NCBI GenBank assembly: GCA_022484595.1
Contig: JAKVLB010000001.1
Span: 372,001 to 436,000, forward strand
Reading direction: 5' to 3'
DNA length: 64,000 bases
From: Mageeibacillus sp.
GTDB taxonomy: Bacteria > Bacillota > Clostridia > Saccharofermentanales > Saccharofermentanaceae
Shown here: positions 1 to 64,000 of the stretch, in pieces
How the letters are laid out: every line of letters begins with the position of its first letter
How positions within the stretch are numbered: the first letter of the stretch is position 1
Made by a program: the position numbers and the translations under genes
The notes under the pieces: model-generated
What the model saw: only the letters and a program-made list of their open reading frames with translations
Database searches by the model: none
Told to the model about the DNA's origin: nothing

Positions 1-443
1 TTATCTTTTGTAAGTCCGCTGATATTCTCTGCGCAATCAAGGCAGTTATTCAAAAGCACATCAACTACTTTATCACCATACAGTCTGGCAAGTGCCGAAG
101 CAATCTGCCTGCCTGCGCCCTTAAGATTATCTTCAAGAAATGACGCTATCAGCACACTATCATTGTTTCCTGTGCTACCGGCCCTGATAGACGTCAGTCT
201 GATCTGCGGTCTCATATTCCATTCAGTCACCTTGCCGCTGACAAGATATGTTCCGCCTTCAATAATATCTGTTACGGAAGTGCCACTGACAGTAAAATGA
301 CCTTCGGTTAAGAATGAAACAAAATTTCCGGAATTTCTCGGGCAGAAAACTTTAACCGCCGTAACAGTACAGTCAGTTATTGTCTCCCCTATGTCACCGA
401 TACCGATCGATATCAGTTTGCCTGTTTCTTCTTCAATTTTCAT
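1..443 (-). CDS. recD2: RecD2-like ATP-dependent DNA helicase, N-terminal part (runs off left edge)
   Basis: Only the first 147 or so residues are inside the window. The translation begins MKIEEETGKLISIG and continues as an OB-like beta domain (FTVSGTSV, YLVSGKVTEW), followed by a helix-hairpin-helix-like stretch around residues 108-135 (KGAGRQIASALARLYGDKVV). This is the order seen at the start of RecD2/YrrC helicases, where such segments precede the SF1B motor. The helicase motifs themselves lie outside the window, so the call rests on the N-terminal domain alone. The ATG at 443 has only a weak AGG upstream. It lies downstream of metK on the same strand, but a terminator separates the two. 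Confidence 0.62.
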   Translation of the reverse strand, partial: MKIEEETGKLISIGIGDIGETITDCTVTAVKVFCPRNSGNFVSFLTEGHFTVSGTSVTDIIEGGTYLVSGKVTEWNMRPQIRLTSIRAGSTGNNDSVLIASFLEDNLKGAGRQIASALARLYGDKVVDVLLNNCLDCAENISGLTKD

Positions 444-480
444 AATAAATAACCTAACAAAACATATCAGAAATAGCAAG

Positions 481-507
481 AAAAAGGCTCCCTCCGCGGG
501 AGCCTTC
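481..507 (-). terminator. Rho-independent terminator of metK
   Basis: On the minus strand a perfect 7-bp stem GGCTCCC/GGGAGCC with a five-base loop is followed by TTTTT, starting 17 bases after the metK stop codon. Confidence 0.9.
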
Positions 508-523
508 AATTTCCGGAAAGCCT

Positions 524-1717
524 TCAGATTCCTGCCTTCAGGCGAAGAGTCTCAATTTTATCGGTAACTTCCCACGGAAGCTTTATGTCTGTTCTTCCGA
601 AGTGTCCGTAACTTGCTGTCTGCGCATATATCGGTCTTCTGAGTTCAAGATCCCTGATGATTGCAGCGGGTCTCAAATCAAATGTTGAGTTTACTATCTC
701 TGTAATCTTTGTGTCTTCGATGACTCCCGTACCGAACGTATCAACCATTACGGAAACCGGCTTCGCGACGCCAATGGCATATGCAATCTGAACCTCGCAC
801 TCTTTTGCAAGACCTGCAGCAACTATATTCTTGGCGACGTAACGCATCATGTATGAAGCGCTTCTATCAACCTTCGTAGGGTCTTTGCCCGAAAAAGCTC
901 CGCCGCCGTGACGCGCAAATCCGCCATATGTATCGACAATAATCTTGCGTCCCGTAAGTCCTGAATCTCCCTGAGGACCTCCGATTACAAATCTGCCCGT
1001 TGGGTTGACATAAATCTTGGTGTTCTCATCGACAAGCTCGGCCGGAATAACCGGTTCAATGACATATTTCCTTACAAAAGCTTCCAGTTCTTCCATAGCG
1101 ACATCAGCGCTGTGTTGAGTAGACACGACAATCGCATCAATTCTGCTTACTTTATTGCCGTCATATTCGACAGTAACCTGACTCTTTCCGTCAGGTCTCA
1201 GGTAATCAGCTTTTCCTTCTTTTCTTACATCAGCCAGCTGCTTCGTAAGTTTGTGGGCAAGTGAAATCGGCAGCGGCATAAACTCAGGCGTATCGTCGTT
1301 TGCATAACCGAACATCATTCCCTGATCGCCGGCTCCGGTATCAAGCTCACTCTTGTCTCCGCGCTTTGCCTCATAAGATCTGTCAACGCCCATTGCAATA
1401 TCAGGCGACTGATCGTCTATTGAAGTAAGAACGGCACACGAGTTATAGTCAAACCCGACATCACTGGAGTCATATCCTATTTCCTTGAGTCTTGATCTCA
1501 CTATGCTGGGAATATCAACGTACGCAGACGTTGTAATCTCGCCCATAACAAGAACCATTCCCGTTGTGGCACAAGTCTCGCAGGCTACTCTCGCCATGCT
1601 GTCCTGCTCCAGGATTGCGTCAAGAATCGAATCTGAAATCTGATCGCAAACCTTATCCGGATGCCCTTCTGTGACTGACTCCGAAGTAAAGAGCCATTTT
1701 CCTGTTCTGTTTCTCAT
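524..1717 (-). CDS. metK: S-adenosylmethionine synthetase
   Basis: Makes S-adenosylmethionine from methionine and ATP in the cytoplasm. The 397 residues match the usual family length. Visible signatures are [19 protein letters not shown] at the N-terminus (ATP and Mg binding), [12 protein letters not shown] near residue 117 and [17 protein letters not shown] near residue 270. The ATG at 1717 has AAAGGA seven bases upstream. Expression is controlled by the SAM-I riboswitch immediately 5' of the gene, and the transcript ends at the hairpin at 481-507, so this appears to be a single-gene transcription unit. The call is secure. Confidence 0.98.
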
Positions 1718-1750
1718 AAAGAGTCCTTTCTGTTCAATGCCCCTTATCGA

Positions 1751-1891
1751 AAAGAAAAACCTCCCCCAAAAGGAGAAGGCCGTCTGTATAAACGTTCCTC
1801 ATCTTTCAGGTTTCCCTGCCGGATTTGGCACCGCTGCTTTCCGCGGTTGCCGGGCTTCAAAGGGCCGGATCCCTCTACCACTCTTGATAAG
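1751..1891 (-). promoter_or_regulatory. SAM-I (S-box) riboswitch with transcription terminator
   Basis: Read on the minus strand, the aptamer runs from 1891 to about 1797. It starts CTTATCAAGAGTGGTAGAGG, contains the conserved core AAGCCCGGCAACC and the GGTGCCAAATCC segment, and closes with GATGAG, which pairs with CTTATC to form P1. It is followed at about 1780-1751 by a hairpin (CCTTCTCC/GGGGGAGG) and a T-rich tract, the expression platform. By analogy with the S-box family, bound SAM should favour the terminator and switch metK off. The position 5' of metK fits this. Confidence 0.95.
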
Positions 1892-1920
1892 CAATGAACT
1901 CTAAATTTATTAGCAATGTA

Positions 1921-1949
1921 ATTCTATACAAAATACAACAGCATGTCAA
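1921..1949 (-). promoter_or_regulatory. Sigma-A type promoter for the riboswitch-metK transcript
   Basis: On the minus strand TTGACA (1949-1944) and TAGAAT (1926-1921) are separated by exactly 17 bases and lie about 30 bases upstream of the first aptamer base. Confidence 0.8.
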
Positions 1950-2058
1950 AACATATCTGTTTGACGTTATCGCAAGGCACATACTGTCTGCTGACACTAT
2001 TTCCGTCATATTTACCATAAATATCCGGCAGCTGCCTGACATCTCCGCTGAGCCGTAC

Positions 2059-2115
2059 TTTTGTAGTTTTTTGTCGGTTTTTGTAGTCTTTTTCGCGTTT
2101 TTTCCCCGCTACAAT
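2059..2115 (+). promoter_or_regulatory. Phased T-tracts (curved DNA) and probable promoter of the Tad cluster
   Basis: Five runs of four to six T start at 2059, 2067, 2078, 2089 and 2098, a spacing of about 9-11 bases, close to one helical turn. A candidate -10 box TACAAT follows at 2110-2115. No good -35 box is visible. Phased T-tracts are known to bend DNA, so this may act as an UP-like or regulator-binding promoter for the gene starting at 2182. The promoter role is inferred. Confidence 0.5.
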
Positions 2116-2181
2116 ATAAGTACGGCATCGTTCTGAATAAGCAGGCGACATTTCAATCATTAATTACGGGAGGACAGTGGT

Positions 2182-3093
2182 ATGGCATTTGCAATAAGAA
2201 TTTACGAGAAGGACAGTTATATCTGCGAGCTGATCAGGCAGCGCTTAACTCATCTTTATCCTGACGCATACATAGTAATTCCTTCATCAGAGCCGTATTC
2301 CGACATCTCTTTGCAGCTCGCCAGATTCTCTGTTACTTTATATGACCAGAAGCAATTTGACCCGGATGAGATTGACGACCCCAAGGCAATTCCTCTTCTT
2401 AACAGTTACGGAATTATCGACTGTATGTCTATTGCGGCACAACTCGGCAGTAATTCCGTAAATCCTGGTAAGTGCATTCCCATTGGCCGCACCGGAATCA
2501 CCGAGGTGCTTATCCCTTTTGTATATATTGCAGAGCGCGAGCGATTCATAACTGATTATGTTAAAGAAGATTTTTCTTCAGACGATATTCCCGTAAGACT
2601 TGACCTGATAAGCAGACTCCGCGCACCGGGAGAAGACTGCTCCGGAATTAGCGGCGGCAATATGACAGGCCTTCTCAATGCGATCAGATCAAGAAGTTTT
2701 GCACCCGACAATATTCTCAATTTCTGCAACCGCGATAACAACGGTTTCTATACTCCCGGCGCGACATCCGGCTACGACGATGTTTATGACGCTGGAGTTC
2801 CGGCATGCCTTAAGCTTATAACATCGGCACGCAAGTTTGTGTCAGACGGCAGATCATCCTCAGGCGCGCTTGTAGTGATTGAAGGATTCAGAACTGATGA
2901 CACCATAGAACTTACAAAGGACGCCGACAAAGTCGTCATTCTGCTGCCCGGAGAAGACAGCGCTGAAAGTCTTGGCGCATGTGAGTTCATATCCGGATTA
3001 AAGCGTCGGCTGGATCACGGCAGTCTCGAAGTCAGTTATCTTGACAGACTCTATCCGGCCGGGAAGGATTTTACTTATGAACAAGCCCTGTAA
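2182..3093 (+). CDS. TadZ/CpaE-like protein of the Tad pilus cluster
   Basis: A 303-residue protein just ahead of the CpaF ATPase. The N-terminus (FAIRIYEKDSYICELIRQRL) looks like a receiver domain. The C-terminal third (ALVVIEGF, DADKVVILLPGEDSA, ISGLKRRL) resembles the end of a MinD/ParA-type fold, but no Walker A P-loop is visible. This is the architecture of TadZ/CpaE proteins, which place Tad machines in the cell; several of them have lost ATPase motifs. The start has GGAGGACAGTGGT directly upstream. Its end overlaps the next gene by 17 bases, which suggests translational coupling. The fold call is inferred from context and weak similarity. Confidence 0.6.
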   Translation: MAFAIRIYEKDSYICELIRQRLTHLYPDAYIVIPSSEPYSDISLQLARFSVTLYDQKQFDPDEIDDPKAIPLLNSYGIIDCMSIAAQLGSNSVNPGKCIPIGRTGITEVLIPFVYIAERERFITDYVKEDFSSDDIPVRLDLISRLRAPGEDCSGISGGNMTGLLNAIRSRSFAPDNILNFCNRDNNGFYTPGATSGYDDVYDAGVPACLKLITSARKFVSDGRSSSGALVVIEGFRTDDTIELTKDADKVVILLPGEDSAESLGACEFISGLKRRLDHGSLEVSYLDRLYPAGKDFTYEQAL

Positions 3094-4273
3094 TATCGAT
3101 GATATACGAGAGAAGATGACTTATTATGTCCTCAACTCTATAAGATCTGAATCGGATCCTACAGATGACAGGCTTAAGGAGATAATTGCGGACGTGATAA
3201 GTGAACAGTCCGGCTCATTCAGGCTCTCATATGAACAGAAGCGAGATATGGCATCATGCGTATTCAACTCACTGAGACGTCTCGACGTAATTGAACCGCT
3301 TATGCAGGATCCCACAATAACCGAGATTATGGTCAACGGTCCGGACAATATCTTCTATGAGCGTGAAGGAAGGCTTTACAAGTCCGACATTCATTTTAAG
3401 GACGATGAGACATTAAGAACCGTGATATCATGTTTTTTCGCTAACCAGAACAGACCGCTCAACGAGGCAAATCCGATATCTGACCTCAGACTTCCAGACG
3501 GTTCACGCGCTAATGCGGTTCTGACGCCAATCGCCGCACAAACGACGATAACAATAAGGAAATTCACAGGTATATCACACGATATTGTCAGTCTCATCAG
3601 GCAGAATTTTATAAGTGAAGAAGGTGCGAGATTTCTGAGCTCATGTGTCAGGAACAAGAAGACTATTTTCCTTAGCGGAGGCACAGGCAGCGGCAAGACC
3701 ACTTTTCTTAACTGCCTGTCATCATTCATTCCAAAGGACGAGCGTGTCATCACAATAGAAGATTCGGCAGAACTTAACCTTCAGGGAATTGATAACCTCG
3801 TAAGAATGGAAGCTCGTCTTCCCGGACCTGACGGTAACGGAGAAGTTAACATAGGTCAGATGATAAGAACCTCGCTTAGGATGCGTCCTGACAGAATCAT
3901 TGTCGGAGAAGTGCGCGGAAGCGAGAGCGCCGATATGATGCATGCGCTTAACACAGGTCATCCTGGCTCGATGTGTACCGGACATGCCAATTCATGTTTC
4001 GAGATGCTAGAGCGTCTCACCGGAATGGTAATGTCAGGTTCAAGTCTTCCGTACAACGCTATTGTCACACAGATATCAATGGGAATAGACATCATTCTCC
4101 ATATCACCAGAAATCGTGAGGGGCGCCGCTACATAGACGAGATCTGCTCTGTTATGGCATCTCAGGGCGATGAATACCGTCTCAAAACACTATACAGGAA
4201 CAATGGAGGTAACGGTCTTGAACGTATCTGCGATTATGAAGAACTTAAAGAACTTCTCGTCTATCGTGCATAA
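3077..4273 (+). CDS. cpaF: CpaF/TadA secretion ATPase of the Tad pilus
   Basis: A 398-residue type II/IV secretion ATPase that would power assembly of the Flp pilus at the cytoplasmic face. Visible motifs are [15 protein letters not shown] in the N-terminal domain, [15 protein letters not shown] (Walker A), [12 protein letters not shown] (Asp box), a Walker B-like [13 protein letters not shown], and the His box segment [15 protein letters not shown]. All are typical of CpaF. I place the start at the ATG at 3077, which has AAGGA nine bases upstream; longer versions would run deep into the preceding gene. It sits in an overlapping operon with the TadZ-like and TadB-TadC genes. Confidence 0.93.
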
Positions 4274-5780
4274 GCCTGGGCAGGAAGCGTTTTATGTTAT
4301 TAAAGGCATCTGGGTTCTTCCGCTGATTACTGTCGTGATTTATGCAGTATCAGGAATGTTTATCGAATCAGTCAGAATAAGAGCTGTGGTTTCTGCTGTT
4401 CTCAGCGTTTTTCCATGGATAGCGATAATGCGCAAGTTTTATGCGCAGAGCCGCAAGCACCTGCGCACGCAGCTTCTTGTTCTGCTTCAGGTGCTCTGCA
4501 CCAGTGTGTCGGGCGGATACTCGATCGAGAAGTCGCTCACGCTGATAAGACCTGTTATAGAACACACTTTCGGAAGACGCTGCATTCTGGTCAAACCACT
4601 GATTAATCTTGAGAATAATCTCAAGCTTCACATCGGACTTGAGAAAGCACTGATGGATTTTGCAACACAAATCAATTACCAGGAGACACTTCCGGTTTTC
4701 CACGCTCTTGCGATTTCCGGCGAGATAGGCAATAACACCCTGGCCATACTCAGAAGTTCATGTCAGATGCTCTCTGAAATGAATGCTGTTCAAAGCGAGA
4801 TTGCCGCCACAAATGCAGGTAAGAACGCAGAAGCCGCAATGCTTTGCGTAATGCCGTTTGCCATCACCTTTGCGCTCGGCAATATGAGCCGTGAATATCT
4901 TGAACTTGCCAAAAGCACAAAGACAGGAGCGACCCTTCTCGCAGCGGCGTTCGGAATATGCATAATCGCTGCCGCTCTGTTGTTCAGATTCATGTCCCAT
5001 GACTCCGGTCGCAAACTTCGTCAGAATGTAAGTATCGGATATAACGATTCTCTTAAGGTATCGGCTTCGCACCCTTATTCTTCACTAATAAAGCGCATTA
5101 TGCCCGCGGGATTCCTGGCATCACGTCATGAACTGTTCAACGAGCTGTCAGTGAATGCGGATCTGGCCTATGAACAATATCTTAAGAAAACAACACTCAC
5201 CTGCATTTCAGCAACTGTCGTAGGGGCATCTGTCCTATATTCTCTCGGCAAGAATCCATTCCTTGCGGTATTTCTTACAATTGCTATGTATCTGCTGAAC
5301 AGCCGTGACGTCAAATCTGAAGTTGATCTCAAACGCGAAGATCTAATGCAGGACATTCCGTTGTTCATGTGCCTTATATGTACGCTTCTTGAAGCCGGAA
5401 TGCAGCTGCCTAAGGCAATTGATATATGTTCAAAGGCCTTTGGCGACAACAAAAATTTGTCACTGGAGATAAAGAATATACGCGCTATGATGCTAAGCGG
5501 AATTTCGGCCTCTGATGCTGTTGAGAAATTTTCACTGAGAATACAGATTCCCGAAGCCCAGGCAGCCCTGCTCCTTGTTGCAAGATACGGCCGCCTCGGC
5601 ACTTCTGAGGTACTTAATCTTCTGCATCTTCAGGCTTCATCATGCTGGAATCTCTGCCGCAATGCGGCAAGGAAGAAACAGGAACGAGAGGCTTTAGGTC
5701 TGCTTTTCCCTATGACACTGGACTTTGTAAGTGTACTCATAGTAGCAACAACACCTGCAATTATTTCACTTGGAATATAA
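4218..5780 (+). CDS. Fused TadB-TadC type II secretion F-domain membrane protein
   Basis: About 520 residues containing two T2SSF-type modules in one chain. The first (roughly residues 75-260) has LLQVLCTSVSGGYSIEKSL and ISGEIGNNTLAILRSS, followed by two membrane segments. The second (roughly 320-515) has FMCLICTLLEAGMQLPKAI and ARYGRLGTSEVLNLL, ending in a C-terminal membrane helix. In most Tad clusters these are two genes, tadB and tadC, encoding the inner-membrane platform. The best start is TTG 4218, with GGAGG eight bases upstream; ATG 4203 and ATG 4236 are alternatives. Its 5' end overlaps cpaF. Confidence 0.8.
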   Translation: MNVSAIMKNLKNFSSIVHKPGQEAFYVIKGIWVLPLITVVIYAVSGMFIESVRIRAVVSAVLSVFPWIAIMRKFYAQSRKHLRTQLLVLLQVLCTSVSGGYSIEKSLTLIRPVIEHTFGRRCILVKPLINLENNLKLHIGLEKALMDFATQINYQETLPVFHALAISGEIGNNTLAILRSSCQMLSEMNAVQSEIAATNAGKNAEAAMLCVMPFAITFALGNMSREYLELAKSTKTGATLLAAAFGICIIAAALLFRFMSHDSGRKLRQNVSIGYNDSLKVSASHPYSSLIKRIMPAGFLASRHELFNELSVNADLAYEQYLKKTTLTCISATVVGASVLYSLGKNPFLAVFLTIAMYLLNSRDVKSEVDLKREDLMQDIPLFMCLICTLLEAGMQLPKAIDICSKAFGDNKNLSLEIKNIRAMMLSGISASDAVEKFSLRIQIPEAQAALLLVARYGRLGTSEVLNLLHLQASSCWNLCRNAARKKQEREALGLLFPMTLDFVSVLIVATTPAIISLGI

Positions 5781-5797
5781 GAACAAAGGAGGAAAAA

Positions 5798-5974
5798 ATG
5801 AAGAAAAACAAAAAACATCTCAGCCGCAAAGGCATGGGAACCGTAGAGATTGTAATTATAATAGCGGTTCTTGTATCTCTCGCTCTGATTTTCAGACAGG
5901 GACTTGTAAAATACGGCAATAAAATAATGGATTTCTGTTTCGACGATTCAAAAATCACAACGGCATTCGGTTAA
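5798..5974 (+). CDS. Flp-type (type IVb) prepilin
   Basis: A 58-residue protein with a lysine-rich leader, then KGMGTVEIVIIIAVLVSLAL. Cleavage after Gly12 would leave Met at +1 and the conserved Glu at +5 of the mature pilin, as in the Flp family, followed by the hydrophobic polymerisation helix. AAAGGAGG upstream is a very strong ribosome binding site, fitting a highly made structural subunit. It follows the TadB-TadC gene by 17 bases. No prepilin peptidase gene is seen nearby, so the leader must be removed by an enzyme encoded elsewhere. Confidence 0.88.
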   Translation: MKKNKKHLSRKGMGTVEIVIIIAVLVSLALIFRQGLVKYGNKIMDFCFDDSKITTAFG

Positions 5975-6003
5975 GTCTGCCGACTGAATGGGGTATTAGC
6001 GAT

Positions 6004-7206
6004 ATGTTGATAAAGAAAGGACCTTACGGTCAATTTACGACAGAAGCCATTGATTCACAGGACAGCATTTTCGATTATGCAAGTGGGATAATTGCCTTGA
6101 ATCAGGACGGTTTCTTTCTTCCGTGCTATGTTGACAACGGTCCTGCGGGAATCAATCTTAACTTTGATTTCTCAGGACTTCAGTCTCTGCCGGAATTCGA
6201 ATCTTCCCAAAGCATCGTGAATGCAACCGACAGAAGAAGAGATACCGTACACAGGCAGACAAGACGAAGAAAGACCGCGGAATTTCTGTCATCAATTCTG
6301 AATGACATCAACATATTAATCAGTCCGTCGAGCATTGTACTGGATATGAATTTTGTATTCACAGACACCGCCGGAGAAGAACTGAAGATTTGTCTGATTC
6401 CCGTAAGGCAGTCAGCCACTAAGCTTTCACTCTCATCACTGGGGTATGAACGCCTGGAAGAATTACTATCTTCCTCCTTCTTCGACGGAGTTATAAGCAA
6501 TGACGAGAAACAGCTTCTCGTATACTGCACAAAAGCAAATGACGAGCATATGTTCGAAGAGTGCTGCCAACGGATTTGCAATACTGAATACAAGGCTGAC
6601 ATAACCATATCAGACAGCTCAAAGCAGAGAGCAGCTGTAAACAGTCCCGACAAAAGGGTAATCTACGTTTGCATAAGTCTGGCTATGGCACTTATATCAC
6701 TCAAATTAATAGGACCGGTGCCGTTTGGTATCTTCACGGCAACAGGACTAATGATATCTGTAAAAATTACGATAGATTTAAGAAAGCTCCGGCAGAGAAC
6801 AAATGAATCAAAGGCCAGGCATATGTCCGAAGAACGTAGGCAGATTCTGTTTCCAAATAACAGCGCAGGAAATGATATATCCGAAATGAATATCACGTCG
6901 GCGGTTCTTGCATCAGAGAACACGGCACAAGGCATAAGTCCACAATATGCCATCTATCTTGACAGAACAAATATCGGATCTGACTGTTTTCTGTCAGATA
7001 TAGTACTCGACAGTCCAAAAGTCAGCTCTCTTCACGCAATCATATATAAGACAGATACCGGTTTTTTTATAAGCGACTGTTCCGCAAAAGGCGACACGTT
7101 CCTTGAAGACTGCAAAATACAGGGAGACCGAAGGTATGAGATTAAAAACGGACAAAAACTTACCGTGGGAGATCTCGATTTCAGATTTCGTACGGTGTTT
7201 GACTGA
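6004..7206 (+). CDS. DUF6382-like membrane protein with C-terminal FHA domain
   Basis: A 400-residue protein at the end of the Tad cluster. The N-terminal 200 residues resemble the uncharacterised DUF6382 domain found beside Clostridia Tad genes. A membrane stretch lies near residues 220-255 (VIYVCISLAMALISLKLIG). The last 90 residues are an FHA fold: IYLDRTNIGSD, VSSLHAIIYK, FISDCSAKGDTFL. FHA domains bind phosphothreonine, so a link to Ser/Thr kinase signalling is possible. The 3' end overlaps the convergent atpC gene by 26 bases, and no terminator is visible between them. Confidence 0.75.
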   Translation: MLIKKGPYGQFTTEAIDSQDSIFDYASGIIALNQDGFFLPCYVDNGPAGINLNFDFSGLQSLPEFESSQSIVNATDRRRDTVHRQTRRRKTAEFLSSILNDINILISPSSIVLDMNFVFTDTAGEELKICLIPVRQSATKLSLSSLGYERLEELLSSSFFDGVISNDEKQLLVYCTKANDEHMFEECCQRICNTEYKADITISDSSKQRAAVNSPDKRVIYVCISLAMALISLKLIGPVPFGIFTATGLMISVKITIDLRKLRQRTNESKARHMSEERRQILFPNNSAGNDISEMNITSAVLASENTAQGISPQYAIYLDRTNIGSDCFLSDIVLDSPKVSSLHAIIYKTDTGFFISDCSAKGDTFLEDCKIQGDRRYEIKNGQKLTVGDLDFRFRTVFD

Positions 7207-7665
7207 GCTGTTCAAGGCGCTGCTTCTGAGATTCAGAGCCATACAGTTCAATAAAATGCCTTCTGGCCAAAGATCTGCTAAGTTTATGGCGATTATCCTC
7301 AGTATACAGCTGTCCGGCCTCGTCGTTCTTCTGTTCAGCCAATGCCTTCTCAGCTTCAGCTATGGCCTGGAAAATCCATCTTACATGGATATTCTCAGCC
7401 CATTCGGCAGAGTTACAGACAACAAGTATCATTCTCTGGTTAATCTCTGAATAGCCTTCTGAGACCACAAAATGCTTGATTTCATCATCAATTCTGATCG
7501 TTACTATTCCCGGCTTAAGTGCGACAACCAGCGGAGAGTGTTCTGCCATAATACCGATTTCTCCGTCAACAGACGGAATCGTTGCTACAGTAACAGCACC
7601 CTCATAGAAGTTCTGATAAGGGGTTACAACAATCAGATTAATCTTTTTCGATATTGATTCAGCCA

Positions 7666-7666
<1 letters not shown>
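7181..7666 (-). CDS. atpC: F1Fo ATP synthase epsilon subunit
   Basis: A 161-residue subunit of the central stalk. The N-terminal beta-sandwich shows INLIVVTPYQNFYEGAV, ATIPSVDGEIGIMAEHSPLV and a GIVTIR strand. A helical C-terminal tail (AEAEKALAEQ) follows, about 25 residues longer than in typical epsilon subunits. Last gene of the atp operon; its start overlaps the atpD stop codon. Its 3' end overlaps the FHA gene on the other strand. Confidence 0.93.
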
Positions 7667-10031
<2,365 letters not shown>

Positions 10032-10046
10032 TTTCTTCTTCCTTCA

Positions 10047-11966
10047 TTATTCTTCCTGACTGTACTCGGTGTGCTCTGTCAGATACGTAGCTTTATAGTC
10101 CTCAAAAGATGACTCCACACGTTCCTTAATCTCATCAGTAAGTGTCTCACCTGTCATGAGATTCTCGACAATATCAGGTCTGCCGACTTTCACGAAAGTG
10201 ACATAGCCGTGGAAGAAATCCACGATATCTTCTTTTGCAAGGAAATTCATCTTATCCGTTGTTGCGATGTAAAGAATCAACACTTCCTCCGCCATCGACC
10301 ACGGTGCAAACTGTTCCTGCTTAAGGACTTCGTTAAGAATGACACCTCTCTTTATCTGGAGCTGTGTATTCTCGTCAAGATCAGAACCGAACTGAGCAAA
10401 AGACGCCATCTCACGGGCCTGGGCAAGTGAGATTCTCAGCGGGCCGCCAACTTTCTTGACAGCCTTGGTCTGAGCTGCACCGCCTACACGCGACACTGAA
10501 AGTCCGACGTTGATTGCCGGTCTCTGACCTGAGAAAAACAACTCCGGCGCAAGATATATCTGTCCGTCTGTAATAGATATAACATTTGTCGGAATATACG
10601 CAGATATATCATTTCCCAATGTCTCAACTATAGGTAAGGCAGTTATTGAACCGCCGCCTTTCTCGTCAGACAGCTTAGCGGCACGCTCAAGCAGTCTTGA
10701 ATGCAGATAGAAAACATCTCCCGGATATGCCTCTCTTCCCGGCGGTCTTCTTAATAGCAGGGATATTGCTCTGTATGCCTGCGCATGTTTACTAAGGTCA
10801 TCATAGACAATAAGCACATCCTTATGGTAGTCATACATGAACTTCTCTGCTATAGCACAAGCCGAGAACGGCGCTATGTACTGCATTGCGGCTGAAGCTG
10901 AGGCTGAAGCCGCCACAACAACCGTATAATCAAGTGCACCATGCTTTGAAAGCATGTTTGTTGTTGATACTATAGTACTCATCTTCTGACCGATAGCAAC
11001 GTAAACACAGATAACATCCTTGTCACTCTGGTTGATAATTGTATCCAGAGCTATTGCGGTTTTTCCCGTCTGACGGTCGCCGATTATAAGCTCACGCTGC
11101 CCGCGTCCGATAGGAGTAAGCGCATCTATTGCAGTTATTCCTGTCATAAGAGGTCTGTTTACCGGAGATCTGTCAATAATCGAAGGTGCCTGAGACTCTA
11201 TAGGTCTTGCCTCCGTATAGCGGATGATTCCCTTTCCGTCCATAGGTCGTCCAAGAGGATCGACAACTCTTCCAAGCATGCCGTTTCCTACCGGAACAGA
11301 TACGGTCGACAAAGTTCTCTTACATGACATACCGTCTGTAACAGTTTCTTCACCGGTCAGCAAAACGACACCGACCTTGTTCTTCTCAAGGTTCATTGCA
11401 ATACCGCAGGCTCCTGTCGGAAACGAAATCAGCTCCGACAGCATACAATGACTGAGTCCTGATACAGTTGCGACGCCATCACTGACAGACACGACATTAC
11501 CGACCTCATCAACAAGCTCATTTATCTTGAAGCTTTCTTCGATTCTCTTATTGAAATCCTCTTCACTGAGCTGCCAGAGCTCAGTACTGTCAATACTTGA
11601 GTTGGGAGTCTCGGCGAACTTGGACAGTGAATCCTGAAGATCACTTTTAACAGACTCTCGCGAAAAGACAGTTGTCTCCTCTTCGTCGCCTGATCCTACT
11701 GCTCTCGTACGCTTCATGAAAGAATTAATACGGTCAAGTTGACCTTTGACTGAATAGTCATATCTGTTACCGTGATAATAAATGACAAAACCGGCAACCA
11801 GGTCATTATTCTGTTCAATCTGGACACGGTAATTGACAATGTCATTCATCTCGGCGAACTTGCTGACCATAATGTCAAGCTTTTCGCCGGGAATATCACC
11901 GGCCGTCTCAACACGAAGAAGGGGGCCTTTGGTCTTGGGTTTCTTATCCTTTACAGAATCACTCAC
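10047..11966 (-). CDS. atpA: ATP synthase alpha subunit with N-terminal delta-like domain (delta-CTD/alpha fusion)
   Basis: A 639-residue protein where a normal alpha subunit has about 505. From about residue 137 onward it is ordinary alpha: [31 protein letters not shown] (Walker A), [20 protein letters not shown] and [20 protein letters not shown] are all present. The first 85 residues ([56 protein letters not shown]) match the C-terminal domain of the delta subunit (AtpH), which normally ties the b stalk to the top of F1. An acidic, Ser-rich linker of about 45 residues joins the two. No separate atpH gene lies between atpF and atpA, which overlap by 8 bases. The start has no better alternative. 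Confidence 0.9.
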
Positions 11967-12537
11967 TCTTCCTCACCTCTGCTTCAATCGCCTCATTTGT
12001 ATGAACCGTCGCCGACTCAACAAGCTGAGCCTTCGGAATTGCGTCACCAATTACCTTCTGTGCAATCTGAACCGCAATATCGGTTATGTCGTCCTTCATG
12101 TCTTCCAGTGCAACTCGCTTCATCCTTATAACATCTTCTTCTGCTCTGTCAACGATTGAAGCTGCATCTTCATTTGCTTTCTTAACAATTAAGTCTGACT
12201 GTCTGTTAGCGTTGTCTCTTGCTTCATCAATAATCTCGGCTGCCTTCCTGCGTGCATCGTCTATTGTCGTCTTTGACGTTGCCACAACATTGTCGGCTTC
12301 TTCCTTTGACTTTGTTGCTTCCTCAAGCTCGTTGTTCAGCGCATCCTGTCTGTTATGAATCATCTTGAGAATAGGTTTCACTATGAAACGCTTTATAACG
12401 ATATACGCCACAATAAGGTTAACCGCCGTCATGACGGCAGTCACAGCATATCCGGCAAACTGATCAGGGGAGAATAAAGAAGACTCCTCAGACGCTGACC
12501 CTGCCGCCAGCATAATGTTTACAGCTACAAAAAACAT
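11959..12537 (-). CDS. atpF: F1Fo ATP synthase subunit b
   Basis: Peripheral stalk subunit, 192 residues. One N-terminal membrane helix ([20 protein letters not shown]) is followed by a long charged coiled coil ([40 protein letters not shown]). The tail [16 protein letters not shown] is the part that binds delta in other enzymes; here its partner would be the delta-like head fused to alpha. It overlaps the start of atpA. Confidence 0.95.
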
Positions 12538-12555
12538 AGGTCCAAATTCCCTTCA

Positions 12556-12852
12556 TTAGAACGTAAATATAAGTAAAAGTGCGACAACAAGCGCATATAT
12601 ACAAACAGACTCGATAAATACAATCGACGTAAGAAGCAGTGTCTGAATTTTTCCGAACAGTTCAGGCTGCCTTGCGCTTGCTTCAAGTGCTTTTCCTGCC
12701 GCGTTACCCATACCGACTGCAGCTCCGAAAGATCCGAGTCCGATTGCGATTCCGGCCCCGAGCGCTGCAAACGCCGAAGCATCAAGTCCGGATGTTGCAG
12801 ATGTACTGGCGGCAAGAATCACCGGAAGAGCAGATAAAAGTAGATTGGTCAT
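12556..12852 (-). CDS. atpE: F1Fo ATP synthase subunit c
   Basis: A 98-residue proteolipid with two membrane helices joined by the polar loop EASARQPE. The ion-binding glutamate is in FIESVCIYAL of helix 2. Compared with known sodium-binding c subunits, Glu, Ser and Tyr are present but the glutamine of helix 1 is replaced by Met (AVGMGNAAGKA), so the coupling ion cannot be settled from sequence. GGAGG precedes the ATG. Confidence 0.96.
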   Translation of the reverse strand: MTNLLLSALPVILAASTSATSGLDASAFAALGAGIAIGLGSFGAAVGMGNAAGKALEASARQPELFGKIQTLLLTSIVFIESVCIYALVVALLLIFTF

Positions 12853-12874
12853 AATTAATTCCTCCTAAACTTTC

Positions 12875-13753
12875 TTAAGCAGCAACTGTTTCCTGAGACT
12901 TTACGTCGTCAGCACTGTGCTTCTTTGAAGATTTTTTGTTTGTAAATCTCTCAGGATGTTCCTGAAGTTCATGTCCGACTTCAACAATTTCTCCAATATA
13001 AGACATTGTCAGGTAAGCGAAAACAATCGCCTGCAGCAGGCCATCCGCCAAATCAAACCACAGACCGAAAGCACCCGGAAGTATAACCGGTACAACAATA
13101 TATAAGAATTCCATAAAAACAAAAGCGCCGAAGACATTTCCGAAAAGTCTCAGTGCCAGAGATACCGGCTTAATGACAAAATCCAGCACCTTGAACGGCA
13201 GCATAGCCTTCATAGGCGTTGTAAGCGAAGCCCAGAAGCCCTTCACCCCGACAAATTTAATAGAAACAGCAACAACATATGTTATAGAGACTATAGCCAG
13301 AGCAGCCGGAAAAGCGATGTTCTTGGCAGGCGGCGCAATCTTGAAAGTCGATATGGCGTTGCATCCCGCTATAACAAGTCCAAGTGTTGCAATCATCGGG
13401 CAAACATGCTCGGCCTCTTTGCGGTTCATACCGAATCCCATTGCAGAATTTACAATAAGGTCTACCAGCATCCATAGAAATGTCTGCTTCATGTTCGGTT
13501 TTATAGTATCCTTGCCGACCATTGACTTGAATAATACAAAAACTATGGCTACAGCGAGCCATGTTACAATTATTGCATCCGTCAAAACTATCGGAATATC
13601 ACCTACATTAAAGAATGTATGCTGCCACTGCAATATACCTTTGTTAATGTCTTCCCCGATATCACCTATCTTGAACTCTTCAATAAACTGCTTGCCGAAG
13701 GAAATCAGAAATTCTGATAACCACGAGCCGATTGAAAGAACTATATTACCCAT
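12875..13753 (-). CDS. atpB: F1Fo ATP synthase subunit a
   Basis: Integral membrane half-channel subunit, 292 residues from the ATG at 13753, which has GGAGG six bases upstream; a longer frame to 13810 lacks a ribosome binding site. The essential arginine is in SLALRLFGNVFGAF, and the last helices show LLQAIVFAYLTMSYIGEIVE. The C-terminus is an unusual charged extension of about 35 residues (KKSSKKHSADDVKSQ). First gene of the operon; no atpI lies upstream. Confidence 0.95.
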   Translation of the reverse strand: MGNIVLSIGSWLSEFLISFGKQFIEEFKIGDIGEDINKGILQWQHTFFNVGDIPIVLTDAIIVTWLAVAIVFVLFKSMVGKDTIKPNMKQTFLWMLVDLIVNSAMGFGMNRKEAEHVCPMIATLGLVIAGCNAISTFKIAPPAKNIAFPAALAIVSITYVVAVSIKFVGVKGFWASLTTPMKAMLPFKVLDFVIKPVSLALRLFGNVFGAFVFMEFLYIVVPVILPGAFGLWFDLADGLLQAIVFAYLTMSYIGEIVEVGHELQEHPERFTNKKSSKKHSADDVKSQETVAA

Positions 13754-13782
13754 ATAAATCCTCCTTATTATTGATTCACACC

Positions 13783-13810
13783 ATTTTACGCCTATTATTT
13801 GAAATGTCAT
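13783..13810 (-). promoter_or_regulatory. Probable promoter of the atp operon
   Basis: On the minus strand ATGACA (13810-13805) and TAAAAT (13788-13783) are 16 bases apart. Transcription would start about 23 bases before the atpB ATG. Each box has one mismatch from consensus. Confidence 0.5.
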
Positions 13811-13891
13811 AACACTTTTTAGACAAAAATAAACCCCAGAAAGTCAAGATAACTGTCCGAGGCTCCATTGCCTTTGTATTAGGATATTATA

Positions 13892-14344
13892 TTACTTAAA
13901 GTTCTCTTGTTCAAGTACCCCTATGTCCCCAACTCTTACCGCATGGCGACCGCCCGTGAAATCCTCGTCAAGAAACGCGTCAACCATGGCGAGCGCAAGA
14001 GCCTGACCTACCACTCTTGCTCCAAATGAGAGAACATTGGCATCGTTATGCTGTCTGCACATTCTCGCCATATACTCGTTGTTGCAGAGCGCACATCTGA
14101 TACCCTTATGTTTGTTGCAGACCATTGATATCCCGATACCGGTCCCGCATATAGCGATTCCCTTGTTTGCTTCTCCGTCAAGAATATCCTTACAGACCTT
14201 CTTGCCGGCTTCCACATATGAGTACGGCTCGGAGGACGACAAAGCTCCACCGTCAATAACCTCATAGTCAAGATCCTTAAGATGGCCGATAACTATCTGC
14301 CTCAGCTCGTAGCCGGCATGGTCCGATGCAATTGATATCTTCAT
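13892..14344 (-). CDS. rpiB: Ribose-5-phosphate isomerase B
   Basis: Interconverts ribose 5-phosphate and ribulose 5-phosphate in the pentose phosphate pathway. The 150-residue protein opens with KISIASDHAGYELRQ, has the catalytic-cysteine segment GIAICGTGIGISM, and NNEYMARMCRQHNDANVL with the phosphate-binding residues. Related sugar isomerases (LacA/LacB, AlsB) share this fold, so the exact substrate is not certain. CGGAGGAGA precedes the ATG. It lies 12 bases downstream of proA and is probably cotranscribed with it. Confidence 0.9.
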   Translation of the reverse strand: MKISIASDHAGYELRQIVIGHLKDLDYEVIDGGALSSSEPYSYVEAGKKVCKDILDGEANKGIAICGTGIGISMVCNKHKGIRCALCNNEYMARMCRQHNDANVLSFGARVVGQALALAMVDAFLDEDFTGGRHAVRVGDIGVLEQENFK

Positions 14345-14356
14345 ATTCTCCTCCGT

Positions 14357-15643
14357 TTATTGTAACTTATGGTGTTCGTGTTTAAATGTCCTGCTGCCAT
14401 CAGCATAATCAGCAACAATATCTCCGTTGCCGTAAAGCCTGTACTTGTATGATAGCAATCCCTCAAGTCCGACAGGACCTCTGGCATGTATCTTCGACGT
14501 TGACACTCCTACCTCCGCGCCGAATCCATATCTGAATCCGTCGGCGAAACGCGTTGAACAGTTGAGCAGAACACTTCCCGAATCAACCGCAATCATGAAC
14601 TTCTCACATGCCGCCTTATCTTCAGTAATAATCGCATCAGTATGCCCTGATCCGTATCTGTTGATGTGCTCTATTGCCTCGTCAATGCCGGAAACAAGCT
14701 TTACAGACACCTTCATATCAAGATATTCATGATGCCACTCGGTTACTTCATCCGTATTGAACGCTTCAGCGACATACTTGTCGCCGTTTATCATTACACC
14801 GGCACCTCTCAATGCTTCAATGAGCTCAGGCAGCAACGACTCTCTGAGACACTCGTCAACAAGAATTGTCTCCGTAGCGTTGCATACCGAGACATACTGC
14901 GTCTTGGCATCGAGCACGACTTTTATTGCCTTCTGCCTGTCAGCGTGTTCATTGATATATGTATGGCACACTCCGTCCGCGTGTCCAAGCACAGCAATCG
15001 AAGTATTCTTCATAATATACTGAACAAAACTGTTCGATCCGCGAGGAATGATAAGGTCGATATACTCGTCGAGCTTCAGCATCTCTGAAATCTCTTCCCT
15101 GGATGTAAGAAGGTTGAGCCACCCCGCAGGAAGCCCGCTATTCAATCCGGCTTCATAGATAATATCCGCCAGAATTCTGTTGGTATTAAGTGCCTCCGAT
15201 CCTCCCTTAAGAAAAACAGCGTTGCCGCTCTTGAGACAAAGTGAAGCAATCTGAATCAGCGCGTCTGGCCTGCTCTCAAAAATAACCCCGATAACTCCTA
15301 TAGGACATGACACTCTGTATAACTCAAGACCTTCATCCAGCGTCGTATGAAGCGAGACTTTGCCCACAGGATCCTCAATTGAGATGAGACTGCTGATTTC
15401 TGCCGTTGTCTCAGCCAGCTTCTGTGCACCGAACCTGAGTCTTTTAATGAGCGGACCGTCAAGTTCAGCCTTCATTGCAGCATCAAGATCTTTCTTATTC
15501 TCATCGAAAATCTTCGCGCTTCTTTCATTCAAAGCTTCTGCAATTGCTTCTAGCGCAGAGTTCTTCGTCTGTTCGCTGAGGGCAGCCATGGCAAAGGATG
15601 CAGTCTTTGCTCTCGCTGCCGCGTTTAATAATTCTGACATCAT
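14357..15643 (-). CDS. proA: Gamma-glutamyl phosphate reductase
   Basis: Second step of proline synthesis: NADPH reduction of gamma-glutamyl phosphate to glutamate semialdehyde. The 428 residues are of normal length. GVIGVIFESRPD and SLCLKSGNAVFLKGGSEA are cofactor-binding stretches, and the catalytic cysteine region reads TQYVSVCNATETILVDE. The C-terminal HARGPVGLEGLLSYKY is diagnostic. GGGGGAGA precedes two consecutive ATG codons. proB is not adjacent. The promoter with an embedded palindrome at 15854-15882 suggests repressor control. Confidence 0.96.
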   Translation of the reverse strand: MMSELLNAAARAKTASFAMAALSEQTKNSALEAIAEALNERSAKIFDENKKDLDAAMKAELDGPLIKRLRFGAQKLAETTAEISSLISIEDPVGKVSLHTTLDEGLELYRVSCPIGVIGVIFESRPDALIQIASLCLKSGNAVFLKGGSEALNTNRILADIIYEAGLNSGLPAGWLNLLTSREEISEMLKLDEYIDLIIPRGSNSFVQYIMKNTSIAVLGHADGVCHTYINEHADRQKAIKVVLDAKTQYVSVCNATETILVDECLRESLLPELIEALRGAGVMINGDKYVAEAFNTDEVTEWHHEYLDMKVSVKLVSGIDEAIEHINRYGSGHTDAIITEDKAACEKFMIAVDSGSVLLNCSTRFADGFRYGFGAEVGVSTSKIHARGPVGLEGLLSYKYRLYGNGDIVADYADGSRTFKHEHHKLQ

Positions 15644-15853
15644 TCTCCCCCTCTGCTCACTTTACATACATTCTTTAATTTTTTTAAGTATAACAACAAA
15701 GATGATTATTTTGAATGATACATTTTTAACAATACGCGTTAGTGATACAGTCCAAATTGTTCATAATGTTCAAAACTTTGTATAAAACCCAAATACAAGC
15801 GTTTCAAAATTTCGATGCTCGCAAAGCCAACAGATTGTAAGATTTGATAGTTT

Positions 15854-15882
15854 ATTACAAATTGTTGACAAAACAATTTCAA
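15854..15882 (-). promoter_or_regulatory. proA promoter overlapped by a perfect palindrome (candidate operator)
   Basis: On the minus strand TTGAAA (15882-15877) and TGTAAT (15859-15854) are 17 bases apart. Between them lies a perfect 8+8 inverted repeat, AAATTGTT-5-AACAATTT, at 15859-15879, placed as a repressor operator would be. The leader from here to proA is about 200 bases; I see no T-box or riboswitch motif in it. The rest of the 15644-16049 gap is AT-rich. Confidence 0.5.
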
Positions 15883-15953
15883 AATGTTAACAATCCCCTG
15901 AATGCCTTTATTTTATTGGACTAGACGCTTTTCATAACATTTGTTCTTTTTGT

Positions 15954-15976
15954 GTTGTCCTCGCACGAAGGACAAC
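15954..15976. repeat. 8-bp inverted repeat / stem-loop in the proA-methyltransferase gap
   Basis: GTTGTCCT (15954-15961) and AGGACAAC (15969-15976) form a perfect stem with a seven-base loop. No T-run follows on either strand, so it is not a standard terminator; it may be an operator between the divergent transcription units. Confidence 0.4.
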
Positions 15977-16049
15977 AATTAATAAATATTGACACTTGAC
16001 ACGCAAAAAACACTCGTTTTATTGAACGATTATGTTATATAATCTCTGC

Positions 16050-17255
16050 ATGAAAATTATTATCACAACATTATTCGGATTAGAGAGTCCTACAAGGGAC
16101 GATTTACTCGCAATCAACTACAAGAAGGAACAGATCACCGTTCATGACGGCGTCGTAATTCTCGATGTCGATGACAGTAACTGGGCTCTGGACATAGCAC
16201 GCGTAAATATGTGGGTTCGAAGGGGAGAGAGAGTCTTCTTTGAAGTCGGTGAATTTGAGTGCACTGATTTCGACTGTTTCTTCGAGTCATGCCGCAAGCT
16301 GCCATGGGGCGATTTTATTCCGAAAGATTACGCTTTTGTCGTAAACGGATTTTCGCGCAAGTCCATACTTTTCGGAGTTCCTTCACTGCAGTCACTCTCC
16401 AAGAAAGCTATTGCAAGAAGCGTTCTTTCTTCGCGCGGTATGCCTGAAGGCACGACTCTCTATGAAGATTCCTCCAAAGGAACAGTAAAGATTCAATTCG
16501 GAATAGTAAGCGACGTGTGCCGCATGATGATTGATACCACAGGCGAGGGTCTGCACAAACGCGGCTACCGCCCGTTGACACATATGGCTCCGATAAGAGA
16601 AACGCTGGCATCCGGCATGGTTTCACTCGCGCACTATGAACCTTTTAAGTCTGAAGCGCTCTGCGACCCTTTCTGCGGTTCAGGCACAATAGTCATTGAA
16701 GCCGCCTTGATGGCGCTTGGCATAGCCCCGGGGAAACTTCGCGCCTTTTCATACGAAGAACTTCCTTATATCGGGACAGCAATGCAGCGCAAAGCGTTGG
16801 CTGAAGCACTGGCTAACGAAGACACCTCGCCCATGGACGATTGTTTCTTCTACGGCTCCGACATAGACCCGGACGCCATAAATAATGCGCGTATCAACGC
16901 CGAGGCTGCCGGAGTATCGGACTTCGTCAGATTCAAAGTTTCAGACGCTTATTACATGACACCGGAGTATCTCTTTGACTACACAGATTTCGACCGCCAG
17001 CTCATAATCACGAATCCTCCGTACGGCGGCAGACTTATGACACCAGAGGAAGCAGACGACCTCTATTGCCTGATAGCCGACAACTATCTGACACAAAACG
17101 GACTCTGCCGTAAAGGTGTCCGTCTCTCAGTTATTACTCCGGACAGTGCATTTGAAGATGCGACCGGAACGAGAGCGGACAAACGTGTCAAGCTTTACAA
17201 CGGTAACATCATGTGTCACCTTTTTAATTTCTACAAACTGGACAGGAACGCATGA
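16050..17255 (+). CDS. THUMP-domain 23S rRNA guanine-N2 methyltransferase (RlmL-N/YpsC type)
   Basis: A 401-residue SAM-dependent RNA methyltransferase. The N-terminus KIIITTLFGLESPTRDDL is the ferredoxin-like/THUMP start typical of the RlmL N-half and B. subtilis YpsC. The Rossmann domain begins at CDPFCGSGTIVIEAALMA (motif I), and the catalytic motif is ITNPPYGGRL (NPPY, N2-guanine type). I start at ATG 16050 because it matches family N-termini; no ribosome binding site is visible. A TATAAT at 16038-16043 ends only six bases upstream, so the message may be leaderless. It is coupled by an ATGA overlap to the next gene. Confidence 0.88.
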   Translation: MKIIITTLFGLESPTRDDLLAINYKKEQITVHDGVVILDVDDSNWALDIARVNMWVRRGERVFFEVGEFECTDFDCFFESCRKLPWGDFIPKDYAFVVNGFSRKSILFGVPSLQSLSKKAIARSVLSSRGMPEGTTLYEDSSKGTVKIQFGIVSDVCRMMIDTTGEGLHKRGYRPLTHMAPIRETLASGMVSLAHYEPFKSEALCDPFCGSGTIVIEAALMALGIAPGKLRAFSYEELPYIGTAMQRKALAEALANEDTSPMDDCFFYGSDIDPDAINNARINAEAAGVSDFVRFKVSDAYYMTPEYLFDYTDFDRQLIITNPPYGGRLMTPEEADDLYCLIADNYLTQNGLCRKGVRLSVITPDSAFEDATGTRADKRVKLYNGNIMCHLFNFYKLDRNA

Positions 17256-18094
17256 TTGAAGCAGTACTTCCGTTTTTCTCACCAGAGAAGATAGCAGATT
17301 CTGGTCAGGCGTTCAGAATTCACATGCTTGATTCCACTCACGCAGAAACTGTCGCCTTCGGAAGATACCTACAGATAGCCGATATGGGCGACAGCCGCTA
17401 TGCATTTTCATGCACTGCCGATGAGTTTGCCGGAATCTGGTCTGCTTATTTTGATTTGAACCGCGACTACGAGAAGGTCGTTTCATCAATCGACCGCAAC
17501 GACAATTACCTGCTCAGTGCCGCGGAGTTCGGCATCGGGATAAGAATACTTCGTCAGGAAGTTTTTGAGACCGCAATAAGTTACATTATCTCTCAAAGAC
17601 GCTCAATCCCGTCGATTACAACTGCTGTTGAGCGTATATGCAGTCTCTGCGGCGAAAAGATAGTGCCTTACGCCCCGGAGCCGGTCTTTACAGCACCATC
17701 GCAAAATGAATTCTACGCCTTCCCCACTCCCGTCAGACTTGCCGAATTAAGTATTGAAGACCTGACAGCTACAGGTGTCGGATATCGCGCACCATATATC
17801 GCCCGGGCCGCTTCGGATTTTTCTTCAGGAAAACTCATACCTGACGAACTGGCTGAATTGCCGGATTCAGACCTATACAGAATTCTGATGTCAATGTATG
17901 GTGTCGGCATGAAAGTCGCCAACTGTATCATGCTTTTCGCCTTCGCAAGAACCTCAAGATTTCCGGTTGACGTCTGGATTGCAAGGATAGTAGACACCTA
18001 TTACGGAGGAAACTTCGATGCGTCAAGATATCCGGACAGTGCGGGAATAATGCAGCAATTTATGTTCTACTATGAGAGGAAAAGAATCAGCTGA
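17252..18094 (+). CDS. OGG-like 8-oxoguanine DNA glycosylase / HhH-GPD base-excision enzyme
   Basis: A 280-residue DNA repair glycosylase. The helix-hairpin-helix is MYGVGMKVANCIMLFAF, whose lysine corresponds to the catalytic Lys of OGG1, and SRFPVDVWIARI contains the catalytic Asp. The N-terminal beta domain contains GQAFRIHMLDST. It resembles bifunctional Ogg/AlkA-type enzymes; the damaged base removed is inferred. The ATG overlaps the preceding stop (ATGA), implying translational coupling with the methyltransferase. Confidence 0.82.
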   Translation: MIEAVLPFFSPEKIADSGQAFRIHMLDSTHAETVAFGRYLQIADMGDSRYAFSCTADEFAGIWSAYFDLNRDYEKVVSSIDRNDNYLLSAAEFGIGIRILRQEVFETAISYIISQRRSIPSITTAVERICSLCGEKIVPYAPEPVFTAPSQNEFYAFPTPVRLAELSIEDLTATGVGYRAPYIARAASDFSSGKLIPDELAELPDSDLYRILMSMYGVGMKVANCIMLFAFARTSRFPVDVWIARIVDTYYGGNFDASRYPDSAGIMQQFMFYYERKRIS

Positions 18095-18104
18095 CTCATT
18101 GGCA

Positions 18105-18139
18105 ATAAAAAAACCTGAGCTATCTCGATAACTCAGGTT
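18105..18139 (-). terminator. Terminator of tRNA-Leu(GAG)
   Basis: AACCTGAG/CTCAGGTT form a perfect 8-bp stem. On the minus strand it is followed by TTTTTTATT, seven bases after the tRNA 3' end. It may also end the plus-strand glycosylase transcript, though there the T-run is poor. Confidence 0.85.
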
Positions 18140-18145
18140 CTTATC

Positions 18146-18228
18146 TGGTGCGGCCGACGGGACTTGAACCCGTATGGTCTCCCACACGCCCCTCAAACGT
18201 GCGCGTCTGCCATTTCCGCCACGGCCGC
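18146..18228 (-). tRNA. tRNA-Leu (anticodon GAG)
   Basis: Minus-strand cloverleaf with a 7-bp acceptor stem GCGGCCG/CGGCCGC and an encoded CCA end. The anticodon loop TTGAGGG is on a five-pair stem. It has the long variable arm of class II tRNAs and a T-arm GGGTTCAAGTCCC. GAG reads CUC and CUU leucine codons. Confidence 0.96.
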
Positions 18229-18250
18229 ATATGCTTTTGCAAGCTCGATA

Positions 18251-18279
18251 ATTATACTTATTAGGGATTATTGTGTCAA
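18251..18279 (-). promoter_or_regulatory. Consensus promoter of tRNA-Leu(GAG)
   Basis: TTGACA (18279-18274) and TATAAT (18256-18251), both perfect, with a 17-base spacer, 22 bases before the tRNA. Confidence 0.92.
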
Positions 18280-18300
18280 GCAAGATTTAACCAAAATGGA

Positions 18301-18342
18301 ACAAAAATTTAAAAGCCCGGCAAACGCTTTGTTCACCGGGCT
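18301..18342 (-). terminator. Terminator behind the truncated AIM24 gene
   Basis: AGCCCGG/CCGGGCT stem with a 15-base loop; on the minus strand it runs into TTTTAAATTTTTG. It lies about 30 bases after the stop codon of the remnant. Confidence 0.8.
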
Positions 18343-18370
18343 AATCAGATTACGTAACAAGCCGTATTTA

Positions 18371-18534
18371 TCAGTTCTTGGTCGGAATATAAGGAATTAT
18401 GGCATTAGCCAGAGTCGGTATCGGCATGGTCTGAATCCAGACACGGCCGGGGCCGGTGACCTTTGTATTGAAGAGTCCTTCGCCGACAAGGATAATATTC
18501 CGGGACTTTTTACTGGGATATACACAAGATATTG
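18371..18534 (-). pseudogene. C-terminal remnant of an AIM24-family (TIGR00266) protein
   Basis: About 54 codons on the minus strand read [19 protein letters not shown], then [20 protein letters not shown], then stop. This matches the C-terminal end of AIM24-family proteins, which are normally 220-260 residues. A stop codon (TAG) lies in frame immediately upstream at about 18535, and no start or ribosome binding site exists, so only the tail survives. Its own terminator is intact, indicating that the 5' part was lost by a deletion or insertion between here and the HTH gene. Confidence 0.75.
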
Positions 18535-18649
18535 ATATCTATACACTCACTACCACAATATATAGTGTGTTTCGATACATAAGAATACAAATCTGTACAT
18601 AAAAAATAGTACACATTCCTGAACCGATTCCCTGCCAAAAGCACAAAAC

Positions 18650-18713
18650 AGCCCACCTGGCACCCTTCCTGCAGACAAGAGTCTGTGTTAACAGGAAACG
18701 AGCCAAGTGGGCT
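18650..18713 (-). repeat. Long nested stem-loop (terminator-like)
   Basis: The outer arms AGCCCACCTGGC and GCCAAGTGGGCT pair 11 of 12. Inside are TTCCTG/CAGGAA and CAGAC/GTCTG. On the minus strand it is followed by TTTTGTGCTTTT, so it may end minus-strand transcription. No intact minus-strand gene lies directly upstream. Confidence 0.5.
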
Positions 18714-18785
18714 GCTTCATTACTTATTCAGTTTTCTATGAGGATCTTTGTCTATCTAGCCGAGGAACTATTCATAATCTTCCTC

Positions 18786-18834
18786 TTGGCATAATGTCCG
18801 TCTGGTCATATTATAAATATGTCCATTTGGACAT
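18786..18834 (+). promoter_or_regulatory. Promoter of the XRE regulator with two tandem operator palindromes
   Basis: TTGGCA (18786-18791) and TATTAT (18809-18814) are 17 bases apart. Palindrome 1, ATGTCCGTCTGGTCAT (18794-18809), fills the spacer. Palindrome 2, ATGTCCATTTGGACAT (18819-18834), covers the predicted start site. The centres are 25 bases apart and share ATGTCC-4-GGNCAT. This layout suggests autorepression by the HTH protein downstream. Confidence 0.6.
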
Positions 18835-18864
18835 GCGAAATAAACCCCTATGGAGACTACTGCT

Positions 18865-19155
18865 ATGATCGAATATATCCCTTTTGAATTCCCCGTCGAC
18901 GAGAAGACCGGCTTCACGAAAGCACTGACTGACGCCGACATTCTCCGCCATCGCCGCGACTTGCTGCATCTCACGCAGCAGCAAGTCGCAGACCGCGCAA
19001 ACATCAAGCTTCGCCAGTATCAGCGGTTTGAAATGGGCGAGCGCTCACTTTCCGGGGCCAGCATGCGCGTCGGGCTCTCCGTCTGCTGCGTATTGGAGCT
19101 GGATCCGTATGAGGCTGTCCCGGATGCCGTCAAGAAGGTCACTGAGGAGAAGTAG
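18865..19155 (+). CDS. XRE-family helix-turn-helix regulator
   Basis: A 96-residue protein with a Cro/C1-type HTH: ADILRHRRDLLHLTQQQVAD followed by RANIKLRQYQRFEMGERS. The start at 18865 has GGAG nine bases upstream; an ATG at 18850 is in frame but lacks one. The body is visibly richer in GC than its neighbours and it ends in TAG, rare among genes here, suggesting recent acquisition. It probably binds the twin palindromes in its own promoter. It is convergent with, and overlaps by 17 bases, the broken gene that follows. Confidence 0.82.
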   Translation: MIEYIPFEFPVDEKTGFTKALTDADILRHRRDLLHLTQQQVADRANIKLRQYQRFEMGERSLSGASMRVGLSVCCVLELDPYEAVPDAVKKVTEEK

Positions 19156-19540
19156 CATCGTTCTCCCCTGCTACGCCTTCATCATTGATAATCTCCGCAT
19201 CGGCCAAGCTAAACTCTATCACATTGGCTTTGGCGAAATACCGGCCGAAGACGCGATAATTCTTCTCATATTCCCAGTTGCAGAGATCATAGATCATACG
19301 GACCATATGCTTGCTGTTGATCTCAAAGCTATCATCCGCTTTGAATTCCGGAACCTCAAAAGAATCCTTTTTCTTTTGCTTTCCGTTATAGCCAGGCGTT
19401 TCTTTTCTACATTGACAAGAAGTTTGATGTACTTGGGATTATTCAGCTTATCTATGATGGACCTGTAAATACGCAGGCGCAGATGGTACGCCTCAAATGA
19501 CACACCCAGACGTGCCGCACTCTCATTTGTTTCTTCCATT
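19139..19540 (-). pseudogene. Uncharacterised gene disrupted by a frameshift
   Basis: Reading from ATG 19540 (AAGGGG nine bases upstream) gives METNESAARLG-like sequence, SFEAYHLRLRIYRSIIDKLN and NPKYIKLLVNV, then stops at 19294. A second minus-strand frame continues from the same place with KKKDSFEVPEFKADDSFEIN, MVRMIYDLCNWEYEKNYRVF and FGRYFAKANVIEFSLADAEI to a stop at 19139. The two fit end to end as a protein of about 133 residues with one shift near 19401-19410, in an A-rich run. I do not recognise the family. Confidence 0.6.
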
Positions 19541-19580
19541 TCTCCGGTCCCCTTCCGACACTGTGATGGCATACTCAGTA

Positions 19581-20327
19581 CTATAATCTGCCACCATCAA
19601 CCCGCAAAGTTTGGCCGGTAATAAAGCTTGCCTTATCACTTGCCAGAAATGCAACAGCATTAGCAATCTCTTCAGGTTTACCCCACCGGTGCATTACTAC
19701 TCGGTCAAGTTCTGTATTTGTCAACTCTTCGCCCATGCCGGAAATCATATTGGTTTCTGTCGCTCCAGGAGCTACCGCATTAACACGAATGTTATACTGC
19801 CCCAGATCAATCGCCAGTTTCCGGGTAGCCGTGATTATTGCACCTTTACTTGCTGAGTATTCTAGCTGACCAGGATTGCCATCAATTCCTGCAACTGAAG
19901 CAAGATTCACAATCGATCCACTCTTTTGTCTGGCCATCAGGCGAACAACGAATTGAATGAGATTCATTGTTGCGAAGAAGTTTATATTAAACACCTTTTC
20001 CATTTCTTCTATTGGCGTCATTTGAAAAAGGTAGTTCGTTCCTACTACTCCTGCGTTATTGACAAGGATATCAATGGATCTCTTTTGTTTACGGATATCG
20101 TTGATAGCAGTTTTTACCGCATCATAGTCACTGATGTCAACCTGGATAATCTCTATAACGACACCGTACTGATTAGCCAGTTCATTACACTGATCTTTAA
20201 GTTCATCTGACGGATTACGACTAACCGCCCAAATATTGGCTCCTTCTTCTGCAAACATCTGGAGTATTGCATTCCCTATCCCCCGGTTACAACCGGTAAT
20301 AATTGCATTCTTTTCTTTTAATATCAT
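19581..20327 (-). CDS. Short-chain dehydrogenase/reductase (FabG-like)
   Basis: A 248-residue NAD(P)-dependent SDR. It shows the cofactor motif TGCNRGIG, the NNAG motif (LVNNAGVVG), catalytic Ser in NLASVAG, the YxxxK pair in EYSASKGAI, and the PG motif NAVAPGATET. It is nearest to 3-oxoacyl-ACP reductases and sugar-alcohol dehydrogenases; the substrate is unknown. It sits 6 bases downstream of a truncated transketolase subunit, so it may once have belonged to a sugar-metabolism operon. It ends in TAG. No promoter is seen for it now. Confidence 0.82.
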   Translation of the reverse strand: MILKEKNAIITGCNRGIGNAILQMFAEEGANIWAVSRNPSDELKDQCNELANQYGVVIEIIQVDISDYDAVKTAINDIRKQKRSIDILVNNAGVVGTNYLFQMTPIEEMEKVFNINFFATMNLIQFVVRLMARQKSGSIVNLASVAGIDGNPGQLEYSASKGAIITATRKLAIDLGQYNIRVNAVAPGATETNMISGMGEELTNTELDRVVMHRWGKPEEIANAVAFLASDKASFITGQTLRVDGGRL

Positions 20328-20333
20328 CTGAAC

Positions 20334-21008
20334 TTATCCTCTCACCGCTTTAGATATGGTCTCAGCAATCTGAGAACCTGTTAAACCATATTTTTCAAGA
20401 AGACCCTGGTAAGAAGCCGCGGGTGAATATTCACATGGAACGCCAATGTTGATCTGGCGTGCATGAATATTTTTCTTCGCAAGGAACTGAGCAATTGCTC
20501 CGCCTAAGCCTCCGGTAACTCCATGCTCCTCAACTGTTACTACGAGAGGAGATTCCGCAGCTTTTTTAATTGCTTCTCCATCCAGAGGCCTGATGGTATG
20601 CATATCAACAACCGAAGCACTGATTCCCTGCTCATTGAGCTTTTTTGCCGCTTTCATGCTTTCTGTAACCATAGAGCCTGTGGCAATAATAGTCAGATCT
20701 AATCCTTCACGCAGTTCTATTGCTTTACCCACTTGATAATCAAAATCGTTCTTATATACAATCGGGCTGTTCATGGATCCTGTAAGTCGCAGATACACAG
20801 GGTCATCAATTTCCGCAGCTGCCATTACTGCTTTCACGGTTTCAATCCCGTCAGCAGGAGATAGGATCGTAATATTTGGTAGAGCCTGCATGATTGCAAG
20901 ATCCGTAATGCATTCGTGAGTCGGACCAAGAACACCGACTGAGAAGCCGCTTGTAAGTCCTACTAACTTCACGTTCAGTTTCATATATGACAATGAATTT
21001 CTCGCCCT
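20334..21008 (-). pseudogene. Transketolase C-terminal subunit, 5' truncated
   Basis: The reading frame matches the C-terminal half-subunit of split transketolases from about the middle of the pyrimidine-binding domain: RNSLSYMKLNVKLVGL, GPTHECITDLAIMQALPN, TILSPADGIE, then the C-terminal domain VVDMHTIRPLDGEAI and VTVEEHGVTGGLGGAIAQFL. Such subunits are usually about 310 residues; the first 90-100 are missing. The frame stays open upstream through RARNSLSY and then runs into the terminator of the TM2 gene at about 21008, which marks the deletion junction. No ribosome binding site is present. Confidence 0.75.
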
Positions 21009-21036
21009 AAAAAAAGGCCTGCCAGTCAGCAGGTCT
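21009..21036 (-). terminator. Terminator of the TM2-domain gene
   Basis: CCTGC/GCAGG stem, extended by flanking pairs, followed by seven T on the minus strand. The T-run abuts the broken end of the transketolase fragment. Confidence 0.75.
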
Positions 21037-21050
21037 TCAGCATAATCAAA

Positions 21051-21254
21051 TTACTCTTCAGTAATCCATGGTGTTCCGTCTTTCTTGTTGAACTTGCCAC
21101 AGCAAACCATGATAAAATCCACAAGCCAGCCAATGCCGAAGCATCCGCATGTAAGTAGCCAAAGGATTCCTGTTCCGATTTTTCCCGTCATAAATCTGTG
21201 AACACCAAGCTCACCAAGGAAAAAAGTAATTAAAATAGCTCCAACCTTGCTCAT
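21051..21254 (-). CDS. TM2-domain membrane protein
   Basis: A 67-residue protein with two membrane helices: VGAILITFFLGELGVHRFM, then TGILWLLTCGCFGIGWLVDF. The GxxGxHRFM and GWLVDFI signatures define the TM2 family, whose role is unknown. The ATG at 21254 has GAGG six bases upstream. It stands alone with its own terminator. The 21255-21520 gap behind it is AT-rich and holds nothing I recognise. Confidence 0.85.
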   Translation of the reverse strand: MSKVGAILITFFLGELGVHRFMTGKIGTGILWLLTCGCFGIGWLVDFIMVCCGKFNKKDGTPWITEE

Positions 21255-21520
21255 AAACAACCTCTCTTTAAAAAAATAATAATACAGCCGTTAACAGTTA
21301 CCGTTTACTAAATGTATTATAATAATTAATCTACCATATGTTATTTCCCTTTTCAACAAAAATAAACCACATATCAGAGAATTAATCAAATCAAATTCCG
21401 TTAATTGTATATGAGCCTCCCGATACTACCGGTGATAACCAAAATTGATAAGGAGAGGATTAGATCAGCCCACCTTCACAGTACCGGGAAGCGTCACATA
21501 CGTCTATATGGCATATCAGG

Positions 21521-21886
21521 TCAGTTGTCTAATGCATAATATCCTTCCGGAAGTGTCTTGCCGGCTTCACTTGAAGGATCAACTCTGAAATTTAGCCTTG
21601 TAATGTTACCTTTGGGAAGGTCAGCAACCATGCGCCTGTACCCGTTAATGCTGATATATATCTTGTCATCTATGATATTGAACGAACCCTGATGATTGCT
21701 TCCGTTAATGTCATATGTAGCTCCGCCGGAGAAAGGACGGTTAAGAACAATACTATATCCAGAAGTATTAACCCACGTACCGTCAACTCTGTAATTACCG
21801 GAAGCAAAACTGTTATATCCGTAAAGTAAAAATATAAGTACGATCGCGCCGCCGATTATGCTGAATGTAATTTTCTTGAAATTCAT
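21521..21886 (-). CDS. Small membrane-anchored protein of unknown function
   Basis: 121 residues from the ATG at 21886, preceded by AAGGGGGTTCGAGAT. One N-terminal membrane helix (FSIIGGAIVLIFLLYGYNSF) is followed by an extracytoplasmic domain of short beta-like stretches: YRVDGTWVNTSGYSIVL, GATYDINGSNHQGSFNIID, DDKIYISINGYRRMVA. It resembles a small lipocalin- or WG-like beta barrel only in general pattern. I do not recognise the family. Confidence 0.55.
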   Translation of the reverse strand: MNFKKITFSIIGGAIVLIFLLYGYNSFASGNYRVDGTWVNTSGYSIVLNRPFSGGATYDINGSNHQGSFNIIDDKIYISINGYRRMVADLPKGNITRLNFRVDPSSEAGKTLPEGYYALDN

Positions 21887-22564
21887 ATCTCGAACCCCCT
21901 TTTGTAAATATACAAATTTATAAAATAAGTATGTAAAACTTCCTAATCTATGAATACTAATCCACTTAAACCCCAATAAGCAATTGCATCGTCTATACAA
22001 ATAGCAACATATGACTACGTAGCTTCTGAAATAGCCATTCTGATCAACCTCCTTCGCAAAAATCGTGTCTGTTCACATTTATTCACATTTAATTAACATG
22101 AATATAACATCTATTAAGCGCAATATCAACGCAAATTGCAACGATTTTTGTTAAATATATTGCATTAATTTACAACATTGTGCCTAATTTTCATGTGTTA
22201 CTCATTCATATCGTTAATATTTTGTAATGATTTCCGCTATTGCGCAACTTGTCATTTTGGTTGCGCAAGTACGCCGCAGCTCAAAGTTCATTAACAATTG
22301 TGCCATATTTTTGCCACAGTTGTATTGATAATCGTGTTTTTGGCGTAAGAAATTGACAGATTTCTGATATTTGTTCCGTTAACGTATATACGTGCTTTCT
22401 ATAATTCCGGTCAATTCAAAATTAAAATATCAAATGGTATATTGAATTTGAAACATATATTGCTTTATTTGCTCTTTAGCCGGCAAAGAGCAGCGACCAT
22501 AAGAAAACAGTGGCTGTATATAGCCACTTAATCACTCACGAAATTGTCCGGTGTTCTGTCAGAT
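21887..22564. other. Long AT-rich intergenic region with paired TTGCGCAA palindromes
   Basis: No gene is visible in this 678-base stretch. Two copies of the palindrome TTGCGCAA lie at 22240-22247 and 22261-22268, their centres 21 bases apart (two helical turns), and they form part of a larger inverted repeat TTGCGCAAC-11-GTTGCGCAA. They look like a paired operator. The rest is AT-rich with no clear promoter. Confidence 0.45.
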
Positions 22565-24196
22565 CTACCTGTCAGTATTCAGCCTTTCGAAATATGTACT
22601 GGTATCAAACATGACATTGCTCATGCTGCAAGGTCTTGTGAAATTGTAATACGTCTCAACATCCGGCATATCCGCCAGATCATGCTGATAACTGCAGGAC
22701 TTCTCTCTCTGCCTTCTCTTCTCTGAAATTCTGTCATGGATATTCACAACCAGGGAAGGAAGTACCTTCGTTGCAAAAACAAGTAATGTAAGGGACAGTA
22801 AAAAATAGGCCGTATACGGAAGATTGCCAACACTTCTCCAGATATTCATCAAAATGTAGCTTGCGAAAAACAGCACAAACCACGATGCCGATTTAATAAC
22901 GTAGAACGCTCCTCTGTACATTAATTTGAAACTGTTGTACCCTTCACGCGCCTTTGTGATTTTTTCAGCGACCGGCGTGTACGGCAATTCTCCCGATACT
23001 TTACCTGTCTCCCCGTTTATAATGAATTTATAATCCTTGCCCCTGTATTCGATATTCAGAAACCACACCGGCAGCAGACAATAAGTAACCGACTCATTTG
23101 AATAGCGTGTTGCCACATTACCTGTCAGATCAAAAGAACCAAAGCCTTTAAACTCCGCGTTTGAAGCGACCTGATGGGCATATTTGTCAAAGCGGTTATA
23201 TATCTTGTCAGTCATGTCAATTGGCTTCTCGTCATAGCGCTGGGCATAAAATCCCGAGAGATATGAACTGTTGAAAGGTACAAGCTTCGAGTAGTCAAAC
23301 GGTTCAGCTGCAGCTATCAGACGATCGGCAATATGTTTACCGCCGTCAAACGGAACGTACTTAAGCCCGAAATTAACATCCGCGCTGACAAAAACTCCAA
23401 TATCTTCCGGCAGGTTGTCTGTAGATATTGAAGTTGTAACCGCCCTTCTCGAGATACGTGACAGCAGAGCAACTTCAAGAAGCGTTTTCGCGGCACTCCT
23501 GGCTTTTCTCGCCTGTTCATTGTTTCTGCGGGTGATACGGTCATTGATATATGCTTTTCCGGAAATCCCGCTCGAGACATCCGCACTGATCAGCCATGTC
23601 GGAACATATACGCCTGACATCTTGGAAATTACCTTCCTCGACTTGAACTTCTTCGGAACGCCATCAACGCTGTTAACATAATTTATAAAGATATCCACGG
23701 CAGCATCATGATCTATGTCAAAAGGTATTATCTTGTCCGGACGATACTCCTTCGTCAGTCTTCTGGCAATCAGCGCCGGAGAACCGCAAAATGTACAGAT
23801 GGAAGCCGAAACCGTCTTGTCAACGACTACGCGCGCGCCACAGGAATTGCAGACAATCTCCTGTTTATCTTCATCTTCCTCGGGAATATCTTCATCAGTA
23901 CCATACTCCTGCTCTTCGTTCTCAATTCCAAGCGAGCCTCTCATATCCATTGTCTGCGGATCAAAAGATCGACCGCAGTTTCTGCAAAGAAGCACCTCAA
24001 GTCTCGGTTCAAAGAAAAGGTTCGCGCCGCATGAAGGGCACTTCTTCGCATTCGACGAGAAAACACTGACTTTCCCGGTACTGTCTTCGTTCAAATCAGG
24101 ATTATCAGCCTCAAATACATTGTCAAAACCATCGTTACCTGAATCGCTTTTAAATAACGAAGACATGTCGCTACGCGGATCGTTCCAAACGCCCAT
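22565..24196 (-). CDS. Membrane protein with two N-terminal zinc ribbons
   Basis: 543 residues. The first zinc ribbon is CPSCGANL...CRNCG at about residues 53-75; the second is CNSCGARV...CTFCG at about 115-138, after a very acidic linker. A soluble domain of about 250 residues follows (YRPDKIIPFDIDHDAA, SGVYVPTWLISADVSSG, LLPVWFLNIEYRGKDY), then two membrane segments near residues 430-485 and a basic tail. Proteins of this TFIIB-zinc-ribbon layout are common in Firmicutes, and their role is unknown. It ends in TAG. Confidence 0.75.
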   Translation of the reverse strand: MGVWNDPRSDMSSLFKSDSGNDGFDNVFEADNPDLNEDSTGKVSVFSSNAKKCPSCGANLFFEPRLEVLLCRNCGRSFDPQTMDMRGSLGIENEEQEYGTDEDIPEEDEDKQEIVCNSCGARVVVDKTVSASICTFCGSPALIARRLTKEYRPDKIIPFDIDHDAAVDIFINYVNSVDGVPKKFKSRKVISKMSGVYVPTWLISADVSSGISGKAYINDRITRRNNEQARKARSAAKTLLEVALLSRISRRAVTTSISTDNLPEDIGVFVSADVNFGLKYVPFDGGKHIADRLIAAAEPFDYSKLVPFNSSYLSGFYAQRYDEKPIDMTDKIYNRFDKYAHQVASNAEFKGFGSFDLTGNVATRYSNESVTYCLLPVWFLNIEYRGKDYKFIINGETGKVSGELPYTPVAEKITKAREGYNSFKLMYRGAFYVIKSASWFVLFFASYILMNIWRSVGNLPYTAYFLLSLTLLVFATKVLPSLVVNIHDRISEKRRQREKSCSYQHDLADMPDVETYYNFTRPCSMSNVMFDTSTYFERLNTDR

Positions 24197-24528
24197 ACTT
24201 ATCTCCCCCTATTTATCTATCCCACGGGTAAATATAGCATACCTGTTAATTTTCGTCAACAATATCAGACTATGTGTTCAAAAGATGATAATTCTGAATT
24301 AAAAGTCTGCGTGCAAGACATTTTCATACCTGCAGGCGGCAGATGGAAGATTGAGATATTTGAAAACCGAGCCGCAAATGACATATGAAAGATCCTGAAA
24401 TGCAATACCCGTTACGATTATCATATTTCAGTACTCTTTTTTCTATTTCTTGTGTTCTTCTGAGAAAACTATCTCTTCCATAATATAAAAACGTCCTTTT
24501 ATAGAGAAAAAAGCAGAGAAAAGAGTAT

Positions 24529-24567
24529 AAAAAACGACAATCTTCTGTCGAGAATTGTCGTTTTTTT
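24529..24567 (-). terminator. Strong terminator downstream of the VOC gene
   Basis: AAAAAACGACAA and TTGTCGTTTTTT form a 12-bp stem with a 14-base loop, usable on both strands. It lies 36 bases after the VOC stop codon. The remaining bases between 24197 and 24603 contain only short unconvincing frames. Confidence 0.88.
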
Positions 24568-24603
24568 GGAAAATCAAAACGATAAAGATGCCGGAGATGA
24601 TGC

Positions 24604-24888
24604 TCATTTTGCGGTGCTTATAGGCGCGGTAACCTCTATATGATTCCCCTCGCTATCTTCAAACTCACTAACCCAATTCTCTCCAATGGTTTTTAGTGGA
24701 AACACAATTTTAAGTTCAGCGAGTTTTTTGCGTAAAATTTCAACATTGTCGACTTCTATACTTGGTAGGCAGTTGCTCCCATAACTATGTTCTTCCTGCA
24801 TTTTTTCAAACGCAAATAGCCCCAAGCGAAATCCGCCAATATCAAACACACTATAGATGTCATCTTTTACTGTTACTGATTTTTCAAA
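24604..24888 (-). pseudogene. VOC-family (glyoxalase fold) gene, 3' part, cut off by the inserted element
   Basis: 94 codons of a vicinal-oxygen-chelate protein: FEKSVTVKDDIYSVFDIGGF, RLGLFAFEKMQEE, PSIEVDNVEILRKKL, WVSEFEDSEGNHIEV. The beginning of the fold is missing, and a TAA lies in frame just upstream at 24891-24889. The missing 25 residues are found 12.3 kb away at 37239-37165, in the same orientation and frame, and both parts end in the 9-bp sequence TTTGAAAAA. Joined there they give a normal 119-residue single-domain protein. VOC proteins include glyoxalases, dioxygenases and antibiotic-binding proteins; this one cannot be assigned further. Confidence 0.88.
24880..24888. repeat. Left attachment core (attL-like)
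   Basis: TTTTTCAAA, identical to 37156-37164. The VOC 3' fragment is on its left and the element on its right. Just inside are two copies of TTGTATTGATTT at 24905-24916 and 24935-24946. Confidence 0.8.
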
Positions 24889-25002
24889 TTATCAATAGTA
24901 TTTCTTGTATTGATTTCTTTCAAGGTATATCAAGTTGTATTGATTTGATAGAAACATAGATAAGTCAAGGGCTTTCGCTGGTTTGGCTTTTGTCGAGTGG
25001 TG

Positions 25003-25035
25003 TATATAGGTGTATCGAGTTGTAACACCTATATA
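25003..25035. repeat. 11-bp perfect inverted repeat near the left end
   Basis: TATATAGGTGT (25003-25013) and ACACCTATATA (25025-25035) with an 11-base loop. The right arm and following bases (ACACCTATATAACCCAT) recur near the other end at 37107-37123 with two mismatches, in the same orientation. It may be a recombinase or terminus-recognition site. Confidence 0.5.
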
Positions 25036-25118
25036 ACCCATTTTATTTAGGTTGGTTGATTTACTGTTGATTTATTATAATGAGGAAAGCCGCACGGGTT
25101 GCCATCGTTCCCCGGTTC

Positions 25119-25207
25119 GGTGTGGGTGTGCTGACAGAATGACAGCACCAACACCACCCCCGGAGGGGGATATACAAAAGCCACCCACCCGGGGGAGGGA
25201 GTGGCTT
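25119..25207. repeat. Cluster of GC-rich stem-loops
   Basis: An imperfect hairpin lies at 25119-25158 (GTGCTG facing CAGCAC), then a CCCCC/GGGGG stem at about 25156-25169, then AAGCCAC (25178-25184) pairing GTGGCTT (25201-25207). This GC-rich block stands out from the AT-rich surroundings. It could be a terminator, a replication or transfer origin, or a structured RNA. The rest of 24889-25790 has no gene I can support. Confidence 0.4.
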
Positions 25208-25263
25208 AAATATCCCGAAAAAATAAAAAGGACTTTTTAAGAGTGTCTTATATAAATATATGT

Positions 25264-25407
25264 AGTAACTTTAGTAACCAAAAATCATTATAATCTATAA
25301 TATACAATCTACTATCCTTTTACAGATACAAAATAATCCGATTAAGACAATCATACTGTTACAAGGGTGAAGTAACTATGGAGTAACCGTAGTGATTTTC
25401 CAGTAAC
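25264..25407. repeat. Left array of five AGTAAC repeats
   Basis: AGTAAC occurs at 25264, 25273, 25371, 25382 and 25402 (intervals 9, 98, 11, 20). The right array at 36838-36980 has the reverse complement GTTACT at matching intervals, so the two arrays are mirror images. They also share the 12-mer GTTACTTCACCC on opposite strands. The pattern suggests arm-type recombinase sites, transposase-binding ends or replication iterons. Confidence 0.72.
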
Positions 25408-25790
25408 GGACTAGGCGAAAACCCCCAAAAAGTTCTTATTGCTCTTCTTATATTTTATTTATTTTTTTTTTCATCTCGAAAAGTGCTAAATCTTATACCG
25501 ATTGTATGATATGACTATCCGAATAATATGATTTTCACAATTAAAGATAAATTCTTATCCTCAAAAGACACTTTACAAAGTCACTTACGCTGACTATAAT
25601 AAGCATATAAACTAAATATCAAAAGCATTTTAGCTTGGTGGTGACAGGTTGAACTAAGTGAAAGCGATAATGACAGGTCGCAATTCGTTCTCGTGTATAG
25701 TGTAAAATCCCTATGGGAATCTATACATAAGTTTTATCTGATTTACAGCCACACAAGTTTACTAATGACTATGTTGTTACGGAGCATATA

Positions 25791-25845
25791 GCACATTAGC
25801 TGATTGACCCTTTATAGGGTGTTTTCAGTTAATGTGCTTTTTTAT
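25791..25845 (+). terminator. Two-stage hairpin and T-run upstream of the first element gene (attenuator-like)
   Basis: GCACATTAGCTGA (25791-25803) pairs with TCAGTTAATGTGC (25825-25837), 13 pairs including one G-T, with ACCCT/AGGGT nested inside, and six T follow. It ends 22 bases before the ATG at 25868, so it may stop transcription entering the element's operon or act as an attenuator. Confidence 0.75.
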
Positions 25846-25867
25846 TGTCAAAAAGGAGGTCGATGTA

Positions 25868-26035
25868 ATGACAGAACAGGAAGCGTTGGAAAAAGCAAAA
25901 GAACAAATAAGAGCTAAAAATGCCGCTTATAAAAGAGAATGGAGAAAACGTAATCCGGGCAAAGAAAAAGCCGCACGAGAAAAAAGGTTGGCGAGAGAAA
26001 TTATGAGACAGGAGGTTTTGAATCATGGTGAATAA
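25868..26035 (+). CDS. Small highly charged protein of the element
   Basis: 55 residues, mostly Lys, Arg, Glu and Ala: TEQEALEKAKEQIRAKNAAY, KREWRKRNPGKEKAAREKR. The YKREWRKRNPGK-type motif recurs in the broken gene at 28957. AAAAGGAGG lies eight bases before ATG 25868. Probably a nucleic-acid binding phage accessory protein; I do not recognise the family. It overlaps the start of the next gene by 11 bases. Confidence 0.6.
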   Translation: MTEQEALEKAKEQIRAKNAAYKREWRKRNPGKEKAAREKRLAREIMRQEVLNHGE

Positions 26036-26237
26036 CACAATAGCTTATGAAGGAGCTGTTTATCGTTCTATAAAAGAAGCTGTAAAGATAACAGGCTTGT
26101 CAGAGTATTACTTCAAGCAAAACCTCAAGGCTGGAAAAATCCCTCATATCAGAAATGGCAATAAAATCTTCATTAATATACCTCGATTACTTGCAGAGTT
26201 GGAAAAAGTGACTGATACCAGCCTTGTAAACCTGTAA
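26025..26237 (+). CDS. Excisionase-like helix-turn-helix protein
   Basis: A 70-residue protein with a MerR/Xis-like winged helix: YRSIKEAVKITGLSEYYFKQ is the HTH and GKIPHIRNGNKIFINIPRLL is the typical wing that reads a flanking DNA site. Proteins of this type direct excision or regulate small elements. GGAGG precedes the ATG. It is the only candidate recombination-directionality factor here, although no partner integrase is visible. Confidence 0.65.
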   Translation: MVNNTIAYEGAVYRSIKEAVKITGLSEYYFKQNLKAGKIPHIRNGNKIFINIPRLLAELEKVTDTSLVNL

Positions 26238-26249
26238 GGAGGTGACATG

Positions 26250-28073
26250 ATGGAAGAAAAGGAACAAAGCGTTACTGTATGTGATGATTATGTCTACTAT
26301 ACTCCTAGCGGAAAATCAGCTCGAAGGGAATCGTTGAAGACCAAAGATGGTGAACCCTACGAGGAAACAACGATATTTGCTAATCATTTTGCCAAAGTGC
26401 TATGTGTGAAAATTATTGATGATGGTGTGGTAAAAAACCAAATTATACAAATATCAGTCTTCCGCAATGGTAAATGGAGCGAGGTTGTGGATTTATCACA
26501 AAAAGACGCATTGGGTAATAATCCAAACGCTTTTTTTGAACCCGGTTGTAGAGTTTATCCATGGGTGCGAGCTTCAAAAGCATTGCAGATTGATATGATT
26601 CAAGCACAATGTGAAGTGGCAGAGCGAGCTTATGTTAATCAACATACAGGGTACAAGACTATTAACGGAAACCGGGTGTTTCTGAATGCAATCAATAGTA
26701 TCACCGAAGACGGAAAATCTCCACTCCATCAAGCTGTGTTACCGGGGCAAATGTCAAACTACGGATTTCTTCCCGATGAAGATAAAAGCTCGGAGCGATA
26801 CAGAACTTTGCTATTCATGTTTTGTGATGATTTTCCAGCTCCCAATGAGCTTATGTTCGCTGGTGTGGCATTTGCTTTTTTGACATCATTGAATGGACTG
26901 TTGCGAGAAATTCTACTTGAACCAAGGTTTGTTTTATATTTCATTGGTTCAACAGGTTGCGGAAAAACATCTATGGCGAATTGGTTTCTGAATTTCTTCG
27001 GGATATTTTCGTACAATTCACCAGCACCTACTAATTTTAGCAGTACAAAAAATGCAAATGAAAGAATTTATGGTATTGCGGATTCTGTGCTGGTGTCATT
27101 GGACGATAAACACCCAACAGGAACAACTCAAGCAAAAGCAAATCAATCAGATGTAGAACAAGGGGCATTAAGAGGTTCGGGTGATAAGGCGGCAAGGGCG
27201 AGGTTAAATGCGGATTCCACTATGAAAGCGTCATATCAGATGAAATGTAATCTTATTATCACAGCAGAGGAAGCATATACAGAAGTTGGCGAAAGTGCTA
27301 TTGCTCGTTCGATTTCAGTTGATTTGAAGCCCGGTGACATTAGGCTCGATGGTGAAAACAGCATGGTCGATATGTGGCACAATGCAAAACACTTGAATCA
27401 GTGCATGGGTGAGTTTATCCAGTATGTTCTATGTAATTGGGATAATTTGCAAGCGAGAGCAAGGCAGTTATTTGACACAATCAATCCAAAAGCTCGTACT
27501 GGTGGTCATAACAGACTGGCAGAAACTATTACATTTTTGCAAATGGGTATCACTTTTATGTGTGATTGGTTGATAAGTGCAGAAGTTATCAACAATGACA
27601 AGGCAGAGCTGATACAGAAACAGTCGTGGTTAATTTTCAAGAAAATGTCTGAAAATCAGAATCAGAAAATCACGTCAGAAAAGCCGGAGCAGATGTTTTT
27701 AACTGCCATTAAGGAAATGCTCGCTCAAAACACTATTAGGGTAATTAAGTTAGGACAGGAATCTGATTACACAAACCCTTCTAAGGTGGGATTCTATGAC
27801 GGTAATTATTACTACTTCTACCCACAGGCGATTTTTATAAAAGTCAAAGAATTTTATGCTTTACAAGGGAGGTCATTCCCATTAGGACAGGCGGCATTAT
27901 TCAGTCACTTAGCCAATGAAGAAATGATTGAAGTTGACCGGGTAAAGAACGGAAAAATTCAGTCTACCAAAGGTAAACGAATTAAGGGTGTGGCTGATGG
28001 CAAGACTGTTCGCTACTTATGGTTACGAGCAATCGCATTACAAGAAAATGAGGAGGAAAAAGAAAATGAATGA
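26250..28073 (+). CDS. DUF927-type phage/plasmid helicase (replication protein)
   Basis: About 607 residues. The central region contains a Walker A motif, YFIGSTGCGKTSMANWFLN, a Walker B-like ADSVLVSLDDKHP, and ALRGSGDKAARARLN, an arginine-rich segment expected at the subunit interface. DUF927 proteins are superfamily ATPases used as replicative helicases by phages, satellites and integrated elements, often next to primase functions. Two ATG codons (26247 and 26250) follow AAGGAGGTGA; the second has better spacing. It overlaps the next gene by 8 bases. This is the likely replication module of the element. Confidence 0.75.
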   Translation: MEEKEQSVTVCDDYVYYTPSGKSARRESLKTKDGEPYEETTIFANHFAKVLCVKIIDDGVVKNQIIQISVFRNGKWSEVVDLSQKDALGNNPNAFFEPGCRVYPWVRASKALQIDMIQAQCEVAERAYVNQHTGYKTINGNRVFLNAINSITEDGKSPLHQAVLPGQMSNYGFLPDEDKSSERYRTLLFMFCDDFPAPNELMFAGVAFAFLTSLNGLLREILLEPRFVLYFIGSTGCGKTSMANWFLNFFGIFSYNSPAPTNFSSTKNANERIYGIADSVLVSLDDKHPTGTTQAKANQSDVEQGALRGSGDKAARARLNADSTMKASYQMKCNLIITAEEAYTEVGESAIARSISVDLKPGDIRLDGENSMVDMWHNAKHLNQCMGEFIQYVLCNWDNLQARARQLFDTINPKARTGGHNRLAETITFLQMGITFMCDWLISAEVINNDKAELIQKQSWLIFKKMSENQNQKITSEKPEQMFLTAIKEMLAQNTIRVIKLGQESDYTNPSKVGFYDGNYYYFYPQAIFIKVKEFYALQGRSFPLGQAALFSHLANEEMIEVDRVKNGKIQSTKGKRIKGVADGKTVRYLWLRAIALQENEEEKENE

Positions 28074-28641
28074 TTTAGTTACAGTGAAATCAATGGCAGA
28101 GGTCTTATCTGCCGACAAGAAAAGGAGTAACTATAAAGGCAAGCTGTATAAGGAAATGTCAGATGAACACAAATGCGACCAAATCACACAGGACACCCAA
28201 AATAAATTGTCTGCTTTAAAACAAACCCTTGATGTTCCGAGGGTAGATTTATCAAACACAAAACAGGTTCAAGACAGAGCTTTCATGTACCTTGAAGCCT
28301 GTTCCTTATCAGCAAGTTTTCCATCTGTGATGGGCTTATCCGGGGCTATGGGGTGTTCCCGACAAAATCTCAATCGCTGGTTGTTATCACACCCTGACCA
28401 CCCGACTACCAATTTTGTAAACATGGTGAAAGACACAATGGCAGACATTCTCACAAATGCGTCATTATTCAACACAGCCAATCCGGTGCAAACTATTTTT
28501 CAGCTTAAAAATCATTTTGAACATGTTGACCGTATAGAGCTTGCCCCGGTTGCACCGAATCAATCGGATAACGATTACAATGCAGACGAAATTCGCAAAC
28601 GCTATATGCTGGAAAATAAAGACAAAGAAGGAAGGGAGTAA
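28066..28641 (+). CDS. Small-terminase-like protein
   Basis: 191 residues. The middle carries an HTH, ACSLSASFPSVMGLSGAMG then CSRQNLNRWLLSHPDHP, and the C-terminal part has NPVQTIFQLKNHFEHVDRIE, resembling the tail of phage small terminase subunits, which choose DNA for packaging. The start at 28066 has GAGGAGG upstream and overlaps the helicase stop. No large terminase follows, so as a TerS it would have to redirect a helper phage's packaging machine. A role as a simple DNA-binding regulator is also possible. Confidence 0.5.
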   Translation: MNDLVTVKSMAEVLSADKKRSNYKGKLYKEMSDEHKCDQITQDTQNKLSALKQTLDVPRVDLSNTKQVQDRAFMYLEACSLSASFPSVMGLSGAMGCSRQNLNRWLLSHPDHPTTNFVNMVKDTMADILTNASLFNTANPVQTIFQLKNHFEHVDRIELAPVAPNQSDNDYNADEIRKRYMLENKDKEGRE

Positions 28642-28643
28642 TC

Positions 28644-28979
28644 ATGGGTCAAATTAAATTTATGCAGTTTTACACACGACTGGTTGAACATTTTCTTCGT
28701 ATGACAGTACGCAATTCATCTGTGACAGGTGAAGTACCGCAGTATTGGCACAGTTTTACTACACATTGGATTGAAAATTTATCTGATGAAGATAAAAAAT
28801 TTATTTGTTTTGTATTTGATAAGCAATATGATGATAGCCGAGATGGAATCGGCTGTTATCCAAGTGAAGACGCGTACCCGGTCAAGCGAGAACGGTTATA
28901 CAGGCTCGAGAGAGATTTTGCTATTGCTGGCGGTTTAATTGTGGAGGGTTCAACGAATGACGGAAGCACAGAGAGCTAA
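28644..28979 (+). CDS. Phage-related protein of unknown function
   Basis: 111 residues: MGQIKFMQFYTRLVEHFLR, WHSFTTHWIENLSDEDKKFI, FDKQYDDSRDGIGCYP, RERLYRLERDFAIAGGLIVE. No motif that I recognise. It starts 2 bases after the preceding stop, and its 3' end overlaps the start of the broken gene at 28957, so it belongs to the same transcript. Confidence 0.6.
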   Translation: MGQIKFMQFYTRLVEHFLRMTVRNSSVTGEVPQYWHSFTTHWIENLSDEDKKFICFVFDKQYDDSRDGIGCYPSEDAYPVKRERLYRLERDFAIAGGLIVEGSTNDGSTES

Positions 28980-29154
28980 AAAGAATGAGTAGCAAAGGTA
29001 ACATTACCGCCGCCACAGGGAGCAACGTGCTGAATACCAGCGGAAATATAATGAGGAACACCCGGAACAGGTACGAACTCCACGAAAAGCCTATGCTGAC
29101 CGAAACCGGGAGAAACTTCAACGGTATTAGCATGAGTATATGAAAAATATCTAA
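28957..29154 (+). pseudogene. Small basic protein gene with three in-frame nonsense codons
   Basis: ATG 28957 has GGAGGG seven bases upstream. A 66-codon frame then reads MTEAQRAKKNE, stop TAG (codon 12), QR, stop TAA (codon 15), HYRRHREQRAEYQRKYNEEH, PEQVRTPRKAYADRNREKL, QRY, stop TAG (codon 58), HEYMKNI, TAA. Replacing all three with Gln (CAG or CAA) gives a coherent charged protein like the one at 25868. Each stop is one C-to-T change from a Gln codon. The composition stays coding-like throughout. Confidence 0.55.
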
Positions 29155-29178
29155 AAAACAATAAGGAGGACTAAAATT

Positions 29179-29505
29179 ATGACATCTAAAATCAAATTCA
29201 CCTATGGGGGTAAGCAGTATATTCTCGAATTTACTCGAAATTCTGTCAAGGAACTGGAAAAACGAGGGTTTGTTGCGTCCGAGGTGCTGGAAAAGCCATT
29301 GACAGTATTACCCGATATGTTCGCTGGGGCTTTTATTGCAAATCACCGCTTCACTAAGAGAAAGGTTATTGATGAAATCTTTGCAAAGATTGATAACAAG
29401 GAAGAACTGGTAAACACGCTCGCAGAGATGTATAGCCTTGTTATTGACGAGTTTGTGGACGAACTCGAAAAACGAAACAAGGATTTGTCATGGGAACGCA
29501 TTTAA
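29179..29505 (+). CDS. Phage tail assembly chaperone (DUF5055-like)
   Basis: 108 residues: SKIKFTYGGKQYILEFTRNS, VKELEKRGFVASEVLEKPL, FAGAFIANHRFTKRK, ELVNTLAEMYSLVIDEFVDE. The size, fold pattern and position just ahead of the tape measure gene are those of the tail assembly chaperones of siphophages and Clostridia prophages. ATAAGGAGG precedes the ATG. Many phages extend this protein by a programmed frameshift; the hairpin and T-run that follow here argue against a long extension. Confidence 0.72.
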   Translation: MTSKIKFTYGGKQYILEFTRNSVKELEKRGFVASEVLEKPLTVLPDMFAGAFIANHRFTKRKVIDEIFAKIDNKEELVNTLAEMYSLVIDEFVDELEKRNKDLSWERI

Positions 29506-29527
29506 CTATATGCGATACCATTAAAGG

Positions 29528-29578
29528 GTGCATGATTGCACAAGATTAAGTTCTCGAGTAGTCATGCACTTTTTTATT
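29528..29578 (+). terminator. Hairpin and T-run between tail chaperone and tape measure genes
   Basis: GTGCATGA (29528-29535) pairs TCATGCAC (29562-29569), followed by seven T. It would reduce transcription into the tape measure gene, perhaps keeping the chaperone in excess. Confidence 0.72.
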
Positions 29579-29604
29579 TTGCAGAAAAGGAGGAAAAATA
29601 AATT

Positions 29605-32600
29605 ATGGCTGATACAACAATAGAAAGTCTACAGCTTGAGATACAAGCCCCTTCCAACGAAGCCGCAAACAGTATTAATAAGCTCACATACACTTTAGGC
29701 AAGCTCAAAAGTGCCACAAAGGGATTAGGTCTGACAGGTGTATCGAATCAGATTAAGGGTCTCAACACCGCCTTACAAGGTGTGGACGCTTCTTCTGCTG
29801 ATAAGCTGGACAAGATTTCAAACAGTCTGTCGAAACTGTCCGGGTTGGGAAATCTCAAGATTTCTTCCTCCATCGGAAATCAGTTAAAGAGTATAGGAAG
29901 TGCCGCAACCGCCCTCAATGGAGTGGATTTTTCCGGCATTGGTAAACTCTCCACAGCACTACAGCTGCTTGCTTCGTTAGGTAAGAGCAATCTTACTTCG
30001 TTCATTACGCAGTTGGGTAAATTGCCGCAGTTGGCACAGACCCTTCAAAATATGAACATGGCACAATTTACCGCACAAATTCAGCAGTTGGCTAATGCTC
30101 TCGCTCCGCTGGCAAATCAGTTGAATACGGTGTCTACCGCTTTCTCAAGACTTCCGGCAAATATGCGTAGTACGGTGAGTGCCACAAATTCTCTCACTAC
30201 TGCCAATAACACAGCGGCTATGAGTTATGCAAACCTTTGGGCGAAGTGCAGAATGGCTATGAATGTAGTCAAGACTGGTGCAAGAACGATTGCTTCGTGG
30301 ATAACCGAATCCAATAGTTATGTTGAAAACTTAAATTTATTCAATACAGCTATGGGAGAATATGCCGCAGAAGCACAGAAGTGCGCAGAGCAAGTCGGAG
30401 AAGTAATAGGTATTGACCCGGGCGAGTGGATGAGAAATCAAGGTGTCTTTATGACGATTACGAAGGGCTTTGGTGTAGCAAGTGACAGAGCTTACACTAT
30501 GTCGCAGAATCTTACACAGCTCGGTTACGATTTGTCTTCTCTGTTCAATATATCCTATGCTGATTCCATGCAAAAATTGCAGTCGGGTATCTCCGGCGAG
30601 CTTGAGCCGCTTCGTAGATTGGGTTATGACTTATCACAGGCAAGATTGCAACAGGAAGCATACAACCTCGGTATTGATAAATCTATCACCAAAATGACAC
30701 AGGCTGAAAAGTCCGAACTTCGTTACTATGCCATTATGACACAGGTTACAGCCGCACAAGGTGATATGGCTCGTACTCTTAATGCTCCGGCTAACCAGCT
30801 TCGTGTGTTACAGGCACAGGTTACACAGTGTGCAAGAGCTTTGGGTAATATCTTCATTCCGGCTCTTAATGCTGTACTTCCTTACGCTATTGCTGTTGCT
30901 AAAATCATCAAAGAATTAGCACAGGCAGTGGCAAGTTTCTTCGGATTTGAATTGCCGGAGGTGGATTATTCTTCACTTTCCTCTGGCTCAAGTGCATTGG
31001 GTGATATGGCTGATTCCGCTGGTGATACTGCTGGTGGATTGGGTGACGCAACAAAGGCGGCAAAGAAGCTGAAAAATGCTTTACTCGGCATTGACGAGTT
31101 AAATGTAATTTCTCCTAACGATGATTCATCGAGCGGAAGTGGCTCGAGCGGAAGTGGCTCGGGCATAGCAACAGGGAGCGATTTAGGATTTGAACTCCCG
31201 GAGTATGATTTCTTAGACAATGCTATCAATCAGAAGGTTGAGGATTTAGTTAAGAAATTCAAAGAATGGGCTGGTCTCACTGATGATATTGACACTTGGG
31301 CTGAATTTTTCCATACGAAATTAGGTCGAATCCTTATTCTCGTTGGGGAAATTGCGGCTGGATTCCTTGCATGGAAATTCGCAAAGTCTTTCCTAAATGG
31401 TCTCGCATGGTTGCAAAATCTCAAGAAATTGGGATTGACTACACCACTCACGCTTGCCGCCGGAATAGTTCTCACTGCTACAAGTCTAGTAATTGAATGG
31501 ACTGGTATCAAAAGCATAATTCAAGATGGGATAGATTCTCTTAATTTCGGGCAAGTCTTAGGGGGGAGCTTTAGCTGGTACAGGTTCGTTCGCATTACTC
31601 GGCACAGGTATAGCCAACTTTATAACAAAGGCATTTGCTGGTACTGCTGTTGCGGAAGCTATAACCGCCGCTGGTGGTGGAGTTGCTGGTGCTTTCATAG
31701 GTGCGGCTATCGGTGGAATAGTCACAGGATTACCGATGTTTGTCGTAGGTATTTGGTCTGCTCTAAAAGAAGGTTTGAATAAGTTAAATGGCATATTGAT
31801 AACTGCTGGTGCAACGCTTGTCGGTGCTGGCACAGGTGCTATGATAGGTGCGGCTGTCGGTTCTATAGGAGGACCATTAGGCACGGCTATTGGTGCTTTG
31901 GTTGGATTGGTCGTAGGTCTACTCACCGATTTAGGAATCTATATATATCAAAATTGGGATTCAGTTTCAGCGTGGTTTAATGGAGTATGGGGAAGCATTT
32001 CAAATTTCTTTACCTCTACTATACCCGGCTGGTGGAACAGCACTGTTGTTCCATTCTTTACAGGCATACCAGATTGGTTCAAAAGTATTTTTGAATCAGT
32101 TCACACATGGTTTGTTGAAAAATGGACTGCTATCACCACATTTATGAGCGGTATTCCGGCAAAAATCGGTGAAGTTATCGAATCCATTAAGCAATGGTTT
32201 TTGTCCTTACCCGGGAAGATAGGCTATGCTCTCGGATTTGCTTTTGGAAAAATAGTTAAATGGGTAATCGATAGTTACAATTACCTCATGGTTAAAATCC
32301 CCGAAACAGTGGAAGCAGTTAAAAAATGGTTTTCGGAACTTCCGGGTAAAATCTATATTGCCATTTCGGGAGCAATATCGAAGGTAGTCAAATGGGGAAG
32401 CGAAATGCTTTCTAAGTTCAAAGAAAAAGTGTCTGCCATAGTTACAAATGTAACGAAATGGTTCAAAGAACTGCCCAGCAAGATTTACACCGCCATTTCC
32501 GAGACTGTCAAAAAGATTACCGCATGGTGTTCCGATATGATTACAAAAATCAAACAGGAACTACCGAAAGTCATTGATAAGATTGTTGAGTTCTTCAAAG

Positions 32601-34069
32601 GGATTCCCGATAAGTTAAAACAGCTCGGTGTTGACATTTGGAACGGATTCATAGCTGGACTAAAGGGAGCTTGGGAAACACTAACGAAAGCAATATCTGA
32701 TTTTGTAGGTGGCTTTGTACAAGGATTTAAAGACGCTCTCGGTATTCATTCTCCTTCCACGGTATTCAAAGAACAAGGTGGATATATCGTAGAAGGGCTG
32801 ATTGCTGGTATCAACGGTAAAATGTCCGATAGTATTGCGAAGGTCAAGGAATGGGCTGGTAGCGTTGTTGAATGGTTCACTGCTGGTAAAGACAGTAAGG
32901 GTATTGTCGAGAATTTCAAAGAAACCGCTGGAAATATCGTAAGCGGCTTCAAGGATAAAATAGGTGGCACTTATAGCACAGTGAAAAGTAATATTTCAAC
33001 ATGGGCTAATAATGTTAAAGACTGGTTTACAAGTTCTTCCTTCGGTGGAGTGAACAGTACCTCTTTCAGTACCTTCGCAAACAATACCATTGAGGGCTTT
33101 AAGTCCAAGATTGGTAGTGCCTACACGAACACCAAGACGAACATTACGACATGGGCGAGCAACGTAAAGAAGTGGTTCTCTGACAACGGTTATGGTGGTA
33201 TCAACAACACGAACTGGCAGACTTTCGCCAACAACGTAGTCGAAGGTTTCAAATCCAAAATCGGAAGTGCTTATACGAATACGAAGTCTAACATCACAAC
33301 GTGGGCTTCCAATGTAAAAAGCTGGTTCAGCGGTATTGCTTCAAACAGTGCTTTCTCCGGGTTTGCAAGTAATGTGATTGATGGTTTTAAGAGTAAAATC
33401 GGGAGTGCTTACATAAATGCAAAAAGCAATATGACTACCTTTGCAAATAGTGTAAAAGACTGGTTTGAAAAACCCGATGGGAATAACACCCTTGTGTCAA
33501 AATTTGTTGATATAGGTAAAAACATTATTCAAGGTTTCATAGACGGTGTAAACAGTTTGTGGGATACCGCTATGAGAAAGATTAAAGATTTTGGTAAAAG
33601 CATTATTTCAAAAGGCGAGGAAGGAACAGAGGAACATTCTCCATCTAAGGCTTTTAAGCGGATAGGTTCTTTTGTTATCGAAGGTTTCAACATCGGTCTC
33701 AAAGATACGATGGGTTCGAGTTTTTCTCTTATGGACACATGGACGAATGGTATCACAGCGTATTCTCCTACAGTTGGTTTGGCAGTAGATACCTCGGCAA
33801 TAGAATCCTTCAATCCTACGAAATTTGCGGATAGCATTTCAGCGAGTGTATCAACCAACAACAAAATGGTGGTTGAGGACGATATTGAAATCGCCATGGA
33901 CAACGCATTGGAGAGATATTATCAGCGGCATTTGTCAAAAATGGCAGAGGATATTCGCAGACAGGCAGACAAAAAAGAACAGACCATAGTACAGGTAGGC
34001 AACCGAACCGTAACAGACGCTGTTGTAAGACAGCAATCTGCGAATGGCTACAAGTTCATTACAACCTAA
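29605..34069 (+). pseudogene. Phage tail tape measure protein, frameshifted at a G6 run
   Basis: The first frame runs from ATG 29605 (GGAGG upstream) to 31782. It is Ala/Ser-rich coiled coil (SADKLDKISNSLSKLSGLGN) plus a membrane-active segment. After NFGQVLGG at 31561-31566 it turns to nonsense. The next frame continues sensibly (LAGTGSFALLGTGIANFIT, GAFIGAAIGGIVTGLPMFVV) to 34069, so the full protein would be about 1,488 residues. Deleting one G from GGGGGG restores the frame. The tape measure sets tail length and helps DNA entry. Whether this is a mutation, a phase-variable tract, a sequencing error or a +1 recoding site cannot be told here. Confidence 0.82.
32948..33537 (+). repeat. Four tandem repeats of about 50 residues in the tape measure gene
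   Basis: Units begin FKDKIGGTY, FKSKIGSAYTNTKTN, FKSKIGSAYTNTKSN and FKSKIGSAYINAKSN, each followed by TW/TFA-N-VKxWF and closing in a glycine before the next unit. Repeat number in tape measure proteins is known to scale tail length. Confidence 0.8.
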
Positions 34070-34086
34070 TAAGGAGGTATCACATA

Positions 34087-34179
34087 ATGTTCTCTATGAA
34101 TTATCCCAAAAGAAAGTCGGGTTTCGGGAGGGGCAACTCTCCCCCAGCCCTACAAGTAACAACGAAACTGAAACTATAA
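34087..34179 (+). CDS. Possible 30-residue peptide
   Basis: ATG 34087 follows AAGGAGGTATCACATA, a strong ribosome binding site. The frame reads MFSMNYPKRKSGFGRGNS, PPALQVTTKLKL, stop. It may be a genuine short gene or the leftover 5' end of a larger one. No homology that I recognise. Confidence 0.35.
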   Translation: MFSMNYPKRKSGFGRGNSPPALQVTTKLKL

Positions 34180-34210
34180 TGAAACATGAAAAATTAGGAG
34201 GTATCTTACC

Positions 34211-35173
34211 ATGAGTACAGATATGAAAAAATACAAATCATTCGAGCAGTTAGCAAGTGATATTAAGAACTTAAACGAGCAGTGGAAAAATGTCAAAATT
34301 GACGCAAATAAGGAACTCACTTTTGCCGGGATTCAGAAGAAAATTCAGAACATTCACACTTTCATCGCCAACGAAAGAAAGACGTTAAACTCTGACATTG
34401 ATAATCTCAAAGAGCTTTGGAGTGCAAAGGTTGTAGAGGAACACAAACAGGAGCTTACACAGCAGTTTGAAGAAATGGTACAGACCTTGATTCAGTCTGA
34501 AAGAAAAGAAATCGCAACTCTCATTAGTTCTAAAATGAACAAAATCGAAGAAATGATTTCCACAGCACCAACCGAAGACCAGCTTCGACTTTTACAGGCA
34601 TTACAGATGAGAGGTGACCTTGACTTGGTGGAAGTAACACACATTCTTCCAATGTTCTTTGGCAATTATCAAGCAATGAAAGTGTTACAGTCAGTGAGCG
34701 AAAGAAACGGATTTCAGCTTCACACACCTGTACAGCTTGATTGTCGAGAAATGTACGAGACTTTGAACGAAGCAAACGACTTCCTCATGGGAGCTTGCAA
34801 CGAAGTGTCTAAAAAAATCAATAATATGACTATTGAATATCATGCTTTTTATACTGTAAACAGTAAAGAATCTGACAAGCAGTATGACCCTAAGTATCAG
34901 CAGTATATTGATTTGTTCGATACAACACCACAGTTACAGGATTGTAAAACAGAGAAAACCGCCTTATCGCCAACAGAAAAGGCTAGAGTGGATTGGTATT
35001 TCAGAGAAGTAGCCGCTCTTGACCCAACAACACCGGGAGACGATACAACTATCTTGAATAAAGTAAGTGAGGTTATTAAAAACAATCCAGATATTGCAGA
35101 GCTGTTACCTTACACTGAATACGAGGATTATGTTTCAGCACTCGAACTAATCAAGGCAGAACAGGAAGAATAA
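34211..35173 (+). CDS. Coiled-coil phage-related protein of unknown function
   Basis: 320 residues. The N-terminal 130 are strongly helical and charged (SFEQLASDIKNLNEQWKNVK, IHTFIANERKTLNSDIDNLK, ERKEIATLISSKMNKIEEMI). A mixed domain follows (VEVTHILPMFFGNYQAMKVL, CREMYETLNEANDFLMGACN). AGGAGG lies before the ATG. Its place after the tape measure would suit a tail or scaffold-like structural protein, but there is no firm match. Last gene of the rightward operon, followed by a terminator. Confidence 0.6.
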   Translation: MSTDMKKYKSFEQLASDIKNLNEQWKNVKIDANKELTFAGIQKKIQNIHTFIANERKTLNSDIDNLKELWSAKVVEEHKQELTQQFEEMVQTLIQSERKEIATLISSKMNKIEEMISTAPTEDQLRLLQALQMRGDLDLVEVTHILPMFFGNYQAMKVLQSVSERNGFQLHTPVQLDCREMYETLNEANDFLMGACNEVSKKINNMTIEYHAFYTVNSKESDKQYDPKYQQYIDLFDTTPQLQDCKTEKTALSPTEKARVDWYFREVAALDPTTPGDDTTILNKVSEVIKNNPDIAELLPYTEYEDYVSALELIKAEQEE

Positions 35174-35182
35174 ATGTATAAG

Positions 35183-35217
35183 AAAAGCCCTACTCCTTAA
35201 TGGGGTGGGGCTTTTTG
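35183..35217 (+). terminator. Terminator of the element's rightward operon
   Basis: AGCCC-TACTCC pairs with GGGGT-GGGGCT around a short loop, followed by TTTTT, ten bases after the stop at 35173. Confidence 0.85.
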
Positions 35218-35345
35218 TAACCTATTTTATAGCTTTGAGTAAGTAATATAACACAACGAAGGGAAAGAAAATTATGCACATAATTACCCACCCTATACCA
35301 TAATAACCCTTCTTCACACGAAAACCTCCTATGATATGGTGTGGC

Positions 35346-36044
35346 TTATTTCCTACCATTTAAAGCAACGACTACGCTATCGAAACCAGTTTCGGAATAA
35401 CATTCGCTCTCCCCGGTAATTGACTGTCCAGCGGCAAGCTGGTTATCGCTGTCCATGAGTGAGATTTCGCTGAAACCGACCATTTTACCGTCTTTCAGAT
35501 ATACAACATCAAACCAAACGAAATTTGCGGTATCTGTACCGCTATTTGTGGCTGTTGCTACGACTTTCGTATCAGTGGTGTTATATTCGATAGCAACATC
35601 GTTGTAAATCGAGTTATCGCCTGTTTCTTCGACTGTGAGTGCATAATCAAACTTCTCGATAGTGTCATACTCGTCAAAGGTTGTCCATATACAGGAGGTT
35701 TGACCGGGAGCAATAGCTCCTACACCTTCCTCATATGCTCCCACATTGGTGTTCGCTTCGTCTTTGGCAACGATGTTGGCTTCGACATTTACGACTTTAT
35801 CAGAATCATTGGTTATGAACATTACATAGTAGCGGAATGAATCATCAATCACACAGGTATAATCATCGACTTTCATTTGTTCTGCCAATGCCGGTGCTTC
35901 TGTCTCGGAGCTTGTGTCAGCTTCGGCTACAACTTCGGGCTTGGGTACATTGGAACTTCCGCTTGTGGTGCTGGTGAAGCTTCCGCAAGCTGTTAGAGCA
36001 AGGGAAAGAACTACTCCAACGAAAAGAACTTCAAACTTCCTCAT
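35346..36044 (-). CDS. Lipoprotein of unknown function
   Basis: 232 residues from ATG 36044, with AGGAGGTG six bases upstream. The signal peptide FEVLFVGVVLSLALTACGS ends in the lipobox LTAC, so Cys would be lipidated and the protein anchored outside the membrane. After a Ser/Thr/Glu-rich linker come two beta-rich domains (YTCVIDDSFRYYVMFITNDS and VVATATNSGTDTANFVWFDV), like the FxLYD family that binds at the cell surface. It overlaps the stop of a truncated regulator by ATGA. Being transcribed against the phage genes, it may be a lysogenic-conversion cargo gene. Confidence 0.75.
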   Translation of the reverse strand: MRKFEVLFVGVVLSLALTACGSFTSTTSGSSNVPKPEVVAEADTSSETEAPALAEQMKVDDYTCVIDDSFRYYVMFITNDSDKVVNVEANIVAKDEANTNVGAYEEGVGAIAPGQTSCIWTTFDEYDTIEKFDYALTVEETGDNSIYNDVAIEYNTTDTKVVATATNSGTDTANFVWFDVVYLKDGKMVGFSEISLMDSDNQLAAGQSITGESECYSETGFDSVVVALNGRK

Positions 36045-36150
36045 ACTTTCACCTCCTGTTGTGATTTCTTCTCCCATACGACTTTATAGCCGATTATGTC
36101 AGCAATTTCTTTAACCTCACTGTATTTTATTGTACCACGAGTGAGTTTGT
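36041..36150 (-). pseudogene. C-terminal fragment of a Cro/C1-type regulator
   Basis: On the minus strand FSNKLTRGTIKYSEVKEIAD then IIGYKVVWEKKSQQ, stop, resembles the end of small HTH repressors (NKLxRGxIxxxExxEIAxxxGY). The HTH start is missing. The frame breaks next to 36155, where the opposite strand begins a fragment of another gene. The fragment's stop overlaps the lipoprotein ATG, so the two were one operon. Confidence 0.6.
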
Positions 36151-36160
36151 TTGAAAAGCC

Positions 36161-36277
36161 ATGTTAAAGACGGTCACAAGCTCCCGAATTGATAGCAAGG
36201 CACTAAAACAGGAGCACCCCGACATAGTAGCCGCATACACCACAGAAACCAGCTACAAGCGTTTCACAGTCGCATAG
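36161..36277 (+). pseudogene. C-terminal fragment resembling YqaJ-type recombination proteins
   Basis: 38 codons: MLKTVTSSRIDSKALKQEHP, DIVAAYTTETSYKRFTVA, stop. The SSRxDSKALKxEHP...SxRFTV pattern is the closing segment seen in phage YqaJ/exonuclease-type proteins. There is no ribosome binding site at its ATG, so only the tail of a gene remains. It abuts the regulator fragment, which marks an internal deletion. Confidence 0.5.
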
Positions 36278-36292
36278 AAGGAGGTTGAAACA

Positions 36293-36460
36293 ATGAAAGA
36301 AAATAATAAGGATTTGAAAATTATAGCTTTGCAATTAAAAAGCTTGTTGGGTACTATGGCAAACACTGACCCGGACGAAACACAATCTATAGATTTGAAA
36401 TATACCGCACAATTAGCGGAATCACTCGCAGACACTTTATATTGTGCCATCGTAGAATGA
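36293..36460 (+). CDS. Small helical protein of unknown function
   Basis: 55 residues: KENNKDLKIIALQLKSLLG, TQSIDLKYTAQLAESLADTL. GAAGGAGG lies nine bases before ATG 36293, so translation is likely. It starts 15 bases after the YqaJ-like fragment and probably belonged to the same phage operon. Confidence 0.6.
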   Translation: MKENNKDLKIIALQLKSLLGTMANTDPDETQSIDLKYTAQLAESLADTLYCAIVE

Positions 36461-36473
36461 GAGGTGCAAAAGT

Positions 36474-36545
36474 ATGTTTATAGCGTTATGTATTATCATT
36501 TTACCGCTGGTTATTCTGTCGGAGCTGTTGAAACAGAATAAATAA
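36474..36545 (+). CDS. 23-residue single-span membrane peptide
   Basis: The frame reads MFIALCIIILPLVILSELL, KQNK, stop. It has GAGAGGTG upstream and follows the previous stop by 13 bases, with its own terminator behind it. A hydrophobic peptide of this size could be a holin-like, regulatory or type I toxin-like peptide. No family can be assigned. Confidence 0.45.
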   Translation: MFIALCIIILPLVILSELLKQNK

Positions 36546-36562
36546 TAAATATGAATAATAAG

Positions 36563-36592
36563 CCGCTCGGAGTGTTCCGGGCGGTTTGCTTG
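36563..36592 (+). terminator. Terminator after the small membrane peptide gene
   Basis: CCGCTCGG (36563-36570) pairs CCGGGCGG (36577-36584) with a six-base loop, followed by TTTGCTT. Between here and the right repeat array is one possible minus-strand hydrophobic frame (36641-36769) that I cannot support further. Confidence 0.65.
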
Positions 36593-36837
36593 CGTTCATG
36601 CCCCTGTTTACACCTTAAAAAGAGTTTTTTAACAAGAAAATCACCTATAAACCGGGGGCAACTCGGTGCTCTCGTAAAATCCCCATGAAAAACAGCCCGA
36701 AACAAGCCCCAACACCAGCAACAGCCCATAAGCAAACCACAAAGCCCCAATAGAGCCGCCAACAGCCATAGCATGAATAACACTCACCAACGCATAAAAA
36801 CCTCACACCGGGCGAAATATAGAGTTTGAAAGTGTTT

Positions 36838-36980
36838 GTTACTTCCTTTTTATCTGCTGTTACTTCGATGTTACTTCACCCAAAAACAGATACTTTGTTA
36901 TATTTCAATCGTTATAGTGTCATATAGTCACCCTTTTAATGCAAAAAATTATCTTATTTTTTCGTGTTACTGCGGTTACT
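36838..36980. repeat. Right array of five GTTACT repeats
   Basis: GTTACT at 36838, 36859, 36870, 36966 and 36975 (intervals 21, 11, 96, 9). This mirrors the left array (20, 11, 98, 9 when read backwards). The third copy is within GTTACTTCACCC, also present on the other strand of the left array at 25376-25365. Between this array and the attachment core are TGTTGCTTT-type repeats near 37030-37065 and the direct repeat partner at 37107-37126, but no gene. Confidence 0.72.
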
Positions 36981-37155
36981 TTATTTTTAGACATAGTACA
37001 CATACTTTTTACAAAATACATTCTTGCGGTTGCTGTTGCTTTCTTTCCCTCTGTTGCTTTTCTGTTGATTTTCTCGCTATTCCAGCACCTACCCACACCA
37101 CACAAAACACCTATAAAGCCCATATTCACAGGCTTTTATATAAATCACTGTTTAT

Positions 37156-37164
37156 TTTTTCAAA
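37156..37164. repeat. Right attachment core (attR-like)
   Basis: TTTTTCAAA, identical to 24880-24888. Element on the left, VOC 5' fragment on the right. Confidence 0.8.
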
Positions 37165-37239
37165 AAAGTTTTCATAAAAAGCAATTGCTCTTTCCATGCT
37201 TTTCACGCATAAATATAATGATTTGATATTACAATCCAT
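37156..37239 (-). pseudogene. VOC-family gene, 5' part (N-terminal 28 codons)
   Basis: ATG 37239 has AGGGGG about nine bases upstream and is followed by DCNIKSLYLCVKSMERAIAF then YENFFEK, the first beta-alpha unit of a VOC protein. The last three codons lie in the attachment core, after which the frame enters the element and stops about ten codons later. The rest of the gene is at 24888-24604. The intact promoter side suggests that a useless 37-residue peptide is made. Confidence 0.88.
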
Positions 37240-37302
37240 AGCGCTACCCCCTGGATGATATAAATAATCTTACGCTCTTTGTATCACAGATTTGGACAAA
37301 GC

Positions 37303-37337
37303 AAAAGGCCTGTTCTTTTTGAAGAACAGGCCTTTTT
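37303..37337 (-). terminator. Terminator of tRNA-Leu(UAG)
   Basis: AAAAGGCCTGTTC and GAACAGGCCTTTT form a 13-bp stem with a short loop, with T-runs on both sides, so it can act in either direction. It touches the tRNA 3' end. Confidence 0.92.
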
Positions 37338-37422
37338 TGGTGCGGGCATGGGGACTCGAACCCCAACACATTGCTGCATAAGAACCTAAATCTTACATGT
37401 CTACCAATTCCATCATGCCCGC
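37338..37422 (-). tRNA. tRNA-Leu (anticodon UAG)
   Basis: Minus-strand class II tRNA with acceptor GCGGGCA/TGCCCGC and encoded CCA. The anticodon stem TAAGA/TCTTA has loop TTTAGGT, anticodon TAG. It has a long variable arm and a T-arm GGGGTTCGAGTCCCC. It reads CUA-type leucine codons. A strong stem-loop (CGTCTG/CAGACG with TGAGCA/TGCTCA) occupies its 5' leader at 37426-37461. Confidence 0.95.
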
Positions 37423-37492
37423 GTATATGAGCAGTCGTCTGGTATATCAGACGTGCTCAGTTATTATACATCAAAATTAATCTGACAGAAAC

Positions 37493-39307
37493 TCATTCCT
37501 CATCCAGCTTCAGCACACTCATAAAGGCTTCCTGCGGAACCTCGACGGAACCTACCTGGCGCATACGCTTCTTGCCTTCCTTCTGCTTTTCGAGAAGTTT
37601 CTTCTTACGGGAAATATCTCCCCCGTAGCATTTTGCGATAACATCCTTTCTGAAAGCCCTGATTGTCTCACGTGCGATAACTTTTCCGCCTATCGCCGCC
37701 TGAACCGGAATCTCAAACTGCTGCCTCGGAATATTGTCCTTGAGTTTCTCACACATCTTACGGCCCCGGGCGTAAGCTTTGTCAGTGTGGACAATAAACG
37801 ACAATGCGTCAACTGCTTCGCCGTTCAGAAGAATATCAAGCTTGACGAGCTTTGAGCGGACATAGCCGGTTTCTTCATAGTCAAGTGAGGCATACCCTCT
37901 CGTTCGTGATTTGAGGGCGTCGAAAAAGTCGTAAATAATCTCATTCAACGGCATCATGTAGTGAAGCATAACCCTCTTCTCGTCAAGATATTTTAAATCT
38001 ACATATTCACCTCGTCTGTCCTGACACAGTTCCATGATATTTCCGACAAACTCTTTCGGAAGCATAATAGTAGCTTTCACAATCGGTTCTTCCATAAAAT
38101 CAATTGCATCAGGCGAAGGCATATTTGTAGGATTGGAACAGTCGATTACGTCGCCGTTTATCATATGGATCTTGTAAATAACAGACGGAGCGGTGCTTAT
38201 AAGGTCAAGATTGAACTCGCGCTCCAGACGCTCCTGAATCACTTCATAGTGCAACAGCCCCAGGAACCCGCATCTGAAACCGAATCCCAAAGCTGCTGAT
38301 GTCTCAGGCTCAAAAGAAAGTGCCGCGTCGTTAAGTCTGAGTTTCTCGAGAGCATCCTTGAGATCGCCGTATCTCGCACCATCGACAGGATAAAGACCGC
38401 AGAAAACCATCTGCTGTATTCCTTTGTAGCCTAGGAGCGGTTCTGCTGCAGAGTTCTCGGCAGTTGTGATTGTGTCGCCAGGTGCAGTGTCACCGACGTT
38501 CTTAATTGACGCACAGATATACCCGACTTCTCCGGCTTCAAGGGATTCAGTCGGTACCAGTTGTCCGGGGTGAAAATATCCTAACTCCGTTACCGTAAAC
38601 TCATTCCCCGAATGCATCGTAATAATGCGGTCGCCGTTCCGAAGTTTGCCCTCGCGAACTCTTACCGATGCTATAACACCCCGGTAGGAATCGTATTTAG
38701 AGTCGAAAACGAGTGCTCTCAGAGGTTTGTTTATGTCACCGTCAGGTGCCGGAAGATATTCGATAACCTTATCCAGTACCTCATCAATATTGATATCATT
38801 CTTTGCAGAAATGAGCGGAGCATAAGAAGCATCAATTCCTATATCATTCTCAATCTCTTCGCGCACTTCTTCTGGACGTGCAGACGGAAGATCAATCTTG
38901 TTTATTACAGGAAGCACCTCAAGATTTGCATCAACCGCGAGATAAACGTTTGCAAGAGTCTGAGCCTCAACACCCTGCGAAGCATCGACTACCAGAATAG
39001 CACCATCACATGCGGCAAGGCTTCTTGCCACTTCATAGTTGAAATCGACATGACCTGGAGTGTCAATAAGATTAAGCATATAGACATTGCCGTCCTTCGC
39101 CTTGTATGGAAGTCTGGTTGCCTGTGATTTTATGGTGATTCCGCGCTCGCGCTCAATATCCATATTGTCAAGAATCTGTTCCTGCATTTCACGTTTCTCC
39201 AGAACACCGGTGTGCTCAATCAGCCTGTCGGCAAGAGTCGATTTTCCGTGATCTATATGGGCGATAATGCAGAAGTTTCTGATATATTTTTGATTGTCGA
39301 TATTCAT
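37493..39307 (-). CDS. lepA: Translation elongation factor 4 (LepA)
   Basis: Ribosome-associated GTPase, 604 residues. G motifs are visible: [17 protein letters not shown] (G1), RGITIKSQA (G2), DTPGHVDF (G3), NKIDLPSA (G4). The LepA-specific C-terminal domain ends [20 protein letters not shown] and [17 protein letters not shown]. It promotes back-translocation or ribosome maturation under stress. It is the third gene of a hisS-lepB-lepA run with 14-25-base gaps. Confidence 0.98.
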
Positions 39308-39321
39308 TTTTTACCTTTACT

Positions 39322-40032
39322 TTATAATGTCCTGATTTCGCTGAAAGGATACACTCTTATAAATGCCACCGCAACAATTCTGTCCTCTGTAAACGGTCCC
39401 AGATTGCGTGAGTCATTGCTGATAGGACGGTTATCGCCGAGACAGTAGTATTCATTCTCTCCCAGAGTAACCTCATCGTAGCCTTTGGCAAGACCGTAAT
39501 CCATCATGTTTGTTGTGACTCCGGGTTCAAGATAGCTTTCCTTCAGAACATAGAAATCAGCGGCATTGGCAGGCTTTATATAGACCTTGCCGTCAGCAAT
39601 CTTGATTGTCTCACCGGGCAGTCCGACAATTCTCTTGATTAAATACTCGCTTCTTGAATATCCTTCCATGTCATGACCGTCCAGAACGACTATGTCGCCA
39701 CGGTTATAGCTGTGAAAATATGTCGATATTTTCTGTGTAAATACAACATCACCGGAATTAAGCGTATCCATCATTGAATCACCGTAGACATTATCACGCT
39801 GAACGACAAAAACAACTATGAGTACACCGGCTATTACTCCGATACATATTGTTCTGAACCAGTCAAGAATCTCTTCAGCTACAGTTCGCTTATTGACGTT
39901 TCTTGTCATGTGTTCCGTCTGTTCATGGCTTATCCGGCTGCTTTCTGACATAAAATCTTCCGAAAAAGGCGAATTCAAATCATCAATCGGCAAATCATTT
40001 CTCATATCGTTAAGATCATTGCTATCACTCAT
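39322..40032 (-). CDS. lepB: Signal peptidase I
   Basis: Membrane-bound serine protease that removes Sec/Tat signal peptides; 236 residues. One membrane helix (TICIGVIAGVLIVVFVVQR) precedes the catalytic Ser in YGDSMMDTL. The catalytic Lys is in SEYLIKRIVGLPGE, and the C-terminal box reads YYCLGDNRPISNDSR. An unusually long acidic, Asn/Ser-rich cytoplasmic N-terminus of about 55 residues precedes the helix. Confidence 0.95.
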   Translation of the reverse strand: MSDSNDLNDMRNDLPIDDLNSPFSEDFMSESSRISHEQTEHMTRNVNKRTVAEEILDWFRTICIGVIAGVLIVVFVVQRDNVYGDSMMDTLNSGDVVFTQKISTYFHSYNRGDIVVLDGHDMEGYSRSEYLIKRIVGLPGETIKIADGKVYIKPANAADFYVLKESYLEPGVTTNMMDYGLAKGYDEVTLGENEYYCLGDNRPISNDSRNLGPFTEDRIVAVAFIRVYPFSEIRTL

Positions 40033-40057
40033 TGCTCATATCTCCGTAAGTCATTAT

Positions 40058-41317
40058 TCAGATATTTTCTGCGCAGAAATCAACCAGATTCTCAATCTTT
40101 ACGGCAGTCTCGGTTCCGTCTTCCATACTTTTGATTTTTACCTCTCCCGTGGCAAGTTCGTCATCACCGATGACAGCAAGATAAGGTATGTTCTGTTTGC
40201 CGGCATATTTAAGCTGCGCCCTGAAGCTCCTGTCCGCGAGATCCTGCTCGCAGCCGACGCCTCTTAGTCTAAGCTCATAGCAAAGTCTGCCGACACGCGT
40301 CTTTGCCTCGGGAGACTGGGCGCAAAGGTATATTCTCACGTACCGCGGTTTGTCAGGCAGAACATTCTGAGCTTCAGCTTCAAGCAAAAATCTCTCGGCA
40401 CCCATCGCAAAACCGATTCCCGGTGTCTGCGGTCCTTCCATGCTTCCGACAAGTCCGTCATATCTTCCGCCGCCGCAAATGGTTCCCTGTGTTCCGACAT
40501 TCTCTGAAACAAACTCGAAAACCGTTCTTGTGTAATAATCCAGACCTCTTACTATGTTAGGATCAATACTGTATTCAATTCCAAGCGATTCAAGCTGCGA
40601 CTTCAGGCCCTCAAAATGTGCCCTGCAATCGTCACAAAGATAATCTATCAGACGCGGCGCGTTCCTTACAAGCTCCTTTTCGCCGTCGATTTTGCAGTCA
40701 ATCATACGCAAAGGGTTCTTCTCGAACCTCTCCTGACAGTCCTCGCAAAGCTCGCTGATATGCGGTCTGAAATAATCCTTAAGGATCTTGTTGTACTCGG
40801 CGCGGCAGACCGGGCAGCCGATGGAATTAATGCAAAGCTTAATATTCTTAAGTCCCATTCTCTTGAAATACACATCTACTATGGAAATAATCTCAGCGTC
40901 AATGCCCGGGCCTTCGGCGCCGAAAGCCTCAAGACCGAACTGATGGAACTCTCTGTATCTGCCTTTTTGCATCTTCTCATATCGAAAAGCAGTAATATTA
41001 TAAAACAACCTTACCGGTGTCGCGAGACTTGTCATACCGTTCTCAATGAAAGATCTTACAACGCCGGCTGTACCCTCAGGCCTTAAAGTAACGCTTCTCC
41101 CACCCTTGTCTTCAAAAGTGTACATCTCCTTTGTAACAACATCAGATGTATCACCTACGCTTCTCTGGAACAAATCAGTCTGCTCAAATGTAGGAATTCT
41201 AATCTCTTCGTAACCGTAAGAATGGCAAACCTGCGCGAACATCTGCTCCGCCTTGTGCCAACGATAAATCTCCTGTGGGAGAATATCCCTCGTTCCCTTC
41301 TGCGCACTGTACTTCAT
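40058..41317 (-). CDS. hisS: Histidyl-tRNA synthetase
   Basis: Class II aminoacyl-tRNA synthetase, 419 residues. Motif 2 is FRYEKMQKGRYREFHQFGLE, motif 3 GIGFAMGAERFLLE, and the histidine-binding segments are IRGLDYYTRTVFEF-like (VRGLDYYTRTVFEF) and CGGGRYDGLVGSM. The C-terminal anticodon-binding domain follows. No T-box leader is seen in the 100-base gap upstream. First gene of the hisS-lepB-lepA group. Confidence 0.98.
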   Translation of the reverse strand: MKYSAQKGTRDILPQEIYRWHKAEQMFAQVCHSYGYEEIRIPTFEQTDLFQRSVGDTSDVVTKEMYTFEDKGGRSVTLRPEGTAGVVRSFIENGMTSLATPVRLFYNITAFRYEKMQKGRYREFHQFGLEAFGAEGPGIDAEIISIVDVYFKRMGLKNIKLCINSIGCPVCRAEYNKILKDYFRPHISELCEDCQERFEKNPLRMIDCKIDGEKELVRNAPRLIDYLCDDCRAHFEGLKSQLESLGIEYSIDPNIVRGLDYYTRTVFEFVSENVGTQGTICGGGRYDGLVGSMEGPQTPGIGFAMGAERFLLEAEAQNVLPDKPRYVRIYLCAQSPEAKTRVGRLCYELRLRGVGCEQDLADRSFRAQLKYAGKQNIPYLAVIGDDELATGEVKIKSMEDGTETAVKIENLVDFCAENI

Positions 41318-41417
41318 GACATATCTCCTTTATAAATAAGAACACGCGTAATTATAAAGCAGAAAGAAGTTTTAAACAACCGTATGAAGAACCTTACATT
41401 GCCCTCCCAGAGTTGGT

Positions 41418-42383
41418 TTACATCTCAGAAATCTTCTTCATACGGGCCTTAAGAGCCTGAAGTTCAGACAGAGACTCTCCGGCAGGTTTACTCTCGCTCT
41501 CTTTGAGCTCAGATACCATTCCCTTCGGACCAGGTGCCGGTTCTTCAATAACCGAAGTAACCGCAGGCTCAGCTCCAATTATCTTCTTAGGTGCTATGTC
41601 CCGTATACTCTTTGCCGGTGATACGAGTGACTGAACCGGCGCAGACGGCTGCTCAGGCTTAACATCATTGACAGCCTTCGCTTCCGGTGCAGGATTGAAC
41701 TCGCCGGCGTAGAATTTACGCGCACTGTCAACGGCATCAATAATAGTCTTATCAAATGTCAGTTCGCAGGCAATTGATGCCAGAAGTGACCTGTCCTTCG
41801 GTGGTCTCCCAGATACATCAATCGCAGGAAGCCATCTGGAATTTCCGCCAAAATAGAGCAGATCACGTCCGCTGCTCTTCTCAGAACCATTGATGTACAC
41901 AATACAGCTGTATTGTGCGAAAATTGCTTCAGCCGCCTTCTCCAAATCTGCCGAATTTGAACAAGTAATCTGAGAAAGAAGTTCCGCTTCAAAAGTATTA
42001 ATTGAGATAAACTGAACCTGCGGCATAAGACAGCTGATTACAGCCTCATAAGTATCAGCCGACACAAGAACTTCACCACTCCTGGAAATTAACGAAATCT
42101 CCGCAATTACCGCATTATGTTCGTTTGTAGCAAGCTTATCCGCAACAAGCTTAACAGCCGCTGCATCCCTTATTATGCTGATTGCAATACAGGAAGGTGT
42201 ACATTCCTCAAAGCAGTAATCGAGTATTCCGCCGATATCCGTCTTCTGTGAACCGTCACCGTTGATAATCTCAGGAACTGCCAAAACAGGATCCAAACCA
42301 TAAGCCTTGAAAGTCGCTACCTTACGGGACACATCATAACGTGTGTTCTCAATAGAGTCTGAGATGGCCAAAATCTGCGACAT
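41418..42383 (-). CDS. ThiD/PdxK-like pseudo-kinase with a long disordered tail
   Basis: About 321 residues from the ATG at 42383; an ATG at 42413 is in frame. The first 220 follow the order of HMP-phosphate/pyridoxal kinases: QILAISDSIENTRYD, AVIAEISLISRSGEVLVSAD, YINGSEKSSGRDLLYFGG, then RPPKDRSLLASIACELTF. In true ThiD proteins the last segment begins with a GTGC anion hole that holds the catalytic residue; here it reads PKDRS, so catalysis is doubtful. The last 100 residues are Pro/Glu/Lys-rich and probably unstructured. It may have a binding or regulatory role; the function is unknown. Confidence 0.6.
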   Translation of the reverse strand: MSQILAISDSIENTRYDVSRKVATFKAYGLDPVLAVPEIINGDGSQKTDIGGILDYCFEECTPSCIAISIIRDAAAVKLVADKLATNEHNAVIAEISLISRSGEVLVSADTYEAVISCLMPQVQFISINTFEAELLSQITCSNSADLEKAAEAIFAQYSCIVYINGSEKSSGRDLLYFGGNSRWLPAIDVSGRPPKDRSLLASIACELTFDKTIIDAVDSARKFYAGEFNPAPEAKAVNDVKPEQPSAPVQSLVSPAKSIRDIAPKKIIGAEPAVTSVIEEPAPGPKGMVSELKESESKPAGESLSELQALKARMKKISEM

Positions 42384-42513
42384 TGTTAAACCTGCATTCC
42401 AATAAATATCCATATATACAATAACATATAATTATAGTTGCACAATAAAAAAATAAATACTACGCAACAATCAAACAGATTTAAGTCATTAATTTTGTCG
42501 ATTTTACAAATTG

Positions 42514-43539
42514 TTATTTGCGACGGCACACATATGCTCGCCACTCGTTCTTTTCGCGTGCTTCCACAATCTCAAGCCCGGCTTCGGCAAGTGCTTTCTC
42601 CACGCGGTCTTTCTTTGTGTTAATTATTCCTGAACATACAAACAATCCGTCTTTTGCCAGCTTTGCCGGCACATCGGCAGCAATATCACAGATGATATCG
42701 GCTATAATGTTCGCAACAATTATGTCGTAATCATCGCTGCGCGCATCCTTAAGTTCTCCGGTATAGCACTCGATGTCAGGACAGCCGTTAATCCTGCAGT
42801 TATCACAGGCAACATCTACAGCAAGCTTGTCAATATCGATAGCCTCAACCTTGCCTGCTCCGAGAAGTCTTGCAATTATCGCTAGAATCCCTGAACCGGT
42901 TCCCAGATCCAGAAGCTTGACATCTGTATGAACAAGCCCGTCAAGAATCTCAGCGCACATAGAGGTAGTCTCATGGGTTCCTGTGCCAAAGGCCGAGCCC
43001 GGATCGAGAATTATCTTGATATCCGATTCAATGCTGTCAGGGTCAAGCCACGACGGGCAGACCGCTACACGATCCGAAATCTTGAATGCCTTGTAATATT
43101 TCTTCCAGTTATTGGCCCAGTCCTCGTCTTTAACATAACTGTATCCCTCAAGGCCGGTACCGACAGGTAAGAATTCACCGATTGATGTTATCCGGTCCTT
43201 GATGTATGCCACGGCAGCATCCGTCTGCATTGTTTTATTTCTGATATTGCCATAAATCATTCCGACGCCGTTCGGGTCAATAATCTCGTCGCTTTTTGGC
43301 CCGAAACGGATGTTGCCGTCGTCAAATTCCGCAAAATACGCCTTTATTACTACATCCGTTCCGTAAGACTCAATGGTACCGTCATCACAATAGCTCAAAG
43401 GGTCCGCCTCTATGGTCCGCCTGAACTCGAATGGATCTGTTACCTCAATTCCGTCGGCACCTACCTGAGCGAGCATCTCGCAGATCGCGTCTGACGCGTC
43501 CTCTGTTGTTCTTACCTTCATACAAACCCACTGCATCAA
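42514..43539 (-). CDS. prmA: Ribosomal protein L11 methyltransferase
   Basis: Trimethylates L11 using SAM; 341 residues. The N-terminal substrate-recognition domain begins QWVCMKVRTTEDASDAI. The SAM site is LLDLGTGSGILAIIARLLGA and the family motif DPGSAFGTGTHETTSMC; VANIIADIICDIA contains the catalytic Asn. GTGAGG precedes two ATG codons. It lies 42 bases downstream of the ChW-repeat gene. In many Firmicutes prmA follows dnaJ; here the surface-protein gene separates them. Confidence 0.95.
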   Translation of the reverse strand: MMQWVCMKVRTTEDASDAICEMLAQVGADGIEVTDPFEFRRTIEADPLSYCDDGTIESYGTDVVIKAYFAEFDDGNIRFGPKSDEIIDPNGVGMIYGNIRNKTMQTDAAVAYIKDRITSIGEFLPVGTGLEGYSYVKDEDWANNWKKYYKAFKISDRVAVCPSWLDPDSIESDIKIILDPGSAFGTGTHETTSMCAEILDGLVHTDVKLLDLGTGSGILAIIARLLGAGKVEAIDIDKLAVDVACDNCRINGCPDIECYTGELKDARSDDYDIIVANIIADIICDIAADVPAKLAKDGLFVCSGIINTKKDRVEKALAEAGLEIVEAREKNEWRAYVCRRK

Positions 43540-43580
43540 TTATTACCTCACTTATTGATTGTCCGGCACCGCGAAAACAT

Positions 43581-46500
43581 TTATCCGGCAATTGCGCACT
43601 GCGAATAGTTTGCCGATATGCCGTAGTACACGTCCGAAGGCGCGCCCGAGCCCTTAGGCACAAGAACTACCTGTATTGCCTCGAGTCTCTTTGACAGTCC
43701 GGACGTTCCGCTCATCTGTCCGTTGCACGCCCAGCCGAGCCAGCCGTAATCCTGACAGTGTACACGATAGTATACATCATAATGCTGCGCAATCTCTCCA
43801 GTCAGCTCTATCTCTATGCCTTCAAGTCTCTTGCTCTCGCCATAGGTCCCGCTCATCTCTTCGTTTGACACATAGTTCTGCCAGCCATAATCCTGAACAT
43901 GTGTACGATACTCTATTCCGCCCGAATACTGTGTTCCGGTGAGATGTATCTCTATGCCTTCAAGTCTCTTGCCTTCTCCGACTGTTCCGGATTCTGCTCC
44001 GTTTGCTGCCCAGTCTGTCTCCCAGCCGTAGTCCTGACGGTGAACACGGTATTCTACTCCGATTGACTCCGTCACGTCAAATGGCACGAGCATTACATTG
44101 ATTTCCTCTACTCGTCTGCTCTCTCCTGTAGTTCCGGCCAGTGCTCCGTCTCTCACCCAGCCCTGGTTATCTCCATAGTCCTGAATGTGAGCGCAGTACT
44201 GCACACTGTAATGCTGTGCAAGCTCTCCAGTAAGGCGGATCTCTATTCCTTCAAGTCTTAAGCCCTGTCCTGTTGTTCCTGCCACCTGACCGGCATCGAC
44301 CCAGTCCATCCATCCTATGTTCTGAACATGTACGCGATACTGCATACTGCCTGAATATCCTGTGTTGTTCACAAAATTGATGCAGATCCGCTCCATGCGT
44401 TTGCTCTCGCCTCTGGAACCGAGTTTGAGCACTCCCGTTGTGCTGTTAAAAGTACCTTCTCTGTCTCCGTAATCCTGTACATGCGCTGTTCCTGTAAGCG
44501 TATATGTTCCGGTATAGTCACCGGGCAGTCCGTTCGTTCTTGTTCCCGGATACACTCTCGTCGAAGGCGTCGGCGCTGCCGTAGGAACCGCTGTAGGTGC
44601 CGCTGTTACTGAAGGTGTTACCTTAGTTGTTGGTGTTGATATTACCCCTGATGTCGGCGTCGCTGTAGGACGCGGTGTCGGCGTCGCTGTCGGACGCGGT
44701 GTCGGCGTTGCCGTCGGACGCGGTGTCGGCGTTGCCGTCGGACGCGGTGTCGGCGTTGCCGTCGGACGCGGTGTCGGCGTTGCCGTCGGACGCGGTGTCG
44801 GCGTTGCCGTCGGACGCGGTGTCGGCGTTGCCGTCGGACGCGGTGTCGGCGTCGCCGTCGGAATCGGTGTCGGAGTCGCCGTAGGACGCGGTGTCGGCGT
44901 CGCCGTCGGAATCGGTGTCGGAGTTGCCGTCGGACGCGGTGTCGGCGTTGCCGTCGGACGCGGTGTAGGCGTCGCCGTCGGAATCGGTGTCGGCGTTGCC
45001 GTCGGACGCGGTGTAGGCGTTGCCGTCGGACGCGGTGTAGGCGTCGCCGTCGGAATCGGTGTCGGAGTTGCCGTCGGACGCGGTGTCGGCGTTGCCGTCG
45101 GAATCGGTGTCGGAGTCGCCGTAGGACGCGGTGTCGGCGTCGCCGTCGCTGTAGGCGAACCTGAATTTACTATGTTCACATAGTATGCAGCCGGCTGATT
45201 GTCAGCACAATTCGGATCATTGCTGCAGACCTTGTAATAAACACAATATCTACCAGTATTGGTCGCCGTAGGTATATCGGTAGTATAACTTGAGTAATCC
45301 TGTGAAAGAGAATACTTTACATATACGTCGTCTCTTGAGACCGTAACGGATCCGAGCTGCTGCGGCTGGCCTGTATATGCCAGATCGGAGTTGTTGACTG
45401 ACTGCACTATGTTCTTTGGCAGAGATATACGATTGATGTAAAAGCTTATCTCTTTTGTTCCGCCATATTCTGATTCTTCTGTAGGTGTAATTATCGCCGT
45501 TGCAGTACCTGCATTGATATTGTTCTTACAGGTTACGGTGTACTCCGTTGAAGGAATCAAAACATTATGAAAAGAGACACGCAGCGAAGGCGTCTTAGGT
45601 GTTCCGTCATAAGTATACGATCCATCTACCATTACAGTTGCGACAGAGATGCTCGGTTTTCTGACAGTTATCTATTTTGAGTAATGTCCCAGTTCACCAT
45701 TATATGTGATCGTATACGTTCCGGCCTTCTTTGGCGTCATATTACCAAGATAATCAATTGGCAGCGCTGACGTGTCAGATGAAGACCAGCAGTTTGTATT
45801 CTCGATAACAGGATGATTGTATCTGCTACCGTAAGGTTTTGCGTCAACCTCATTTACCAACATTAAGCTTGCATGTGGGTATGTTCTGCCGACAATCATT
45901 TCGGAATATGAATACAGTTCAAATCCTGTTACTGTGCTGGTATTAACCTCAACTGTCTGTCCGATGAAGCCCGATACATCCAGTTTTGTAGTATCAAGCG
46001 CCTTTGTCGTTTGAGAAAACTCCGCAATACAATGGTCACCGCTTACGCTGTTGAATGATGCAAGACCGCAGTATGTATTGTTTGGATCTATTAAACTCAC
46101 ATATTCATTTATCGCTTCATTGTTTTTGTTGATCAGCCAGTTTCTCTGCTGTGTATCATACCAGTCGGAAACAGACTTCATTATAGTCTTTGTGTCCATA
46201 ATCTCTGCGTCTGATGGTACGCCGTAGCTAGCACCGGAATTATCACTGTCTCCGTTGGGTCTGAATGTACCATAACTGCCGAATGTTTCGGCAGAACGCA
46301 GGAGAGCCATATTCTCAAGAGCAGATGACCACTTAATCGGGACATAATCAGACGGTTTCAGCGTCCTGCCGGTAGCGGTAATATGAACTCCTCTGTCGCA
46401 GGCATCCTTGCGGATCTTGTTGATCTCCGTCAATATCTCATCTTTTGTCGCCGTGTCAAATGTACCCTGGTAATTATACAATTTGCATCCTTCACCGGGT

Positions 46501-46631
46501 TCAGTGACATTTGACGGTCTGATGGCATTCGCCGCCTGAACGTGAACAGGAAAGATAAATCCTGCAGCAAGAACCGTCACACACAGCGCTGTTGCCAAAG
46601 CGCTCTTAAGTAGTCTGAATCTTTGTCTCAT
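43581..46631 (-). pseudogene. CAP-domain and ChW-repeat surface protein, split by an in-frame TAG
   Basis: From ATG 46631 (GGGAGGG upstream) a signal peptide (ALATALCVTVLAAGFIFPVH) leads into a CAP/SCP domain (KWSSALENMALLRSAETFG, NNTYCGLASFNSVSGDHCIA). The frame hits TAG at 45674-45672, then stays open in the same frame: [20 protein letters not shown], an Ig-like domain, a Thr-Pro-rich stretch of about 165 residues, and six ChW repeats ([29 protein letters not shown]). Together this would be about 1,016 residues. The second half has no signal peptide or ribosome binding site, so it was made as one protein. Q is the likeliest lost residue (CAG to TAG). Confidence 0.78.
44651..45150 (-). repeat. 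In-frame tandem repeat encoding [16 protein letters not shown]
   Basis: About twenty 24-base units of the type GTCGGCGTTGCCGTCGGACG (first 20 bases) with small variants, coding an 8-residue Thr/Pro spacer. Units are multiples of three, so unit gain or loss keeps the frame. It is far richer in GC than its surroundings. It probably spans the cell wall. Confidence 0.9.
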
Positions 46632-46674
46632 AGTGCCCTCCCATATGTATGCATTTCGTATACACACAAGGCAC

Positions 46675-46703
46675 ATTATAGCAACACTTTTATATAATAT
46701 CCA
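46675..46703 (-). promoter_or_regulatory. Promoter of the CAP-ChW gene
   Basis: TATAAT (46680-46675) with a 17-base spacer to TGGATA (46703-46698), about 40 bases before the ATG. The -35 box is weak. Confidence 0.5.
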
Positions 46704-46732
46704 CAAATAATTAACAATTTGTAAATAATCGG

Positions 46733-46772
46733 CAAAAAATAACGCTGAAATACGATAACGTATCTCAGCGTT
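46733..46772 (-). terminator. Terminator of the heat-shock operon
   Basis: AACGCTGA/TCAGCGTT with nested ATACG/CGTAT gives a long stem, followed on the minus strand by ATTTTTT, 27 bases after the dnaJ stop. Confidence 0.9.
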
Positions 46773-46798
46773 AGCAACATGACATCTGCAATTTTCCG

Positions 46799-47944
46799 TT
46801 ACTTGAACAGATTCTTGACTCTCTGCATAAACAGACTGCGTTTCGAGTAGTTGCGATCCGACAGCATATCGTTAAATTCGGCGAGCTTCTGCTTCTGCTC
46901 TCTGGACAGGCCTGTAGGAACTTCAATGACAAATCTGCATGTGTGGTCGCCCTTCATATTTGGGTTATTCTTGTTGGGAATACCCTTGCCGTGAATGGTA
47001 TATGTCTCACCGGGTTGGGTACCTTCCTTAAGCTTGAACTTCTCGTTGCCGTATATCGTAGGAATATCAATATCCGCGCCAAGAGCCGCCTGTGCGTAGG
47101 TTACAGGAACATCGCAGAAGGTATTCATGCCGTCACGCGAAAACAAATCATCCTTGCGGACTCTGAACTGTACATAAAGGTCTCCATAAGGACCGCCGTT
47201 TGTTCCAGGCTCACCTTCTCCCTTTACAGGAAGCATATCGCCGGCATCGACGCCCGCAGGCACACGGATATGAAGCTTCTTGGAAGTCTGAACACGTCCT
47301 TTTCCACGGCATGCCGAACAAGGTGTCTTGATAACGGTTCCCTTGCCCTGACACATAGGACAGGTTTTGGTAACCATCGTCATTCCGAAAAGGCTCTGCA
47401 TCTGTTCCTGAATTCTGCCTGCGCCTTTGCACTGCGGGCAGGTCTCCGGAGTCGTCCCCGGCTGAGAACCTGAACCGTTGCAGGCAGAGCACTTATCCTG
47501 CTTGCTTATGGTTATGTCTTTCTCACAGCCAAAGGCCGCTTCCATGAATTCAAGCGTCATGCCGTATTTGAGATTCGCACCCTGAGAAGGTCCGTTGCGT
47601 CTTCTGCCGGAACTTCTTCCGCCTCCGAAGAACGAACCGAAAATATCACCAAGATCGATATCTTCAAATCCCGCTCCCGAGAATCCGCCAAAACCGCCGG
47701 CGCCGCCGTAACCGGCATTTCCGTCAACTCCGGCTTTGCCAAACTGATCGTATCTCGCGCGTTTGTCCTTATCGGACAGTACCGAATATGCCTCGTTGAC
47801 TTCCTTGAATTTGGCTTCGGCCTCAGCATCGCCCGGATGCAAATCCGGGTGATACTGCTTGACCTTTGTTCTGAAAGCCTTCTTTAATTCATCATCCGTT
47901 GCACCCTTGCTGATGCCCAGAATGTCATAATAATCGCTGGCCAA
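46799..47944 (-). CDS. dnaJ: Chaperone protein DnaJ
   Basis: Hsp40 co-chaperone, 381 residues. The J domain (DYYDILGISKGATDDELKKA, KQYHPDLHPGD with the HPD triad) is followed by a Gly-rich stretch, four CxxCxGxG zinc motifs (CSACNGSG, CPQCKGAG, CPMCQGKG, CSACRGKG) and the substrate-binding C-terminal domain. It stimulates DnaK's ATPase. Last gene of the hrcA operon, 29 bases after dnaK. Confidence 0.98.
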   Translation of the reverse strand: MASDYYDILGISKGATDDELKKAFRTKVKQYHPDLHPGDAEAEAKFKEVNEAYSVLSDKDKRARYDQFGKAGVDGNAGYGGAGGFGGFSGAGFEDIDLGDIFGSFFGGGRSSGRRRNGPSQGANLKYGMTLEFMEAAFGCEKDITISKQDKCSACNGSGSQPGTTPETCPQCKGAGRIQEQMQSLFGMTMVTKTCPMCQGKGTVIKTPCSACRGKGRVQTSKKLHIRVPAGVDAGDMLPVKGEGEPGTNGGPYGDLYVQFRVRKDDLFSRDGMNTFCDVPVTYAQAALGADIDIPTIYGNEKFKLKEGTQPGETYTIHGKGIPNKNNPNMKGDHTCRFVIEVPTGLSREQKQKLAEFNDMLSDRNYSKRSLFMQRVKNLFK

Positions 47945-47973
47945 ATGAATTCCTCCGTTTACGAACCTCTATA

Positions 47974-49872
47974 TCAGAAGTCTCCCCCTGCATTCTTAAA
48001 TCCGTCTCCGCCTTCTGCAGAACCGCCGGCTGAACCATCCATGTTCTCCGTGCCGTAACCTGCAAAATCCTGAGGACCTGCTCCTGCTCCGGCCTGAGGA
48101 CCGGCCTGAGGACCGCCCTGAGCACCCTGTGCACCGCCTGCCTGACCGTAAAGCTTTTCGGATACTTTGTAAAGAGCCTGAAGAACATCGTCCGTACCCT
48201 TCTTCATTGCTTCCTGATCGTCCTTTGCAACTGCATCCTTGAGCTTTGTAATCTCAGCGTTGACAGGCGCCTTGTCTGCATCAGTTATCTTATCGCCGGC
48301 ATCCTTCATTGTTTTCTCAGCCTGATAAATTGTGGATTCAGCCTGATTCTTGGTCTCAATCTTATCTTTGTTCGCCTTATCCTCAGCAGCATGGAGTTCA
48401 GCTTCCTTGACTGCCTTCTGAATATCGTCCTCACTCATGTTGGATGAAGACTGGATTGTAATCTTCTGCTCTCTTCCGGTTCCCTTGTCCTTAGCACTTA
48501 CGTTGACAATACCGTTAGCATCGATATCGAAAGTAACCTCTATCTGAGGGACTCCGCGAGGTGCCGGGGCAATACCGTCAAGGATAAAGTTTCCGAGAGA
48601 CTTGTTGGCTGAAGCCATTTCACGCTCACCCTGAAGCACATGGATATCAACCTGTGTCTGACCGTCAGCAGCTGTTGAGAACACCTGGCTCTTCTTTGCA
48701 GGAATTGAAGTGTTACGCTCAATAATCTTGGTGCACACACCGCCCATTGTCTCAATTCCGAGTGAAAGAGGCGTGACATCTACAAGCACGAGGCCGGCTG
48801 TGGAATCGCCTGAAAGCACTGCGCCCTGAATAGCCGCGCCGATTGCAACACATTCATCCGGGTTGATTCCCTTGAACGGTTCCTTGCCGAAGTAATTCTT
48901 AACTGCATCCTGAACTGCAGGAATTCTTGTTGAACCTCCGACAAGAATTACCTTGTCGATATCAGATGCAGATATTCCGGCATCGCTCATTGCGCGCTTA
49001 ACAGGATCGATGGTCTTCTGAACAAGGTCACTTGTAAGCTCGTCGAATTTGGCACGGGTAAGTGTGACATCCATATGCTTAGGACCTGTTGCATCTGCCG
49101 TGATATAAGGCAGATTGATGTTGGATGAAGTAACGCCTGACAACTCAATCTTGGCTTTCTCGGCTGCTTCTCTCAATCTCTGCATAGCCATACGGTCGCC
49201 TCTGAGGTCAACACCCTCTGTCTGCTTGAAGGAGTCGGCAAGGAAATCAACAATTTTATTGTCGAAATCGTCGCCACCGAGTCTGTTGTTACCTGCCGTT
49301 GCCACAACTTCAAATACGCCTTCGCCGATATCAATGATTGACACATCGAATGTACCGCCGCCAAGGTCGAAAACAAGTATCTTCTGATCTCCGTCCTTAT
49401 CAAGTCCGTATGCGAGCGATGCCGCAGTAGGCTCGTTGATTATTCTCTTTACATCGAGACCGGCAATACGTCCCGCATCCTTTGTAGCCTGACGCTGGGA
49501 ATCCGTAAAGTATGCCGGAACCGTTATAACCGCTTCTGTTACAGGCGTTCCGAGATATGCCTCGGCATCACTCTTAAGCTTGGTCAGTATCATCGCTGAA
49601 ATTTCCTGCGGTGTGTACTGCTTGCCGTCAATATTCACCTTATAATCCGAACCCATCTCACGCTTGATGGACTGAATGGTGTGATCAGGATTTGTTACAG
49701 CCTGTCTCTTTGCCACCTGTCCAACAAGTCTCTCACCTGTTTTTGTAAATCCGACAACGGAAGGTGTTGTGCGATTGCCTTCCGGATTAGGAATAACTAC
49801 TGTCTCCGAGCCTTCCATAACGGCTACACATGAATTTGTTGTACCAAGGTCAATACCGATTATCTTTGACAT
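47974..49872 (-). CDS. dnaK: Chaperone protein DnaK
   Basis: Hsp70, 632 residues. The ATPase domain begins [20 protein letters not shown], with [20 protein letters not shown] and [16 protein letters not shown]. The linker and substrate domain ([18 protein letters not shown]) are intact, and the tail is Gly/Ala-rich. It sits 14 bases after clpP. Expected to be controlled by HrcA through the CIRCE element at the head of the operon. Confidence 0.99.
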
Positions 49873-49886
49873 AAAACTTGTCCTCC

Positions 49887-50486
49887 TTATTTCTTGCTTT
49901 CCAAAATCTTATCTACAATGCCATAACTTAACGCTTCCTGAGCTGTCATCCAATGGTCTCTGTCCGTATCCTTCATCAATGTCTCAAGATCCTTGCCGCA
50001 GTTATCCGCAAGAATCTGATTCAGGCGGACCCTTGTATCCTTGATGTGATCGGCAGCGATAAGAATCTCTGTCGCCTGACCCTGGGCACCGCCCAGAGGC
50101 TGGTGAATCATGACTTCAGCGTTGGGAAGAATGCATCTCTTGCCTTTTGTACCTGCTGAAAGCAGAACCGAACCCATTGAAGCTGCCATACCCATACAGA
50201 TTGTCTGAACGTCAGGCTTGATAAGCTTCATTGTGTCATAAATCATAAGACCGTCGGAAACAGATCCTCCCGGGCTGTTGATGTAGAACTGAATATCCTT
50301 ATCAGGGTCTTCTGCTTCAAGGAACAGGAGCTGTGCTGTAATTAAGCTCGCCGTAACTGAATTGACCTCTTCTGACAAGATAACGATTCGCTCCTTGAGA
50401 AGACGTGAATAAATATCATATGCACGCTCACCACGGTTGGTCGTCTCGATTACTGTCGGTACCAGACTGGATCTCAAATTATCCAT
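49887..50486 (-). CDS. clpP: ATP-dependent Clp protease proteolytic subunit
   Basis: Serine protease of ClpXP/ClpCP, 199 residues. The catalytic triad is visible: Ser in [16 protein letters not shown], His in [15 protein letters not shown], and Asp in the [17 protein letters not shown] region. It has its own ribosome binding site and lies between grpE and dnaK, with gaps of 30 and 14 bases. That is not its usual neighbourhood and would place it under HrcA-CIRCE control. Confidence 0.97.
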
Positions 50487-50516
50487 AATGTAAATCTCCT
50501 TTACTTTGTTTTTGTA

Positions 50517-51164
50517 TCAGTTTGCAACCTGCACGACCGCGTGCCGGATTACTCTGTCTTTATACTGGTAGCCTTTTGCAAATACCTGTGCTACCTCCTG
50601 CTCTCCCAGATCTGAATCCTCAATATGCATTACCGCTTCATGAAAATTAGGATCAAACCGGGTTCCGCGTTCAACTGCAATCTCTTCGACACCGATTTTA
50701 TTCAGTATCTCAACCGCCTGCTTGCTCACCATCTCGATTCCCTGATAAATCTTGTCATCTGACGGTGTATCTGCTTCCTTACAGGCTGAAAGCGCTCTGT
50801 CGATGTTATCTATTACTCCGAGAAACTCACCTGCAACCTTTGCAACGGCATCCGAGTAAAGATTGTCCTTCTCCTTCTGCGTGCGCTTGCGGTAGTTGTC
50901 ATACTCCGCGTAAAGATATAGGTAACGGTTCTTTGTCTCTTCAAGTTCCTTTGCACATGAAGCCTCATCATACGTCTCGCTCTGTGAGTCATCAGACTTT
51001 GCAGCTTCCGCGCCATCTTCCCGGGTATCCTTTTCGATCTCGTCCATGCCGGCCGAAGCATTGTCCGCCCTAGCTGCATCCTCAACCGCCTGTTCATCTC
51101 CTCTTTCATTGCAGGTCACTTCGTCCTGCCCGAAAACTATCTCTTCTCCTTCATTGTCCGCCAT
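50517..51164 (-). CDS. grpE: Nucleotide exchange factor GrpE
   Basis: Releases ADP from DnaK; 215 residues. A very acidic N-terminus of about 70 residues is followed by the long dimer coiled coil (KNRYLYLYAEYDNYRKRTQK) and the beta domain RFDPNFHEAVMHIEDSDLGE, ending QVFAKGYQYKDRVIRHAVVQ. It lies between hrcA and clpP. Confidence 0.97.
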   Translation of the reverse strand: MADNEGEEIVFGQDEVTCNERGDEQAVEDAARADNASAGMDEIEKDTREDGAEAAKSDDSQSETYDEASCAKELEETKNRYLYLYAEYDNYRKRTQKEKDNLYSDAVAKVAGEFLGVIDNIDRALSACKEADTPSDDKIYQGIEMVSKQAVEILNKIGVEEIAVERGTRFDPNFHEAVMHIEDSDLGEQEVAQVFAKGYQYKDRVIRHAVVQVAN

Positions 51165-51179
51165 TGGTCTATGCCTCCG

Positions 51180-52232
51180 TCATTCTGTAATCTTTCTGAT
51201 ATTCTCGTTAAGTGTCTTCTTAACGAAATCTATCTGCGATATAACCTTGGAATACTCCATCCTCTTCGGACCGATTACTCCAATGTTGCCCGACACCGAA
51301 TCGCTGAGATTATATGTCGCGGTTATAAAGCTGCAGTCATCAAGTCCGTCAAGTGTTATCTCCTGGCCTATCCGCACCATGTAAGAATCCTTGCTGCCTG
51401 ATTCCTCTGAACCGTTCATCTCGTTTACATAACCCGCAACCATGCTCGGATCAGACAGTGTTCCGAGAAGCTCCCTGGCCCTGCCCATCGTTGAGAAATC
51501 GGGGAGATTCAGCATACGGTGCTCTCCTTCAAGATAGATGTTGAGCTCGTCTGCCTGCTTGATTGCCGTATAGGCCTCGTAAAGAACCTGTTTGAGAAGC
51601 TGATTCGGAATCTCGGTATCCGCAATAGCTGTCTCTACGGTAATAAGCGTTATCTCGTCGAGCGGTTTGCCCGTCAGGTGCTTCTCAATCGCCGAAGAAA
51701 TCTTATAAATCTGATCGTCGGTTATGAAGTTAGGTATTCTTACCACCTTGTCCTTGACGACTCCTGCAGACAGTGCCATGACAACAAGTGCTTTACCGGG
51801 CTCTATCATCAGAATCTTAAGCTGAGTGAGAAAACTCTTGCGAAGTCTCGGACTCATCGCCAGCGACACAAAGCCCGTCGCTTCAGACAGTGTCTGGGTA
51901 GCATTCTTAAGAAGGTTTGTAACTTCATCTATGCTGCTGTCAATCCTTGACTTGATCTCACTCTGTTCTTCTTCTGTAAGCTGATCTACGGTCATGAGCG
52001 AGTTGACATATTCACGGTAGCCCCGGTCGGACGGTATCCTTCCGGCGGAAGTGTGCGGCTTCTCGATTAAACCGAGCCTCTCAAGCTCAGCCATATCGTT
52101 CCTGAGTGTTGCGGAACTCACCCTGAAATTGTGACGCTCAATCAGTGCATTCGAGCCAACCGGTTCGTTTGTGGAAACATAATCGTCAACTATCGCATGC
52201 AGTACCTGTTTTTTGCGTTCATCAAGAGACAT
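51180..52232 (-). CDS. hrcA: Heat-inducible transcription repressor HrcA
   Basis: 350-residue repressor that binds CIRCE. The N-terminal winged helix is KKQVLHAIVDDYVSTNEPVG with RVSSATLRNDMAELERLGLI and the wing EKPHTSAGRIPSDRGYREYV. The GAF-like middle and C-terminal tail (VIGPKRMEYSKVISQIDFVK) are intact. Heads its own operon directly behind the CIRCE site, so it is autoregulated. Confidence 0.98.
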   Translation of the reverse strand: MSLDERKKQVLHAIVDDYVSTNEPVGSNALIERHNFRVSSATLRNDMAELERLGLIEKPHTSAGRIPSDRGYREYVNSLMTVDQLTEEEQSEIKSRIDSSIDEVTNLLKNATQTLSEATGFVSLAMSPRLRKSFLTQLKILMIEPGKALVVMALSAGVVKDKVVRIPNFITDDQIYKISSAIEKHLTGKPLDEITLITVETAIADTEIPNQLLKQVLYEAYTAIKQADELNIYLEGEHRMLNLPDFSTMGRARELLGTLSDPSMVAGYVNEMNGSEESGSKDSYMVRIGQEITLDGLDDCSFITATYNLSDSVSGNIGVIGPKRMEYSKVISQIDFVKKTLNENIRKITE

Positions 52233-52255
52233 GACTTTGATCCTTTCTTAACAGA

Positions 52256-52282
52256 TTAGCACTCTTTATCTTCGAGTGCTAA
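52256..52282 (-). promoter_or_regulatory. CIRCE operator
   Basis: Perfect TTAGCACTC-9-GAGTGCTAA inverted repeat, the HrcA binding site, between the promoter and the hrcA ATG. Confidence 0.98.
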
Positions 52283-52286
52283 AGAG

Positions 52287-52315
52287 ATATTACTCGTTAT
52301 GTGTTTCAATGTCAA
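52287..52315 (-). promoter_or_regulatory. Promoter of the hrcA-grpE-clpP-dnaK-dnaJ operon
   Basis: TTGACA (52315-52310) and TAATAT (52292-52287) with a 17-base spacer. The CIRCE site starts five bases downstream, covering the expected start point. Confidence 0.88.
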
Positions 52316-52340
52316 GAAAAGTCAAACAAAAATTTGATGA

Positions 52341-53765
52341 TTAATCCGCAGGCACTGTATCGTCTGCGCCTGGAACTATTTTTACAGCCCAGTTAAGTTT
52401 TCTCAGAAAAACAATCGCCAGTGTAACTTTGATTATCTCGGTGTAAAGGACAACAGCAAATACCGATACTATGGAAAGTGACGTATAGTGTGCCAGAACA
52501 TAGGCTGTCGGAACCACTATTACCCAGCTGAAAACACTGTCAAACAGAAAAGTTATAAATGTCTTTCCACCCGATCTGATAGCAAAATACGAGGCGTGGG
52601 AGATGGCCTGAAGCGGCATCACTGCAGCATTGATAATGATAAGTGATGTGGCGGTCTCGCGAACGGCAGGTTCGGTTTTGAACATGAGCGGAAAAACTCC
52701 GGATACCGACGCCATGACAACAGACGTCAGAACGCAGGCAAGACATGAGAACACGATGAGTTTGCGGGCTACCGCTTTGGCTTCGTCTATCTTCCCGGCT
52801 CCGAGCTTCTGACCTACGAAGATAGCTACAGATGAGCCTAAAGCGACAAATACTATGTTGAAAACATTCGCGACAGTGCTGTTGATGTTGAGCGCAGCGA
52901 TAACTGAAAGTCCTCTGCATGAGTAGCATTGCGTGACGGTAACCATTGCCAGAACCCATAAAATCTCATTCATCATAAGCGGAAGGCCTTTGATTACTAC
53001 GTTCTTTAACAGCGTGACACGAATTGTCAGTTTCTCGAAAATATGCCTCGCAAACGGAACCCTGTCCGTATGAGTGTGCGTCCAGAAAACATTAATCAGA
53101 CACTCAACGTAGCGCGACATAACGGTAGCTATGGCGGCACCCGCGACACCAAGCTTCGGGAAGCCAAGTTCGCCGAAAATAAGGAGCCAGTTGAACACCA
53201 GATCCACCGCAACTGCTGCGATTCCGGCCTTCATCGGAAGCATCGTCTCGCCGCATTCACGCAGTGTCGATGCATAAACCGTCGATATGGCGAGCGCAGG
53301 AAGCCCTATAAGCATGATCATAAGATATGTTTTTGCCGCAGCGAAAGTATCCGGTATACTTCCTATTCCGTCGCCCGAATCATGCAGATAGAGGTTTATC
53401 AGTTTGTCTCCGCATGTCAGCATGAGCACAACAAACAGCAGCAGCATGATGCCAACGATGTAAAGCTTGGCTCTGAAACACTCGGCAACACCTTTATGGT
53501 CGCCCTTGCCGAAGAACTGGGCGCAGAAAATTCCCGGACCCGATACAGCACCGAAACAGACCATGATGTACACAAACATAAGATTCCCGATGATAGACAC
53601 CCCGGACATTGGGTCTGTGCCAAGTCTTCCGACCATGATATTATCCAGAAGTGAGACGACATTGGTCATCCCGTTCTGCACCATAATCGGAAGTGCTATT
53701 GAAAGGACCGACAGATAGAATCTCTTCGTCCCGAAATATTTTTCTCTCAATGAAGTGACATTCAT
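52341..53765 (-). CDS. MATE-family multidrug/Na+ antiporter
   Basis: 474 residues, 12 predicted membrane segments, for example FYLSVLSIALPIMVQNGMTN, NIMVGRLGTDPMSGVSIIGN, LKNVVIKGLPLMMNEILWVL and VAIFVGQKLGAGKIDEAKAV. The twofold repeat is typical of MATE exporters; the substrate is unknown. The start at 53765 has a weak GTGGATG upstream and lies 2 bases after the corA stop, so the two may be cotranscribed. Upstream in-frame starts would lie inside corA. Confidence 0.88.
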   Translation of the reverse strand: MNVTSLREKYFGTKRFYLSVLSIALPIMVQNGMTNVVSLLDNIMVGRLGTDPMSGVSIIGNLMFVYIMVCFGAVSGPGIFCAQFFGKGDHKGVAECFRAKLYIVGIMLLLFVVLMLTCGDKLINLYLHDSGDGIGSIPDTFAAAKTYLMIMLIGLPALAISTVYASTLRECGETMLPMKAGIAAVAVDLVFNWLLIFGELGFPKLGVAGAAIATVMSRYVECLINVFWTHTHTDRVPFARHIFEKLTIRVTLLKNVVIKGLPLMMNEILWVLAMVTVTQCYSCRGLSVIAALNINSTVANVFNIVFVALGSSVAIFVGQKLGAGKIDEAKAVARKLIVFSCLACVLTSVVMASVSGVFPLMFKTEPAVRETATSLIIINAAVMPLQAISHASYFAIRSGGKTFITFLFDSVFSWVIVVPTAYVLAHYTSLSIVSVFAVVLYTEIIKVTLAIVFLRKLNWAVKIVPGADDTVPAD

Positions 53766-53767
53766 AA

Positions 53768-54658
53768 TTACATCCACTTTCTCTTGCGAAAATAAACCGC
53801 AATAAAAATACATATAGCTGCTGACAGAACAATAACCGACAGATATCCGTGCTGCCATGAAAGCTCAGGCATATTGACAAAATTCATACCGTACCAGCCG
53901 GTTATCAGAGTAAGAGGCATGAATACTGAAGTAATGACCGTAAAGAATTTCATCAGCCGGTTCTGTTCAATATCAATCTGCGTCTGATATGCCTCCCAGA
54001 CATGATTCAGATACTCACGCAAATCAAGCACCGAAGACAGAAGTCTGTTGACTCTGCTGTGGATAATATTGAGTCTTCGCAGCTCGTCATCATTAAGACA
54101 GCCGTTGTCATTAAGAAGTGTCTCGTCCAGTATAGCGTCAAGTTCTTCATAATAGGTCTTGAACTGAAGCAATTCTTTCTTTGCCAGCAGCATCATCGCA
54201 ACATCCCTGTGAGTCTTCTTTCCGGATTTATGAGATGAGTGAGCTTCCGGCTTCACGTCAGCCGGATTGGCTCCTGCCTCCTGATCGGCGGAATTAAGGA
54301 GCCTTCTTTCAAGAGAATACAGCCTTCCTTCAAGGTTTTCGAGAAGTCCGACATCACCGGAAATAAGCTCGCGCAGAAAAGCCGTAAGGTTTGTGGCCTT
54401 ATCTTCATTTGAAGAAAGCCTGTTGAATGAATTCTGTCCGCCACAGACCACAACAAGTTTATCAACGTCGGAATATACGATTACTCTCTCGGGTCTCTGC
54501 TGTAAAGCTTTGACATCACACCATTTGAAAGCTATAAGATTATAGCCCGGAAAGCTCTCAAATGTATCAGCCTGCCCGTCGGCTATATTTGCCGCGGCAG
54601 CATCTCCTACAATTGCCGCAAGCGCGTCATTATCTCCAAACATCAATGTTTTTCTCAT
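53768..54658 (-). CDS. corA: CorA-family divalent metal transporter
   Basis: 296 residues: an N-terminal cytoplasmic domain, a long stalk helix (RRLNIIHSRVNRLLSSVLDL, YQTQIDIEQNRLMKFFTVIT), then two membrane helices with the signature YGMNFVNMPE, whose GMN forms the pore entrance. The protein ends in RKRKWM. It probably moves Mg2+ or Co2+. The middle has an atypical His/Lys-rich insert (KPEAHSSHKSGKKTHRD). Confidence 0.88.
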   Translation of the reverse strand: MRKTLMFGDNDALAAIVGDAAAANIADGQADTFESFPGYNLIAFKWCDVKALQQRPERVIVYSDVDKLVVVCGGQNSFNRLSSNEDKATNLTAFLRELISGDVGLLENLEGRLYSLERRLLNSADQEAGANPADVKPEAHSSHKSGKKTHRDVAMMLLAKKELLQFKTYYEELDAILDETLLNDNGCLNDDELRRLNIIHSRVNRLLSSVLDLREYLNHVWEAYQTQIDIEQNRLMKFFTVITSVFMPLTLITGWYGMNFVNMPELSWQHGYLSVIVLSAAICIFIAVYFRKRKWM

Positions 54659-54678
54659 ATATTACCCCCAGAAAAAAA

Positions 54679-55851
54679 TCAGAGAAAATCTTCCATTACG
54701 AGACTCGCAAAGTCCAGACCGGAAGACGATAATCTCACATATCTTCCGCAATCCTCAAGCAGTCCGCGCGAGACATTGTCCTTGATTGCCTTGGGGAACA
54801 CTTCGTCCAAAGCCATTCCGAAACGTCTCTCAAACTCAACCCGGTCAATTCCTTCCGTCGTTCGAAGCCTCAGAAAAGGATACTCCCTCATCTTGTCCCC
54901 GATTGACATTACCTCTTCCCGGTAAATAAGTCCTTCGGGAATTCTATCCGACGCAGCGATATCCTGCAATACATTAATATAGTCTTTTACGTCATCTTTA
55001 TGTCCGAATCTTACTGAGTCCAGATAACCGTGAGCCCCGGCACCTATCGCCGCATACTCTTCGCCGCGCCAGCATGAGCTGTTATGGCGGCTTTGGTATC
55101 CAGGAAGGGCGCTGTTCGATATTTCATACGGAACAAAACCTGTTGCCGCAAGAAAATCACGCGACTTATGATACATCTCACGCTCTGTCTCCGGCGGCAT
55201 AACATCTTCAAGGTGACGGTATTTTTTGTAAAACGGTGTGCCTTCTTCGATTGTAAGCGAGTATGTGCTGATATGTTTTATTCCCATATGCTCGAAAAGC
55301 TCTATATCACGTATAATCCCGTCTGTTGTCTGTCCGGGCACTCCGATAATGAGATCCGCCGATATATTGCGAAAACCGGCATCCTGAAGAATCGCAACAG
55401 CCGCTGCCGCAGCCGCGGAATCATGTCTTCTTCCCAGAGTCTTAAGAATACCGTCGTCAAGTGACTGTATTCCCACCGATGCCCGGTTAAAACCTGCGTC
55501 CCTGTACAAACCGGCTTTCTCGCCGGTTATTGAGGATGGGTTAATCTCTATTGTGTTCTCTGAATCTTCAGGAATCTTAAATTCACGGACTATTGTCTTC
55601 ATGAGGTTCACTATATAAGTCGCATCGGGGTATGAAGGAGTTCCCCCTCCGAAATAAACAGAGCAGCCGGCACCTTCGCAGTCGTCTGAAAACATCTCAC
55701 TGTTCTCCAGTTGCTTTGCCCAGAGCTTTACCTCTCTTGCCGCACAGTCGTAGTAATCTTCAATCAGAGACGGTTCCGCGACTGAATAGAAGTCACAGTA
55801 AGGGCATTTGCCTGCGCAAAACGGATTATGCACATAGATATGCTTTCCCAT
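54679..55851 (-). CDS. hemW: Radical SAM heme chaperone HemW
   Basis: 390 residues. The radical SAM cluster motif is HNPFCAGKCPYCDFYS (CxxxCxxC with the HemN/HemW-type extra aromatic pattern). ADLIIGVPGQTTDGI and GAGAHGYLDSVRF are typical HemW segments. It was long annotated as oxygen-independent coproporphyrinogen oxidase, but HemW inserts heme. Its start overlaps the stop of the DUF4276-like gene by one base. Confidence 0.93.
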   Translation of the reverse strand: MGKHIYVHNPFCAGKCPYCDFYSVAEPSLIEDYYDCAAREVKLWAKQLENSEMFSDDCEGAGCSVYFGGGTPSYPDATYIVNLMKTIVREFKIPEDSENTIEINPSSITGEKAGLYRDAGFNRASVGIQSLDDGILKTLGRRHDSAAAAAAVAILQDAGFRNISADLIIGVPGQTTDGIIRDIELFEHMGIKHISTYSLTIEEGTPFYKKYRHLEDVMPPETEREMYHKSRDFLAATGFVPYEISNSALPGYQSRHNSSCWRGEEYAAIGAGAHGYLDSVRFGHKDDVKDYINVLQDIAASDRIPEGLIYREEVMSIGDKMREYPFLRLRTTEGIDRVEFERRFGMALDEVFPKAIKDNVSRGLLEDCGRYVRLSSSGLDFASLVMEDFL

Positions 55852-56531
55852 CAGAAAGTTCGTTTCCTGTATATCGGACGAGGGTTGCGAAGTGCTGTCT
55901 CAAGCGCATACTTAAATGTTATATAGCTGGGTGATATGTTGTCGGCAGGAATCATATACCGCGATATCTCTTCCGCCCAGCGCGCCTTGTAATGTCCTAT
56001 GGCAGGATAACCTATCTCGATGATATCATCAGCATTGTCAGATACGGCTCTGCAGAGTACCTCCCAGGTCCCGCATACACTGTCCTGATCATATGAATCA
56101 AGAACAGACATGTCCGCGTCAGGATACGCGTCAAGGACTGCTCTTCTGTCGCCAAGCATCCATGCCTCAACCTCTTCTGTACAAAGACCGACGATATTTC
56201 TAAGATCCGGAGCATAGCGCGAGGCACAGTTGTAAATACTGTTGCGCAAATGAGTAGGATCGTGATCATCTGAATCCATAACAACTATAAGAATCATATC
56301 CTGATCCCTGTAAATCTCATTGTATGCACGACACTTTGCGGGAAGCAGATCGAGCAGTGCGCTCGCAAACTTCGGCGGCTTCGCGTTCATGTCCGGAGGA
56401 AAACTCCCGCAGCCTCTGTGAGGCCTTACGTTAATCTCACACGACATTTTTTCGCGGTCGCAAATCCGCTCAACCGCACGTTTTACAACGACAGAACCGG
56501 ATTTGTCTTCAGCAAGAATCTCTATTACCAT
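55851..56531 (-). CDS. DUF4276-like TOPRIM-type protein, partner of the adjacent ATPase
   Basis: 226 residues from ATG 56531, which lies one base after the ATPase stop codon. VIEILAEDKSGSVVVKRAVE has the conserved Glu of a TOPRIM-like fold, ILIVVMDSDDHDPTH supplies the acidic DxD cluster, and GLCTEEVEAWMLGDRRAV is the EEVEAWxLxD motif of DUF4276. Such proteins occur next to AAA15/OLD-type ATPases in likely anti-phage modules, where they would be the nuclease effector. That function is inferred. Confidence 0.68.
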   Translation of the reverse strand: MVIEILAEDKSGSVVVKRAVERICDREKMSCEINVRPHRGCGSFPPDMNAKPPKFASALLDLLPAKCRAYNEIYRDQDMILIVVMDSDDHDPTHLRNSIYNCASRYAPDLRNIVGLCTEEVEAWMLGDRRAVLDAYPDADMSVLDSYDQDSVCGTWEVLCRAVSDNADDIIEIGYPAIGHYKARWAEEISRYMIPADNISPSYITFKYALETALRNPRPIYRKRTF

Positions 56532-56532
56532 C

Positions 56533-57720
56533 TCAGTTCTCCCAGTCGTCTCCCTTGTCAAGGTGACCTCCGTACCAGATGGCACCCATACCGACACCCT
56601 GCTTGAACATGGCATCTACAAGCGGGTTATCACCGGCGCACTTTATGGTAACATCACCGCTGTCCTTTTCGAAACTTCTCTCAAAAACCCATATCTCTTT
56701 CGGCGACATGGTCTCGATAATGTATGGATTATGCGTCGAAAAGATTATCTGGCAGTAGTGGTTTCTGATAGAATATTCGCGCATCTCATCCGCAAGAACA
56801 TCGACCATATCGTGATAGAGATCCTTGTCGGGAGTCTCAATGAAAATAGTTGAATGCGGCTCGCTGTCGCGAAGAAGCAGCAGGTACAGAAACAGTTTGT
56901 CAGGACTCTCAGAGAGGGTCTGCGGAAGATTCTTCTTCTTCTTCATAGCGGGAATCTTGTTCTTGATATCCGCCATAATGCTGTTGTATGTATCTTCATC
57001 ATTTGACTTCATGTACTCAAGTACATTGCCGATATTGGAACCGGTACTGTTGAGGTGCTTGTGTCCTCCCGGCGCACCGCCTTCATTGAAATATGAATTC
57101 GGCTCATCCGAAGAGAAGCTGCAGAAAAACCATTTTGATATCTCCCTGTGAAGATCGCAGAGGTCTTTATAGGCTGATATCTTCCCGTACAGACTCAGTG
57201 CGGTAAGGTGTTCGTCCTCAATTCCGAACTCTTCAGAGGTTCCTGCGTCATTAACCAAAGTGCCGTGACCGCAGTCCTGCTCAAGCAGTGTTACAAGTTC
57301 ATATCCCCCGGATACTTTTCGCGACAAGACAACTTTCTCCCCCGCAACATACGGACTTCCGAATTTGTTGGCTGCTATCATGAGATCATACTGAAGATAT
57401 TTGGATTTACCTCCGGCGCGGTCGCCCAGTTTAAAGAAGATGTTGAATTCGGCAGGCTTGGATCTGTCTATAACCATGTTAGAGAACCCCGGCCGTCCGC
57501 AGCTTATCGAAGCATCGGCAACATTGCCGACGACGCAGTCGCGAAGAAATGCCAGACACCCCATAAAGCTTGTCTTTCCGGTATTGTTGCGCCCGATAAG
57601 CGCGTTCAGGTTGCGAAGCCTGTTGCCCGCTCCTTCATTATTCTGGCTTTCTTTGACAAGAATGCCTGCGCAGTCTTCATCAAAAACATCAAAATTAGCA
57701 ATTCTCACACCAAGTATCAT
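56533..57720 (-). CDS. AAA15-family (OLD/SMC-like) ATPase
   Basis: 395 residues from ATG 57720, with GAGGTGG upstream. Walker A is NALIGRNNTGKTSFMGCLAF and the Walker B-like strand is STIFIETPDKDLYHD. The His switch IIFSTHNPYIIETMSPKEIW is typical of OLD, RecF and AAA15 proteins. No fused TOPRIM domain is present; that part seems to be provided by the next gene. The pair resembles split OLD, PARIS-like or retron-associated ATPase-nuclease systems, but I cannot place it in a named type. Confidence 0.8.
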   Translation of the reverse strand: MILGVRIANFDVFDEDCAGILVKESQNNEGAGNRLRNLNALIGRNNTGKTSFMGCLAFLRDCVVGNVADASISCGRPGFSNMVIDRSKPAEFNIFFKLGDRAGGKSKYLQYDLMIAANKFGSPYVAGEKVVLSRKVSGGYELVTLLEQDCGHGTLVNDAGTSEEFGIEDEHLTALSLYGKISAYKDLCDLHREISKWFFCSFSSDEPNSYFNEGGAPGGHKHLNSTGSNIGNVLEYMKSNDEDTYNSIMADIKNKIPAMKKKKNLPQTLSESPDKLFLYLLLLRDSEPHSTIFIETPDKDLYHDMVDVLADEMREYSIRNHYCQIIFSTHNPYIIETMSPKEIWVFERSFEKDSGDVTIKCAGDNPLVDAMFKQGVGMGAIWYGGHLDKGDDWEN

Positions 57721-57798
57721 AGCTTCCACCTCGCAGTTAAAACAAACGACCACCTTCTGTCAGGCGGCCGTCTGAAATCTTCTTTCTTGTACCGAAGT

Positions 57799-58290
57799 TT
57801 ACTCGCCGTCAATTGTTGAATTGATTTCCTTAAGATTCGTCTGTATCTTAGCAACATTCTCGCTGAGAGTATCATTGACGCTCATAAGGAGCTGTCTTAC
57901 ATATATATGCGCATTTCTTCTGAGTTCTTCCGCCTGTGATTCGGCATTGGCGATAATATTTGCCGCCTCTTCCCTTGCACCCTTGGTAATCTCATGATCA
58001 TTGACTTTCATCGCATACATTCTGTTTGCATCATCAATAATCTTCTTATTCTTGTCTCTTGCTGTAGTGATTATATCCTGGGCACGCGCGACTATGTCAT
58101 TTGACTGTGCGACCGCACCCGGAAGATTGTTCCTGAGAATCTGAAGAGAGTTGATTGTCTCAGTTCTCTCGATGGAACACTTATCAGAGAAAGGAACGCT
58201 GGAAGCATCCTTGACCGTATTAATGAGATAGTCTATGTGCTTGATAGCATCATAGCGCTGCCCTCCCTGATTGAAATTACTGTTCTCCAT
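57799..58290 (-). CDS. DivIVA/ATP-synthase-b-like coiled-coil protein
   Basis: 163 residues. Nearly all helical, rich in Ala, Glu, Asn and Lys: RYDAIKHIDYLINTVKDASS, DIITTARDKNKKIIDDANRM, REEAANIIANAESQAEELRR. This is the profile of small DivIVA-related proteins often found just after coaD in Clostridia. It probably has a structural or cell-division role. It overlaps the coaD stop by one base. Confidence 0.7.
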   Translation of the reverse strand: MENSNFNQGGQRYDAIKHIDYLINTVKDASSVPFSDKCSIERTETINSLQILRNNLPGAVAQSNDIVARAQDIITTARDKNKKIIDDANRMYAMKVNDHEITKGAREEAANIIANAESQAEELRRNAHIYVRQLLMSVNDTLSENVAKIQTNLKEINSTIDGE

Positions 58291-58787
58291 TACTGTGGCC
58301 TTCCTTTCATGAATTTGTCATTTACGGTATTAATAATCTCTGCGGGGACCATCATGGAGATGTCACCGCCGTAGAAACCGACTTCCTTTACTATCGACGA
58401 ACTTATCAAAGACAAATCGTCACGGCATGGCAGAAGTATCGCGTCATATCCGGGAAGCAGAAGTCTGTTTGCCAATGCGAGTTCAGCTTCATACCTGAAA
58501 TCAGACTCAGATCTTATGCCTCTGACAGATGCGCAGCAACCGAGCTTTGAGTACAGATCAACAAGAAGGCCTCCCCACTTCATGACACTGACGTTATCAA
58601 GGCCGTCATCTGCGATAGATCTGCTCACAAGTTCAACTCTCTCATCAGCGGTAAACAGCGGTGTCTTGGCACTGTTCTCCATCACTGCGATAACAAGACT
58701 GTCGCAAAGCTTTGACGCACGCCTTGCAATATCTTTATGTCCCCTCGTGAACGGGTCAAAGGTTCCCGGAAAAAGCATTACCTTCAA
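58290..58787 (-). CDS. coaD: Phosphopantetheine adenylyltransferase
   Basis: Fourth step of coenzyme A synthesis; 165 residues, normal length. KVMLFPGTFDPFTRGHKDIA contains the TxGH nucleotidyltransferase motif (here TRGH), and ISSSIVKEVGFYGGDISMMV is the family C-terminal signature. Follows rsmD by 13 bases, the usual rsmD-coaD pairing. Confidence 0.97.
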   Translation of the reverse strand: MKVMLFPGTFDPFTRGHKDIARRASKLCDSLVIAVMENSAKTPLFTADERVELVSRSIADDGLDNVSVMKWGGLLVDLYSKLGCCASVRGIRSESDFRYEAELALANRLLLPGYDAILLPCRDDLSLISSSIVKEVGFYGGDISMMVPAEIINTVNDKFMKGRPQ

Positions 58788-58800
58788 AGCGCTGTCCCCT

Positions 58801-59370
58801 TTAACAAATATTCTTAAAAAATGTTATCACTGTCAGCCCGTAACTACAAGAACGAAGATACGTCAAATCAATGTTCGAGATGTCCGGCGGCTCCTCGTTG
58901 GAATGTTCGACTATGAAAAGTCCGTTCTCATTAAGAAGATGTCCGGAAGTTATTACTGCCGCAGCCTGGCTCGCCAGTTCGGGCACAAGCCGGTATGGCG
59001 GATCCATAAATATAATATCAAATTTCTCGCCTTTTGAGGCAAACATTTCGAGAGCCGGAACAATGCCGAGCCTGCAGAATCTGAATTGTTCTGAATCCTG
59101 CATATGGAGCTTGGCAAGATTTGCAGTAATTATCTTCGCCGGTTCCGAACCCTTGTCTATAAGCGTTGCGCGAACAGCACCGCGCGACACAGCCTCAATT
59201 CCTATCTGACCTGACCCTGCGCACAGGTCAAGAAACTCAGAGTCAGGGACTATACCCTGAATAATAGAAAACAGAGCCTCCTTGACCTTATCTGTCGTCG
59301 GTCTTGTTTTATCACCCTTGGGAGTCTGCAAGATTGCACCCCTGAATTTTCCTGTTACCACTCTCGGCAT
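58801..59370 (-). CDS. rsmD: 16S rRNA (guanine-966-N2)-methyltransferase
   Basis: 189 residues. PRVVTGKFRGAILQTPKGDK is the typical start. SEFLDLCAGSGQIGIEAVSR is the SAM site and FDIIFMDPPYRL the catalytic DPPY motif. It starts on the last base of recG, so it is translationally coupled. Confidence 0.96.
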   Translation of the reverse strand: MPRVVTGKFRGAILQTPKGDKTRPTTDKVKEALFSIIQGIVPDSEFLDLCAGSGQIGIEAVSRGAVRATLIDKGSEPAKIITANLAKLHMQDSEQFRFCRLGIVPALEMFASKGEKFDIIFMDPPYRLVPELASQAAAVITSGHLLNENGLFIVEHSNEEPPDISNIDLTYLRSCSYGLTVITFFKNIC

Positions 59371-61517
59371 TATAAAACCCCCATTTTGCGCCCGAACCGC
59401 AAGTCAAACATCCGGGTAATCGCGCTGTAGATTTCTTCGGCTTCCGGGCTTTTACTCTCGAAAAGCCTGTTCACCGCGTCACACGCCAGGCTTGCTATCT
59501 GCATGTCGGTATACAGATTTGCCGCACGAAGCGTAGGAATTCCGTGTTGTCTCGTGCCGAAAAAGTCGCCCGGTCCGCGAAGTTCAAGGTCTTTCTGGGC
59601 AAGCTCAAAGCCATCTGAAGACTCGCACATCATCTTCATTCTCTGAAGCGCAAGCTCAGATCGTGACTCGGACACAAGAAGACAGAACGACTTTGAATTT
59701 CCTCTTCCTATTCTTCCCCTGAGCTGGTGAAGTGTTGACAGTCCGAACCTGTCGGCATCCATTATAACCATAACATTTGCATTCGGGTTATCAACCCCGA
59801 CTTCAATAACCGTGGTCGATATGAGGATTTTAATCTCACCGCTGACAAACTTTTCCATTACTTCAAGTTTCTCATTCTCATTCATTGAACCGTAAAGAAT
59901 GCCCGTCTTATATAAGGCTGACAATCCATTTCTTTCAAGTTCATCTTTCATATCAAATACACTCGTCGCAGAAACATCTCCTGCATCATCCGCCGCGAGA
60001 TAGTTGTCGTCCTGGGTCTCTTCTTCATTCTCGTCTATCTTCGAGCAGACGATATAAGCCTGTTCGCCTTCAGCCAGCTTGGCCTTGAGAACTTCTGTGA
60101 TATCCGTACTCGTTTTCGACGGTATAAAGTAAGTAGTAATGGCCTGCCTGCCCGCCGGCTTCTGTCTGATTATCGAGGTTGACATATCGCCGTAGAGCAC
60201 CATGGCAAGAGTTCGCGGAATCGGTGTCGCCGTCATTACGAGGTTGTGTACACTGTTTACGCCGCTTCCATCCTGCCGGATAAGCAGCTTCTCACGCTGC
60301 TTTACGCCGAATCTGTGCTGTTCGTCGGCAATCACAAGCGCAAGATCATCAAATTCAATGTCATCTGAAAGAAGCGCGTGCGTACCGATTATAACCGAAG
60401 CCTCCCCGTCTTTCAGCTGATCCTTTATCTCCTTCTTTACGGAAGCCTTAGTCTTGCCAAGCAGCAATACCACGTTTATTCCGCAGCCGCTCAGCAGAGA
60501 CACCGCAGTATTGTAATGCTGGCGGGCGAGAACCGATGTCGGAGCAAGAAGTACGGACTGTTTGCCCATCAGAGCTGTCATCGCCATCGCAAGTATCGCC
60601 ACAACGGTTTTACCCGAGCCCACATCGCCTTGAACCAGCCGGTTCATAGGCTTGCTTCTCATGAGATCTTTCTGGATATCACGCACAGCCATAACCTGGT
60701 CTTTGGTCAGACTGAAACCAAGATTATCAAGCACATGCGACCATGCCACCCTGACCTTATCATCAAGACCTTCAGCGCTGTCCGGTATCACGCGCTTTGC
60801 CATCTCGTTGACACTGTTGCCCCGGTTCATAAGTTTCATCCCGATGCCGAGCAGAATCAGTTCCTCATAGGCAATCTGTCTGCGCGACTGTTCCGCCTTC
60901 TGAACCGTCGGCGGAAAATGAACCGTTCTGTAACATTCTGCCGGAGCTGTAAAGCCTTCCGACTTTACAATGTCTGATGGTATAACATTAAGAAGCTGAT
61001 CCGCGCACAAATCCAGCGCAGTCTTAATCCATCTTGCAAGCTGCAGTGAAGTAATACCCGCTGTCAGATGATACACCGGCTTTACCAGAGTGTCAGTTCC
61101 GATCCTGCCGGCATCTTCCATATATGGATTTACCATCTGATATTGAGTTCCGAATACCGTGACCTTGCCGTGAACAAAACACTCATCTCCGGGATTGAAT
61201 TTTTTCGCGATATAAGGCGAATTGAAAAAAGTCACCTTTATTCTTCCCATGCCGTTTCCTATATAGAAACTGACGGGCCTTGCGCGGCTTCTCACGTTGA
61301 CTGAAGGTACTGTCAGCACGTTCGCGCGAAAAGATATCTCCTCACCTTCCGCAGCGTCGGAGAAGCTCTTGAGATTACTCCAGTCATCATATCTTCTGGG
61401 CAGGTATGATATAAGATCGTAAACTGTGCATATATCGAGCTTTGCAAGGCGATCTTCCGCCGCAGGTCCTATTCCGTGAATAACCGATACCGGGCTGCTT
61501 AATTCAGGCTTATCCAT
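59370..61517 (-). CDS. recG: ATP-dependent DNA helicase RecG
   Basis: Remodels stalled replication forks and branched DNA; 715 residues. The N-terminal wedge (OB) domain includes PVSFYIGNGMGRIKVTFFNS. Helicase motifs are MNRLVQGDVGSGKTVVAILA (I), VIADEQHRFGV (II), MTATPIPRTLAM (III), VIEVGVDNPNANVMVIMDAD (V) and HQLRGRIGRGNSKSFCLL (VI). It overlaps the nth stop codon by 8 bases. Confidence 0.98.
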   Translation of the reverse strand: MDKPELSSPVSVIHGIGPAAEDRLAKLDICTVYDLISYLPRRYDDWSNLKSFSDAAEGEEISFRANVLTVPSVNVRSRARPVSFYIGNGMGRIKVTFFNSPYIAKKFNPGDECFVHGKVTVFGTQYQMVNPYMEDAGRIGTDTLVKPVYHLTAGITSLQLARWIKTALDLCADQLLNVIPSDIVKSEGFTAPAECYRTVHFPPTVQKAEQSRRQIAYEELILLGIGMKLMNRGNSVNEMAKRVIPDSAEGLDDKVRVAWSHVLDNLGFSLTKDQVMAVRDIQKDLMRSKPMNRLVQGDVGSGKTVVAILAMAMTALMGKQSVLLAPTSVLARQHYNTAVSLLSGCGINVVLLLGKTKASVKKEIKDQLKDGEASVIIGTHALLSDDIEFDDLALVIADEQHRFGVKQREKLLIRQDGSGVNSVHNLVMTATPIPRTLAMVLYGDMSTSIIRQKPAGRQAITTYFIPSKTSTDITEVLKAKLAEGEQAYIVCSKIDENEEETQDDNYLAADDAGDVSATSVFDMKDELERNGLSALYKTGILYGSMNENEKLEVMEKFVSGEIKILISTTVIEVGVDNPNANVMVIMDADRFGLSTLHQLRGRIGRGNSKSFCLLVSESRSELALQRMKMMCESSDGFELAQKDLELRGPGDFFGTRQHGIPTLRAANLYTDMQIASLACDAVNRLFESKSPEAEEIYSAITRMFDLRFGRKMGVL

Positions 61518-62142
61518 CGATATGCCTCCTGCAGAAAGAACTCAGCGGACAGATATCACACCCGGGATGTCCGGCAGTGCAGTACTTTCTTCCGAGATCT
61601 ACAGCCATATGTCCTAAAGTAATCCATTTATCCCTGCCAAAAACCTTCATAAGGTCTTTCTCAACAGCCTCAGGTTCCTTCCTGTCAGTAAGTCCGATTC
61701 TGTACATTACACGCTTACAGTGAGTATCTACGACTATTGCCGGGGTGCGGTATATTTCCCCTACAATAAGATTGGCAATCTTGCGCCCGACTCCCGGTAC
61801 TTCCATCAACATCTGTACATCATTCGGTATCTTGCCGTTCCACTCGCAGGTAAGCTTGGTGCAGAAAGCCTTGACAGACTTTGCCTTGGCCTTATAAAGC
61901 CCGCACGGCCTAATAATCTCTGCGATCTGACTTTCCGTCGCAGATGAAAGCATTGCCGGTTCAGGATACTTATCAAACAAAATGCCGCTCGTAATGTTAA
62001 CCCTGACGTCCGTACACTGAGCTGACAGAATTCCTCTTATAGCCAGACGCTCAGGTCTATCAGTGTCAAGCGAGCATGAAGAATCAGGAAAAGCCGCTGT
62101 CAGAGCATTCCATGTCAGATCGGCAAGCTCTTGATCCGTCAT
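61510..62142 (-). CDS. nth: Endonuclease III
   Basis: Base-excision repair glycosylase/AP lyase for oxidised pyrimidines; 210 residues. The HhH is LMEVPGVGRKIANLIVGEIY with the catalytic Lys in a slightly shifted context. The catalytic Asp is in AIVVDTHCKRVMYRIGL. The 4Fe-4S motif YCTAGHPGCDICPLSSFC (C-6-C-2-C-5-C) is complete. It follows the histidine kinase by 2 bases. Confidence 0.96.
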   Translation of the reverse strand: MTDQELADLTWNALTAAFPDSSCSLDTDRPERLAIRGILSAQCTDVRVNITSGILFDKYPEPAMLSSATESQIAEIIRPCGLYKAKAKSVKAFCTKLTCEWNGKIPNDVQMLMEVPGVGRKIANLIVGEIYRTPAIVVDTHCKRVMYRIGLTDRKEPEAVEKDLMKVFGRDKWITLGHMAVDLGRKYCTAGHPGCDICPLSSFCRRHIDG

Positions 62143-62144
62143 AT

Positions 62145-63698
62145 TCAGTCCTTTTCCGGCGGATAAGGAAATGAGAAAACAAATCTTGCCCCGCCGAGCT
62201 CAGTTCCTTCCTCGCACACAATCGTCTGTCTGTGGCCTGCAAGAATCTGTTTGCAGATATAGAGTCCAAGACCGAAGCCTTCAACCTTGCGTGAAGGATC
62301 GCCCTTATAGAAGCTCTCGAAAATTCTTGAACGCTTTGATTCCTCAACCCCTGCTCCTGAATCTTCTATAGTTATCCAGATTTTGCGTCCGCGCTTGTCA
62401 GACTCGGTAGTCACTTTGATTATGCCGCCTACCGGAGTGAACTTAATGGCATTTGTAATTATGTTGATGATAACTCTGCAAAGCTGCTGTGCTTCACCGT
62501 AGGCAATTATACCGGGCCCTGGATCCAAAGATTTGATGACCTTAATCTGTTTCCCGGACAGCTGAGATTCCAGATTATCCACAATATCAATAATCATCTC
62601 GGACACATTGAATTCTTCCATCATAGACGGATCAACATGAGACAGAGACGACGCTTCAGTCATCTGAGTTACAAGCGTCCTGATTCTGTCGGACTGCTGC
62701 TTGATCAGCTCCAGATAATGATCTCTCTTTTCCGGCGGAATTGTACCGTCAAGCATCGCAGTGACGAATCCATTGATTGAAGTCAGCGGTGTTCTTATAT
62801 CATGAGCGATTGAAGATATGAATATCTCCCTGTCATGTTCCTGATTCTCCAGAGACTCAATCATATTGTTGACAGTCCTGCCCATCTCCGTGAATTCAGA
62901 TGTGACTGCGAAATTTGAGAAATCTTCAGACTGAGAAAATTTGCGGTTCACCCTTACGCCGTAATCGCCCTCTGACACTTTTGCGATTACCTGTGATATA
63001 TCTTTGATTGGCATAAGACTCAAATAGACAAAAACTGCATAAAGCACAATCGCAATTACCATTGCAATCATCGCCGGAAGAAAAATTACACTGATATACT
63101 CGGCACGCGTCGATCCGGTCGACTCTGTATTCTTTACAATGCAGTAATAATCAGTTCCGCTAACATTTGCACAGCTTATCGAAGTCACATATCCCGAGTT
63201 CTTGCTGCCGACGGTACTGACAACGTCGCTGCCCGCTCCCTTTATCAATGACAGTACGTCATCGTCTGCAATATATGATTTTCCCGACGACGGTTCGGTT
63301 GTCGCAATAGCATCGCCATTTTCTCCTACAAGTTTGCTTCTGCAAAGGATTCTGCCGCTGGAATTGACCAAATAGACCGCACCGCTCTCCCTGTACATAC
63401 TGGACGAAACGAATCTCTCGATTATTCTTGAGTTAGTGAAATTGGAAGAACCGTCATTATCCTTCGTAAAGCTGAAACTGCCATCAGATGTATTGACCGT
63501 AGTAGATATATCCACAGCCAGATCCGATGCGGCAAGCTCTGTGCCGTTGGAAATATTGATAACGAGATTGTTGTACATATTCTCGTATGAAAGAAACAGA
63601 AGTACAGCAAATACAACAAGAGTCGTAAAAACCAGAAACGATACTATAAATGTTGCGAAGTTATTAGATATCCTTTTGCTGTCAGCCTTCGGCGCCAT
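62145..63698 (-). CDS. Two-component sensor histidine kinase
   Basis: 517 residues. A first membrane helix (FIVSFLVFTTLVVFAVLLFL) is followed by a 170-residue extracytoplasmic sensor domain, a second helix (FLPAMIAMVIAIVLYAVFVY), HAMP, then HisKA with SIAHDIRTPLTSINGFV (phospho-accepting His). The HATPase has NIITNAIKFTPVGG (N box), IEDSGAGVEESKR (G1) and GFGLGLYICKQIL (G2). It follows its response regulator by 3 bases; the signal is unknown. Confidence 0.93.
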   Translation of the reverse strand: MAPKADSKRISNNFATFIVSFLVFTTLVVFAVLLFLSYENMYNNLVINISNGTELAASDLAVDISTTVNTSDGSFSFTKDNDGSSNFTNSRIIERFVSSSMYRESGAVYLVNSSGRILCRSKLVGENGDAIATTEPSSGKSYIADDDVLSLIKGAGSDVVSTVGSKNSGYVTSISCANVSGTDYYCIVKNTESTGSTRAEYISVIFLPAMIAMVIAIVLYAVFVYLSLMPIKDISQVIAKVSEGDYGVRVNRKFSQSEDFSNFAVTSEFTEMGRTVNNMIESLENQEHDREIFISSIAHDIRTPLTSINGFVTAMLDGTIPPEKRDHYLELIKQQSDRIRTLVTQMTEASSLSHVDPSMMEEFNVSEMIIDIVDNLESQLSGKQIKVIKSLDPGPGIIAYGEAQQLCRVIINIITNAIKFTPVGGIIKVTTESDKRGRKIWITIEDSGAGVEESKRSRIFESFYKGDPSRKVEGFGLGLYICKQILAGHRQTIVCEEGTELGGARFVFSFPYPPEKD

Positions 63699-63701
63699 TT
63701 A

Positions 63702-64000
63702 TTACCTCGTCTCGAATTTGTAGCCCTTGCTCCACACTGTCTTTATACACCAGTTCTGCTCTCTGTCTGGGTTCTCAATCTTCTCTCTGATTCTCTTGAT
63801 ATGAACATCAACCGTTCTGGACTCACCGTAAAAATCGTAACCCCAGACATTCTCAAGAAGCTGCTCTCTGGTAAAAACACGATTAGGATTGGATGCGAGG
63901 AAAAACAGCAGTTCAAGTTCCTTCGGCGGCATATATATCTCTTTGCCGTCTACGGTCACAACATATCTTATCTTATCGACACTGAAACCCGTATAGGTAA
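63702..64000 (-). CDS. OmpR-family response regulator, C-terminal part (runs off right edge)
   Basis: The frame is open to the window end. Visible are about 98 residues of the winged-helix output domain: KELELLFFLASNPNRVFTRE, QLLENVWGYDFYGESRTVDV, HIKRIREKIE and KTVWSKGYKF, as in PhoB/OmpR proteins. The receiver domain lies outside. Partner of the kinase that follows it. Confidence 0.92.
   Translation of the reverse strand, partial: TYTGFSVDKIRYVVTVDGKEIYMPPKELELLFFLASNPNRVFTREQLLENVWGYDFYGESRTVDVHIKRIREKIENPDREQNWCIKTVWSKGYKFETR

Follow-up and report, generated by a model that had tools for sequence, protein, structure and literature searches.

The window, which is the whole stretch of 64,000 nucleotides analysed here, contains an element of 12,276 bp within a gene for a VOC protein, bounded by two copies of TTTTTCAAA. 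The features identified are listed below, where L030, L067, L074 and L075 are contigs with related elements.

24604 to 24888, minus strand: remaining part of the interrupted VOC gene
24880 to 24888, plus strand: left attachment core TTTTTCAAA, then TTATCAA, as at the same end of L030 and L067 (TAATCAA in L074)
25264 to 25407, plus strand: five iteron-like AGTAAC repeats (starts 25264, 25273, 25371, 25382, 25402)
25790 to 25838, plus strand: strong terminator-like hairpin preceding the first satellite gene, its shape kept in all five satellites examined
25832 to 26035, plus strand: small basic protein, phrog_14214-like
26025 to 26237, plus strand: HTH_17 / excisionase-like regulator (weak Pfam match, below cut-off)
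26247 to 28073, plus strand: primase/helicase, phrog_8841 (PHROGs match 3.5e-06)
28066 to 28641, plus strand: small-terminase-like protein (PF16677 GP3_package, below cut-off)
28644 to 28979, plus strand: conserved satellite protein
29179 to 29505, plus strand: DUF5055, presumed tail assembly chaperone, of a satellite-specific clade
29605 to 31782, plus strand: tape-measure protein, N-terminal part, departing from the frame of its relatives at or near a G run at about 31560
31736 to 34069, plus strand: tape-measure protein, C-terminal part, in the shifted frame
34211 to 35173, plus strand: conserved satellite protein ("34211 protein"; 37% identical in L030, 34% in L074, 57% in L075)
35346 to 36077, minus strand: lipoprotein-like gene, no Pfam match (a DUF5067 lipoprotein-like gene is at the same place in L075)
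36062 to 36163, minus strand: satellite repressor, C-terminal remnant, 79-87% identical to L030/L075
36134 to 36277, plus strand: remaining C-terminal part of a RecE-C-terminus-like gene that is complete, at 87-88 aa, in L075 and L074; it marks a deletion joint
36293 to 36460, plus strand: small ORF, its homologue directly after the L075 integrase (32%, E 5e-07)
36474 to 36545, plus strand: short hydrophobic peptide gene, its homologue directly before the integrase in L075 (78%)
36838 to 36980, plus strand: five GTTACT repeats, the inverted hexamer (starts 36838, 36859, 36870, 36966, 36975)
37156 to 37164, plus strand: right attachment core TTTTTCAAA, preceded by CACAGGCTTTT...GTTTATT, as in L075 (partly in L067)
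37156 to 37239, minus strand: first 28 codons of the interrupted VOC gene (glyoxalase/bleomycin-resistance fold)

Joined at the repeat, the flanks form a single minus-strand frame of 119 codons whose ATG directly follows an in-frame stop. The joined protein scores 24.6 bits against PF00903 Glyoxalase, above the Pfam cut-off of 20.6. Both junctions, with the same 9-mer at each end, are as a preliminary description of this DNA gave them, and the joined frame and Pfam match bear out its view that the VOC gene was once continuous. It had also proposed a search of related genomes for the uninterrupted gene. The joined protein is matched in 9 of the 85 genomes of the genus, its own included. Six uninterrupted copies, 53-60% identical, are present in five other genomes (G001, G003, G055 with two, G058 and G082) and are collinear, aligning over the junction without a gap; those in G024, G069 and G071 are partial or broken. 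No orthologous empty site turned up, as none of the nine VOC loci of relatives has lepA or the 543-aa neighbour within about 1.5 kb on each side. When the right flank was used as a DNA query against the 85 genomes, the tRNA was present in nearly all matches, the single weak exception (G019) covering 43 bases of the VOC start. The tRNA-Leu (37338-37422) was rejected as the attachment site, being outside the element. Also rejected was a transposon with a 9-bp target duplication; there is no transposase among the scanned genes, and the joined core is present in L030.

Two random 9-mers from near the two ends would be identical about 3.5 times in 100,000. TTTTTCAAA is not unique in the window, since a third copy is found at 24802, deeper in the VOC gene. 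The circular joint predicted for the element matches positions 1-56 of the IMG/VR contig L030 at 47 of 56 bases (E 1e-14), and the left end of L074 is near-identical to that of the element. Because of this joined sequence and shared left end, the 9-bp core can be said to behave like an attachment site, with the ends of the element fixed to within the core. The ends had been described as defined to the base; their placement stands, independently backed by the L030 joint, and the resolution is that of the 9-bp core rather than a single base. The L030, L074 and L075 contigs may be incomplete at one end, so the L030 joint is read from its sequence and not from circularity. The hexamer counts at either end were reached in none of 2000 shuffles, for a hexamer picked after the ends had been inspected and which is not the commonest 6-mer of the left end. 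AGTACC is present five times in L030 and L074, at nearly the same spacing as the five AGTAAC in the window. Across the joined circle the GTTACT set would face the AGTAAC set.

A small-terminase-like protein is matched to PF16677 in the window (1.9e-05) and in L030 (1.7e-06), both below the curated cut-off; that of the window is 65% identical to the protein of L030, 51% to that of L067, and 33-34% to those of L074 and L075. The DUF5055 protein is presumed to be the tail chaperone from its position ahead of the tape measure. No large terminase, portal, capsid or lysis gene was found among ten ORFs of the window with Pfam and PHROGs, nor an HK97 capsid in a search of the genome that carries the element. 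Structure models were poor for the small-terminase-like protein (pLDDT 43) and the 34211 protein (pLDDT 57). The Rfam scan gave three matches, all far below gathering scores, and the PADLOC scan one weak match (0.0049), to the 34211 protein, which is not trusted. Phage records gave no match to the 34211 protein and two distant, unannotated records each for the helicase and the small terminase; in the first viral scans, with the helicase or the 34211 protein singly, no match was confirmed. A peptide similar by eye to the short hydrophobic one is directly after the L067 integrase, while there is no integrase beside 36474 to 36545 in the window.

Three IMG/VR contigs (L030, L074 and L075) carry the genes of the window element at 33-75% protein identity. 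Common to all three are the HTH gene, the primase/helicase (42-45%), the small-terminase-like gene, the 28644 protein, DUF5055 (69-75%), the tape measure and the 34211 protein. Each also has a tyrosine integrase, which the window copy lacks, and a repressor, of which the window copy keeps only a part, and their tape measures are intact at 1365, 1394 and 1471 aa. A fourth relative, L067, is a satellite in rpsI of an Oscillospiraceae MAG (JAISGQ010000043.1). Its integrase is 59% and its repressor 82% identical to those of L030, and it shares the end architecture; it differs in having 7.35 kb between 12-bp cores and another replication gene (AAA_25), and neither the tape measure nor DUF5055 has a match in it. 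The repressor genes of L067, L074 and L075 match that of L030 along the whole of it or almost so. On the L067 record, the satellite family is probably Clostridia-associated. The known set is four tape-measure-bearing members and one possibly chimeric contig. When the small terminase, helicase and tape measure were searched for in the genus, family or order of the host, no other close member was found. Literature searches gave no description of the present satellite family, the returns being on PLE, PICI and PICMI, other work on phages, and reviews.

The element had been called phage-like, which is not supported in the sense of a prophage. The scanned genes of L030 gave no match to TerL, portal, capsid or lysis genes, and the further genes scanned in L074, L075 and L067 none to TerL, portal or capsid. 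When nine genes of a control phage with a tape measure (L029) were scanned with the same library, TerL, portal, scaffold, major head, connector and tail-tube were found, lysis giving one weak match only. Since these genes are seen in the control and a large terminase, portal and capsid gene are not found here, the element does not look like an ordinary prophage. It could instead be argued that it is a temperate siphophage prophage stripped of most genes, the surviving set being accidental. Genes for a tape measure and DUF5055 are commonplace in siphophages, and the window copy does show decay. However, in three independent contigs the set is reduced in the same way and the tape measures are intact, and a gene set held in common after such divergence is not what random loss would leave. 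The satellite chaperones are, moreover, a clade separate from those of phages, and a decayed prophage is therefore quite unlikely. The element is most probably a degenerate copy of a tailed-phage satellite, of a family that brings its own small terminase, tail chaperone and tape measure, this copy being stranded in the VOC gene.

It was further suggested that the element may switch the VOC gene, excising in some cells and restoring it. The interruption is real, excision would restore the gene exactly, the intact relatives have an integrase and L030 has the joined site. Against this, no integrase was found in the window element, a search for serine recombinases found none, and the genome's four other tyrosine recombinases share only 20-29% identity with the satellite integrases. 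Efficient homologous recombination needs a repeat longer than 9 bp. The repressor is truncated to its C-terminus and the tape measure has a frame change of +1 (or -2). A programmed frameshift was rejected, given the direction of the shift, a G run that is not in the classical -1 slippery phase, and the single frame of the gene in L030, L074 and L075. Because integrase is absent, the repressor halved and the tape measure frameshifted, a reversible switch is unsupported and very improbable. The satellite is probably stranded, and the damage to the VOC gene permanent. What is taken for a "prophage inside a gene" can be a stranded satellite, in which case interruption of the gene need not mean a switch.

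The chaperone and the tape measure have separate histories. In the DUF5055 tree the satellites are one clade (support 100/100), apart from 17 phage rows. In the tree of the tape-measure N-terminus they are scattered among phages, with at least three changes, and a single satellite clade is rejected (p-AU 4e-50), the satellites having been grouped for the trees once an earlier tree had been made from some of the rows. The gap from DUF5055 to the tape measure is 36-102 bp in four satellites, as against 333-489 bp in all 38 phage loci having both. The trees indicate that the satellites keep a chaperone lineage and exchange the tape-measure gene with phages, as if tape measures were swapped with their helpers.

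The satellite looks as though it supplies part of a tail. The related elements have end sequences in common, and in the mechanism proposed here the integrase of intact relatives would recombine the short core at either end. The excised circle would replicate from the iterons facing each other across the attachment site, and the small terminase would direct the packaging motor of the helper onto satellite DNA. The satellite chaperone and tape measure would then enter the tail of the helper, giving a chimeric tail, a step suggested by gene content and by the PLE case, where it has been shown experimentally. In the genome of the window the satellite probably inserted at codon 28 of the VOC gene, later losing the integrase and half of the repressor and gaining the tape-measure frameshift.

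It is also conceivable that the tape measure and chaperone serve mainly for interference, as decoys that poison tail assembly of the helper and have no place in satellite particles. Defence is known to act on tail assembly, according to two reports (PMC10884400, PMC11364771), and a tape measure similar to those of several phages could give helper tails the wrong length. This is unlikely given that, as reported for PLE, satellite transduction is efficient only with the tape measure (PMC12987554). Repeated exchange with phages also suggests a need to fit the helper tail, although a decoy role is compatible with it. On balance, the evidence tends to favour capsid-less Clostridia satellites that build chimeric siphophage tails, with their own chaperone kept and a helper-matching tape measure repeatedly captured from the phages they parasitise. 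If so, the tape measure is a satellite module that can be exchanged to match the helper and, with the chaperone fixed, tape-measure swaps should change helper compatibility.

The PICI of Gram-positive bacteria have an integrase, a repressor, an HTH regulator, a replication gene, a small-terminase-like gene and an att core in a host gene. The relatives of the window element have genes of these kinds, the packaging and replication roles being putative, and the window copy, which is without integrase or intact repressor, has part of the set; general features of satellites are given in PMC10803314. The window family differs from PICI in encoding the tail morphogenesis genes for the tape measure and DUF5055. 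Tape measures carried by satellites were described in 2026, in Vibrio PLEs and, as putative ones, in cf-PICIs, some of which have tmp genes according to the legend of Extended Data Fig. 10 (PMC12987554). The relatives resemble cf-PICIs in having an integrase and, like some of them, a tape measure, but capsid, portal and head genes were not found in the window or L030 scans, where the control phage gives head matches. Relative to the satellite tape measures already reported, the capsid-less kind would appear to be new.

The PLE of Vibrio cholerae carry a tape measure and a tail assembly chaperone and form chimeric tails (PMC12987554). The window family is alike, by gene content rather than by protein sequences, in being a satellite with its own tape measure and tail chaperone, which are adjacent, and with other tail parts from the phage. 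It differs from PLE in its host group, in its helpers, which are likely siphophages rather than contractile-tailed phages, and in having a small-terminase-like gene and a chaperone and tape measure of different history, the latter exchanged with phages. The benefit of a satellite tape measure is said in the PLE report to need further work (PMC12987554). With a second system, in an apparently unrelated host and with an apparently unrelated type of helper, the question of why satellites carry a tape measure becomes testable.

The element interrupting the VOC gene appears to belong to a family of capsid-less satellites that carry a presumed tail chaperone of their own along with a tape measure that has been exchanged, and this family is of more interest than the interruption as first noted. 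The interruption itself was accurately described. The minus-strand VOC frames at 37239-37156 and 24888-24604 were found, with the core repeat TTTTTCAAA at both junctions (24880 and 37156). A third copy of TTTTTCAAA lies at 24802, within the VOC gene. Measured between the cores, the element spans 12,276 bp. Joining its flanks at the repeat gives a single 119-codon frame, preceded by an in-frame stop, and the joined protein is a Glyoxalase/VOC member (PF00903, score over the cut-off).

With the host's own genome counted, the VOC protein was matched in 9 of 85 genomes of the genus. Uninterrupted genes are present in relatives: six copies in five other genomes, 53-60% identical and gap-free across the junction. 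Partial or broken copies are found in three further genomes. Neither lepA nor the 543-aa gene that neighbour the VOC locus was found beside the gene at the nine loci of relatives (~1.5 kb on each side), and the right flank was matched in 62 of the 85 genomes nearly always through its tRNA alone. The VOC gene is therefore accessory in the genus. No orthologous empty site was seen at these nine loci with their ~1.5-kb flanks or in the right-flank search of the 85 genomes. The VOC homologues of genomes G024 (L010, L014) and G069 (L011, L016) also seem to be broken, or else highly diverged, in their first half, so the gene may often be lost. Elsewhere in the window, a 683-aa ORF (43581-45632) contains a long PTPRPTA/PTPIPTA repeat followed by further repeats, which we take to resemble ChW, and adjoins a secreted protein that is presumably CAP-like.

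Ten ORFs of the element were scanned against domain and phage-family profiles. They include a weak HTH_17 regulator, a primase/helicase, the presumed tail chaperone DUF5055, a tape measure split over two frames, and a small-terminase-like (TerS-like) protein (PF16677, E 1.9e-05, under the cut-off); four have no useful match. The scan of these ten turned up no large terminase, portal, capsid or lysis gene. The same library, applied to nine genes of the control phage L029, which has a related tape measure, gave matches to TerL, portal, scaffold, major head, connector and tail proteins.

A tape-measure scan of IMG/VR yielded 41 loci, two of which, L030 and L031, also have the element's remaining genes, with their order kept apart from the conserved satellite gene at 34211-35173 (+) in the window, which in these contigs lies before DUF5055. 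In L030 these are joined by genes for a tyrosine integrase (PF00589, E 6.5e-29) and a small repressor. Alignment of the helicase added L074 and L075, which have the same gene set with repressor and integrase, intact tape measures (1394 and 1471 aa), and, like the window, the 34211 gene 3' of the tape measure. Their TerS-like proteins are 65% and 56% identical to the first copy in L030, versus 33-34% to that of the window. Up to base 10872, L031 is 99.95% identical to L030; beyond that point the contig runs on as a phage tail module. Natural recombination or misassembly may have produced it, and since it may be chimeric it was not counted as independent of L030. The switch (L031 10872-13632) falls within the tape-measure gene. 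On the minus strand of L074 (10881-11684), a 268-aa gene with a match to the superinfection-exclusion-like phrog_8545 (1.7e-08) sits about where the window and L075 have lipoprotein-like genes.

Alignment of the small terminase found the smaller satellite L067 (JAISGQ010000043.1) in an Oscillospiraceae MAG, with an integrase, repressor, HTH and TerS, in which neither the tape measure nor DUF5055 has a match. Its record is the reason for calling the family Clostridia-associated. No close member was found among the host's kin by helicase (3 of 85 genus genomes, the same 3 among 115 of the family, of which two are distant matches with 27-28% identity) or by tape measure (5 of 85 genus genomes, four at 27-30%). 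The TerS probe matched 1 of 188 genomes of the order, the window's own. In genome G000, a phage portal gene appears to be split between opposite strands, its two parts separated by about 6 kb (C6 139658-140197, L076; 133539-133862, L077), which would fit inversion or breakage within a prophage.

The window copy has lost its integrase. Genome-wide, PF00589 matches four loci, all of them outside the window's contig; PF07508 has no match in the genome, and nothing in the window matches a relative's integrase. The four genomic tyrosine recombinases are only 20-29% identical to the satellite integrases over partial lengths, so help in trans is unlikely. The suggestion that the element switches a host gene if able to excise was therefore an over-reading. 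Only the C-terminus of the repressor is left (36062-36163), adjoining the C-terminal part of a small gene resembling the RecE C-terminus, of which L075 (87 aa) and L074 (88 aa) have complete copies. The order in L074 is repressor, integrase, a 239-aa gene and the RecE-like small gene; from this order, one deletion with a joint near 36134-36163 would remove the integrase and half of both the repressor and the small gene. In L075 the small gene comes before the integrase, and from that order two events would be needed. The tape-measure frame changes near 31560, where a sequencing error is possible.

The circular joint predicted for the element aligns with L030:1-56, 47 of 56 bases being identical (E 1e-14). 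The core is followed by TTATCAA in the window, L030 and L067, and by TAATCAA in L074; 5' of the right core is CACAGGCTTTT...GTTTATT in the window and L075, and ACAGGCTTTT in L067. The 12-bp cores of L067 enclose a 7.35-kb satellite (7666-15031), with the right core within the last codons of rpsI, which is kept whole; the window's core is inside its gene, which is broken. TTGACGA-type repeats lie near both ends of L067, inverted to each other.

AGTAAC occurs five times at the left end of the window element and GTTACT five times at the right, either count being reached in none of 2000 dinucleotide shuffles, with the hexamer picked after inspection of the ends and the commonest 6-mer at the right end but not at the left (TGATTT, seven). 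AGTACC occurs five times at the left end of both L030 and L074.

Spacing of the left-end hexamers
Window: 9, 98, 11, 20
L030: 9, 107, 11, 20
L074: 9, 97, 11, 9

The hexamer has changed and the layout has been kept, as would be expected for binding sites changing with their protein. In the circle, the window's two sets would face each other over the attachment site. Such sets could serve as an origin or as arm sites for the integrase; we infer that an origin is favoured. No right-end counterpart was seen in L030 or L074, contigs that possibly end short of it; L075 has GGTACT twice at its right end. In all five satellites the first satellite gene is also preceded by a strong terminator-like hairpin that has a run of T. 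The hairpins differ in sequence and are alike in shape (z -7.1 to -9.5), and might act on the replication operon as an attenuator.

Terminator-like hairpins
Window: 25790-25838
L030: 1859-1918
L067: 8446-8505
L074: 1215-1274
L075: 136-195

From the DUF5055 stop to the tape-measure start there are 99 bp in the window, 102 in L030, 101 in L074 and 36 in L075. When the distance is taken between the matches instead, L030 and L031 have 109 bp; in phages it is 333-489 bp in 38 of 38 loci with both genes and at least 430 in 35, a count that omits L047, which lacks DUF5055, and L066, whose match begins late, has three loci at 333 bp whose tape-measure match starts late, and contains many near-copies (27 distinct tape-measure rows in total, the window and L030 included). 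The DUF5055 tree places the four satellites on one side of a branch versus 17 phage rows (support 100/100). In the tree of tape-measure N-termini, however, the window and L075 are among phages L026, L027, L028, L033, L035, L036 and L051 (99/98), and L030 and L074 are beside L032 and L061 (99/98), then L037 and L053. Constraining the four satellite tape measures together, a group defined once a preliminary tree with some of the rows had been viewed, was rejected (lnL 266 lower, p-AU 4e-50). The contrast between one DUF5055 clade and scattered tape measures indicates that the tape measure has been exchanged.

The SPP1-type portal and tail-tube gene of L029 make siphophages the likely helpers. 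By contig names, L074 occurs alongside L042, L059 and L065 in metagenome 3300029305, and L030 alongside L063 in 3300024268; this co-occurrence of satellites and related phages is weak evidence for a helper. The ends, gene set, kinship, integrase loss and exchange pattern come directly from the sequences, and the mode of action is inferred from them. In intact members, the integrase would excise the element and form a circle, which would replicate from the iterons; the small-terminase-like protein would direct packaging, and the tape measure and chaperone would enter a chimeric tail, a step that leans on the work on PLE, a Vibrio cholerae satellite (PMC12987554).

No published report of this family was found in a search whose scope excluded most subscription papers and bioRxiv preprints. 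General satellite features follow PMC10803314, and PMC4936722 is not close to this case. PLE satellites carry a tape measure and chaperone, and transduction is lower once the tape measure is deleted, according to PMC12987554. That paper states that satellites other than PLE had not been reported to carry a tape measure, and the legend of its Extended Data Fig. 10 describes putative tmp genes in PLE-like elements and in another satellite class, the cf-PICIs.
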